From Jacaranda mimosifolia (Eukaryota; Streptophyta; Magnoliopsida; Lamiales; Bignoniaceae), in NCBI GenBank assembly GCA_018894105.1, contig CM032126.1:27254391-27318390 (forward strand): a DNA stretch of 64,000 nt, read 5' to 3'. How positions within the stretch are numbered: the first letter of the stretch is position 1; every line of letters starts with the position of its first letter. A program made the position numbers and the translations under genes. The notes under the pieces are model-generated. The model saw only the letters and a list, made by a program, of their open reading frames with translations. It ran no database searches and was not told the DNA's origin. Shown in pieces: positions 1-64,000 of this stretch.

Positions 1-585
1 AAAGCAGGAGAAATCAGGAAATCAATTTTCGAATTATAAATTAATGCAATTTATGTAAAATGGCATCGTCTGAACTATCAATGACGGTACCATATATATA
101 TATATATATATATGTTGTACACCAGATAATCATGTATATAGTTTATTGAGTCATGATCATGATATTGTTAGTTTGTTAAGATATATACTTTTAGAAATCT
201 GTTAGGAATATTCAGTTTTGTTATTCTTGTTAAGTTGAACCTTTACATACGATAATTTGTATCTTATGATGGATGTGTACTTCCAAAGTTGCTTTTCTCG
301 ATTTCCCCTGCTTTTTTTTTTAAATAATCAATGCCTTCTTTCATCCATTTTTGACTTCATAACAATATGATGTGAAGAGATATGATCGGGATTGGGGGCA
401 ATAGAGAGAGAAGAGAAAAGAGATAGCATAAGGGGTGTGCAGTATTGGAGAGGAAAAGAAAGAAGCAGCAATGGTAGTGAGACGTAGTAGACCAGAGAAA
501 AGGAGAGAGAAGAAGATGGGTACTGGACAGCTGGTGCATCATGCATGGTGGTCCTGGTGAAGGGAGGGATGACAAGGTTAATTTA

Positions 586-875
586 GGGCCCGTTTGGTTT
601 TATTTTTATTATTTTTCAATTTTGAAAAAGTAGTTTGTGAAAATGAGTTTGTATTTAAATAGATTGTTGAAAAATCGTGATTATGTTGAGTTTAATATGT
701 TATAGGTATAAAGAAATAGCGATAATAAAATAGAGAGAGAAGATATATAAATTATTGGGAAATATATTTTGCAAATGAAAATAAAAATGATATCGGGTGA
801 AAATATATTAAAAGTGATGTGTTTTAATTTTTAAATAGTAAAAACTGTGAAAATGAGGTATGGAGCCAAACGGGC
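586..875. mobile_element. MITE candidate with CCCGTTTGG termini
   Basis: The left end reads GGGCCCGTTTGGTTTTA and the right end, reverse complemented, reads ATGCCCGTTTGGCTCCA, so the ends share GCCCGTTTGG as an inverted repeat about 290 bp apart. The interior is AT-rich and non-coding. Termini of this type are common on small non-autonomous plant DNA transposons (PIF/Harbinger-like or hAT-like). I could not fix a target duplication, so the superfamily is open. Confidence 0.55.
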
Positions 876-1060
876 ATTTTATACGATTAGCCTTTTCTTT
901 TCAAAATAAAATTGAGTGAAAATAATAAAAAATGAAATTAATTCTATTCTAACAGTCGTTCAATTCCAAGAATCAAATATTCTCTGTATAAATGGGAGCG
1001 AACATGACATTTATATTTAAGATATTTCAAAAAAAAATTATAACAAAAAGATTCAATTAT

Positions 1061-1320
1061 GGATAATTATAAAAACACCCTTCAACTATAAAACCATTAA
1101 AAATACAATTTTGGTTAGATATATAAATGTTACTAATTTCTTGACGATCATTAATAAACTAACAATTTAATTATTCTTCTAGCAGACTGTTTAATTCACG
1201 ACTTCTATGTAGGTATTTTAATACAACAAATTTAGAGAGGACATTTTTATAATTCTGAAGGCATACGGGAGGAGTTCATAATTTAACTATTTGAAAGATA
1301 GAGGTAAATATAATTAATCC
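1061..1320. mobile_element. small Mutator-type MITE candidate
   Basis: The left end GGATAATTATAAAAACACCC and the reverse complement of the right end, GGATTAATTATATTTACCTC, form an imperfect inverted repeat around 260 bp of non-coding sequence. The terminus resembles that of the larger MULE at 40464 (GGTATAATTACAAAAATTAT), which suggests a short relative of that family. No exact target duplication is visible. Confidence 0.4.
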
Positions 1321-1945
1321 TAAATTATAATTTAGTCTCTAATATTATTATAATTATTATTTTGGTGATAACTGATTCATAAAAATGAATTAGAAATGAA
1401 ATGGTTATTTTCGAACCATTCTAAATTTTGTACTTTTTTTGTTATGAAATAAGCTGTAAGAATTTTATTGATTAGAATCAAAGGCCAAAGCCCAACCGGT
1501 AATTTCATCAAGACCAATAGAAATATTATGAAATTAAGAGTAAGCATTTCTAAAAAATAAAATGAGCACATTGGTTAGTGTAACATTGAACATGTGAGAA
1601 TGAAGAAGAATGCGTATGGCGAAAAAACTTCTTAGCATCCGAAATAAGTGGACCAATGGTAGATAAAATTGACAAACTGATCTTGTAGAGCACAAAACAC
1701 TGAGATGCAATTACCCTCAATAAAAACATTAGGCCATGAAAACTGTGAGCACAATTCACAGGTCACTTAGCTTTCGCAAGTCGAGAGAGCCACAATATGC
1801 TATGTCCCATGTTATCACCAGCAACAACTCCGATTCCAATGGACTGAGTATCTTTAAAAAAAGTGACATCACAATTAATTTTAAGATATTTAATAACGGG
1901 AAATTTTCATTCCTTGGAGAATACATATATATACATAGATATATA

Positions 1946-1954
1946 AAAATATAT
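1946..1954. repeat. candidate 9-bp target duplication, left
   Basis: AAAATATAT directly precedes the left terminal inverted repeat of the 15.2-kb MULE and recurs at 17148-17156 directly after the right one. Length and position fit Mutator. The AT-rich content makes chance more likely than for the other duplications in this window. Confidence 0.55.
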
Positions 1955-2100
1955 AGGGGCACTTATTTAAAAGTACCAAAAGCATTTTCCAATTTCATGT
2001 TCAGTCCCCACTTGATTTTTGTTAGAAGAAATTCCCTAGTTTTGTGAATATTTAGATATCACTATCTACTCACTTGATTTGACAAAAATACCCTTAAGTA
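1955..2100 (+). repeat. left terminal inverted repeat of the 15.2-kb MULE
   Basis: It is about 146 bp and pairs with 17003-17147. The best conserved segments are CAATTT..TGTTCAGTCCCCA, a CTCCCTA/TTCCCTA block and AATACCCTT. Overall identity by eye is roughly two thirds with small indels, so the two ends have diverged considerably. Confidence 0.8.
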
Positions 2101-2364
2101 TAATGTTTTTCACTCATTTTTTCTCACTTCTTCTTTATCCACACAAGCAAACAGTAAACCCTATCATATGCTCATTACCAGAAACAGAAAGAACAGAAAA
2201 AACGCAACAAGCTCCATGGCAGGAACGAGAATAACGTCAGAGCCAAAAACCACCAACCCGACATCAGCATTGTCTTCTTCTCTTTTTATTTTCATCATTT
2301 TCGGGTTTCATCTTCTTCTCAGTTTCTTCTCAGTTGCTTTTGAGTTTCTTATATTTTTCCGACA

Positions 2365-5300
2365 ATGTCAACTAGTAGTGAAGCAAGTGTGTTCAATCAA
2401 GTGTTGGGAAGTTGCTGCTACAAAGACCAACTCCATATAATGTCAATTAATGATAGTATGACTTTAATGGGCATGTACATTAATCTCGCAAGAAAATGGA
2501 GTGAAATCAACGCCGAGAATTTTAGTTTGCAATATATAGATCCATATCAAAGATTGTACGTGAGTTTAACTGATGACGCCGATGTCATGAATATGGTCTT
2601 ACTGCATTTGACATTGAAGATGAGCATTGTTGACATCCTGGTAAACCGAAAGGGTGAATTAAGTAGCAAAGCAAAGAAGAACAGTGATGTTTTAAGGTAA
2701 TACTTCTACAGAATTTAAACTGTACTGCAATTTGTAAAATTTTGTACTTGAAGTGTTTTGAAATTGCACTCTATTTATTTGAAAATCTTTCTCTACTTGG
2801 AGCATTCCACATTATACTTCATTGCAATTAACATTGTACTTCATCTGACAAAAATTATACTCTATTATGTAAGTTTTATACTTTAAGTGTTCTACTAATA
2901 GATTATCTAAAATTGTACTGTAACTTGTAACAGTTTATACTTGAAGTGTTCCCAAACTGTACGTATTCTATATAAAATTATACTTTCGATTTTCTGAAAT
3001 TATAATTCATTTTACCAAAACTGTACTGCAGTTGCTAGGGTTTTATACTTCAATTGTTTGGAAATTATACTTCATTTTATACAAATTTGTACTCCAATTT
3101 TTTGAAATTGTACTTCATTTCACTAAAATTGTACTCTATTATTTAAGTTTTACACTTCAAAGTGTTATACTAATTGATTATCCAAAGTTATACTGCTATT
3201 GATACCTGAAGTGTTCCCAAACTGTACTTCTTTTTATCTAAAATTGTACTTCAATTTTTTGAGATTATACTTTATTTTACAAAATATTTACTCTATTTAT
3301 TGAAGGTCTATACTTTAAGTGTTATATTTATTGATTATCCAAAATAAACTGCAGTTGCTAGGGCTTTATACTACAAGAGTTTGGAATTGTACTTCACTTT
3401 ATCTAAAATTGTACTTCTATTTTCTGAAATTATACTTTCTTTTGTACTTTATTTTACGGAAACCTATACTCTATTCTTTGAAGTTCTATACTTCAAGTGT
3501 TCTAAATTGGACTTCATTTTATCTAAACTTGTACTTCAATTATCTAAATCTATTATTTGACTTTCACGTTTTCTACTAATAAATTATCCAATTTGTACTG
3601 CAATTGCTAAGGTTTTATACTTCAAGTGTTCTGAAATTGTTCTTCACTTTATCAAAAATTGTACTTCTGTTTTTTAAAATTATACTTCATTTTATACAAC
3701 ATTTTACTTAAATTTGTACTCTTGTCATTGAAGTTCTATACTTCAGGTGTTCTCAAATTGTACTTCATTTTATCTAAACTTGCACTTCAATTGTCTGAAT
3801 CTATTATGTAAGGTTTATACTTCAAGTGTTCTACTAATTTATTATACAAAATCGTACTGCAATTGCTAAGGATTTATACTTTAGGTGTTCTGAAATTGTA
3901 CTTCTTTTTATATAAAATAGTACTTCTATTTTCTGAAATTATACTTCATTTTATCTAAACCTGTACTTTATTCATTGAAGTTATATACTTCAAGTATTCC
4001 AAAATTGTACTTCATTTTATCTAAACTCATACTTCAGTTATCTGAATCTATTATTTAAGTTTCTGGTGTTCTAGTAATGGATTATCCAAAAATTGTACTG
4101 TAATTGCTGAGGTTTTATACTTCAGGTGTTCTGAAATTGTACTTCACTTTATCAAAAATTGTACTTATAGTTTTTGAAATTATACTTCATCTTATACATC
4201 ATTTTACCTAAACTTGCATTCTTTTCAGTGAAGTTCTATACTTCAAGTGTTCTAGAATTGTACTTCACTTTATCAAAATTGTACTTTTATTTTTTGAAAT
4301 TATACTTGATTTTATACATCATTTTACCTAAACTTGTACTCCATCAATTGAAATTCTATACTTCAAGTGTTCGAAATTGTACTTTATTTTATCTAAACTT
4401 ATACTTCAATTATCTGAACCTATTATTTAATTTTGAAGCGTTCTACTAATGGATTATCCAAAAATTATACTGCAATAGCTAAGGTTTTATACTTCAGGTG
4501 TTCTGAAATTGTACTTCACTTTATCTAAAATTGTACTTTGATTTTTTGAAATTATACTTCAGTTTTTATATAATTTCACCTAAATCTGTATTATTTTCAT
4601 TGAAGTTCTATACTCTAGGTGTTTTGAAATTATACTTCGTTTTATACATCATGTTACGCAAACATGTACTCTATTCATTGAAGTTCTTTACTTCAAGTGT
4701 TCCGAAATTGTATTTCATTTTATCTCAACTTGTACTTTAGTTATCTGAATCTACTATTAAAATTTCAAGCTTTTTACTAATAAATTATCCAATTTGTACT
4801 GCAATTGCTAAGGCTTTATACTTCAAGTGTTTGAAATTGTACTTTACTTTATCAAAAATTGTACTTCGGGCTTTTGAAATTATACTTCATTTTATACATC
4901 ATTTTACCTAAATCTGAACTCTTTTCATTGAAATTCTATTCTTCAGGTGTTCTCAAATTGTACTTCATTTTATCTAAACTTGTACTTCAATTTTCTGAAT
5001 CTCTTATTTAATTTTCAAGTGTTCTGCTAATGGATTATCAAAAACTTGTACTGCAATTGCTAAGGTTTTATACTTCATGCGTTCCGAAATTGTACTTCAC
5101 TTTATCTAAAATTGTACTTCTGTTTTTTGAAATTATACTTCAGTTTATACATCATTTTACCTAAATATATATTCTTTTCATTGAAGTTTTATACTTCAGG
5201 TGTTCTGAAATTATACTTCACTCTATCAAAAGTTGTACTTCTGTTTCTTAAAATTATACTTTATTTTATACATCATTTTACCTAAATCTGTACTCTTTTC

Positions 5301-7729
5301 ATTGAAGTTCTATACTTCAGGTGTTCTCAAATTGTACTTCATTTTATCTTAATTTGTACTTCAATTTTTTGAATCTCTTATTTAATTTTCAAGTATTCTA
5401 CTAATGGATTATTCAAAAATTGTACTGCAATTGCTAAGGTTTTATACTTCATGCGTTCTGAAATTGTACTTCTTTTTATATAAAATTATACTTAAGCTTT
5501 TACGTAAAATTGTTCTCCATTATTTAAGTTTATAAAGTTCTATTAATTTTTCACTTCATTTTACCTAAAGTTCTATACTTATTGATTATAAAAAAAATAC
5601 TGCAATTGCTTGCGTTTTATACTTCTATTGTTCTGAAATTGTATTTCGTTTATTTGAAACTATACCACAATGCTGAATTATTCTACATATTGTACTTTAT
5701 TTTACCTAAAATTGTACTTTATTTGTCAACCTCAAGGGATGCAGTCGAGGAGGAAATTGGTTCGACCAATGCATCACATAATGAATTAGCTTTAATTAGC
5801 AATTCAATTGATGCATGGAGGAATTGCATATATGGAGAGGGTCAAACATTCAAGGATGCTCAGGAGTTTAGAATTATGCTTAAGAATTATATAGTGTCTA
5901 CTTTGCGGTCATTTAAATACAAGAAAAATGACAGCAAAAAAATCATAGTCGTTTGCAGTGATGAAAATTGCAAATGGAGAATCTATGCATCAAAGAATGA
6001 GGCTGATAAATTATTTGGCATTCGAAAATGCAATCTAGAGCACACATGTGGTGAGGCTAATCTTCGGACAAGGGGACATCCTAAAGCCGATTTCGCTTGG
6101 GTTGCTAACATAGTGAAGTATAAATTGAGATCAAAGCCATGTTATCGGCCCTCTACCATATTGAAAGATATCCACAAAGAATATGGTGTGGAAGTTAGGT
6201 ACCATAAAGCATGGATGGGTAAGGAATTAGCTATGCATGACATCCATGGAGCTGAGAAGGGATCTTATGATAAGTTGAGGTGTGATGCTACAAAGAGGAC
6301 AAAACCTGGAAGTATTGCAGACTGTGAGATTGACCTAATTAGTCAAAAAATTTGTCAGCTATTTATATGTTTCAGTGCCTGCCTTCTTGGTTTTCTCAAG
6401 GGATGCATGTTGTTGATATTCTTGGACGGCACCCATATTAAAAATAAATACAAAGGAGTCTTACTCAACGCTGTCAATAAGGATGCTAATGATGACTTAT
6501 TCACGTTAGCATATGCAATTGTTGACTCTGAAAATGATATTAATTGGGAGTGGTTCTGCATTAAGCTAAGAAGTGTCTTAGATTCTGAATATCTGCCTGG
6601 CTTATCAAGGTTTACTTTCTTCTCCGATCAACATCTAGGTCTTCTTAAGGCCCTCCCCATGATATTTCCCGGTAGCCACCATGCATATTGCTTGAGATAC
6701 TTAGTGGATAACTTTAAGAAACAAGTAAGTTTACTTTATCTTTGTTTGTGAGATAATTATGTGAAATAAACTCTAATTCATAACATTTAGCACATTACTG
6801 TTCTATTATTTTAAATTCAGGTATTAAGGAAATACCCTCTACATAACAAGAAACATTGGTATTCTGTTTTTATGAAAGCTGCATATGCGCCTACAAGGCA
6901 GGAGTATACCTGACATATAGACAACATCTTGGAGTCAATGCCACTTGCCAGAGACTTTATTATGTAGTCTGACCCACCATGCTGGGCAAATTCCTTATTC
7001 AGTGGAGATCCATGGGGTAATAAACAATAATCAAACAGAAAGTTGGAATAATTGGGTTAAACTAACCCGATTTATGCCAGTTGCAGCCATAGTTGATCAC
7101 ATACATATGCAAATAATGTTTATGATGCATGATCGACAAGAAGAATCTCATAAGATGGTGGGTCAATTTTGTCCCAAGTAAGAGAAGAAGTTGGCAATCA
7201 ATCATATGCGTTCTCGTAACTTAAAAGTTGTCGTGTCTAGTGGTTGGAGCTTTGAGGTGATTGAGCAAGATAAATCGTATCCTGTAGATTTACATAGCAG
7301 GTTTGTTCGTACAGAGCATGGAAGATTGATAAAATACCATACAGACATGCTTGTGCTTGTATCGAGTCAAAGTCACTTTCACCGTATGACTTCACCAATC
7401 AATACTACCGAGTTGAGATGTATCAACAAGCATCCCAAGCAGTGATAAACCCTATTCCTATGTTTGATATGAATCTATTCCCTCTAGATGATGATGTCTT
7501 CATTCATGCACTTGGCAGCCTATCTCAACCTGGGCGTAGAAGGACACAGATGATTCCATCACAGATTGATAAACGTGTAATTAAGTGTAAAAGGTGTGGT
7601 AAAACAAGGCATAATCGTCGAACTTGCAAAGAATTAGTAAACCAGTTAAATTTTGTACCTCAATCTGGGATAATTGTATTAGATTTTTTCACATTTGTAC
7701 CTCACTTGGGCATGAGGCAGGTGATTTAG
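2365..7729 (+). pseudogene. MULE transposase (vanA/MURA-like), decayed
   Basis: Exon 1 (2365-2696, ATG at 2365) encodes a ~110-residue PB1-like N-terminal region. A GTAATA donor at 2697 and an acceptor at 5736 remove array A, and the phases match across the junction. Exon 2 (5737-6724) carries the MuDR-type DNA-binding region (about 5800-6090) and the MULE catalytic core, with DGTHIKNKYKG and AYAIVDSENDINWEWF. A GTAAGT donor at 6725 and an acceptor at 6820 lead to exon 3 (from 6821). Exon 3 is broken by TGA at 6911-6913, a further stop near 6960, a frameshift near 7015 and TAA at 7179-7181. The SWIM-type zinc site near 7308-7365 reads CSY..YRH, so two of its four ligand Cys are Tyr. A CCHC knuckle (CKRCGKTRHNRRTC) follows at about 7591-7632. 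The frame ends inside the first unit of array B. It would have catalysed excision and integration of the element. Confidence 0.85.
2697..5736 (+). repeat. array A: T(G/A)TACTTC tandem array forming transposase intron 1
   Basis: About 3 kb of degenerate repeats is built on TGTACTTCA or TATACTTCA followed by AT-rich spacers, giving motif spacing of mostly 21-22 bp. A higher-order unit is marked by ACTGCAATTGCT near 3597, 3854, 4095, 4467, 4795, 5048 and 5421, so it is about 250 bp with variants near 330-370 bp. The array lies exactly between a GTAATA donor and a CTCAAG acceptor of the transposase gene. Open frames here are translations of the repeat, not genes. Confidence 0.9.
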
Positions 7730-9590
7730 CATGAAATTAGCATTCTTGCATGTTGTCTGAGATATAGTTAAATTTTGTACTTCAATCTGGGATAATTGTA
7801 CTAGATTTATTCACATTTGTACCTCACTTAGGCAATGATGCAGGTGATTTAGCGTGAAATTAGCATTCCTGCATGTTCTCCGAGATATAGTTAAAATTTG
7901 TACCTCAATATGGGATAATTGTACTAGATTTCTTCACATTTGTACCTCACTTAGGCAATGATGCAGGTGATTTAGCGTGAAATTAGCATTCTTGCATGTT
8001 GTCCGAGATATAGTTAAATTTTGTACTTGATTTCTTCACATTTGTACCTCACTTGGGCAATTACGCAGGTGATTTAGGGTGAAATTAGCATTCTTGCATG
8101 TTGTCCGAGACATAGTTAAATTTTGTATCTCAATCTTGGGATAATTGTACTTGATTTATTTCTTCACATTTGTACCTTACTTGGGCAATGATGCAGGTGA
8201 TTTAGCGTGAAATTAGCATTCTTGCATATTGTCCGAGACATAGTTAAATTTTGTACTTGATTTCTTCACATTTGTACCTCACTTGGGCAATGAGGCAGGT
8301 GATTTAGCATGAAATTAGCATTCTTGCATGTTGTCCGAGATATAGTTAAATTTTGTACTTGATTTCTTCACATTTGTACCTCACTTGGGCAATGACGCAG
8401 GTGATTTAGCGTGAAATTAGCATTCTTGCATGTTGTCCGAGATATAGTTAAATTTTGTACTTGATTTCTTCACATTTGGACCTCACTTGGGCAATGAGAC
8501 AGGTGATTTAGCGTGAATTAGCATTATTGCATGTTGTCCGAGACATAGTTAAATTTTGTACCTCAATCTAGGATAATTGTACTTGATTTCTTCACATCTA
8601 TACCTCACTTGGGCAATGATGCAGGTGATTTAGCATGAAATTAGCATTCTTGCATGTTGTCTGGGACATAGTTAAGTTTTGTACCTCAATCTGGGATAAT
8701 TGCACTTGATTTCTTCACATTTGTACATCAGTTGGGCAATGATGCAGGTGATTTAGCGTGAAATTAGCATTCTTGCATGTTGTCCGAGATATAGTTAAAT
8801 TTTGTACCTCAATCTGGGATAATTGTACTTGATTTCTTCACATTTGTACCTCACTTGGGCAATGAGGCAGGTGATTTAGCGTGAAATTAGCATTCTTGCA
8901 TGTTATCCGAGACATAGTTAAATTTTGTACCTCAATCTGGGATAATTGTACTTCATTTTTTCACATTTGTACCTCACTTGGGCAATAAGGCAGGTGATTT
9001 AGCATGAAATTAGCATTCTTGCATGTTGTTGAGACATAGTTAAATTTTTTACCTCAATCTGGGATAATTGTACTTGATTTCTTCACATTTGTACCTCACT
9101 TGGGAAATGATGCAGGTGATTTAGCGTGAAATTAGCATTCTTGCATGTTGTCCAAGACATAGTTAAATTTTGTACTTGATTTCTTCACATTTGTACCTCA
9201 CTTGGGCAATGAGGTAGGTAATTTAGCGTGAAATTAGCATTCTTGCATGTTGTCCGAGACATAGTTAAATTTTGTACCTCAATCTGGGATAATTGAACTT
9301 GATTTCTTCACATCTATACCTCACTTGGGCAATGATGCAGGTGATTTAGCGTGAAATTAGCATTCTTGCATGTTGTCCGGGACATAGTTAAATTTTGTAC
9401 CTCAATCTGGGATAATTACACTTGATTTCTTCACATTTGTACCTCAGTTGGGCAATGATGCAGATTAATTACCGTGAAATTAGCATTCTTGCATGTTGTC
9501 CGAGACATAGTTAAATTTTGTACCTCAATCTGGGATAATTGTACTTGATTTCTTCACATTTGTACCTCACTTGAGCAACTTTGTACTTAA
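7645..9590 (+). repeat. array B: ~123-bp tandem repeat downstream of the transposase
   Basis: About 16 units are present, counted by AGCATTCTTGCATG. The full unit is about 123 bp and a shorter form of about 95-105 bp lacks one GTAC-to-GTAC segment. Each full unit has three motifs (TTTGTACCTC, ATTGTACTTG, TTTGTACCTC) spaced 21 bp apart, then a constant 70-bp block. The first unit overlaps the end of the transposase reading frame (stop near 7727). Units are similar enough to imply recent amplification. Confidence 0.92.
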
Positions 9591-9844
9591 TATCTTAATA
9601 TTTTTACTAATATTTTTGAATTGAATTTTTTTCAAATATTGCTTTTTAAGTCTTGGTAATTAATAACCAAACTATAAATATGTGTCTAATAGTTATCATA
9701 TGAATAAAATAATGTTAAAATTTTTAAGTTGTTAATCACTAGTGTTCAACGGATGAATGTTATCAACTGCAGTAATGAAAGAACACTTATGCTTTCAAAG
9801 ATGTAAACAAATGAGAAATTGACGATGATATCCACCCTATCACA

Positions 9845-10890
9845 GGTATAAATTCGTACTTCACCCGATCCGATAATCTCAAATTATTGTACTTGACCAT
9901 CATTACAATTATTGGAGAATAATTATTCAATTGCAATAAGTGTACTTCAACAAAAAACACATTTTATACTTGGTTCGTTCTGAGTTTGTACTTCATTTCT
10001 CCATAATTGTACTGAGTTTGTACTTCATTTCCCCTTAATTGTACTCAAGTTCCCTGCCCAGTTTCAATTGAATTTAAGTGTTGTTCAGCAAAATACATTT
10101 TATACTTTCTTTGTTCTGGGTTTGTAGTTCACTGCCCTCAAAATGCACTCAAATTCGCCGCTCAGTTTCAATTGAATTGAAGTGTACTTCAACAAAGCAC
10201 ATTTTATACTTTGTTTATTCTGAGTTTGTACTTTGTTCCCCCTGAATTGTACTCAAGTTTCCTGCCCAATTTCAATTGAATTTAAGTGTTCTTCAGCGAA
10301 ACACATTTTATACTTTCTTTGTTCCAGGTTTGTACTTCACTGCACTCAAATTTGCTGCCCAGTTTCAATTGAATTGAAGTGTACTTCAACGAAACACATT
10401 TTATACTTTGTTTATTCTGAGTTTGTACTTCGTTTCCCCTGAATTGTACTCAAGTTCCCTGCCCAGTTTCAATTGAATTTAAGTGTTCTTCAGCGAAACA
10501 CATTTTATACTTTCTTTTTCCGAGTTTGTACTTCACTGCACTCAAATTCGCTGCCCAATTTCAATTGAATTGAAGTGTACTTCAACGAAGCACATTTTAT
10601 ACTTTGTTTATTCTGAGTTTGTACTTCGTTTCCCCTGAATTGTACTCAAGTTCCCTACCCAGTTTCACTTGAATTTAAGTGTTCTTCAGCGAAACACATT
10701 TTATACTTTCTTTGTTCCAGGTTTGTACTTCATTGCCCTCAAAATGCACTCAAATTTGCTGCCCAGTTTCAATTGAATTGAAGTGTACTTCAATGAAGCA
10801 CATTTTATACTTTGTTTATTCTGAGTTTGTACTTCATTTCCCTTGAATTGTACTTAAATTCCCTGCCCTATTTCAATTGAATTTAAGTTA
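9845..10890 (+). repeat. array C: ~100/200-bp alternating repeat
   Basis: About nine half-units of roughly 100 bp are marked by TTTCAATTGAATT (near 10063, 10169, 10273, 10366, 10469, 10562, 10666, 10770 and 10873). Two half-unit types alternate, giving a ~200-bp higher-order repeat. Inside each, TGTACTTC, TATACTTT, TGTACTTC and TGTACTC recur at 21-22 bp. The array lies between the 3' ends of the two convergent genes. Open frames here are repeat translations. Confidence 0.9.
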
Positions 10891-12019
10891 TAAATAATTA
10901 ATGAAAAATTACACTTACATACAAAATAATATTATAAACAAAGTATGCTTCAATTTACACATGTATTTACATACAAAGTGATTCAAATCCTGGCATTTTC
11001 ATGACTTAATATTGTATATGCCATTGTGGCACGATATTTATCAATTTCAATTGTTCTAGCATCCCTCCAGAACTCGGGGGTGTCTCTAACAAAACGTTCT
11101 GCCCAAAGGCACACATAGATACCACAATCTACTATACTCACTTGCTGCCTGCTTTTTTTCTGCCTCATGTATTCGTCTACACGACTCCCCAATTAAAGCT
11201 TCATGTACCGAGAATAGAATGAAGCCTACAAAAATATTGATCAATTGTTGACTCTTTACTTTATGAAGAAATCATAGGGAAAGGAAGCAAACTTACAATG
11301 GTAATAGCTATCGGTTTGTATCTGGCAACTATTATTGAATTCATGTATAAGAAAGAACGAGTCGAGGTGTCGAGGACAACCAAGAACCAGTGATGGTGCC
11401 AGCAAATCGGTAGGATTATGTAGCGACACTGGTTTAAAATATCCACCGTGAGCTCTTCCAAATCTTTACAGGTGAAGGTGTTAAGTTTAGGTATCAACTC
11501 CACAAATTCTTCATCCGTACTATCCTTAATGTTGCGTCCCTCGAGTCGGTCTAATATATCAGCCTATGAAGTATAAAACAAATGGTTAGACTCATTGGAA
11601 ACATGAACTAAATTAAGTTAGGAAACTACCACATACCTGCGCTATTAAGGATGTAAACCACACATTGTGGTGACACTTCTTGCCGAAAGATGGGCTACAT
11701 AATATCGACATGTAGCAGTCCACTATGTCATTGGTAAGTTCTCCTCCAAATAAGAGCTCACAAAAGTTTCTTCCATCCAGAAACCGTCTTGCTCCCTCAC
11801 AAACAGTCACCCTACACAATTGTTAATTGTTTGTTCAAATACTAATTTATCCAAAAGAAAAAAAATAAGAAAATTTTGTTACCTCAAATTATCTCTTTTG
11901 ACAAAGTTGTCGATGACTTCTTGCTCTTCTATTAGAGTAAGAGCAAGACCTCTATAATCAGTCCTTCTTTTATAGGGATCAGCCACTTCAGTCTTTGGGC
12001 TGGTTGGTTCATCTGCCAC

Positions 12020-13033
12020 CTGGGGTACAAAACACAGCACATTAGGTACAAAGTATCAACTATTGAAGTAGAAAAGATAAGCACATGAAGTACAGATATC
12101 ACCAACATGGAGTATAAAACTCAAGCACATTAGGGATAAAGTATCAACTATTGAAGTACAAAAGATAAACACATGAAGTACATATATCACCAACATAGAG
12201 TACTAAACTCAAGCACATTAGGTATAAAGTATCAACTATTGAAGTAGAAAAGATAAGTACATGAAGTACAGATATCACCAACATGGAATACAAAACTCAA
12301 GCACATTAGGTATAAATTATCAACTATTGAAGTAGAAAAGATAAGCACATGAAGTACAGATATCACCAACATGGAGTACTAAACTCAAGCACATTAGGGA
12401 TAAAGTATCAACTATTGAAGTAGAAAAGAGAAGTACATAAAGTACATATATCACCAACATGGAATACTAAACTCAAGCACATTAGGTATAAAATATCAAC
12501 TATTGAAGTAGAAAAGATAAGCACATGAAGTATAGATATCACCAACATGGAGTACTAAACTCAAGCATATTAGGTATAAAGTATCAACTATTGAAGTAGA
12601 AAAGATAAACACATGAAGTACAGATATCACCAACATGGAGTACTAAACTCAAGCACATAGGTATAAAGTATCAACTATTGACGTACAAAAGATCAACACT
12701 TGAAGTACAAATATCCCAACATGGAGTACAAAACACTAGCACATGAGGTATAAAGTATCAACTATTGAAGTATAAAGATTAGTACATGAAGTACAAATAT
12801 CGCCAACATTGAGTGCAAAAGATTAGCACATTAAGTATAAATATCACCAACTTGGAGTACAAAAGATTAGCACATTAAGTACAAGTATCACCAACATGAA
12901 GCATAAGATATCATCCATTAAGTGCAAATATCAACCAATCAAGTATAAGATATCATTACATTTATTACAAACAGACAGTTTACAAATGAAATGCAAATAG
13001 CAAAAAAATAAAACATGAAGTAGTGTATAACAC
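12020..13033 (-). repeat. array D: 88-bp repeat (4 x 22 bp) inside an intron of the Ulp1 gene
   Basis: On the plus strand the unit is four consecutive 22-mers beginning GAAGTAGAAAAG, GAAGTACAGATA, GGAGTACTAAAC and TAGGTATAAAGT, repeated about ten times. The minus strand therefore carries TGTACTTC-type motifs every 22 bp, so the array is inverted relative to arrays A to C but agrees with the direction of its host gene. A GTGTTA donor after 13034 and a CCCCAG acceptor before 12019 bound it, and the reading frame continues in phase across the intron. Confidence 0.9.
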
Positions 13034-14632
13034 CTTCTTCTCTTCTTGTTCTTTGTTTTTTCGTGCATGAGGACGAGCACGATAGGTCTTTGTTACTTGT
13101 CTTGCTCTTTTGGCTGGTGTGGTGCTCGGGGGGCTAACAAAATCTAGAGATTTCTGTTTTGGCTTCATGTCTTCTCAATTGCGCACATTTTTCACAATCG
13201 AGGACATGACATTTGCCACTTCAAACTCAGATTTCTCGAACTCAACCGCTTGAATTGGTATATAATGTTCTGTCTTCAAAGGTATGGGGGAATCTGAAGG
13301 ATCATGATGGTGTTTTGTTCGACTTTCTTCATCCACCATGTCTTCAGAATCATCCCCTTTTTTTCTGTGCATCATGTACCAAATCAAGTCCCCCCTTATG
13401 CACATACTCACCAGCTTTCTGCTCAAGCTCTACCCCATCCGTCTTGTCCTCAGCTAGATGCTCCTTCTCACCCTGCTCCTTCATTGCCATGTATTCGAAT
13501 GAAGCAATTTTTTCTTTCAATGATTTAATTTCTTCAACTTTCGCTGCGATAATTGTTTCATATATTGTATGATCACAAACATGGACTTCACTAATGGCAG
13601 TACTGGCAGCCTCTGATTTCTTGATCAAAATTGCCAATTCTAACTCTTCTAGAGCAGGGTTGAGGGCTACAACCTATTACAATGGAAATAATTATCAAAT
13701 TCAAATTATTATACAAAAAACTAATATTGAATTATTACAATTATTACTATATCTGTTGTAACTTGCTTCAATTTATTCTCTGCCTGCTCCACATTATGTT
13801 GGAGTTTGCTATCCTTCCACCGGTAAAAGCGTGGAAACTCAAACAAACTCACTGCTAAAGCCAATAACGGGATGCATTCATAAACCCATGCCTGTCATTC
13901 ATAAATCAAAAAATTATACTCACTTGAATATAAATATAATCAATGTTATTAGAAAAATGAAGCAAACACTTACCATCATTCCGACTGTATACCCATCAAT
14001 GTACTTCTTGGTTCTTTCTCTACCTACTCCTAAATGGTTCCTCATATCTTGGATAAGAAAATTGTATGCAGCTATGCCCCATGCATACAAACCAACTCTA
14101 GACAAATTGTCCAAGTATGGTAGGAGAAATCGTGTAGTCCAATAATTAGATGTTGGAAACAGAATACAATTAAAAACAAAAAGTATGTACAACCTGCAAA
14201 AATTATTCAAGTTCTCCACACTATCCTTATATACATATTCCTCAAACTTTTTTGCTATTTCAGATCTATTTATATTCTGCAGCTTTCCAGAAAAAAGGCA
14301 GTGAAAGGTTGAAGACTTCATCTTCAATGTTATATCAACATATTACCCCACATGTGGCAACCCTGAAACCATAGAAAATTTAGCTGCAAAAAAAGGAACC
14401 TCAACCCCTTCTGCAAAATGAAATGACAGCTTTTTTGGGTCAAACCTCCTAAGTATAGCTTCAAGCCGAATGAAGCTTGAACTTAACTTAGGCACATCCA
14501 TGTATATATAGAAAGTGGTCTTCTTAAATGCATCAAAATGTTTGGACCCCATCTTGGACTTCACAAGCTCCAATTTACTCTGAAAATATTGGGGGGAGCA
14601 ACAAGAGCAGGCCTCACAATGTCTTGGCTTTA

Positions 14633-16732
14633 CTGCAATGAGAAAAAAAAAATTAGTATATAAACAGATAATAAACTAACCCTTTTAGATATAGTGTACT
14701 AAAAACTTGAATGTTTTGTACTAAAGATGCTTTTAAAATGTACTTCAAAAACACATAATATATACTACACTTTCAGTTATTTTATACTTCAGGTTTGAAT
14801 GTTTTATACTACAGTTGCTTCTAAAATGTACTGCAAATACACATATTATATACTAGAGTTCCATTTAATGTATACTGCAGGCTTAAAGGTTTTATACTTC
14901 AGTTGGTTCTAAAATGTACTACAGATGTAAAGATTATATACTACATTTTCAATTAATGTATAATGTAGGCTTGAATGTTTATGTACTAAAGATGCTTCTA
15001 AAATGTACTGCAACTCTACAGATTATATACTACACTTATGCCTAAAGTGTACTGCCAGTTTGAATATTTTACACTACATTTGCTTCTAAAATGTATTGCA
15101 CCTACAGAGATTATATACTACACTTTTGCTTAAAGTGTACTCCAGATGCTCCTAAAATGTACTACAGCAACATAGATTATATACTACACTTATGCCTAAA
15201 GTGTATTGCCAGTTTAAATGTTTTATATTACATTTGCTTCTAAAATGTACTGCAGCTCTACAGATTATATACTACACTTATGCCTAAAGTGTACTGCAGG
15301 TTTGAATGTTTTGTACTATATTTGCTTCTAAAATGAACTGCACCTACAGAGATTATATACTACACTTTTGCCTAAAGTGTATTGCAGATGCTCCTAAAAT
15401 GTACTGCAGCTATACAGATTATATACTACACTTTTACCTAAAGTGTACTGCCAACTTGAATGCTTTTACTACCTTGCTTCTAAAATGTAATGCAGTTACA
15501 TAGATTATATACTACACTTATGCCTAAAGTGTACTGCAAGTTTGAATATTTTATACTACACTTGCTTCTAAAATGTACTGCACCTACAGAGATTATATAC
15601 TACACTTTTGCCTTAAGTGTACTGCAGATGCTTCTAAAATGTACTGTAGCTATATAGATTATATACTACACTTTTGCCTAATGTTTACTGCAAGCTTGAA
15701 TGTTTTATACTACGTTTGCTACTAAAATGTACTGCAGCTTTACAGATTATATATTACACTTATGCCTAAAGTATACTGCCAGTTTGAATGTTTTATATAC
15801 TACACTTGCTTCTAAAAAGTACTGCACCTGCAGAGATTATATACTACCATTTTGCCTAAAGTGTACTGCAGATGCTCCTAAAATGTACTGCAGCTATACA
15901 GATTATATACTACACTTTTGCCTAAAGTGTACTGCCAATTTGAATGCTTTTAATATCTTGCTTCTAAAATGTACTGCAGCTACACGGATTATATACTACA
16001 CTTATGCCTAAAGTGTAATGCAGGTTTGAATATTTTATACTATATTTGCTTCTAAAATGTGCTGCACTTACACAGATTATATACTACACTTTTTCCTAAA
16101 GTGTACTGCCAACTTGAATGCTTTTACTACCTTGCTTCTAAAATGTACTGCATTTACATAGATTATATACTACACTTATGCCTAAAGTGTACTACAAGTT
16201 TGAATGTTTTATACTACATTTGCTTCTAAAATGTGCTACAGCTACACAAATTATATACTACAATTTTGCCTAATGTGTACTGCAGATGCTCCTAAAATGT
16301 ACTGCAGCTATACATATTATATACTATACGACCTTTTTGCCTAATGTGTATTGCAAGTTTGAATGTTTTATACTACATTTGTTTCTAAAATGTACTACGG
16401 TTACCTAGATTATATACTACACTTTTGCTAATGTGTACTGCATGCTTGGATGTTCTGTACCACTTTCAGATAGTTTTATCGTATAATTTTGCCATATAAT
16501 TTTAATTAAAAAGAAGTATAAACCCCTAAAAGGTGAAGTGCAACTTTCATGCCCATCAAGTACAAATTAGAAACATCTCATCTCACAACAGAAATCATAT
16601 ATACATCAAAGGGGTTCAATTGTTTAACGACTAAAAAAGGAATAAAAACCCTAAACATGAGAAAATAGACAAGAAATGAGTGTAATACTGAAAAATCATG
16701 GACATTTGAAATTGCAAATGCGGAAAACATAC
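14633..16732 (-). repeat. array E: 88-bp repeat (4 x 22 bp) filling intron 1 of the Ulp1 gene
   Basis: Repeats span about 14690-16480 within a 2.1-kb intron bounded by a GTATGT donor (16732) and a TTGCAG acceptor (14633). On the plus strand the unit consists of 22-mers starting alternately ACTGCAGCTACACAG and ACTACACTTATGCC, each preceded by TGT or TAT, so TGTACTGCA and TATACTACA alternate every 22 bp. About twenty 88-bp units are present with some 66-bp variants. The motif faces against the direction of its host gene. Open frames on the plus strand are repeat translations. Confidence 0.9.
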
Positions 16733-17002
16733 CTTTGCTTCTTTTGATCACTTTTTTTTGTACTTTGCTTCTTGTTACAGCTGTTTTTCCTTCCATTGTC
16801 GTAGAAAAATGGCAGAAATTTTGGTGCCTTTTTCTTTTTCACTTCTTCTTCTTCTTCTCGCGTCAATGGCAGAGGAATAGTTTCGCGCCCTTTTCTTTTG
16901 GCGCTTAGAGAAGTCGATTTCAGGCAAAAAAAAAAAAAAAAAGGAAAGCGTCCTTCTTCAAGAGAGAATGCATTTTTCAAGTATTTTTGTTGTTTTTTTC
17001 AG

Positions 17003-17147
17003 TTTCAAGGGTATATAAGTCTTTCTAAAAGATATGGGGAGTGATTCCTAACTTTTGTGAAAAAGTAGGGAGTTTAGTATGTAAAAATTCAAATGGGGAC
17101 TGAACACTAAATTGAAAGTAGGGTTAGGGATTTTTTTCTAATTAACT
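17003..17147 (-). repeat. right terminal inverted repeat of the 15.2-kb MULE
   Basis: This is the inverted partner of 1955-2100. On the plus strand it reads GGGGACTGAACACTAAATTG near 17095-17114 and AAGGGTATAT near 17008. The outer end is CTAATTAACT at 17147, followed directly by the candidate duplication AAAATATAT. Confidence 0.8.
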
Positions 17148-17156
17148 AAAATATAT
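17148..17156. repeat. candidate 9-bp target duplication, right
   Basis: AAAATATAT matches 1946-1954 exactly and abuts the right end of the element. It lies in an AT-rich stretch, so it supports but does not prove the boundary. Confidence 0.55.
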
Positions 17157-18917
17157 ATTACATATCTAATATTCTATTTTATTTGGGTTGTAATTAATAT
17201 TTATTGTAATTAATATTTATATGAAATATGTAAAATATATATTCATGTATGCAGCACCCGTACATTCATATGCAAGCATATATGAAAATATATAATACTA
17301 TATAAGACTTCTATATATATATATTCTATGTAGACAAGATTAAAATATTAATGTAAAATAATATATATTATTAAATATAGCATATACACATGAATATTAA
17401 ATTATATCCACTAAAGAGAAATATATTTCTTTTTATGTAAATTATAGTATTTAAGCAAAGCAATATGCATTTATTTAGATATTTATATATAGATATGTAG
17501 TAAATGTATCTGTAAAAACAATATACATTAATCTATACTACACAAATAAATTAATAAAGGTTAATTAATATCTTATACGTGATATGGGTTAGATAAGCGG
17601 GTCGTGTTACCTAGGCATGATGGTTGTTTGGTTATATGGGCTGTAAATATGGCCCAAGCTCATTATTTATTTTGGGCCCATGAGCACTGGTAACTTGGTT
17701 TAAGAGATTAAAGAAGTTCAAGATAGGAATGTTAATGGGTTGGATTTGGATTGGATCATGCTGGATTCAAATCTGAATATAAAAGTAATATGTCAAAATT
17801 TGATTCAAAATCCATCAGATCTGTAGTTGGTATACCCATACTCGAATCCAAATAAAAGTCGGATATAAAAAAAATCTAAATTTGAATATTTCAAAAATTA
17901 TCATATATTTATTGTTTTTCTAAAAATTTAATAGAATTCAAATTCAAAACAATTATCCTTAAAAAAAATACACAACAGATTAATGAATAAATTTTTAAGT
18001 CTATTGATCACTTAAAAACAACAATAAAATTTAATTTAATCACATTTATTCACCAAATCATTACATTTTAAGTTCCGTTGCTGATAATAATACTTATTTG
18101 TCATTATAAATACATAGTTATATATTTGATTATTCAATTAACAAACTATAGACTCGAAGTTTTATAAAAAAGAAACTCATTTTGATCAAATCGAGATTTG
18201 CACTGCATTCTTGTCATCTTATTTCATTCAACTCCTACTCATTATTCTTCCTACATCATTTTTTGTTATAAAAATAGAGAAACAAGTGATGTAATTATGA
18301 TATGAATAAGCTCAAAATCTAACAATTTATATGAAAAGCACATGATTTGATATATTGCATATGGTTCATTATTTCATTCATCCAAATATCCACATTGGTA
18401 TTGTTATAAGACCCTGTGTATACATATGTATGATACTATATATGTATAATGCTAAATATATTCGGATTCGAATTATTAATGGAACGGATTCAACCATATC
18501 CATATTTGCTCAATTTATTTCAGATTACAAACTTTTTTAATCGGATCATATCCATCGAATCTTTTATCGATAAAGATCCTAAATAATTGGATCGAATTCG
18601 AATCCGAATTCAAATTCGGATTAAAATCCGCTCCATTGACAGCCCTAGTCTAAGCCTAGTCAACCTCTTTAGCTTATCATTACAAATGCACCTAGTTACA
18701 ATGTCACTAGGTACATAATTTCTATTTTGTTACCTATAATTCTCTATTCATACTACCCTATTTATCAAATATTGACTTAAATGTTTGAGTATTTTCATCA
18801 TAAAATATATTAGTGACCCTAATAGTTTATTTTGAAATGCAAGCCCAGATTCCAAGCAATTATCAGGAGTTGTTCGAATCCACAATAAAAGTAAAAAATT
18901 TCACGTAACTGCACGAA
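17157..18917. other. AT-rich intergenic DNA
   Basis: Low-complexity AT-rich sequence (17157-17560) is followed by a MITE candidate (17725-18647) and about 270 bp of unremarkable sequence. No gene or RNA gene is recognisable. The plus-strand frame at 18355-18540 lies inside the MITE and has no domain. Confidence 0.6.
17725..18647. mobile_element. MITE / non-autonomous DNA transposon with TGTYAATGG termini
   Basis: The left end AGGAATGTTAATGGGTTGGA and the reverse complement of the right end, AGGGCTGTCAATGGAGCGGA, match at most positions and continue as GGATTT, giving an imperfect ~24-bp inverted repeat around 0.9 kb of non-coding DNA. Sub-terminal GGAT/ATCC-rich sequence is typical of plant elements with TGTCAATGGG ends. 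No exact target duplication was found. Confidence 0.5.
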
Positions 18918-19261
18918 TACCTATTAAAAATGGCAACTTTATGAAAGGAGGTATTCAAAATCAATTTTACTTCACAAATTAAAATTTTAGAAACTAATTC
19001 AGTAATATAACCTAAAGTTTGAGAATATGTAACTATAGCATCTATTGATGTCCTTGCATGGACATGCCAAATGAAGAGCTGTTTTATGATTGATATTAAT
19101 TTTCTATCTAAAGTTATCTCTCCGATTTCCTTTTGAACTTTATTTTGGTACTTCTCTTCATTAAGAGTAGGCTAAACTTTAAAGTTTAGGCAAGAAACAA
19201 CTATATAATACAAGCTAGTATCAATAAAGTCATCAAGAAGTATTATGAAAAAGTGGGCAAG
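18918..19261 (-). repeat. left copy of the ~340-bp direct repeat flanking the Helitron
   Basis: The segment from TACCTATTAAAAATGG to GTGGGCAAG is about nine-tenths identical by eye to 38847-39187 in the same orientation. On the minus strand a stretch resembles the region after the second block of a Copia integrase (EEKYQNEVQKETGEITLDR), so the repeat may be old retrotransposon sequence. Directly after it, CTAGTATCAATAAAGTCATC, copied from inside the repeat, appears again (19262-19284). Confidence 0.75.
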
Positions 19262-19412
19262 CTAGTATCAATAAAGTCATCAAGATTTTCTATAACTCTC
19301 TATGTTTAGTTCAAAATTTTTTACTTACTTTAATATTTTGTAAATTATATTTTATACTATAAATCGATATTTTAATTAAATTAAGTTTCTTAATCTAAGC
19401 TAATAATCCCTA

Positions 19413-19680
19413 CAAGTAATAAATACTAAAAATAGCCGAACATGCAATACACTAATATTTAAAGGTACATAAATAATTTTTTTTTCTTTTTTCTTCACCT
19501 CTATAGGATCATTTTCTTGGTGAGTTAAATTCTTTTCTTTTTTTGTTTTTTATTGCATGTATTTTTTAATTTTTTATATGATTGACTAATATTAATAAAT
19601 TTTTATGTTTATGAGCTAGGTTAATTTAAGAAAGAAATTCGAAGACTTCATTTTGTGGTAAATTAAAATTTTATATTTAT
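19413..19680. repeat. dispersed duplicated segment, copy 1 (partner 23582-23845)
   Basis: Both copies run from TACTAAAAATARCC through CTTCACCTYTATAGGATCAT and GGTGAGTTA to a TTAATTTA-rich end, in the same orientation but with many substitutions and indels. They are about 4.2 kb apart and non-coding, probably an old internal duplication of the surrounding AT-rich sequence. Confidence 0.55.
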
Positions 19681-20075
19681 TTTTTGCTCTTGATCGATTT
19701 TTTTTACTTTTTTCATATTATGATTTTCCTTTAACTCATGATTTATTTATTTATTAGTTTCTTAGTTCGATGTTCTAAGAATATTTTATTAATTTACATA
19801 ATTATGAAATTTGAAAAGTAATTTTTCGTGCAACTTAATAATAATTTGAAATAATTATTTAGAGGACCCATAAAAGTTATTTCTTTCTTATATTTGTTTT
19901 GTTTGATTTTATTCTTTTAAAAAGAATTTATTTATTTTCGATTATTGAATTAAAAGTGCGGGAGATTGTCCTACCTCACATATGGAAAAAAGTGTTTGAG
20001 GAATAGACAGGTAATAGATGTTTACTTTGCTTTATGTCTATTGATTTAACACAAAAAGAATCATATTTCTTATTA

Positions 20076-20828
20076 GCAGTGTTTTCAGAACCTGACTAGA
20101 CGATTCGACCGGTTGGACCAGTGATCGGAGACCAATCTGGTCCGGTTCAAGCATAAAAACTGGTGACTGGTCGGACCAGTCAAAATCGATCAAAAACTAG
20201 TTAAACCTCTACCGATTCGACCGATTTTTGATCAGTTCACTTATTTTTCTCTCTTTTTTTTAAAATTTTAATTTTAATTTTTAAAAAAATGAAAAGTGTA
20301 AAAAAAAAAAAAAGTGAGTTGAAAGATGATGATTAAAGGTTTTGGACATGTAATTTCTTAAAACATGAATTTATTTTCTTAAAATTTAATGAAGTGGTAG
20401 TTATATGTGAACACTTATTTTTAATTTGTTGTTTTATTTTGTTTAATCTCTCTTAGATTATGTTGAATATTTAGCATAGAAGAATTTATTTTCACTTGAA
20501 GTTGAAGCATGAAATGAATTATTACTTAAACTAATGTGAAACATTATTTTTTATTTATTTATAGTTGACTAATTGTGAAATAGTATTTTTTTTCTTCTGA
20601 AAAATGTACTTAAAAATAAGTAAGTTGACATATTTTCAAATAATATTCTTTTTATATCATTGAAAGTTTTATTTTTTGTTAATATTAAAATGTTATATAT
20701 ATATATATATATTTATAAAATTAAATATAATTATTATGTCATTATGATGTCATACCGATCAAACCGGTTGAATCAATAACCAATAACATCGTCAGTTCTT
20801 TTTTTGATCCGATTTTGAAAACATTGCT
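20076..20828. mobile_element. hAT-like non-autonomous element with GTGTTTTCA termini
   Basis: The left end GCAGTGTTTTCAGAACC and the reverse complement of the right end, GCAATGTTTTCAAAATC, form a ~17-bp inverted repeat about 750 bp apart. CTTATTA flanks both ends (7 bp exact; the adjoining base differs), consistent with a 7-8-bp duplication. Sub-terminal ACCGGTT-rich sequence occurs at both ends. The interior is non-coding. Confidence 0.6.
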
Positions 20829-20986
20829 TATTAGTAAATGAAATCTGCTTTATAATGATATAGATCCTAAAATAAGTCATCATTTGCTCTCATAGATAAA
20901 TTCTTTCTGGATTGAAATAAAAGCGTAGGAGATTATCCTACTCCACATATGAAATATAAATTTAAACCAGTCATTTAAAGGAAAAT

Positions 20987-23042
20987 TTTAACACCTCTGA
21001 AATTCAAAATTTTTGAAAAATAAGGATTTAGAAATCAAGATATTAATTTGGTCAAATTTTAGGGCTCGAAAAATAATGAAAAGGACTTAATTACAAGAAA
21101 ATTAGAAGTTTTGGGGTCGAATGGCAATTTGATGAGACTTGATTGGACCATTTTTATAAATCTTGGGGGTTTGCATGGAATATTTTTGGGTCAAAGGGGC
21201 CAAAATAAGGCACTAACTAAGTTGAGGGCCGAAGTGAAAGGTTTGAAATCTTGGTGGACCTAACTGCAAGCTGGGTGAAAGTTTTAGGGGTGAAAACATA
21301 ATTTCTGAAAGTTTGCCTTTAAATAGCATTTTAGCCCCTGACTTCTTCATATTCTTCTCCATGCACCACTGTGAACTCCCTCTTTGGTGAACCAAACCTT
21401 GCCAAACCAAACCAACCACTCTCTTATTCTCATCACGGCAAACATTCGGGTGCTAAGAATTGCCACCAATGACCGACAGAATGGCTAGAATTTGAAACTC
21501 AAAAATTGGGTGACGGGGTGCTTGATGGGTTTTCATTTTTCGGTGACCAGGTTGGGTGCTGGGGCTCGGGGAGTAGATAGGTGACTTCAGTTTTCAATTT
21601 AAGTGGCGGACGATGGTGGAATCAAGAGAAAATCGACACGGCGGAGGTGGCAGAGCTGTGGTTATTTTCGATCAATTGGAGCTCAATTTAATGGAATTTG
21701 ATAAAATTGTTTGGGGCATTTGCTTAATTGAGCTGAAAGGAGTTCAATGGTAGTGGTATTGCCCGTTTCTGGTGACTATGCATGGTAGTGCTCCGGCGAC
21801 TTTCGGTCAGAATCTTCACCTCGTCGTGGCGATCAAGGTGGTGTTCTCAGTATGTGATTCTAGAGCTTCAATAGTCAGATCTTGGGTAAAATCAAATTGG
21901 GAATTATGTATATATATACTTATATGCTGTACTGTTTTATCGAATAACATTTGTATTGTGACATGTGGATAAGAAATATAAATTGAGACTGAAAATTGGA
22001 TCATGTATGTGCCCTTCTAAGTTTAGTGAACTCGGATCCATATTATTCTATGGTTATTCTGGATAATTGAGTTAATTAAGCTGTTAAACCCTAATTTATG
22101 AATTTAAGTCCTGAATGGTAAAAAAATTGGTTTAATAGAAATAGTGAACTATTTTTATCAATATAGGCACAAAATTATGAGGTTAACTTTATAAATTAGG
22201 GACTAGATTATATCTTGTTACTGGAACCGATATGAACTCATGCATATTTTAGTAATAATGATTGATTTAGAGTGTTTTGTACTAGTAGTACCGACTGAAC
22301 CCTAGTATTAAGCATATGATTAATAATTCTAGGATTTTTGATAGTATAGTAGTGATTATCAGGATTGAACGTGGATTTTGATTATAAAAATACTCTCTTA
22401 GTTAGGTGACAAAGAAGCGGTTCCAACGGACCAAGAGATTGCCGATAGTGGTTGCAGTTTTCTGAGACTACGGAGGTGAGGGTCTAACCTCCTGTGTGTT
22501 TATTTTTGTATGCCCTATGAGGGTCTGCCATTTTGGCCTTGTTTATATCTATCCGTTCTTGTGGAATGACCCCTGTGTGGGTTCAACTTGATTGTACTGA
22601 ACTGCTCTTGGTTGATTGAAATCGTACTCGCTTGAGTACTTGTTCTTGATATTGGACTTGTTTTTGCTCGCGTGTTCAATTGTCATCTGTTACCTAATAC
22701 TTGTACCCTGTGAGGGTTAATTGACTCGTACACCCCTGTGAGGGTTAATTCTTAATCGTATTCCGATATGAGCTCTCTTGAATGTTAACTTTGGTTTGAG
22801 ACGATGTGATATGTTAAGACTGATGTGGAAGACTTCAGATCTGTATATGTTATGTTAGATATAAGAAGTTGAATCATGGAACGTCTTTAAGTGCTTGTTG
22901 TGTTAATTAAGCTTGAAATTTTCGCTGCTTTTGATAAGTCAAATTGAAATATTTTGGGCCTATTGCTTGTTTTATGGATTAAGGTTTAAGTCTGAATTGA
23001 GTGGCGCCTCAGCTAATGGTGATCCCGAATGGGGGCATTACA
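20987..23042 (+). mobile_element. solo LTR, copy 1, TSD AAAAT
   Basis: The sequence begins TTTAACACCTC (TG decayed to TT) and ends GGGGGCATTACA, giving short inverted LTR ends related to TGTAATGCC..GGCATTACA. AAAAT occurs directly before (20982-20986) and after (23043-23047) as a 5-bp target duplication. The interior has no polyprotein and carries GTGAGGGTT-type repeats at about 22480-22760. It belongs with 27905-30154 and is most simply a solo LTR left by recombination of a complete retrotransposon. Confidence 0.65.
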
Positions 23043-24518
23043 AAAATTAACTATTTTTGCTTTAGTTTTGAAAATTGAAAAATAAGGCATAATGTAAAAT
23101 TTGATGTGTGCTAATTTATGTTTGGCTTAGCTTATCATCTTCTATTGCATATTGGTTTCTCAATGGAAACTAGAAAGAATTTTCTTAAGGAGTAATGAGT
23201 GAGAATAAAAACCTAAGGGAAGATGACTAATTTGGATAAATGAGTTTGATGATATTGTTTAGTAATAGGGGGCTCCTAGGATTCCCTGCGATTGGCATAA
23301 CCCAGTTCAAATATAAAAAAGGTAGCTTTTTGTCGTATTCTATAATAAATATTTTTATTATTACTACAAATATTAATATCAAATATAATAAATATTTTTA
23401 GTGTAAATTTCTTTGTAAAAAATAGTTCAAGATAATAATATCACTAATATGAATTCATATCTCCTGGTAAGAATATTCTAAGATGCGGAAGTTTATTTGT
23501 AAACGTCACTAATCCATCCATATGTGTGTGTGTGTGTTTATATTAAGTTTTGTTATATTTCTTGATGTAAGCATATAACTCCCTACGAGTAATTTATACT
23601 AAAAATAACCAAAATATGCAATTCAAAGATATTTAAAGATACAAAATTATTGTCTTTCTTTTCTCTTCACCTTTATAGGATCATAAGCTTGGTGAGTTAG
23701 ACTCTTATTTTTTTAAATAATGCATGTATTTGGTAATTTATATGTAGTTTTCTAATATTATAAATTTTTATATTTATGACACATGTTAATTTATAAAAGA
23801 AATTTGGAGTCTCGATTGTATGGTATGTTATTTTATTTCTACTAACTACATAAATTTTTCTCATTGGTTGATTTTTTTACCTCTTTTTTGTGTTATGAAT
23901 TTACTTTAATCCTTGGTTTGTGTATTTTTATTATTTTGTTGGTTCGACATTTTCATGGAAACCTATAGATTATTTTTTCATGTTAGATTAGATATTATCA
24001 AAATTAAAATTCTGAAACTATTATCAACTTACATGATAACAACTTAAGTCGGAGTTTTGAGGAATAATTGGAACAATATTCTATTCTACTAAAAAAATAT
24101 CTTTTAATAGTTTATTTTTAGTAATAGTTGGAACAAGTGATTTAAAGATAGAGTTTATTTTTATTAATAATATTAAAAAAAATTAAAAATAAAGAATTAA
24201 GGTTAAAATCATTAGATATCTTAGAAGATCTATTATTTGGAATAATATAACTACAATGTCTTAAATTTATTTCTCATAGTTGGATATGTATCTTCCAATA
24301 GCAAGTTCTTCTTGTAAGTGGTTTTTTTTTGTTAAACTATAAGTTGCTAAAAAAATGTGCATAGCAGTTGAGTATGTATCAACTAAATAATGGGTTTTTG
24401 TCCTTTTTGCTAAAAACACTTTTTCATATTTCTTATAAATTAATTTATTTTTCTTTGAAAGAATTTTAAGAAATAATCTCTTCAATTTTGAGTATGCCAA
24501 CAAAACGGGCCTTTTTTT

Positions 24519-24546
24519 GGGGGGGTGGGGGGGTGGGGGGGGGGGG
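24519..24546 (+). repeat. G-rich homopolymeric run
   Basis: Three G runs are separated by single T residues. The sequence could form a G-quadruplex, but homopolymer runs are also a typical site of assembly or sequencing error. It sits at the ACGGGCC end of a MITE-like segment. Confidence 0.8.
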
Positions 24547-25444
24547 AATCAACTCTAAATTAATAGCAACGAAATGGGCAATAACTCAAAAATTAATAGT
24601 AACGAAACATAGTAACTCAAAAACGGGCCCATCATTTTTCCCCCCCTTCAATTTTGAATAACGAAATGAGACCACCTCTTTTTCTTTATTTGTGAAAAGT
24701 TGGTATATTGAATGCGAGATAAAACTATCTTCATCTAAGATTTACTAAATTAGTTGATCAAATTTTAGTACACTTGCACTAGATTGATTGAAAGACAAGA
24801 GAAATAATATAAATTCTATAGTTTCTATTATATGTGAAGGTTATATCTGTAAAAGACAAACTATTTTCACTATTGGTACATAGGCAAACTATGATAAAAT
24901 CAAGCTTACGTATTAGGTTGGAATTTTGAGGAATAGTTGAAACAATAATCTTTTTTTACTAAAAAAGAGTATTTATCCATGACTAATGATGTTTGCAATA
25001 GTAATAAGGCACTAATTGTTGAGTGGCTAATTGGTTCAGTGATATCGTTTTCACATTTATATATGCCCAAAGTTGGCAAACTTTAAAGGCGTACATGTGT
25101 GTAAATACTACTACCACCACCACTATAATAATAATAATTGCTATAGATATGACATTTCATCATTTATTTTCTTGGTTTCGAACATTGTAATATTATAATC
25201 TATGCTTATAACAAAAGAAAAAATTATCTTAGGATGGAGGGTATTTTTTATAGTTCTTAAATTTAACCAATATTAATTAAATCTGATTATGGTTTCTAGC
25301 TAGCCACATATTTACATTGTGCATCTTAATTAAATGCCTTTATTTTAAGTTCAGTTAATAAATATATTTTATTTTTCCTTCAAATATAATTTTATTCTTT
25401 TTTCGCATTTTATTATCCACCTCTATAATGTTACAGACATATGC

Positions 25445-26114
25445 CACTATTTTTCTCATTCATGAGACAATTAGTTGAATAGATCAAAAGGTATATTCTA
25501 ATGTCAGAAATTTTAAAATATCATTATTATTTTGATTTTTATAATGACATTAATTTTATATTTCACAAATTTTCTTCCAACAACATGAATTTAAAAATTG
25601 TGTATTGATTGTTAAAATTAATATAAAGAGGTACATATATATAAAGATATACATACATATATATATGCAGTATGAATAATAAAAAAAACTAATGTGAATA
25701 AAATAATAAATTATAATTCATCATTATTTTACCTAAAATTTCTTATCAAATACTTTTTTTTTTTTAAAAAACTTATAATTTCAAATTTTTATTTTTCCAC
25801 TTTTTCCCTCATTCGTGAGACATTTAGTTGAATAGATAAAAATTAGTATATTCTAATGTGAGAAAATTTAAAATATCATTATTGTTTTGATTTTTATAAT
25901 GACATTGATTTTATATTTCACAAATTTTCTTCCAACAGCATGAATTTAAAAATTGTTTATTGGTTGCCAAAATTAATATAAAGAGATACATATACATTAA
26001 GATAATAAATATTAATGTGAATAAAATAATAAAATATAATTTATTATTATTTTACTTAAAATTTCTTATCAAATCCTTTCTTAGAAAAAAAAACTTATAA
26101 TTTCAAATTTCTAA
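25445..26114. repeat. tandem duplication of ~330-350 bp
   Basis: Copy 1 (25445-25791) and copy 2 (25793-26114) share GAGACAWTTAGTTGAATAGA, CACAAATTTTCTTCCAACA and a TTCTTATCAAATMCTTT end. Copy 2 lacks an AT-repeat segment. Both are non-coding. Confidence 0.85.
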
Positions 26115-26590
26115 AACAATGAAAGTATACTATGTCTTTTTCAAATTTTATTTAATACGAATATATACTTTTTATTTATCTTAATACTATAATAATAACA
26201 TAGAGACATGCATACACACACCTATCAAAGTTTGATGTAACAAAGAGTAATCAAATAAAAATTGCTTAAAAAGAAAGAGTAAAAAGTATTTACTTTGAGA
26301 ACCTTCACCTAATCGGCGAGTAATGTGATATGCTTGCGGAAAGTATTGTTCTAATATCACTTATGATGTGACAATGAGACTTCCAAGAATGACTCTTTTT
26401 TCTTTTTATTATTTATTTCACACTTTTTAGTTTGTTTGGTACAAGAGATTGATGATTTTAAGAATGATTCTTTTATCCCTTGACAAAGAATTTTTCACTT
26501 GTAATTTTAATCACATATGAATGTAGTCTTTCTTGAACATGCTAGCACACATGTGGAATATATTGATGATAAATAATTATTTGATACATT

Positions 26591-29500
26591 GTGATGTTGT
26601 GTCATGCCTGGTTGCTATTAATAGAAATATATTTTTTTATAGTCATTATGGATCGAGTTATTCATGCTAGACAATCTAGGACTGAAAGGAGATCGACCTT
26701 GAATCATCGTAGAAACTCGCTGGAGTTGGTTACACATCCTTCCGATCCTTTATGTTATTCATTTCCCACACAAGTGTCCAGTATGAGATCATCGAATAAT
26801 GGGTACCCATATTTCATCCGTCCAAATAATCATAATCATAATCATACTTTTTCTCATACTTGTTACCAAGGATGGCAATATTTAATCATCTACAACAACA
26901 ATGCCTCATCAAATTCCAGAAACTATTTCTATCAACAATTCGAACTTATGTTTTTGGATATCTAAACAATCAATTCGAAATTCCTCTACCAATCACTTTT
27001 CTCAAATTAATGTGAGCTTGACACCTTTAGCAAGTCATACCATTTCTCCCTCTATTTATCAAAACCAATTCATTGGTCGAATGAGTAATACTGATATATT
27101 ACAACCTCAACTCTCATCAACTCAACATTTCACTACTTTCGCCAATTTCATTACACCAAACTTCCAAAATGGAACTTCACTGTATTCAATGCCAAATAAT
27201 GGCAATGCATCAACTGTTAGTGGTTCAATGCCATGTAATCACAATACATAACCATTTCAAAATCCTAATGACTGAATGAAAATTGATGATTTTGGAAACT
27301 CTATACCATCCTCTGAAACTTCATATGATAAATCGTTTTAGTTTTTTCACAGATTCCTTATTTTATATTTGTTAAGAAATAATTTAACTTTCATTATGAA
27401 TTTGAAATAGATATTTCTATCAATAAGCTGAATGAAGGGGCCCACAGTTATGTTCCTCGCCGTAAGTAACAATAATACTTAAAGTGTAGAAGTATTATTT
27501 GGATTATGACTCCCCTTGATCGTAACATCAAACATCATAATTTGAACCCCTAATCATTGGTAAATACACTCAACCATGGGATTTTAGTGGCCTGACAAGT
27601 GTTTGCATCAAATGTGGGGCAATTATGTGGTATGAAAAATGTACCATAAAATCTCGAAGACTGACAATTCCCAAATTCTCAATTTGTTGTTGAGATGGTC
27701 AAGTTCAATTGCCACGACTAAAAGAGCCCCCAGAATTGCTGAAAAGGTTGTTGGACTACCAGGGTGGTCTATCTTCCAAAAGATTTAAGGAAAATATCAA
27801 GACAATAAATTCAATGTTTGTATTCACATCAATGGGCGAACACATTCATAACAAAATAAATAATGGTCGTGGACCATATTGTTTTCTATAGAATGGACAA
27901 AATCTATCATGCCCCAAAATAATATCAAACTATGTATACTAAAAGCGTGAAACAATTCCCAAATAATTGAAACTTAACAATCCAAAATTTTAAGGTTAAA
28001 TAAGAACTCAACCAAAAGTAGACTTAAAACACAAAACTCAAGTGTCAATACCTTTTCGGAACTAAAACACAATTAAATCCCTAATAAACAAACAAAACTG
28101 ATGAACTTAAGAGAAATATACTAGTCTACTGAAAATCCAAAACTACTTCTTCACTCTTGATTCTCATCATATGCAGGATCCACCTCCTCATTAGGACTAA
28201 GATCTATGTCTGCCGAAAGAAAGTTAAAGAAAAGAAAAGAGTGTGAGTAAAAGACTCAGTGAGTGCTGAGTGTGTGTAAAATGAGTTTTGAATTAAAAAT
28301 CAATTGTACCGAGGAAATTTATTCGAGAAAACAGAGGTGAAATTCGTAAAATAATCAAGCGGTAACAATCAAGAAGTTATCAACCAGTTCCTTAGACTAA
28401 CAACTTAAATACGATGATCAAATAGTGTTTGTTGTAGCCAATCAAACAGTCAACCGGTATTACCAAAACGTGATAGCTTGGCACAGTGTAGATGCCTAGG
28501 AGGAAATCCCTAGCGCATCGCTGATACCCAGGGGGAAATCCCTAGCATATCGCTCGTACCCAGGGGAAATCCCTAGCGTATGGCTAGCACCCAAGGGGTA
28601 ATCCCTAGCGTATCGCTAACACTAGGGGAAAATCCCTATCGTGTCCAGTATAGCCAAACGTTTCGCCAGGATGGGCACTAAATAGTTCCCTGTACTGATA
28701 TTTAGTCAATAAACAATTTGCAGATACCCAAGGGGAAATTCCTAGCATATCGCTGATACCAGATAAAACAGTAAGTCGATGAGGCAACAAATAACAGTAC
28801 AGAACATTGCAGAACAGATAACAGTACGGGGTAGTGTAGAATAGTACAAAACAAAATAGGTAACAGGACAGTAACAGTAAGAATAATCAGTTGATCATCG
28901 AGTTTAATTTGCTAGTCTAAATGCATAAAAAAATCATAAAAGCATAGGTTTTCTTTTATTCAGAAATAAAACAAGAAAAAAAAAATTCTTTTTGTATGCA
29001 GTGGAATACATATATAGTGCAGTGTAAGTTGAAAACGAGTCACGAACAATTATATAATAGTGTATGTCCTTTTGGGTTTTGGAACATTAGCAATATATAG
29101 GATTTATAAGTTTAGGCACTTATCTTGAGATCAATCCTAGACGTCAATCTCGTATTTCAGAATCAATCGTAACAACAGTTGAGTCACCTAGTTCATTTAT
29201 TAAATACTTCAATCACCAATTTAATTGATAATCAAGATAAAACTCACTAGGATTAGCCTTATGGGTATCATAAGCTTGTAGTACCTTAAACCCAATAATC
29301 CTAAAATTTTCATCAATATACTAAAAGCCACAAGTCATTAACAAATCCAGTCAGACCCACTTGGATGATATTTTTCCACAGCAATTTGTGCTTAAACTTG
29401 AGAAAACTTTATTTCTATCAAAATTTGCGGCTGATTTATTAAGGAAGAATAAGCATTAAGTTCTACACATACTTGGCTATGGAATTAAGTGATTCTACAT

Positions 29501-32500
29501 GCAGAAAAGACAAAGGCTTCCTTACACAATCTTAAAATTTCAAAATTGGCTATTTGGTCAAAATTGACGGCTAATGGCAAAGGAAAAGAAAACTAAAATT
29601 CGGAAAGGAAAACACAATTCAACTCAAAATTGTTTCAATCGGTCAAAATTGGTTTCACCCTGTAAAAAATTGGCAACTGAAATTAAATGAACAAGTGATA
29701 ATTTATCAAAAATTACCTAGGAAAGTTTCTACAGTGGATCATCGGTTGGCTCGGTTCCTTTCTGTCGGCTTCCCTTTTCTTTTCTTTCTTTTCTCTTACA
29801 TAATTTCCCTCTTCTCTTTTTTTTTTCTCTCTTCTTTTCTTTTCTTTTTTCTTAGAACTGAATGATTGAGTAGTTAGTTTTTTTTTTCTTTTTTTTGAGT
29901 GTAGGACTGTATATGTGAGAGTTATTTTACTTCTTTTAAAACTCTAACTATTAGTTCCCAGGGTTTCAATTACTAATTCCTAGTAATAATATAATATTAT
30001 TATAAAAGAATTATAATTTAATATTATTATTATTATATATATTAATTATCAAATTTATATGTATCATCTACTAACTAGTATGGAAAAATAAATAAAATTA
30101 ACGGAATTTTGGGTAACATAGGATAAAATAATTAAGAAATTCTAAGGCATTACAAAATCACCATTTGATTGGATCTATCCTTCCTAATGCTGAGCAAATT
30201 CCAAACTACATACAACATGATGTTGGGAATGAGGCAAAAAATCTAATGCGTGCTCTTAACCGAGATGATGATAACAGTGATATAGATCTAAATGTTATAC
30301 AAGGACTACAAGATATGTTATATGAACACAATCCTTTAGCAAAAGTGCTTAAGATGGCAAGAGAGAGGTTCAAAGATTTAGACTATGCACTGTCTGCTTA
30401 AGATTTATTGGAACTCAAAATAATGATGGAATATAGTACAATTTGCCTACTGCATCTGAAGTTGCTACACTTATTATTGGTGAAGGACAAGAAACAATAG
30501 GGAATCATGATGTTATTTTTGAAGAAAAGAATAAAGGCCATAAAAGGATTATTGAGTTGCATCCAAGCTTCGTGGCTATGCGATATCCACTTTTGTTTCC
30601 ATATAGGGAAGATGGATTTAAGCCTGATATTCCAAGAAATCCAAGAAGTGAAAATAATGGCCAATCACAAAACAAAAGACAATTCATAAGTTTGAGAGAA
30701 TATCATGCCTTTCGGTTGCAAAATAGACATAATGAAGCATGGACATTACTGAGCACAGATCATTTGTATCACGATACTTTGTTGATGCCTTTACATGCAT
30801 AGAAGAGTCAAATCTTTGTTGGGTTCACATGAATCAAAAAAACTTAAGGTCTAAATTGTATAAAGGTCTTAAAGATATTATTGTCAGGGGAGATACAACT
30901 CCAGACTTAGTTGGAAAGAGATTTGTATTGCCATCCAGTTTCACATGTGGGCCTAGATATTGGTGCAAAATTACCAAGATGCAATTGCTATTTGTAGATA
31001 TTACAGACCGCCAAATATATTTCTCACATTCACTTGCAATCCAAAATGATCGGAGATTCAACGATTTGTCAATCTTATTCCTGGCCCAAAACTAGAAGAT
31101 CGTCTTACTGTTGTTGCTCTAGTATTCAAAATTAAGTTAGATAACCTAATGCAAGATTTATGTTAATGACAACATTTTGATAGGGCAATGACCGGTATGT
31201 AAATATTTTCCATAATAAATAAGAATTCTTTTATGAAATAGTTCAAATTATAATATCGTAAGTTTATCTTTTTCTTTCTTTCCAGTTGTGTATACAATTG
31301 AGTTCCAAAAAAGAGGGCTGCCACATACTCATATACTGTTGTTTTTGCACCCTGATGATAAACCTCAAACTAGCCCATACATTGATAAGATTATATCTAT
31401 AGAACTACCTAATAAAGAAAAGGATTCAGTAGGTTATGAGTTAGTAGTGCAATTTATGATTCATGGTCCATGCGAAAATGCTAACAAAAGTTGTGCTTGC
31501 ATGGTTGATGATAAGTGCTCAAAACATTATCCTAAGAACTTTCAAGTTGAAACAACACTGGTAGAATACGGTTTTCCAGTATATAAAAGAAGAAAAGATA
31601 AAAGAATGGTAATAAAGAATGGTATTTAAGTTTATAATAGATCAGTTGTGCCACACAATATTGATTTAATTGTCAAATTTCAAGCCCATATTAATGTTGG
31701 GTGGTGTAATCAAGGGCGTTTGATAAAATACTTATTCAAGTGTGTGAATAAGGGTAAAGATCGAGCAATAATTGTAATCAAGGAGAACATGTTAACCAAT
31801 GATAGTACAAAATACTGCTTTGGTCAATGATGTTGATGAGATTAAGAGGTATTTAGATGCGCGTTATGTCTCTGCCTCTGAGCTAAATGGGAGGATTCTT
31901 GAATTTGATATACAATAGAGAAGTCTTGGCATTGAGAGGCTTTCTTTCCATCATCCTAGGGAAAACAGTATGTCATATTTGATGATGACGAGCAATTGGA
32001 TAATGCAATTAATAGAGAGGGCATTGAAAAAACTATTTTCACTGAATAGATGCAAAACAATAAAGAAGATCCTAAGGCCAGGGAACTTACTTATACTGAT
32101 TTTCCCACAAAATATGTTTGGCATGCTAAAGAGAGAAAATGGAAGAAGAGAAAATTTGGCAGGTGTATGGGTAGGATCTACTATGCACATCCATCATTAG
32201 TGGAAATTTTTTATCTTCGCATGCTTTTGAATATAGTAAAGGGCCACAGTGTTATAAAGATATTAGAACTGTAAATGGTACAATTTATCCAACCTTTAAA
32301 GAAGCTTGCAATGCGTTGGGGTTGTTGGGGGAATGATGAAGAATGACATCGAGCAATTCGTGACGCTGCACAGTGGCAAACTGGACATCAACCATGTAAG
32401 CTATTTGTAAGTATGATTTTATTATGTGAGGTGGCCGATCCACTGGTATTATGGGAACAACTTCTTTCAAATGACATACTTTGCAGACAGAGGCGAGTTT

Positions 32501-34216
32501 TGGGAATTTTGGGTCTTAGTTTGAGCTTTGACCAATTAAAGAACTATACATTGTTTGAAATAGAGAAAATAATGAATGCTAACAATAGGTCGCTGAGAGA
32601 ATTTCCATACCTTCCATTCCCAAATATTGGTGAAGTAGCTGGTCTGAGAAACAAATTAGTAATAGAGGAATTATGTTATGATAGGCGGTCGCTTTTACAA
32701 GAGCATATTCAATCATTTAATTGCTTAAATGTTGATCGAATTCGAGTGTATAATGTTGTTATTGATGTGGTCCATTGAGGAACATGTGGTTTATATTTTG
32801 TGCATGGTAGTAGAGGAACAGGGAAGACATATTTATGGAGAATAATAATGGCATGCTTGCATTCTCAAGAAAAAATAGTTTTAGCTATTGCATCTTCTGG
32901 TATAGCTTCCCTTTTACTACCAGGGGGACGAACATCCCATTCTAGGTTCAAAATTCTAATATTAGTTGACAATAAGTTGATATGTAATATCAACCAAAAC
33001 TCCCCTTTGGCTGATTTGATTTGCAAAGCATTATTAATTGTTGGGGATGAGGCCCCAATGCAACACAGACATATATTTGAGACAATGAATCGCACATTTA
33101 GAGCTATTATGAAGTTTAATGATCTGAAAACTGAGTATAAAATATTGGAGGTAAAGTCGTGCCGTTGTGAGGTGATTGTAGGCAGATATTGCCTGTAGTC
33201 AATAAAGGTGGATGTTTTGATATTGTTACTACATCTATTAACAACTCTACAGATAGCTGGGATCATTGCCAAGTTTTTCTGTTGACCATAAATATGAGAC
33301 TAACGAATGCATCATTGAATCATAATGGAGTTTGAACTATGCAAGAGTTTGCTAAGTGGGTATTAGATCTTGGTGAAGGTAAGTTGCTTGCGATTGCCTT
33401 GGATGATGAAGAAGAGCCTTCTTGGGTTAACATTCCTGATGATCTCTTGATTTTTGGAGAATCAAATCCAATAGGTGAAATTGTTCAAAGCACATTTCTA
33501 GACTTATTGTCAATGTATAATGTGCCAGAATATCTTCAAAGTAGAGCAATTTCTCTCTCCAACAAATGAAATTGTTGATCAAGTGAATTTTCATATAATG
33601 TCATTGATTCTTGGAGAAACTAAGCAATACCTGAGTGCAGATAAGATACATCCAACTTCAACCTGTGGTGATAAGCAATCCATCCTTTATCCAACCGAGT
33701 TTCTCAATACTCTGAAATTCTCAGGAATACCTGAACATAAACTTAAGTTGAAAGTTGGGGCTCCAATTATTCTTCTGAGAAACTTGAATTAAAGGCTTGG
33801 ATTATGTAATGGTACAAGGCTAATTGTGATGCAATTAGCTAACATAGTTATTGAAATTGAGGCTATTATTGGAAAAAGTATTGGCAAATGATTTTTTTAT
33901 TCATCACATAGATATGTCTCCAACTGAATCTAAATGGCCTTTCACTTTTGTGAGACGTCAATTTTCTGTAAAAGTGTGTTTCACTATGACAATTAACAAA
34001 AGTCAAGGCCAAACTTTTGATAATGTTGGTGTTTATCAGCCGAAACCTATTTTTAGTCATGGTCAACTATATGTTGTAGTTGCACGAGTGACTTCAAGAC
34101 AAGGGTTGAAAATTCTAATTAAAAATAATGAAACTCTTGACAATTCTTACACAAAGAATGTTGTCTACAAGGAAATTTTTGACAATTTTCCAAGAGGTAT
34201 TAGTTATTTTGCATGA
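26591..34216 (+). pseudogene. Helitron Rep-helicase (RepHel), decayed and interrupted
   Basis: N-terminal exons (26591-27251) are Asn/Ser-rich. A zinc-finger-like CIKCGAIMWYEKC lies at about 27606-27645, followed by the Helitron_like_N region (27709-27891). A solo LTR then splits the gene at codons GQN|HHLIGS. After 30155 come the remaining N domain, ELHPSFVAMRYPLLFPY (30555-30605) and the Rep nuclease with HUH motif PHTHILLF (31321-31344). The second catalytic tyrosine of KYLFKYxNKG is Cys here (TGT at 31741-31743). The Pif1-type helicase has Walker A GSRGTGKT (32805-32828), Walker B VGDEAPM (33037-33060) and the C-terminal motifs TINKSQGQTFDNVGVYQP and SHGQLYVVVARVTSR. There are many stops and frameshifts, for example TGA at 32776-32778. 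The protein would nick, unwind and rejoin DNA in rolling-circle transposition. An intron at about 31196-31284 is likely. Confidence 0.88.
27905..30154 (-). mobile_element. solo LTR, copy 2, inserted in the Helitron Rep gene, TSD AAATC
   Basis: In the minus orientation the element starts TGTAATGCCTTAG (30154) and ends GGGGCATGATA (27905), matching the ends of the solo LTR at 20987-23042. AAATC flanks both sides (27900-27904 and 30155-30159). Removing the insert restores the Helitron reading frame from GQ to HHLIGS, which confirms the boundaries. Internally it has a ~43-bp tandem repeat (28490-28640, again near 28725) containing GGAAATCCCTAGC, and pyrimidine-rich tracts at 29758-29900. No polyprotein is present. 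Confidence 0.75.
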
Positions 34217-34409
34217 AAATCTATATCGTATCATTAAGTCAATATTGCAAGTTACAATTAAGCAGTTAATCCTTCCTTAATTCTTTTATTTTTTGTTATT
34301 AATGCATCATTTTGTATGCTACAACATATCATATATGATGTTTTGTATATTCTATATGAATTTATAACTTAATGTTTTTTCTGAAATTCTCAAGTACATT
34401 TTCTAAATC

Positions 34410-37029
34410 ATGACTGGGCACCAATTTTTGCATCAGCTTTCACCAAGGGAGACTAATTGGATAATCAAAGTCAAGATCACTAAGTTTGGGATAGAGTTCA
34501 CTATATCAGTGCAGACACATTGTCATTAGACATGGTTACTTTAGACGAGAAGATAAGTTTTCATAGTCAATATTTATAGTCTTTCATGTACTTTTACATA
34601 TATATGATTGTAATTTACAAATATGCTAATCTTTTACTTTTTCAGTTGTGAATTTGATAACAAGTATCTTTTAAATATTTACATTTATAATATCATTCTT
34701 TTTGATAACTAATCTTATAACCTATTTTGGTATTACTAATAATATAATAAAAGTTAAGCTTCATCATGGTAGAAAATATCCTAACATTTTGTTTTGGAAT
34801 AACATGTTTTTTGTACTTTTTGTGTTAATAATCTAATAAAATAGCTACCACTGTTTAATGATTCTAATTAATAGTATTGGATATCATATATACTATGTAA
34901 AAGTAATATTAGTTTTAATTATTAAAATTATTATTTAATTTTTATAATTTTGACACACAATATGGCAATTTGGTAGCAACAAGTATACAAATATTTATAG
35001 TTCTCAATATTATTTTTGGTAGATAAAATACATATTAGTTGATCTTAATATTATGTTTATTTATTGTAGTTAATATATAAATTTTATTTTTAAAATAAAT
35101 TTTAAATAATTGTGGAGGGAAGAATATCATAAAATTGATTATGTTTTCAATCAAATAATGAGGTTTTTTTTCTGGTCAGATATAGCTATTAATTGTAATC
35201 TATTTAGATATTTTCTTATGTAATTTTATTTTTCATGAATCTATTGGTTTTACATATCTATTACTTTAATAATTTTCCCAATTTTTTTCTTTTCGAATCA
35301 ACATGTCAATAGTATGATTACTACATATAATTTAAAAATACATTTGTATGAACTTTGATTTTGGACCAACCCACACCCCATAATCATATTAATATCCTTG
35401 TTTTGATATGGTCAATCCAATGCTAATCCTTTTTTTGATGATTGTATATTATGTGTGTAGGATGAACAAATGCAAGCAACAGTACCTAAGAATTTGATTA
35501 CTATGTTCATGCCACTACTTTCTAATGGATGTGTTTACATGATTGATAAGTTTAAGATGCATAAATGTAAAGGATGTCATAGGCCTGTTCGTAACGATTA
35601 TTACATTTGTTTCACAATCGCAACTAAAGTGAACCACTTAAAAGGAGATAATCACATTAGGCAACATAAATTTGAATTTGTGAACTTCAATGATATCCCT
35701 GCACATTGTAGAGTAGATACTTATTTTACTGGTATCTTGATTCTCATTTTTGGTGCTATACTCATTAAATTTTATTGAGTTGTACATGATTGTGTTGCAT
35801 TAATATTCAAAATAATTGTTGTAGATGTTTTGGGAAGGGGGCGTTATTGAAAATACAGGTTCAGGTTTACACATGCAAAGTTGATATTTTGAAAGTTAAC
35901 TTATAGAATATTTTATGTATAAAGCTTGCATGTATTGTCCAAAAAAGGTTTCTGAGAAGGACTCAACTTTTTTTTTTTTTTTTTGTGATCGTTGCAAGTT
36001 TGAGGTGCAGTCTCCTATATTGAGGTGCATTTCATTTATCTATACTCAAATGTGTACATAAATAGACTTAAATTTTGTTCATTCATTTATCTGAATATTG
36101 TTCATTAATGTACAAAATCCTTTTTATTTCAAGGTACATGTTGAAGGTCTTTGCCTGTGATATGAGTGGTGGGGCATTATTTGTTATCTTTGATAATGAA
36201 TTTAAAAGACTCATTGGTATAGAGCTTGCACAACTCATATTAGCACATGAATAGTTTATTGTATTTTTTTATTAAATTTGTACAATCATATTGAATTGTA
36301 AAGGATAAAATATTTTTATGATTCTTATTATTTACTAAATTTATTTAATTATTTTAATATTAATTATGTAGGAAGGAGCAGAAAGTAAGATTGTCATAGA
36401 CACAGTTATGCATCTCAAGGGACATCCATTCGTATTCTAGATTAGGTTGACTGATTACAATTTTGAAAGTGGAAATCTTGACCTCACAGTTTTGAAACGG
36501 TATAATGTTGATGACAATCTTGAGTCTAAGTATCTCTTGAAGCATATATAATGGTTTTTATCTTTCTTGATTAGTATATTTTATATTACTTTTAGTAATA
36601 TGATAACTGACTTATATTTTTATATATTGATAGATTACATCTAAGCTTGCAGGAACTATGAGTATTAAAGAAGTAACCAAGGGTTCGATTGCCAATTCAT
36701 TGAAGAATGAATCATCTGCTGTAAGTAAATCATTTATGGAGGAAGCTAACTCCGACTTTTCAAAAAGCATGGCGAGAGATTCTTCCACAAGTGACTTGCA
36801 AGATGATGAATCACCAACAAAGAAAATTTGTGTTAGGAGGTAATTTATTATTAACCAAATTAGTTTAGAAAAAATAAATTATTTTGTTAAAAGTTGTCTT
36901 CACTAATCTTTTTCCATTCCATTACGTCAATACAGAGAAGATGACAACAGTGAAGTTCATGATCAAAATTCTAACATGGAGGAGAACTTGATTTCAAATT
37001 TGGATAAGGACTTTGTACAAACAATTTAG
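34410..37029 (+). pseudogene. Helitron RPA-like single-strand DNA-binding protein, decayed
   Basis: The ATG at 34410 begins MTGHQFLHQLSPRETNWIIK, a typical start of plant Helitron RPA1-like proteins. A frameshift near 34528 and a possibly destroyed splice donor (AAG|AT at 34552) follow. The exon from 35461 carries the OB-fold region (QMQATVPKNLI, LLSNGCVYMIDKF). A zinc ribbon with CMYCPKK and CDRC lies at about 35928-35996, interrupted by a T15 run. Then come MLKVFACDMSGGALFVIFD (from 36136), FVF.IRLTDYNFESG with an in-frame TAG (about 36430-36465), and a charged C-terminus (36658-37029) with SPTKK. Helitrons are thought to use such proteins to coat the single strand during rolling-circle replication. 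Confidence 0.75.
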
Positions 37030-38821
37030 ATATGCAATCATGTGTAATGTTTTTCTTAGAGAATATACACTATTTTGAAGTTAGATAAGGACTTTGTAGA
37101 ATCAAATAAAATTATGGTGATTCATGATTGGATGTTGCTATTTAAACTGAATCTTATTTTTTTCAATATGTATATATATATATATATATATATCTTTTGT
37201 CATAGCTATGGAAATTACTCATGACATGTACCTTAATTTTGAACTACTCAATATCCTAGGCTATTTCTTAATCTATTATAAGAAAGTACCCCACATAATT
37301 ATTGGATTTATATGAAATTCCAAAGAAATTTAATCCATTTAGCATATTCATATCTTGATTATTAATATTTCTGAAAATTTTCTTCTACATAGAATTTGTT
37401 AATGGAGCTATAGTATGATGCTGGATTTTAGTTTCTATCCAACTTTGATTCTTTTTCTTTCCATTTCTCAAGTTTTACCCTTTTTCCCACCACCTTGCTA
37501 TTTTAAATTGGTGGAGTTATTTCATGATATTACTCTTATTATGAAAATAAATACACAAGTGACTACATTGTGTACACTGTAGTAGTTAACGATTCCTGTC
37601 ACCAAATTTTTTATATGAGATTCATTTATTATGTTTAGTTTCTTCTATCTAAAACTTAGACTGAAATTATATTCTTTCTTTTTGTAAGTTTTACTTTTGA
37701 AAAGTTTAATTCTAATTTTATTTTGTCTAGTACTAATATTTAATTAAATATATCATTAACTGCAAGCGCAATTGATATTTTTGTGTGATGGCTAAAGGAT
37801 GGCCCATTTCAATTTGCATGGATTGAATGACTTTGGGAAAATTAATTTTAAAGGAGTGGAGAAACAAACAGGATGAAAGGTAGCATGGACAATTTCATTA
37901 TTATATATTGCACATGTTGTTATTCTTATGGTATGATGTATTCTTTTTTCAGAAAGCATATAAAAAACTTTTAACTAGTGAATATCAAGATTTGAGTCTA
38001 ACTAGGATGAAGAAGTCATTAAAATCAATTCATTGCATGAGGTATGCATGATAATTGTTGTTAGATACTTGAATATTTATTTTATATTATATAGTTATTA
38101 CGATCAAACATTCAATTGTAATATTTTAGGAAAAAGGTTGATAAACATCGTAAAGCAAAAATAGCCAAGGTATATTCAAGTTACTTCACTTAACATATTC
38201 CTATTAGAGAAGTAATCAATATATACTTAAATCATCTATATGTTCAAGATTCTATATATTTAATGCAGTTCTACAAATATATTGTTCGAAAAAAGATTAA
38301 TGAATATGAAAGAGATATTGAGGTACCTATATTTTTATAAGTAATCCATTAACTTTATAAAGTAATTTACACTTAGCAATTTTTTTATTTTTTATTTTTT
38401 ATTTTTTTTATAGAAATAAAATAACACATGAGCTTTGAGAGTTGTCATATGGATAAAAGACATACAAGGTAAGTTTTATGTTTTAGTATTTCCATAATAT
38501 ATATTTAATTATAGATATTAATGATTCTACTTCATTATTCTAAATTTTGTTTTCTTTTAATATATATTTTTTGTGTAGGTAAAATATGAAGATTCGTAGG
38601 GAATGGTACAACTCCAAGAACATTTGATTTGATGATTATAAGTCTCATTCAAATGAAATATTGTTTTGACTGTTATATTGTTTGTAATAAAACTTCTATT
38701 AGTTTTTTCTAAGTCAATGTTTTTATTTAATATTTGTAATTTTTGTATGATTTATCATAAGAAATGTAAGTATTTAATTATAATTAATATTGAATATAAT
38801 AAAATTTTAAATTATTTCCTA
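37030..38821 (+). other. Helitron 3' region, no clear gene
   Basis: AT-rich sequence with an (AT)n run at 37166-37193. Short exon-like stretches near 38130-38325 (KKVDKHRKAKIAK, FYKYIVRKKINEYERDIE) with GT/AG-like borders may be remnants of one more small gene. I cannot assign it. Confidence 0.4.
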
Positions 38822-38846
38822 GTGCAATGCACAAGTTAATAACTAG
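38822..38846 (+). repeat. Helitron 3' hairpin and CTAG terminus
   Basis: GTGCAATGCAC forms a 5-bp stem. The 14 nt that follow, AAGTTAATAACTAG, end in the conserved CTRR, with T as the next base. This is the diagnostic plant Helitron 3' end. Confidence 0.85.
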
Positions 38847-39187
38847 TTCCTATTAAAAATGGCAACTTTATGAAAGGAGGTATTCAAAATCAAATTTACT
38901 TCACAAATTAAAATTTTAGAAACTAATTCAGTAATATAACTTAAAGTTTGAGAATATATAATTATTGATTTCCTTGCATGGGCATGCCAAGTGAAGAGCT
39001 ATTTTGTGATTGATATACTCATTAATTTTCTATCTAAAGTTATCTCTCCGGTTTCCTTTTGAACTTCATTTTGGTACTTCTCTTCATTAAGAGTAGGCTA
39101 AAGTTTAGAAAGTTTAGACAAGAAACAACTATATAATATAAGCTAGTATCAATAAAATCATCAAGAAGTATTATGAAAGTGGGCAAG
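38847..39187 (-). repeat. right copy of the ~340-bp direct repeat, starting at the Helitron end
   Basis: Homology to 18918-19261 begins with the T next to CTAG and ends with the same GTGGGCAAG, after which the two flanks diverge. As in the left copy, the minus strand shows a faint Copia integrase-like stretch (EEKYQNEVQKETGE). Confidence 0.8.
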
Positions 39188-39604
39188 GGCTTACTAATTC
39201 TATGTAAAAAGAGTACATTAACCATTAACACAAAGACATGTGAATTGTTTTGTGAAAAGGGCAAATTAGCTGGCCTACCACACAAAAATCTACTAGATTT
39301 GTAGACTTTTTGGTGAAAAATAATGATTTTGGTACCTTACAAGAGTACTTGCTTTTTCTAATTTAGTTAACATAGTAATAGTTGCATTAAGTTTCTTTTA
39401 CTTTTGTGGATCGATGGCCTAAGTTCATAGGGAATGCAATGTCCTCATAGTTATGATAAATTATAAGTCTGTGTTGTTTTCTCTGCTCCTCAAATCTACT
39501 TAAGAGTAGATAAACTTGTACCAAGCATCTCAGTTTTAGTCATGTAAACCTAGTATTGACGTTAATAAAAAAGAAAAGTTCTAATTTGATTGTAGTCATT
39601 CAAA

Positions 39605-39635
<31 letters not shown>

Positions 39636-40454
39636 AAGAAGAAGAGAAAATCTTTATTTTATAGAGAAAAATATCAATGACACAAATAAATATCTAGGAA
39701 GACTAACATTATGTTTGGACATTAAATTTGTGTAAGACGAAGACAAAGAAAAGATAAAATATCTCCAACATAAAATATATAGTTACAACATTTAAAGCGA
39801 GATATAATATTCTCAAATGTTTTACTCAATAAAATTCAAAATCCGAACATGCTATAACCAATGAAAAGATATAACAAATTTACTTGTAGGGCTAGAGAAT
39901 TTTCAATGTATTCCCAAAGTTATTTGTAGTCGATCGTTAAACCTTGTTAAAGAAAATTAATCTATTGTCGCATATAAAAGAATTTTTTTTAATATTTCTT
40001 TTTTTCCAAAATCATTTCAAAAAGAAAGAAAAAAAAACTGTTGAACAAAATTCTAAATCATTTTATGACATCAATCATGTTTTCTTCTTTTTATTTTTCT
40101 TTATTTTTCTCTGGCTGAGTGCTAATTGATTTATACAATATTAATCCCCAAAAAATATGTTGCTTTTTCTTTATTTTTCTCTGGCTGAGTACTAATTGAT
40201 TTATGTGACATTAATCCCCAAAAATATGTTGCGTTGTTGGGAGAATGAATATAAAATTTGCCGTCTTGAAACAACAAAAGACATAAGTATATTTTGATCT
40301 AGAATATACTGTTTCACTATAATTATTTTTTCACTACCTCCTAATTTTACTGAATGAAAAATTCAACTTACAAGATTGGTTATACATCTATATTTTAGCA
40401 TAAGACAAATATTGGTGTGACTCATCTGAGATTGATGTAAGCTTTTGTCATTCT
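39188..40454. other. intergenic DNA with microsatellite and 66-bp duplication
   Basis: It contains a (GAA)n microsatellite at about 39607-39646 and a 66-bp tandem duplication (40099-40164 and 40165-40231) with TTTCTCTGGCTGAGT and TTAATCCCCAAAAA in each copy. Nothing else recognisable is present. Confidence 0.6.
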
Positions 40455-40463
40455 TAAATTTTA
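40455..40463. repeat. 9-bp target duplication of the outer MULE
   Basis: TAAATTTTA matches 48742-48750 exactly, and both copies abut the terminal inverted repeats. Confidence 0.85.
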
Positions 40464-40681
40464 GGTATAATTACAAAAATTATCCTTGAGGTTTCGGGTA
40501 ATAACAAAAACTTTTTTTGTAGTTTGTGAAATCACAAAAATTCTCCTGAAGAAAATTGTCATCCAAAAATCATGATGGAAGTTGCCAAAAGATCATTATA
40601 CCCATTGGTTTTCAAAAAAATAAATTAATTAAAACATCAAAAAACTTAAAAGACAACAATACCCTGAATAAATAAAACAAA

Positions 40682-40860
40682 AAAACAATGCCATCCATAC
40701 ACACATACACACAAACACACACCCATCGTGTCTCTCTCTCTTTGAACACACACACACACGCACACCCATTTATTGCATGGATAGTAAAGAATGTTGATTG
40801 CCCACCAAAAATCTTGTTCGTTGATGTACTATGGAAGGTTGAGTTTGTTGGTCATTGGAT
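40682..40860 (+). other. open frame in the outer MULE, interrupted by the inner MULE
   Basis: An ATG at 40688 opens a frame through an AC-rich repeat (40696-40768) into non-repetitive sequence encoding KNVDCPPKILFVDVLWKVEF. The frame continues on the far side of the inner MULE (from 47018, CLGSLFSVSSEIHTK), where an AAAG|GTAATA donor-like site follows. This could be a captured host gene fragment, as in Pack-MULEs. I do not recognise a protein family, and the AC repeat makes the first third meaningless as protein. Confidence 0.3.
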
Positions 40861-42164
40861 TTTGGGTTTAAATACATTTAACCCCCCCTGTAAAGTCTTT
40901 AATTGGCACAAAACCCCATAACATTATTTAATTATCTAATAACCCCCTGTATTCTTTGAAATGATGCTCACTCGCACCAATTGATTTTTTCCAGCTTTTG
41001 AATAATCAAATGTCTGAATTGCCCTTTGTTATATAGTAAAATCTGCAGAATTGTATTGAGATTTCTAAAGTAAAATGTTTTGACTCTCTTAAACCAGTTT
41101 GAATAACCCTGGAACACGACTGGAACAACGCCCAAAATTTGTACCTACATTCCTGTTTTCAAGCCCATTTTCGTGTTAATCTTGCATCTAGGTTTGTGTT
41201 TTGTGTATCCAAGCGAATAATTTTGAAGGTACTGGCCCATTTGTGAAACGAGGCGAGCTCGAAGTGCAAATGCGTACACATTTGAATACAAAGCCAGCGA
41301 GCGCACAAGCAAGGTTCTGAATCTTTTGTAAACGGGCAATTGAAGCTATTGAAGAATACATTCGAGGTAACCAACATGCGCATCCATTTTTCTTCTATTG
41401 TTGTGATTAAGTTCTAAGGCTTTTCGAATTTTTGCTATTATTTGTGTTATTTCTATGCTATTTTGAAGAGAAATAACTCGATTCAAATTTTTTGGTATGA
41501 AATCGTTTGCATTATATGTATATGTGCATTAGGGCTTCTGAAAAATGTGAGAGTGTTATTTCTGAAATGCTTGCTTGTAGCTATGTTATGATTTTTCAAT
41601 TTTAATCCATGATTAGATTATTGTTCAAGCATTTTGAGCATATTTTTTAAAAAAGGTTTTCACTTTGGGTGACTAAGGGTTGAAATTTTTGTAATACCTA
41701 CAAAATCCTTCACTATTTAGGTATTCAACTAAGTAAAATATCTAATTTTTTTCACATTATGTGTTTGAGGTTTGAAATTTCTATAATATGACCCTTTAGG
41801 TGTAAAATCCTTTTTCTGTTTAGGTACTGAAATAAGTAAAATGTATAAAAACAAATTTCATTTTAGGTGTCTTAGGATTGAAATTTCTATATTATAGCAT
41901 AATAGATTGCTGACTGTTATGCTTTTAGTGCTTATATTTCTGAAATTCAGATTATGTCAATTTATGACACAAATAGGTGCTAACTATTATGTCTTCTATT
42001 ATGTGTGGTATGATTTTTAATGATGACTATATTCTGAGTAGGAATGAAGTTTATAATTAAGGCATGTAAAACTATTGTTGTTTATGATTATTGTTTTCTA
42101 AGAAACCATAATTTTAGTTTTGTGTTTTTCTTTTCTTTTCCGTTTTGTTTTTTACTGCAGTGTA

Positions 42165-45100
42165 ATGGAGAACTCTTATTTGTTAGAAATGTGGGTTAGT
42201 GGAAGGTTTGTAAGGGACCCTGATGTTGTTTATAAAGGAGGTAAGAAACACGTAATTTGTAATTTTCAGTTAAATGAAGTAAAGTATAAGAAAGAATTCT
42301 ATTGGTTGTATGAAGTGTGTGGGGGGAAAAGGATGAATGTTTGTTTCTATTATACACTACCTGGGTGGTCACTAGAGAATGGTTGTAGACTTATATATGA
42401 TGATGAGTCTGTCAATGAAATGAAACTAGCTTTAAGAAACTCTCATGTGATCACTGTTTATGTTGAAGAAACAACCACGCCAACTATAGTTATGGACACA
42501 CAGGGTGATAAGAATGATTTGTCTGCTGAGGGAGATGAGATAGATGAGGGTGATGTGGGAGATAAGCGTAGGGATGATGATGGATCTGTGAGTGAACATG
42601 AAGCAATTGAACCTGTAGTAATTGAGCATGAACTGAGTGAACATGAAGCAATTGTTAATTTGGGTGATGAAGAGGGAAACCATGAACAGGGGGAGGGTCA
42701 TGATGCTTTTGATGATATGGGTAGAAATTTAGGTGGGCATGGGGATAATGATGTATCTTTTGATTTTGATGAACTGTGGGAAGATAACAATGCAATTTTA
42801 ATTTTGATTCACAATTGGGGGATACTAATGTGAGCAATGTCAATTTACAACCATCAAATGAGGCATCTGTTAAGGGTAAAGGTAGGATGATTCCTGAACC
42901 AGATTGTGAGCAACATGAAGATGATAAGTCTGATGACTACGAGTATTTTCCATCTGAGGAGGAAGAGTATGATGAAGAATCAGATGCACCATCAGAAATG
43001 TTGGAGGATTTGGAAGATTCAAGTGATGAAGATATTTTTGCAAACAGAGTCCCAAGCCATGCAGAACTAGTTCAAAAGTTGAAAAAGAAGAAGAAAAAAG
43101 CCCAGATGACTGTTAAGAAGAAGAAGAACTTAGAAGGGAATGAAAATATAGAAGATGAGAAGTGGTACAGCTCAGCAGGTGAAGAAGATGAGCTCCTCAA
43201 TTTAGGTAGCTCAAATGAGGATGTCCCCAAGCATGCATACTACAAGCCAGGGGAGATTGACATGAAGACATATGAACTTAAAGTAGGGGATAAGTTCCAA
43301 GATTGTAAGGAGTTTAGAAATGTTTTGAGAGATTGGAGTGTGAGGCATGGTTATCAGTTATTATTTCTGAAGAATGAAAGTCATAGAATCACTATAGTGT
43401 GTCAAGATGAGGCTTGTGATTGGAGGATTCATGCATCAAGAATCTTGAAAGGGCCAGCTTTTCAGATTAAGACACTAAAAGGCCAACACAATTGTGCCAG
43501 AAATTTTGATAATAAGATAGCCAACTACAAATACATTACAAAGAGAATGGAGAAAACGATAAGGGATAATCCAGATATTGGCATAGAGAAGCTGCAACAT
43601 AAAATCTATAGGAAGTTGAGTTTGAAAATAGAGAGACTTGGAGTTGGTTTTTAGGTGATTTGTTCTTGGATATTCTGGGTGCTGATGAAGGGAAATAGAC
43701 ATTCATTTCAGACAGACAAAGGGGGCTCATTGATGCACTTGAAGAGCTGGCCCCTACATGTGAACATAGGTTCTGTATGAGGCATTTATATGCTAATTTC
43801 AAGTACACAAGTTTGGAGTTGAAAGATGCTTTGTGGAAAGCAGCCTGCATTGGAAATAAAAATGAGTTTGCAAGATGGATGAAGAAGATTGAAGAACTTG
43901 ATCCCAAGTTTGATGAAACTTATGAGTGTGCTGCAGAATGGCTTAGGAAGATACTAACCCACCATTGGGCTAGATCTCACTTCAAAACTATGTGTTGTTT
44001 TGACATTTTGGTGAACAACCTTTGTGAATCTTTCAACAGCTATATACTTGAAGCTATAGATAAACCAATTATCTCAATGTTTGAGTGGATTATGGGGAAG
44101 TTGACATCAAGAATACAAAAGAAGAGAGAAGGAATGGAGAAGTATGAGGGGACAATATGTCCTAACATTATAAGGAAGCTGAACAAAGCCCATAGACAGT
44201 CCAGATTTTGTGTTCCTGGGTATTGTGGAAAAGATGAATTTGAAGTGGAGTTTGGAATTTCTAATAGATATGTAGTTGACTTGAATAAGAGGACTTGTAC
44301 TTGTGAAATTTTTCAGTTGAATGGATTGCCCTGTTGCCATGCTTATGCTGCCATTTGTGAGAAAAGACACAAGATTGAAAACTATGTGGCAAATTACTTT
44401 AAGAGGCATACCTAAGAGTCTATTCAAATACAATACATCTTGTTCCTAGGAGTGGTGACTACATTAAAACTGATTTTAAAGCTTTGAGCCCATCAGAATA
44501 CAGCAGGAAGAGGGGCAGGCCCAAAAAGATGAGAAGAAAGACTACGGATGAGTTGCAAACAGTCTCAACAAGAAAGGGACTTGCACATTATTGCAAAAAT
44601 TGCTTGCAGTCAGGGCATAATAGAGGAACATGCAAGAATCCAACACAGCCAAGATCCAAAGTGTACAAGGATGTAAGTAAATTTAAATATAAGAAAATTT
44701 TACCATATTTATATCATTAATCTTTAACACAATCTTCATTGCAGGGGAACAGTTCTTCTAGATCTGAACAACCAACATGTGAGCAATCTTAGTCCAATTC
44801 TACTGCTGCCAAGAGAAATGTTGCAACCAAGGTAAAATATGAATTTTGACTTAAAAAATTAATATTTCATACCCACAACATTAACATTTTCTAACTACTT
44901 TGTAGGCTAGGATTAAAGAAGCAAGAAGAAGAGTAAATGCAAGAGAACCAACTGTTGAAAAAGTAAATTTATCTTTTCTGTTTATGTAACTTTTAGTTAA
45001 ATATGTTGCTTAAATACTAATTACCTTGTAGGTCATCCAAAGGCAACCAAATGAACCTGCAAGTCAACTTGGTCAACCAAGTGAACCTTCAGGGCAACCA

Positions 45101-45457
45101 AGCCAAGCTCAAATAACCTAACCAAGCCAATCTGCAAGAAATTAGACACAAGATTCAAGTACTGCTGCTCAGCTACCAATTAATGCTGTTGTGAGTGTTC
45201 TTATGTGCTTAAAGTTGCTATTAGATCTATCTATTTATTTATTTTTTTCATGTGATTAGGGTACTGAAAAACAAAGTGAGGGGATAATATATTAAGGATC
45301 CAGAAACGCTGCATTATTAGGCAAGAGAAAGGCTTCAACTTCAGGATCTAAACAATCTGCAAGAGCCCCGAAGGTGAGGAAGCCTGATTTAGCTGAAGTT
45401 CTGCAAAATATTAGAAATAGATCAAAAAGAATACAAGAAAAGAGCAAGAAAGGCTGA
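42165..45457 (+). pseudogene. MULE transposase of the inner element, internally deleted
   Basis: The ATG at 42165 follows a likely acceptor (TTTACTGCAG). Residues 1-110 are a PB1-like N-terminal region, followed by an acidic stretch. A frameshift lies near 42800. From 42815 come more acidic/Lys-rich sequence and the MuDR DNA-binding region (about 43260-43500, VCQDEACDWRIHAS). At about 43615 KIYRKLSLK is joined directly to ENRETWSWFL, so the catalytic segment with the first Asp (DGxFLKG) is missing. A TAG follows at about 43696-43698. The rest is recognisable: EHRFCMRHLYANFK, LVNNLCESFNSYI, an intact SWIM site (CTC..CCH, about 44296-44340), a CCHC knuckle (CKNCLQSGHNRGTC) and a Gln/Pro-rich tail in further exons (about 44745-45457). 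A second frameshift lies near 44415. It cannot be catalytically active. Confidence 0.85.
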
Positions 45458-46279
45458 ACTATCAATGTTGGTGGTGTGACTTTTTTTTGTGGCTTTCAAT
45501 GACTTTGAGCAATTGTGGGATCTTCTTTGGGGAGTGGGTAGCTTTGGAAGACTATATTTTGCTTTTTGTTTTGTTTCTAGCAATTGTGCTATGGAAAACA
45601 ATATTATATTGGCATTTGTTGAAGACATGTGCATTTGAATATTAGGATTTGACTCATTTGAGGATTTGCACATTGGATGAGCAACTTTTCTTTCTATTGC
45701 TATGAAGTTTGCTTTCATTTAATTGCAATCTTTTTTTCTATGCTTTGGAAGATATATGCTTTTTTTTTGGTTTCATTTAATTTGCACATTGTGCAGGCAG
45801 TGGATCACATTAGCAGGTCCATTAGATGTTTTTTTCTTTTACAGGTTGTAATTACAGGTTCTTTTACAGGTCCATTAGTGTGCAGACAGCTTTTGTTTAG
45901 CTTTTGAGTACTTTTGGTATGTTGTTTAGTTTATGTTAACCAATTTTTTGATAGCTTATATGGTGTTAAATATTTGTAGTATTTGTTTCTTCATTTTTTG
46001 GCCAAAAAGCAGATGAATTTTTGGCTTTATTTTCTGGTACAACAATTTTTTAGTTAATTATTGTTGTACTTTTCTCCTTTCTTCCTTTGTTAGACTTGGA
46101 GCAGATTAATTTAGGTAAAATGAAAGAAACTAGAAAACCATTTACAAACCTCTCATAATTTTAAAAGGAATTAACAGCTTAACCAGTTGTTCCATACATC
46201 AAAATATAATAATAAAAAAAGAAAAGAAAAGAAAATTACAAAAAACACCTACTTAAAAGCAGAAGTTTGCCCAAATTTG
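45458..46279. other. space between convergent MULE genes
   Basis: This is 3' untranslated-type, AT-rich sequence between the transposase and the GRF gene. The minus-strand frame at 45422-45718 and the plus-strand frame at 45677-45907 have no domain and look incidental. Confidence 0.5.
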
Positions 46280-46282
46280 ACT

Positions 46283-46708
46283 CTAATTTTTTACCAACAA
46301 TACAATCAAAATCATAAATAATACAACGCAAATGAACCAAGAAATATGAATATAATTTCCTTTCTCCTCATTTGGTTGAGCCCTGGAAATTCTTGACATC
46401 ACTTTAGTAGCTTCATTGCACTCTCCAAACTCAGATTCATCATCAAAATCTACTGCATTCCCATATGGATATGTGACCACAAGCCCTTCAGGTGACCAAG
46501 TGGCATTTCCAACCTTCACCCATCTAAAAAATTCACACAAATTGAAATTGCAACAATAATATAACTTGCCTTTTGAGGGTTTCTTTTCATTTTCAACAAC
46601 TCGTATTGCAACCTTTTTTTGGCAATCACACAGAGGAGTTGATGGATACCTGATGTCCAAACAAGGCTTTGAACGTCATTTTAGGTTGGAGGTGGTGGAA
46701 GAAAACAT
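46283..46708 (-). pseudogene. GRF-type zinc-finger protein with C-terminal membrane segment
   Basis: The 125-codon open frame encodes a GRF zinc finger (PLCDCQKKVAIRVV, then GKLYYCCNFNLCEFFRWVKV), an acidic linker and a C-terminal hydrophobic helix (ISWFICVVLFMILIVLLV). Small proteins with GRF fingers plus a coiled coil or membrane segment are common in plants and occur in plant transposons. The only in-frame ATG is at 46708, followed ten codons later by TGA (near 46676), so the start is damaged or an alternative start is used. It is convergent with the transposase inside the inner MULE. Its role in the element is unknown. Confidence 0.7.
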
Positions 46709-47017
46709 CTTGAAAAAAATTGCTGCTTTATACTCTTTTCTTCAAACTTGGATAAAATGGATGCTTGGCACCGGAGGAAGAAGTCTCTATTTCATACCCA
46801 ACTTAAGGGTAAAACAACCATTATGTATGACAAAAGTCGTCAAAATGTAAGAAAAAATTGCAACATCATCACGTTTGAAACACGCCAGAGAGGAGGGGTG
46901 AAATTTTCCTATTTTTATACAATATAGGGGAGTAACATGCTATTTTCAAATTGTTAGGGGGTTTTTCCCAATTAGAAACTTTGTAGGGGGGTCTGGTATA
47001 TTTTGTCCTTGGATTTT

Positions 47018-48741
47018 GGGGTGTTTGGGCAGCCTTTTTTCGGTTTCAAGTGAAATACATACTAAAGGTAATACTCGATGTGATTATTCATTTTTTTGAC
47101 TTTATTTTGTCTAAAATATTGATATAATCTGTGTGTATATATATCTATTTGCATCATTATTGTTATTTAAAAACTAGGATTTTAAGAGAATGCATTATAT
47201 TTCAAATATGACTTTTATACAATAATTTAATGAATGTGGTAGTTATTTGGTTTGATTTTGCTGTATTTCCAAAAAATCCCAATTTTTTTATTATAAAACC
47301 TTATAGTTCATGGTTTTACAATATTTTTGTTCGCATTTTCATAGTTTATAGTTTTTTGTGTAATGTCTAAGATTCTTCCAGTAATAATTTTCAGTACATA
47401 GGGGGCTAATTGTATTGTGTTAAAATTTGTTGTTTTCGGTATCTGAGTTATACGTATGTTTGAAAATGTTTAAAGTTCTTTTGTAATAGTTTTTTGTACT
47501 CAAGAGGCTAATTGTAATATTTTAAAGTCTACAGGGTTTTGATTATATATAATTATTAGGAAAAGATTCTAACCATGTATATTTATTGTTTTTGCTGAAA
47601 TGTAGGGCCTGGTGGAGACAACACTGGATTAATAACTCATTCAATCAATTTAAAATGTTGTAGGCACATATATTCAAATTTTAGATTTTAGTTCTCTAGG
47701 GTATTGCTAAGGAAATATTTTTGGGTTGTTGTAAGAGCCTACAATGTGCAAGAGTACAACTTTAATTTGCCGTGTATAAAATAGAAGAGCATGTTGATAT
47801 GAAACTAGAGGCTGTGGTGATGGAGGTGCTACATATGTTGGGATTATTAGTGTAGGTGCTGCTGATAGAGGGACTGCTTATGGAGAAAACTAAAGATTGT
47901 TCTTAGTTTTTATATTCAAACTAGTTAGTATTTTGTGAACATCATGTGAAAAATAAAGTAATTATTTTTTGGTGCAGAGTCAAACAATAATTTGGTTTCA
48001 ACTAAATATGTAATTATTTGGAATACTAGTGCTATGTCTATTTGGTGCGTACTTTATGTATTTTGGTATAAATGCTTGAATGTTTGTAGGTTTAGTGTAA
48101 TTTTGATGTGTTGCTTTATGCATCTTTGTTCATTTAAAATATTTATTTTGTCTATAGGGAATGTGTTTGTAGGTTTTTAAAGAAATAAAAGTTTTCTTTG
48201 CTAGGTAGCTAAATTTACAGGAGATTATACGTCATTGTTGAAATTTACTAAAGGGGTTTAATATAATTTTCTAAACTTGAAAATAATAGAACAACAAAAA
48301 TAAATAATATTTTTAATCAATTAACTTTCTTAGAAATTAATTAGTTAATTAATTAATTGATTAATTTATTTAATTAAATTAAAATTAATTACTAAATTAT
48401 ATTTCCAACGGCAACATTAAGTATTATCTTAATTTATTACATTAATCCTCTATTATATTTATTATATTACAATTATACCCCCACATACATGGCACATGCA
48501 AAAATAGCACAAGCATTTTCGTCCAACAAAAGTCAACATCCTAGAATAGTCAACTGAAGAGTAAAATTGAATTTTTGAAAAAATTCAACAATAACGTCAG
48601 CAAAATCCGTTAGTTTGACTAAAGCAGGACCTAATTATTAAATGGCAACAAATTCTAGGGGAGGTAATTGTAATTTCACAAATCATAGGAAAATTTTCTA
48701 TTAATACCTCAAACCTCAGAGATAGTTTTTGTAATTATCCC
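47018..48741. other. right part of the outer MULE
   Basis: AT-rich internal sequence of the non-autonomous element, ending in its ~95-bp right inverted repeat (48650-48741). The frame at 47992-48180 has no domain. An AT-palindromic stretch of AATTAATT units lies at 48320-48390. Confidence 0.55.
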
Positions 48742-48864
48742 TAAATTTTATGAACATGAGAAAGTGCAAGTCACTGAAAATCTAGTTTACCAACATTAAC
48801 ATCATAAAGACTAACAAAAATAATAATAAAACATAGAGAATCATCTTCTAGTTATACTTGATTT

Positions 48865-48974
48865 TTTATTTTTTTTTTATACACACGCACATCAGGAGTC
48901 CGTTAGGCTTGAACTCTTGACCTCCCACATTATGTGGGAGACTTATACCGCTGGGCCACATGCCACTCGGCTCA
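48865..48974 (-). mobile_element. tRNA-derived SINE with 15-bp target duplication
   Basis: On the minus strand the ~110-bp body begins AGCCGAGTGGCATGTGGCCC, with an A-box-like TGGCCCAGCGGT and a B-box-like AGTTCAAGCC, and ends in a short A/T-rich tail. AGTTATACTTGATTT occurs exactly on both sides (48850-48864 and 48975-48989). Such Pol III promoter remnants plus a long direct repeat define a SINE. Confidence 0.85.
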
Positions 48975-48989
48975 AGTTATACTTGATTT

Positions 48990-49309
48990 CATGATTGTCA
49001 TTAGAAAAAAGCTAGATTTTTGGAAATTTCCCTTTCTTCCATCATTTTTTCCAAAAAACAATAAAGGACTGAATCCTTTAGCCACTATACCTACATATTC
49101 TAAAAGATTCTACCACACATTTTGATGTGTGACGTATCAATATCCAAACCAAGCTAATTATTGTGCTTGTCAAATATTAAAAAACATTAACTGTACACAA
49201 TAACTGTAAGACTACTTTGTCTAATTTACTCAACAAATGCAGTAGCAGAAAGACTACAACCAGAACTAAAATCACCTCAAATTTAATAATAAGCCCTTCG
49301 CTGCGGCAT
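48990..49309. other. spacer between SINE and pseudogene
   Basis: AT-rich sequence without recognisable gene. The frame at 48934-49125 overlaps the SINE and has no domain. Confidence 0.5.
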
Positions 49310-50180
49310 TCAACTCAAAGGGCCCCGAGTCCTCTTGATTTTGGCTACCTAACTGCAACTAATGGATTGAACATGCACTAAGAATCCTTGCCCAGGCCGT
49401 TGCCTTCCTCAAAACCCATCTTTGCTATCATCTTTGATCGAAAGCCCTTCGTGTGCTTCTCAAAAGAACCAAGATTTTTAGTCTCTTCGTGGCCAAATGA
49501 ACCTCTGTTCTAGAAAATTTAGTACCTGATCTAGTTGGCTTAGCTTGAGATTCTGATTTACCACTTGTATCAGGAATCTCAGCACCCAATCCAACCGATT
49601 TAGGCCATTGAGACACTTTGATGGGTTGTGTCCTACCTTGGCCTTCCTTTCCTAAGCCACCACTAATGAGTCCCATCTTAGCCATCATTTTTGACCTAAA
49701 ACCAGTAGTGTGCATCTCAAATGCCCTATATTGTGCTGAGCTAGTCACACCATTGATCTCATTAGATCTGTTTTTTTTGTCCCACTTGATTCTGCCATTC
49801 CAAGCTCAATTGTTTTAGGATTCATAGAGCCACTTAAAACAAAGGATAGGGGCTCAACAGCATAGAATCCTATTCTCCTTGCCCTCTTTCGATTTTTAAC
49901 TCTCTTAGTAGCTTTGCAGTTTTCCAAGTCTTTGTTTCATTTCACAGGCCCATCAATGAAAATGAAGTCAACATCCTCATCGTCAGATCCTATCAACTGA
50001 AATTGAGAATAATTAAATTCAAAATTGAATCCATAAACCAAAACTAAATCTTCTGGGAATTTGGAAGAAAGTCAAACATCTGATAAGAAAGCAAGGGGGA
50101 AAAATAGTTGAGAATTGGGAAATTATATTCACTACCTTCTTCAGGCGAATTTTATCATTGGAAGATGGCATGCATGTGTG

Positions 50181-51898
50181 CTGGGAAAAAAATATAAAGG
50201 AACAGATAATTGTGCAATGAGATCCATAGTATCATGCTCAATCATTACATGCCCCCTCAAACATCGAGAAGTTTCACTTAAATAATCATTCCATATATCT
50301 AAATCAGAATATTGCCTGAAATAAGCTTAATATTCACCAAGACGTAAATATCATTCACATGCCAATGAATATAGCTTAAAGGGTTTTTATGTATATTGCA
50401 ACCCCAATTAAATAGACAAAAAAGCATGTAAACCTGGCAATAAACTAATATGAAGGCTCTGCCATCAAATAATAAGCGTCATCCAGCAAGTTTACTCATT
50501 ATGTACCGGCAACCCAGTAGTAGCATAGAACATTCTATTTTCTGGCAATGTAACTTCTTGTTACAAAGAACCAAAAACCAAAAAAGCTCTAATTCATAAG
50601 GATTCATTACAAGATGAACTAAGGATGCACAAAATAAGAACTAGCATTATTCTTCTCGGTAAGAAGAAAGCAACAAAACAGAAAGGCCATAACCATAAAG
50701 TTATATTTGTTATTTATGAGTAAACGTACAGAAGACCAAGGTGGTCATGGTGACTACTTCAAGAACACAGCTGAAAATATGATCATTTTCCTCGCTTCCT
50801 CACCAATAGGATATAAACTAAGGGATGCCCCTTTTTGGAAGAGTATTTCCATAACTTCCTCATTTGTATAAGAAGAAAGGCACTCTTATCCTCACTCCCA
50901 TGACCAAGTCAAAAAATTACCCTCTTCATACCTGTTCTGAAATTGAAATTCTCTAATTACTTCTTCTTTTTCTGATTGTTCTCAGTCTGAGAAAACATAT
51001 TTTGAGATTTATATAATTGATTGCTTAGAGAAATAAGTTTTTTAAATGGCCAGATAACGGTTGAAGTAAATACTTAGTGCTCAAAGGAATAAACAGGCCT
51101 TTCAAATTGACAAGTTACTAACGTAAATAGTAATTTTGAAGACGATACATGCCCCGTCCGATGCCCATTGGGGTAAGGACCTGCAAGTAAGACTCATGGG
51201 CAATAGGAGTCACCAGTAACTACTCAATATTTGTCCTCACTTTGCAAAGATAGTAACCTAAGTTGCTATGAAGCCCATCTCCCCACCTTATAAAACAGAA
51301 GTTCTCTCTCAGAATCCATGTTTAAACATTACAATCATCCTCCCTTAGATGAGGATGTCCTCATTGTGCTCCTTCTATAATCCAAGTCTACCCCCTGCAC
51401 ATATTTGGTTGGACCTCTCACGTCAATTGTACCCACAGGCTTAGCTCAAATACCATTTTTTCATACCATAGTTCATGGGGAGGAGCCCACAAGAAAAATT
51501 CCTATGGGATGATCACCTGAAGCAATTACTTCACATTTGCTCAGTGCAAAAATGGTTTCCAAGCTACTAGAATCTACTTATTAACCCACCCAAGTACTCT
51601 ACAACCATCTATGGAATATCAAAGTCATTCTTAACGCAGTGATGAATTCATACTTAGTTCCTTATCTAAGGTTTATTGCTCTCATTTGCTTTTTGGACAT
51701 GTTATGGCTCCATTTCCTCTAACGAAAAGTTTACCACAAAAATGTTCTCTCACCTAAAATAATGATGCAATACCACTGCTTTTAAGACCAATTATGTAAA
51801 ATCACACAAAATTCACACTCTCAAGTTCCATCTAAATTTTTCCATTGGGTCAAACTAAGTCCATTCTCTTGGGATAGGCAGAGTTGTACTTTTACATA
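50181..51898. other. intron-like sequence of the pseudogene with an unclassified repeat-like patch
   Basis: No exon is recognisable. The segment at about 51140-51475 has a higher GC content. Its minus strand contains ATGGTATTTGAGCTAAGCC near 51450-51467, which resembles a methionine-tRNA primer-binding site, so it could be a fragment of a further retroelement. This is weak. Confidence 0.35.
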
Positions 51899-51903
51899 CC
51901 ATC
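51899..51903. repeat. 5-bp target duplication of the Copia element, left
   Basis: CCATC abuts the left LTR and recurs at 60731-60735 directly after the right LTR. Confidence 0.85.
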
Positions 51904-53637
51904 TATTAACCCTTTGATGATTTTGCATGAGTTTTAGAGTTTTGATTATAACAATATTTGCTCCATGATTGATATGAATTATTCCCCAAAATCTACTGGA
52001 ACTTGCTTTATGCTGTCCGAAAATTATCTGGTGCTATCTGGAACTTATTTTTCCTTATATTGATTTTGATAGCATATATTTATATTTGATTTAGCACATT
52101 ACATCTTTTATTTATGGAAGGAAAATCATGCTCCTAATCTTGAATTTAAACATATGCTCATCATAGCTAGATTCAATGAACGTAATCTATGGAATGATTG
52201 ACTAATAGCTTCTTTCCTTTTTTTATTATTTTCTTCCAAATTGATAACATTTTAATAATTTAAGGAAAAAAACATTTTTCTGCATGGACATATTAAACTA
52301 TCTTCAAATAATTTGCAGAGAATTTATAAACCTCATCTGGGATCTACTTTCCATAAATAACTAGATTCTGACCTATTCTTTCCTTATTTAACTGAATATA
52401 TTTATATGATTTAGATGCCATAATTATTTTAAACTATTCTTTCCTTATTTATCTGCTGGAATATGTCAAAATGTGCTAGAATTAACTTTCTTTATTTAAT
52501 ATGATCACTTAAGGATTCTAGCTTAAAATTCATATCTTCATTAAATAGGAAAGAAGACCAGTTTTGCTGCATCATTAGTTGAGTCCGCAATTATGTTTTA
52601 ATCATAACTCTAATGGCTCCTTTCCGTTTGGGTTGTTTCTTTATTTGTATCTAACGGTCACTTACCATTATAGCTGCTAGTAGTATATCTATATATTGGA
52701 AAATATGCAGCATTCTAAGTGAGAATCACTTAGTCGGGAAAATATCTTTGTTAAGTGTCGTGAGGAGTTTTGTGATACTCTCATACACATTTTGTGCTTA
52801 AGTATTGCTAATTCTTTGCTCTACGTGTGTTTTCGAGGACCTTGTCGTGAAAAAGGTCAATGGGAGCTTGTCTTCGATAGACCTTGGGGAGATGAGATAA
52901 GGCAGTTTGTGTCTCGAAGGACCTAGTGGTGAAAAGGGACGCGAGTCGTACCTGCTCTCAAGGGACCCCGTAAAGAGAACAAATCAGCATTTAGTTACTC
53001 TAAGGACCTCTGGATGAAGAAACCAGTAGAGCAGTACTATGTGGAATCTTCTGCAGTGTTTTGGGTTTTGGTTTGGAATGAGACTCTACAGCTTGTTGTA
53101 TAGAGTGACAGCAACTCGTGCATCAGTCCACAGAGGTTGTGTAAGAGAAACTAGCAGAAGTTCCCCCCAGACCTATTCAAAAAGCAGCTGATTTTGTAGT
53201 GCTCTAGAACATGCCTTATCCTATTTGGGATTTTGATTTAACTCTTTGTGAAAAGCTGGTTTTCACCCTACTAAAGTGTTTCTGATCCTTTTACTTTTAT
53301 TCTATCAAATTTTTTTAGTTAACTGTAAAACATTGTTATATCTTAATTGATTTGACAGATTCAAAATCTTAAGTGAAAACTTAGGTAGAGGAATAGGCTT
53401 CCCAAACCTCTATAAATACCAGTGTCCATTTGCCACTGTCTTTATTGCTCTACTTATCACTAGTCTGACTGATAGTTTAACTGGTACTTACAAATTCTAG
53501 TAAGTAACTAAAACTATTTTCTACAAAAGACTTAAACAATTTTGAAAGGCCAAAAAATATTTTGAGTAATAAATTTCCACTGCATTAAAATCCCTTAGAG
53601 CTAATTCAACCCCTTCTTAGGCTTATAATCACTCACA
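51904..53637 (+). repeat. left LTR of the Copia element
   Basis: The LTR starts TATTAACCCTTTGATG (the right LTR has TGTTAACCC, so TG decayed to TA) and ends ATCACTCACA. It is about 1.73 kb. GC-richer sequence with repeated GGACC blocks lies at 52830-53000. The following bases (TTTCGCATCAGGG) resemble a decayed initiator-Met tRNA primer-binding site. Confidence 0.88.
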
Positions 53638-53696
53638 ATTTCGCATCAGGGTTGGATTCTCTATATTGTGGTGTAACTACCTGAGTAAAAAATCCT

Positions 53697-56600
53697 ATGG
53701 TCACTATCACTTTTGATGTCTTTGCAAAAGGGCAATCGCACAATCGACCTCCACTGCTTGGTGGTTCCAATTATGCTATATGGAAAAATCAAATGCAAGA
53801 ATACATAATTTTTCTAGATTTTGATTTATGGGACATGGTCAGTGAAGGGCCAATGATTCCAACATAAGTAGTAGACGGACAGATGGTTCCAAACGAGTAA
53901 TGAGAATTTATTAGTAATGATAAAAAGGCCATCTCAATGAATGCGACGCCAAAAATATGTTGTCGTGCATTCTCACCAAAGAGGAGTACAACCGAGTCAG
54001 TACATGTGCTACAGCAAAGTAAATGTGGAAAATATTGCAAGTAACACATGAAGGTACCAGTCAAGTTCGACAAGAAAGAATTGCTCTTCTCATCCACAGG
54101 TATGAAATGTTCCTGATGAAACCATAAGTCAGATGTATGCGCACTTCATGAAAATTATAAATCCTATGTTTGCATTGGGTAAAACTATGAATGAGGATGA
54201 GCAAGTCCAAAAGATTCCTAGATCGCTTCCGAAGGAATAGATGCCCAAAGTAACTGCTATTCGGGAAGCTCATGATCTTAGTAAGATGACCATGGGTAAA
54301 CTAATTAGATCTCTCACATCCCATGAGATGATGCTGTTAAATAAAGATGAAGGTTCGAAAACAAAAGCCAAAAAGAATATAGCTTTTAATACCAATCATG
54401 ATTCCGATTTGGAGCTTCAAGAAGATCTTGATGAGGATCAGGTTGAGGATGAAATCATTATGATTTCTCATATATTAAAGCAACTGACAAACCTCAAAAA
54501 GAAATTATGAAACAACATATCAAAATCAAAAAGAACTAGTTCAGAAACTTAAAGTACCAAGCCTCATCGCTGCTATGAATGTAATGAAATCAAACACAGA
54601 AAACCAGATTGTCCCCAATTTAGGAAAAATCAAAACAAGCCAAAGCTAAGGCGATGGCAACTACATAGGACAAATCCGATAGTGAATAACTTGACAATGA
54701 AAAGAATTACTTCATGGTAAATCAAGTGAGTACCTCTTCATGTTCTAATTATGATTCTAGTAATGAAATTGACATTGATGAGGATGTGCAAAAATTGCTT
54801 AAGCTTTTTGAAATTCATATCAAAATGTTTGTTGATAAAAATAAACCTTTGCAAGATAAAGTGGATTTTTTCCAGGGATAACTTGATAGAGCTCATAAAG
54901 ATAAATTTGAAATACAAATGGCTAAAACTTGAGAGACTCTTGATGCTGAATGCAAAAAGAAAATAAATTATCGGCTTACTTAAGAAAATAACTCTTTGAA
55001 GAAACAAATTGAGAATATGAGTTGTGAAATCAAAGGAAAAATGGTTGTTAAAGAATGTTGTCATGCTAGTGATGATCTAGGTGAATGTTCCACAAGTGTT
55101 AAGCACAGACAATTTCTTGTTCCACCTAGAAATAATGCCAAAAAGGGTCAAAAATTTAAAACCGCATGACTCAAAAAAATACCAAACTTGTTTCAACAAT
55201 TTCCAGAAAGAATTTGAAACTAGTTTGAAAAACCTACTTTACTTGTGGTAAACCTGGCCATGTCAATTATAAATGTCCGATTGAAAAACTCATTGGTACT
55301 AAATTTGTTTGGGTAACAAAGTTATCTGCTACTAACCATGAAGGACCCAACATAATTTGGGGACCTAAAACAAACTAATCTTCTTTCAGGTACATCCCAA
55401 GGAACATTCCTGAAGCAGAAGTGGCACTTGGATAGCGGATGCTCCAAATATATGATGGGGGATGTGTCCATGTTCCTTAAGCTTAACAATTGTTCTGCAG
55501 GGAACGTTCTCTATGCAGATAATACAAAAGGACACATAATAGGTAAAGGTACCATTTGTAAGCAGACTGGTACTACTATTGAAAATGTATGATTTGTTGA
55601 GGGCCTTAAGCATAACTTGCTTAGTATCAGTCAACTATGTGATGAAGGTTATGAGGTTAAATTATATCCTTCTTAATGTGTTATTAAGAAAAATGAGAAA
55701 CTGGTTTTTACTGCTACCAGGGATGGAAAGGTTTATTATATAACCCCTGATGATTTAATATGTCAAAATGTGGAGTGTTTAGCTGTTTCAGATGAAGAAT
55801 ATTGGTAATGGCATAGGAGATTGGGTCATGTAAACATGGAGCTTATATCTCATCTCATAAAGAAAGATCTTGTCTAAGGAGTACCAAAGTTAAATTTCTC
55901 CAAGGACAGGATATGTGATGCATGCCAAAAGGGGAAGCAAATCCAAACATCCTTCAAACCAAAGAATGAGGTTGCAACTTCCAAACCACTAGAACTTTTA
56001 CACATTGACCTAGTCAGGCCTATGAAAACTGCTTCCCTTGGAGGTAATGATATATGTTTGCTATAGTAGATAATTATACTCGTTTTACGTGGGTTTTATT
56101 CCTTGCTCATAAAAAATGATGCTCTAAATACTTTCATTCCACTCATTAAAAGGTTTGAAAATGTTCATTAAGAAAATTCGAAGTGACCATGGAACTGAGT
56201 TCGATGAAATAAACTTTACTGTGTTTTGTGAACAATATGGTTACATTCATGATTTTTCTGCTCCTAAAACTCCCCAACAAATTGGAGTGGTTGAAAGGAA
56301 AAATCGGATTTTGCAAAAAGTTGCTAGAACCATACTTAATGAATATGATCTTTCAAAATCCTTTTGGGGTGTAGCCATGAATACGGCCTGTTAAATTTAA
56401 AATCATGTTTTCTTAAGACCATTTTTGAGAAAAACCCCATATGAATTATGGCACGGTAAAGTCCCAAATATTTCTTATTTCCCTGTCTTTGCTTGCAAAT
56501 GTTACATTCTTAATGATAGAGACTATTTAACAAAGTTTGATTCCAAAGTTGATGAAGCTATCTTTGTTGGTTACTCAATGCATAGTAAAGCTTATCGTGT

Positions 56601-58564
56601 ATTTAATAAGAGGAAAAAAATGGTTCAAAAATCCATACATGTTACGTTTGATGAGACTAACCCATCTTTCGCCTAAGGAAACCTTAAGCAAAGAAATTGT
56701 AGGATTCAAAGAACCAGTTAAGATTTCGAACCCTAAGCCATTAACATCAAATCAAAAGGAACCAGAATCACTTGAGGAAGCAAATCCCATTGCTAAACAT
56801 TACTCCAACGATTGAGTAGAAAGGATTGAACAAAGAACAATAAAGTTTAAACATGCTTCCAGTTACCCCACTGACAGAATCATTGGAGATCCTCAAGCTA
56901 AAATAACTACAAATCCGAAGCCAGACAAGTTCCACCAAATGAATCCAACTGTGCTTTCATTTCAATGTTTAAACCTAAAGATGTCAAAGAGGTACTAAAA
57001 GATCCATTATGGATTGAAGCAATGAAGGAAGAACTAGCTCAGTTTGAAAAGAATGAAGTTTGGAAGCTGGTAGAACGACTATTAGACCATCTAGTGGGTG
57101 GTACTAAGCGGGTGTTCAAAAATGTGCTAGATGAAACCAATAAAGTTACTTGGAATAAAGCCAGACTGGTAGCAAAAGGCTATAGTTAGCAAGAGGGGGT
57201 TGACTATGATGAAATATTTGCTTCAGTTGCAAGGTTAGAATCAATTAAAATGTTTCTTGCATTTGCATTTCATAAAAGGTTTATGCTATATCAAATGGAC
57301 GTAAAAAGTATTTTTCTAAATAGATTCATAAAAGAAGAAGTTTATGTTGAGCAACCCCCTGGTTTTGAAAATCAAAATTTTTCTCATCATATTTTTAAAC
57401 TAACAAAAGCTTTATATGGACTAAAATAAGCCCCTAGGGCTTGGTATGATCAATTGAGTAATTTTCTCACAAATAATGATTTTTTCTATTGGAATCTTAG
57501 ATTCCACACTTTTCACTAAGCACCAAAAAAATGGTTCTTTTATTGTTCAAATTTATGTCGATGAAATTATCTTGGGTACTAATAATGATCTACTTTGTCA
57601 AGAGTTTGCCGAGAAAATAAAACAAGAATTTGATATGAGCTTAATAGGAGAGCTCAATATCTTTTTGGGATTTCAAGTGAAGCAAATTTAGAAAGGGACA
57701 TTCATCTCACAAGAAAAGTATACAAAGGAGCTTCTAAAGAAGTTTGGAATGAGTGAATGCAACCCTACAACCACTCCCATGAGTACAAATACTAGATGGA
57801 ACTTGATGAGGACGGTAAGAGTGTAGACGAAAAAGTCTATAGAGGTATGATTGGTAGTTTACTATACTTAACTGCAAGTTGTCCAGATATTATGTTTTCA
57901 ACATGCTTATGTACTAGATTCCAATCTAATCTAAAGGAATCCTATTTAGATGTTGTTAAAAGAATATTGAGATATCTTAAGGGAAAATCTAACTATGGCT
58001 TATGGTATCCATATTCTAAATCTTTTAATCTCATAAGCCACTCTGATGCGGACTATGCTGGTTGTAAGATAGATAGGAAAAGTACCAGTAGTGGTTATCT
58101 GGTTTCATGGTGCAGTAAAAAGCAGAGTATAGTTGCATTATCTACAACTGAGGAGGTGGAATACATGGCCCTGGAAAATTATTGCACTGAGGTATTATGG
58201 ATGAAGCGTATTATTCATGACTTTGGTATAAATATGTCTTGTGTGCCTATTTTTTTGTGATAGTACTAATGTTATAAGTACTTCCAAAAATCCAGTATTA
58301 CACTCACGCACTAAGCACATTGAAATTAAACATCATTTCTTGCGTTATCATGTGCATAAGGGTGATGTCTCTATTGAATTTGTTTCAACTAAGAAACAAC
58401 TTGCGGATATTTTCACAAAAGCACTTGAAGAAAGCAAGTTCAACAGAATTAGGGATAAATTAGGGATTGTATCTAGAATTTCAATTGAAGTAGGAAATTT
58501 AGCCTTCAAAAGTGGATGGTATCAAAGTTGCTCTTACCTCTCAAAAATGTTCGAACCTCTCTAG
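53697..58564 (+). pseudogene. Copia gag-pol, multiply broken
   Basis: Gag begins at the ATG at 53697 (RPPLLGGSNYAIWKNQMQ) with many stops. A CCHC knuckle (CYECNEIKHRKPDC) lies at about 54571-54612, and a second near 55240 has lost its first Cys. The protease keeps DSG (55431-55439). The integrase keeps the HHCC region (RLGHVN..CDACQKG, stop at 55875-55877), HIDL, RSDHGTEFDE and GVVERKNR. The reverse transcriptase has a stop at 57427-57429, and its YVDD site is YVDE (57554-57565). RNase H spans about 57990-58440, with SDADYAGCKIDRKSTSSGY and LADIFTKALEE. At least ten stops or frameshifts separate these pieces, so no functional product is expected. Confidence 0.9.
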
Positions 58565-58955
58565 AATGTTGCATAAGTTTGACCCTTTTGGTTCATGAAG
58601 GGGGAGAAAAAGTATCATTTGCTGCATGTGCATTTGATATTCATTCTGAACATTCTGATTTGACTTGATTCTTTGATCCACATGTTTAATCATTTGATCT
58701 ACATGCCTTAGTAAATAAATGCTAATGAGGTTAACTTGTGTCTATAAGTATGATTCCTCTCAACTGGTATCTTCAAATGGTAGTTTCTGTTTCTCTATTC
58801 TAGTTTCCATTATATCTTGGTTTTTGGATGAAAATCCTGCATCAAGATAGGGGGAGCATGATGATCTACCAAGGCATACAAACAGGGGGAGATCATGTGA
58901 TATCTTTCTACTTTCATGCATCAATTTTTATTGTCATCATAAAAAAGGGGAAGAA
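58565..58955 (+). promoter_or_regulatory. region with multiple polypurine tracts before the right LTR
   Basis: GGGGGAG-type tracts near 58601, 58847 and 58883 and a final AAAAGGGGAAGAA directly before the LTR at 58956. The last would have primed plus-strand synthesis. Confidence 0.7.
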
Positions 58956-60730
58956 TGTTAACCCTTTGATGATTTTGCATGAGTTTTAGAGTTTTGATTA
59001 TGAAAATATTTGTTGCATGATTGATATAATTATTCCTAGAAATCTACTGAAACTTGCCTTATGTTGTCCAAAAATATCTTGTGTTGTCTGGAACTTATCT
59101 TTTCTTATATTGATTTTGACAGCATATATTTATATCTGATTTAACACATCACATCTTTTATTTATGGAAGGAAAATAATGCCATTGATCTTGAATTTAAA
59201 CATGTGCTCATCATGGCTAGATTCAATGAACATAATATACGAAATGATTGACTAATGGCTTCTTTTCTTTTTCTATTATCTTCTTCCAAATTGATAACCT
59301 TTTAATAATTTAAAGAAAGAGCATTTTTTTTGCATGAACATATTAAATTATCTTTAAATAATTTACAAAGAATTTACAAACCTCATCTGGAATATGCTTT
59401 CCATAAATAACTGGATTCTGACTTACCTTTTTTCATAGAGATCATCTAGATTGATTCTCATATCTTTCTCTAGTTTACTGAATATATTTATCTGATGTAG
59501 ATTCCATAATTATTTTAAACTATTCTTTCCTTATTTGTCTACTGGAATCTGTCAGAATGTGCTAGAATTAACTTTCCTTATTTAATATGATCACTTAAGG
59601 ATTCTAGCTTAAAATTCATATCTTCATTAAATAGGAAAAAAGACCAGTTTTGTTGCATCATTTGTTAAGTCCGCAATTATGTTTAATCATAACTCTAACA
59701 GCTTCTTGCCTAATGGGTTGTTTCCTTATTTGTATCCAACAGTCACTTACCCAACTAGAACTTATAATTACTGGTAGTACATCTATATATTGGAAAATAT
59801 GCAACATTCTAAGTGAGGATCACTTAGTCGGGTAAAGATCTTTGTTAAGTATTTTGAGGAGTTGTGTGATACTCTCATACACGTTCTATGCTTAAGTGTT
59901 GTTAATTCCTCGCTCTACGTGTGTTTTCGAGGGACCTTGTGGTAAAGAAGGTCAAGGGGAGCTTGCCTTTGACGGACTTTGGGGAGACGAAGACAAGGCG
60001 GTTTGTATCTCAAAGGACCTAGTGATGAAGAGAGATAGGAGTCGTACCTTCTCTCGAGGGATCCTGTAAAGAGAACAAATTGGCGTTTGGTTGCTCTGAG
60101 GACCTCTAGATGAAGAAACTAGTAGAGCGATACTGTCTTGAATCTTCTATAGTGTTCTGAGTTTTAATCTGGAAGGAGAGTCTAGAGCTTGCCATACGAA
60201 ATGGCAGCATCTTGTGCATTGGTCCACAGAGGCTGTGAAAGTAAAACTAGCAGAAGTTCCTCAGACCTATTCACAAAGCAGCTATTCTAGAATCTACCTT
60301 ATCCTGTCTGAGATTTCAATTTACCTCTTTGCAAAGAGCTAGTTTTTACCTTGCTAGGGTGTTTCTAATCCTTTTACTTTTATTTTGCCAAATTTCTGTA
60401 CTCAACTGTAAAACCTTCTTACATTTTGATTGATTTGACATGTTCAAAATCCTAAGGAAAAACTTAGGTAGATGAGTAGGCTTGCCGAATCTCTATAAAT
60501 ACCAGTGTACATTTACTGCTGTTTTTATTATTTTATTTATCACTGGTCTGACTAGTAGTTTAACTGGTACTTACAAATTCCAGTGAGTAACTAAAACTGT
60601 TTTCTACAAAAGACTTAAATTGTTTTGAAAAGCCAAAAAATATTTTGAGTAATAAACTTTCACTGCATTAAACTCCTTTAGGCCTAATTCAACACCCCCC
60701 CCCCCCCCCCCGGGCTTATAATCACTTACA
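58956..60730 (+). repeat. right LTR of the Copia element
   Basis: It starts TGTTAACCCTTTGATG and ends ATCACTTACA, about 1.78 kb, colinear with the left LTR. A C17 run (60695-60711) near the end is absent from the left LTR (CCCCTTCTTA there) and may be a sequencing or assembly artefact. Confidence 0.88.
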
Positions 60731-60735
60731 CCATC
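60731..60735. repeat. 5-bp target duplication of the Copia element, right
   Basis: CCATC is identical to 51899-51903. Confidence 0.85.
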
Positions 60736-62469
60736 AATGGATAAAATTGGAGAGCAAAGTACAGTAGGGAAACAGCTTGCTAGTAAATGTCCCTGAACAA
60801 TGGGTTGGTGATAAAGGGGGTAGGGGCGAACTTCACAAACGGATTGGGTACTTAAGTATTAAGATTTCTAATTCCACCATAAAAAAGAACTATTAAGTTC
60901 CCATATGTTGCTTTCTCTTCCTGTTTGGGATGGATAGGGTGGGTGTAGGTATTGCATTTTCACCCCATCCTGGATACAATTCACAATTACCATTCCAGAT
61001 AACTGGCATTCCCCAGACCTTTATGATCCTGGACATAATTCTATTATGAGTACAATTACCATTCCAAATAATTGGCATTCCCTATACCTTTATGGGAAGA
61101 AAACTTAATTCTTAAAAAACTAAAACCCCAAAGAGTATGAAATAGTCTCGACATACAGTGGTAAGGTTTAGAATAGTTAGAAACAACGAGGTCCGCAAAC
61201 CAAAAGCTTAATAAAGATATACACACAAACATGTTAACTAATCCTTAAAGTCTAAAGATTCTATTTCTAAATAAGGACTCAATACATGAGGAACTCTATT
61301 TAGCTGTCATAGATGAGATATTGTTTCATCTCTTACCGAATTTATCTGCTCAAGATGTATACACTACGGTGAATCATTTTGTTCCGACACTTCACTGTGA
61401 TCATTTCTTTACAATGTTCCTTTTTTTCCCCCTGAAGTCACAAATTTGGTCATACATAAGAGAAATCAAGGCATGTGCAGATTTATCTTGATCAACAATA
61501 GGAAATAAAAGCAGCTGACAACAAAGAAGACACATGAATAAACTTTCTTAATTGTATACATTTTTTTTTTTTCGATTTATTGAAATCCGATAAATACTTA
61601 ATGAAACAACCAAAAAAAGATACAAACAACAAATTGGATCTTGTACACAATTAGAAAATATAAGACCGTGTCTCTATTTTGAGACATGTGGAACTTTAAA
61701 AATAACTGGTAAATGAAAGATCAGGTCAAAACGTTTCCATTGCATCCATAGCATTTTTCTCTGTTTTAACTTCTGGGATTAAGAAACTGATGTTACTGCA
61801 GCTCATAATATGTTTGCAGTCTACAATATCTCCTTTCATAATCCTACATTCATCATTAATACAGAACTTCCAAAATGATCCTCATAAAAGATTAGTAGTT
61901 AAGAAGATTCTATCACTAACCAAAGGGGGGGAGGGAGAGGGAGAGAGTTGACATTTAGAGCCCTCGAATTCTTTATAAAGATATGAAAACAATATTAATC
62001 TTTTCCTGTAGTGACAAATTGCCATCAGCCATGTCAGCTTGATCCACGTCCGCAATTCTGTCAGGTACGTGTTTTCAAAACAGAAATTTAGTTTCACAAA
62101 GCCACCAATATTTCAAGCATCATTGCTTTCCAAAGATTCTGGTATTGTAGTGTTAAACCAGCTACTGGATATGCGTACAGTAGTCTATACATGTGGTTAA
62201 TCACAACTAGTCCGAGTTCTCAAAGCCAACTACATAACTTACAATTGCAAATTGCAACAGATGTTCAAGTTTAGGGAGAAACCAAGAAAGAAACAAGAAG
62301 TATCAATTTGAATACCCAAGTCTGCTTGATCAGAACCTTTGGAAGTAAGTAAACAATGTTTATGTCCATGTCGGCTGTACGTTTTTTGAGAAAATCACAA
62401 CATGGACTCCAATTAAAGAATATTACTATAGTCAAGCTACTGAACAGTTAAATGTAACACAACTCATAC
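60736..62469. other. intron-like sequence of the SQS1-like pseudogene
   Basis: It contains a ~70-bp repeated block with ACAATTACCATTCCA and TGGCATTCCC (60970-61015 and 61048-61090), a T run near 61560 and a purine-rich tract at 61922-61948. No exon of the missing middle part of the gene could be recognised. Confidence 0.5.
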
Positions 62470-63360
62470 CTGGTGTTTTTCTGGACTTTTTGCTTTTCTC
62501 AGCTTTAAAAGGCCAAGACTGTGGAAGTATAGTGACATGTTTTTTTCTCCTGGGTACAGTTCTCAGATCCTTAATAAGCATTAGGTCATTCAGAGAAGAT
62601 GACCAGGCATACTTGATATGGTTTAATGTTTTATCTTCATTGCGATACCTTCTTCCTCATCCAGCCTTCTTCATACCATACTCCCTTGATGCCTCCTGAA
62701 AAGCAATGCCACCCAATTTATGTGGAGTTCTGTCAACACTGTCGTCAAAATCACTATCACTATCACCAGATGCATCAGGAATTTTTCCAACAAGCTAATC
62801 AACAATGCCACCAATCCCCTCAAAGTAGTCTACTGCAACCTCTTCATCAATGTCTGAACCTTTATATGAGATGCTATCACTTTCAGATGTTGTAGCAGAA
62901 TCTTCTGAGACAGAGAAGCCTCATCTTTCACCGTCACTCAATTCTTCTTCTTCATCCTGGTCATTCTCATCACTGATATCATGTGTGTATATTTTAGTGC
63001 CTCCAATTACAAGATAACCTGGATTTTCCTCCAGGGATGATATCTCAGCATTTGCACCATGAAAGTTGTCGATTGAACTACTCTCTTTCTCTTTCATTGT
63101 GGATGACAGTCCAATAGCACCTGGAGTTGTTTCTACTTCATCATAGAAGCTCAATCCTCTGCTTGAGCTCTGACTCAACATAATGCTAGTGGTATAGTCA
63201 TAGAAGTATTTCGTTCTTTGGGCTTCCTTTACCAGCTTTCATCGACATAGGCAACTATGGGGTCTTCTCTGAATCAATCAAAACTGCAGGACTTGACTTG
63301 TCTAAAATGTTCTCGCTATTTCCATCACCATTTACAAATTTGGAGCCCTTATTTAAGATC

Positions 63361-64000
63361 ACGATATTGCAATTCAGTTAGCCCTTTAAGAAACCATACC
63401 AACATTAAGTGAACTAAGAACTAAAACACAAAATTAACACAGATTTTTAAAATATACACTTACCAAGTCATATGAGGTACTAAAAACTTTTCTGTTTTAC
63501 AGTATGACAAGATTTTGTTTCATATGCTAGGTGCATAATGAAAAATAAATAAATAAACCACCTGGCATCCTTCTCCATTTAATCACATTATTTGATCCAA
63601 ATTAGTGAAAAGAAAAAAAGAAGCTGAAAATACATTATACATTCACATGCAACATCAAGTATAACTCATACACATGCTTTTTCTTCAGAAAAGTCAATTC
63701 CTTTTTGAGCAATTAAAGAAAAATGAAAAGGAAAAGGAAAAAGAACCTTTAGGAAAAGATACACCTCGATCATCAAATCTTGCAAACATGAAAGCCGGCA
63801 TACCTGAGAATAGATCAAACCAATGACACTCCCTCTACTCTTCTTGGATCAGCTTAATGTTGGAATTAATTAGGACTTCTAAATAGTATGTTAAATGGAG
63901 AAGAGATAAGAATTTTTTCGGAATCTCAGTCCCGCGTTGAAAATATTAAAAAAAGTGAGTCCTTCCAATACATTCGCAAACTTCCAGGGCTTGTTTTTTA
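63361..64000. other. right edge, AT-rich, no recognised exon
   Basis: This is probably an intron or upstream part of the SQS1-like pseudogene. I see no start codon context, exon or RNA gene here. The true 5' end may lie beyond the window. Confidence 0.45.

Follow-up and report, generated by a model that had tools for sequence, protein, structure and literature searches.

Why would five tandem arrays with different units and spacers, all within a single transposable element, be built around the same short word at nearly the same step, and what might read that word? The question is raised by a MULE of Jacaranda mimosifolia that lies in the 64,000 nucleotides of DNA analysed here (the window). 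We judge it probable, at roughly 0.6, that a VANC-like protein encoded by the element itself uses the five arrays as clustered binding sites and would thereby keep its family unsilenced, a reading built on sequence, structure models and analogy. VANC anti-silencing has been described in Arabidopsis, where VANC21 binds to YAGTATTAY within tandemly repeated non-coding DNA, as a preliminary description of the present stretch had correctly stated (PMC5735166). VANC6 targets other words, and the tandem-repeat words of both proteins occupy introns and upstream regions (PMC5735166). The same source draws VANC with DUF1985 and DUF287 and calls the specific recognition of such long targets by one protein enigmatic, while the structure of VANC21 was mentioned as unpublished in a 2022 meeting note (PMC8756742).

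Element, genes and arrays

The MULE is flanked by 9-bp repeats (AAATATATA) at 1947-1955 and 17149-17157. Perfect 9-bp target-site duplications are present at the matching boundaries of eight of the nine sister copies with both ends found, the exception being c18; in a tenth copy, c9, the left end was not found. These duplications leave the element as it was previously delimited (1955-17147), except that each end moves by one base. VANDALs are printed as having a 9-bp target-site duplication as well, and as lacking terminal inverted repeats or having short degenerate ones (PMC6446971). The features of the window element are as follows.

1956..17148, plus strand: MULE element, 15,193 bp, delimited by flanking 9-bp repeats and sister-copy duplications
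1969..2043, plus strand: left arm of a degenerate terminal inverted repeat (75 nt, 72% complementary; partner at 17061-17135)
2365..2696, plus strand: transposase exon 1, PB1-like (PB1 E 0.0013, below cut-off), with an in-frame splice to the next exon
2697..5736, plus strand: array A, filling transposase intron 1; 93 TRTACT, sense to the gene
5737..6723, plus strand: transposase exon with MuDR DNA-binding and MULE domains (PF03108 4.1e-16, PF10551 1.4e-16)
7644..9578, plus strand: array B, 123/102-bp units with TGTACC and TGTACT at 21-bp steps
9888..10888, plus strand: array C, 104/208-bp units; 30 TRTACT
10986..12020, minus strand: Ulp1 (C48) protease exons, two pieces over the Pfam cut-off, with predicted exon joining
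12021..12971, minus strand: array D, 88-bp units (4 x 22); 20 TRTACT on the minus strand
13977..14632, minus strand: PMD/DUF1985-like exon with modelled VANC21 fold; one stop codon in the window copy
14633-16732, minus strand: intron 1 of the minus-strand gene, GT-AG, in frame, 2.1 kb
14695..16440, plus strand: array E, 22-bp multiples inside the first intron of the minus-strand gene, with 62 TRTACT antisense to that gene
16733..16796, minus strand: exon 1 of the minus-strand gene, with ATG and in-frame splice; gene start at 16796

With both PF03108 and PF10551 over their cut-offs, the plus-strand gene encodes a MULE transposase with a MuDR DNA-binding domain, and its exons are joined in frame across a 3,040-bp GT-AG intron. 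On the opposite strand, the PMD/DUF1985-like domain and the Ulp1-type protease probably form one protein, and array D, judging from the sequence, probably lies in an intron of the same gene. Arrays B and C are placed between the two convergent genes; ~0.77 kb separates the left end from the first array, and ~0.7 kb the last array from the right end. The window copy is damaged, as the PMD/DUF1985 exon holds a stop and, in the later part of the transposase, another stop falls between two open stretches in one frame, 6921-7178 and 7182-7442.

The shared word and its step in the window

Tandem Repeats Finder recovers all five arrays. Counted as main/opposite orientation, TRTACT occurs 93/0 times in A, 15/0 in B, 30/0 in C, 20/0 in D (minus strand) and 62/1 in E, giving 220 sites in the main orientation and one reversed. 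Means over 500 dinucleotide shuffles per array were 7.8, 1.4, 0.7, 5.0 and 9.4, respectively, and the observed count exceeded all 500 in every array. The shared T(G/A)TACT of the preliminary description is thus borne out in all five arrays, although not uniformly, since B carries 22 TGTACC against 15 TRTACT. Outside the element, the other 48,807 bp of the window hold 71 TRTACT sites on both strands. When 36,864 one-degenerate hexamers were ranked by the lowest enrichment that each reached in any of the five arrays, TRTACT came 16th, and the 15 ranked above it were forms or one-base shifts of TGTACT. The fuller word TRTACTNCA is present 124 times in the MULE, where 200 shuffles give 1.9, and a single time elsewhere in the window, and it seldom recurs at 21/22 bp in arrays B and C.

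Pairs of TRTACT at 21/22 bp numbered 59 in A, 1 in B, 18 in C, 6 in D and 45 in E, with shuffle means of at most 0.08, so the proposed check against shuffled controls does return a 21-22-bp periodicity; the single pair in B reflects its being made mainly of TGTACC. Plus-strand TRTACY pairs 7-33 bp apart fall at 21 bp (43) and 22 bp (98), with at most 2 at each other distance, and minus-strand pairs in the same range fall at 21 bp (3), 22 bp (6) and 9 bp (3). An exact or one-mismatch site lies at +21/+22 of 78/93 sites in A, 23/38 in B, 20/30 in C, 23/27 in D and 59/62 in E, compared with an average of 0-10% at other offsets (maxima 29% in A, 3% in B, 33% in C, 56% in D and 34% in E). Nor does the step stem from one expanded unit per array, in agreement with what had been claimed: the inter-motif spacers form 68 independent classes, 28 of them with spacing of at most 33 bp, and 21 of these 28 measure 21 or 22 bp (A 6/9, B 3/3, C 4/5, D 2/4, E 6/7).

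The earlier claim that all motifs lie on one DNA face is overstated. With 10.5 bp to a turn, a 22-bp step makes 2.1 turns, so that the sites of a long array drift slowly around the helix. The 28 other classes with off-register gaps gave no sign of phasing at 10.5 bp (p about 0.5), and global one-face phasing was rejected. The best-fit period for these gaps, 11.2-11.5 bp, was obtained post hoc.

A VANC-like protein as candidate reader

The PMD/DUF1985 exon of the window models onto VANC21: for two structure models the sole credible PDB match is 9lnj (VANC21 with DNA), and one family sequence profile ranks VANC21 first (E 0.0047), while VANC21 is absent from the matches listed by profile A2 and by single-sequence searches. 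Modelling and profile together uphold the suggestion that the element encodes a VANC-like protein. As a domain, the exon scores roughly alike as DUF1985 (1.8e-4, 21.9 bits, cut-off 35.1) and as PMD (3e-4), and among 147 places listed for DUF1985 in the host assembly two exceed the cut-off. PMD proteins with other jobs may share the VANC21 fold. In a viral fold library, A0A890CAY5 came near the threshold (E 1.4e-3, prob 1.00, rmsd 13.7), and no array-like peptides were conspicuous among 104 proteins retrieved.

With a putative VANC-like protein and phased repeat blocks in one element, the blocks are probably the docking sites of that protein. The minus-strand PMD/DUF1985-like protein would recognise TRTACTNCA, and neighbouring molecules would bind side by side and cooperatively, as proposed from the common orientation of the sites and their distance of about two helical turns; the two-turn step suggests contact between neighbouring bound molecules. 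If it acts as VANC21 does, its binding to intronic and intergenic sites would keep the family's copies unsilenced and spare the host. Relative to the gene around it, the word runs sense in arrays A and D and antisense in array E, so it would be recognised as DNA. A function at the RNA level was rejected, since 1900-17200 yielded no Rfam match that reached the gathering score and motif orientation varies relative to the genes. Of the self-recognition system first proposed, the word, the two-turn spacing and a VANC-like protein remain, without the one-face phasing. A more elaborate scheme, which we regard as possible though doubtful, would have the VANC-like protein carry a SUMO-type protease, bind the two-turn, same-orientation sites in the introns and intergenic DNA of its element cooperatively and counter silencing by local deSUMOylation, in a large family that, judging from the nearest named proteins, is probably outside the mustard family. 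The protein on the arrays would then strip SUMO from silencing proteins only there; that the Ulp1 part removes SUMO at bound DNA is a guess.

VANDAL21/VANC21 and VANDAL6/VANC6 share with the window MULE a transposon-encoded protein of the same fold, according to models, and a short word in fast-changing tandem repeats that lie in introns and elsewhere in non-coding DNA. The systems differ in that VANDAL21 and VANDAL6 have VANA, VANB and VANC, whereas two genes are seen here; the window MULE in turn has a different word, Ulp1 protease exons and a strict 21/22-bp step, and no DUF287 match was seen in the minus-strand pieces scanned, a scan with gaps in the gene. Compared by eye, AGTAYAA, the reverse complement of the window word, differs by a single base from AGTATTA, the core of the VANC21 word. 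YAGTATTAY itself occurs once in the MULE against 1.4 expected, and the VANC6 words AGTTGTAC and AGTTGTCC occur 1 and 0 times against 0.7 and 0.4, respectively; neither word set is enriched, which rules out identity with VANC21 or VANC6 sites. A PMD-like exon also links the window MULE to MAIN/MAIL1 and PMD-bearing MULEs (PMC5418596, PMC7156037), and MULE-captured PMDs have been speculated to act in anti-silencing (PMC5418596). MAIN and MAIL1 are host proteins acting in silencing, unlike the element-encoded window protein, and the available parts of both sources show no phased arrays for them or for PMD-bearing MULEs (PMC5418596, PMC7156037).

Within the literature searched, VANC and DUF1985 occur together only in PMC5735166, the combination of DUF1985, MULE and Ulp1 gave no match, nor did 22-bp or helical-turn transposon arrays, and 'helical phasing' was absent among the matches listed. 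The main text of PMC5735166 is without the words 'spacing' and 'periodic', and that of PMC10398659 without 'spacing'; the spacing rule may already be in print, in supplements or in the VANC21 structure paper.

We consider it rather unlikely that the arrays are instead bound by the transposase or by some host factor, with a role in transposition or transcription rather than in anti-silencing. Clustered sites in one orientation would suit any DNA-binding protein, and the transposase has a MuDR-type DNA-binding domain. Transposase sites are typically subterminal, whereas these arrays are internal, and 12 of the 233 TRTACT sites of the element fall outside them. Among host factors, an SPL protein, which binds GTAC, is an example candidate, but the TATACT sites lack GTAC. 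For either protein, the VANC21 fold makes the product of the minus-strand gene the better candidate.

Sister copies and other origins of the step

In the 707-Mb host assembly, 997 places were candidates for the transposase exon. All 40 that were scored matched it, one of them being the window and the other 39 standing at 88-94%. Ten sister copies were taken, nine ~93% identical in the transposase exon and c9 at 88% (75% in its protease piece). Clusters of at least six sites recur in the same place and orientation in 10/10 copies for A, C, D and E and in 5/10 for B, with array copy numbers and units varying between copies. Pooled counts cover 43 of 44 region rows, the array E region of c2, a copy in which the PMD/DUF1985 landmark could not be located, being excluded. 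In the window copy and its ten sisters, 1100 of 1200 neighbouring spacings of at most 33 bp are 21 or 22 bp, and 2012 sites follow the array orientation against 58 opposed, while the exon pieces of these 11 elements hold 17 sites in 27,152 bp on both strands. Their 78 spacer classes of at most 33 bp have a modal spacing of 21/22 in 49 cases, and in 30 of the 36 classes seen at least three times. With ~140-220 oriented sites per copy spaced two turns apart (row sums, c2 lacking one region), the family suggests a testable answer to how long targets are recognised, and adds a different word and protease exons within the same element. If our reading is true, it would offer a natural series for the joint change of a selfish-element protein and its sites, and sequence-specific epigenome editing would gain a second address system.

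Does the word persist where spacers change? Spacers of distinct types in A, B, C and D are as dissimilar as permuted ones, those of E are slightly more alike than permuted (P 0.01), and a small excess of likeness exists between 6 of the 10 array pairs (P below 0.05). The excess points to some shared descent, which word and step nevertheless outlived, and a single ancestral 22-mer as the entire cause is rejected by the dissimilarity outside E. Across copies, with ranks that are pseudo-replicated because array units align many-to-many, the conservation of TRTACT ranks 1/2830 word classes in array A (1/3041 from c9), 30/1931 in E (19/1174), 422/1991 in B/C (102/902) and 272/993 in D (29/848). Among higher-order copies within the window element it ranks 2/328 in A, 5/11 in C, 72/260 in E and 548/584 in B, and the comparison gave no rank for D. 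The expected persistence amid changing spacers is therefore strong in A and E and weak in B/C and D. With the 11 copies pooled, the word recurring most at +21/+22 with dissimilar following sequence is TRTACT (968), followed by its own one-base shift (585).

That an old 22-bp unit was neutrally duplicated in tandem, leaving motif and step as remnants that no protein has selected, is in our view unlikely. Such duplication would explain why indels come in whole units, why spacers are alike in E and between array pairs, and why motif conservation is slight in B and D. Against it stand the word's persistence in A-D beside spacers as dissimilar as permuted ones and its first rank across copies in A; moreover, in phage contig L003, which carries a simple 22-bp array, the spacers are for the most part uniform. 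Relatives in viral contigs were themselves rejected, as no relative of the transposase exon was found there and four pattern matches were checked by site counts, two of these also by sequence.

That the step is a structural signal, with helically phased A-tracts or TA steps bending DNA or placing nucleosomes, is very improbable: AA/TT has an 11-bp period in arrays A, D and E, but other periods in B and C (20.5 and 10.4), and bending needs no fixed one-orientation word such as TRTACTNCA. Hardly credible is that the step mirrors the size of small RNAs from the arrays, for although plant Dicer products coincide with it in size, an RNA size does not require a repeated word per step, and the word's sense changes between A or D and E. 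VANDAL non-coding repeats are RdDM targets (PMC10398659), which would fit small RNAs.

Genome-wide, the reversed triplet pattern gave 0 + 0 matches, and three TRTACTNCA in two 21/22-bp steps occurred 6545 + 6419 = 12,964 times, overlaps counted.

CpG depletion in arrays D and E, and an array on another contig

Two of the five tandem arrays of the main MULE, D (12021-12975) and E (14680-16480), are strongly depleted in CpG, each with an observed/expected ratio of 0.09, while elsewhere the ratio is 0.35-0.72 in exon regions and 0.37-0.52 in the other three arrays, A to C, and the right flank has a value of 0.66. The depletion in D and E could possibly be due to long-term methylation or to selection against CG. 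On contig L003, which is phage-like and encodes a terminase-like ORF as judged by eye, six TATACT words follow one another at exact 22-bp steps (3907-4028), and this array, with its mostly uniform spacers, has the appearance of simple slippage.

Relatives and copies of the element

Among the named relatives of the transposase exon (5738-6748) are sequences from Gesneriaceae, from other Lamiales, and also from gingers. A Curcuma longa protein (67% identical) ranks second best of 87, and Zingiber is also among those named. Judging from these sequences, the patchy host distribution across Lamiales and gingers might reflect horizontal transfer. In the host assembly, dozens of DUF1985 places among the matches listed have the same score (29.9 bits) and the same open-frame length (273 residues), and this suggests that these are intact copies from a recent burst.

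Other features of the window

28495-28642, unrelated 32-bp tandem repeat with 4.6 copies
32800-33195, PIF1-like helicase fragment (2e-38)
42120-44415, second MULE, distinct from the main element, with a MuDR DNA-binding domain and a SWIM finger

The helicase fragment is perhaps part of a Helitron. No tandem arrays were found in the second MULE, in which TRTACT occurs four times over 2.3 kb, counting both strands.
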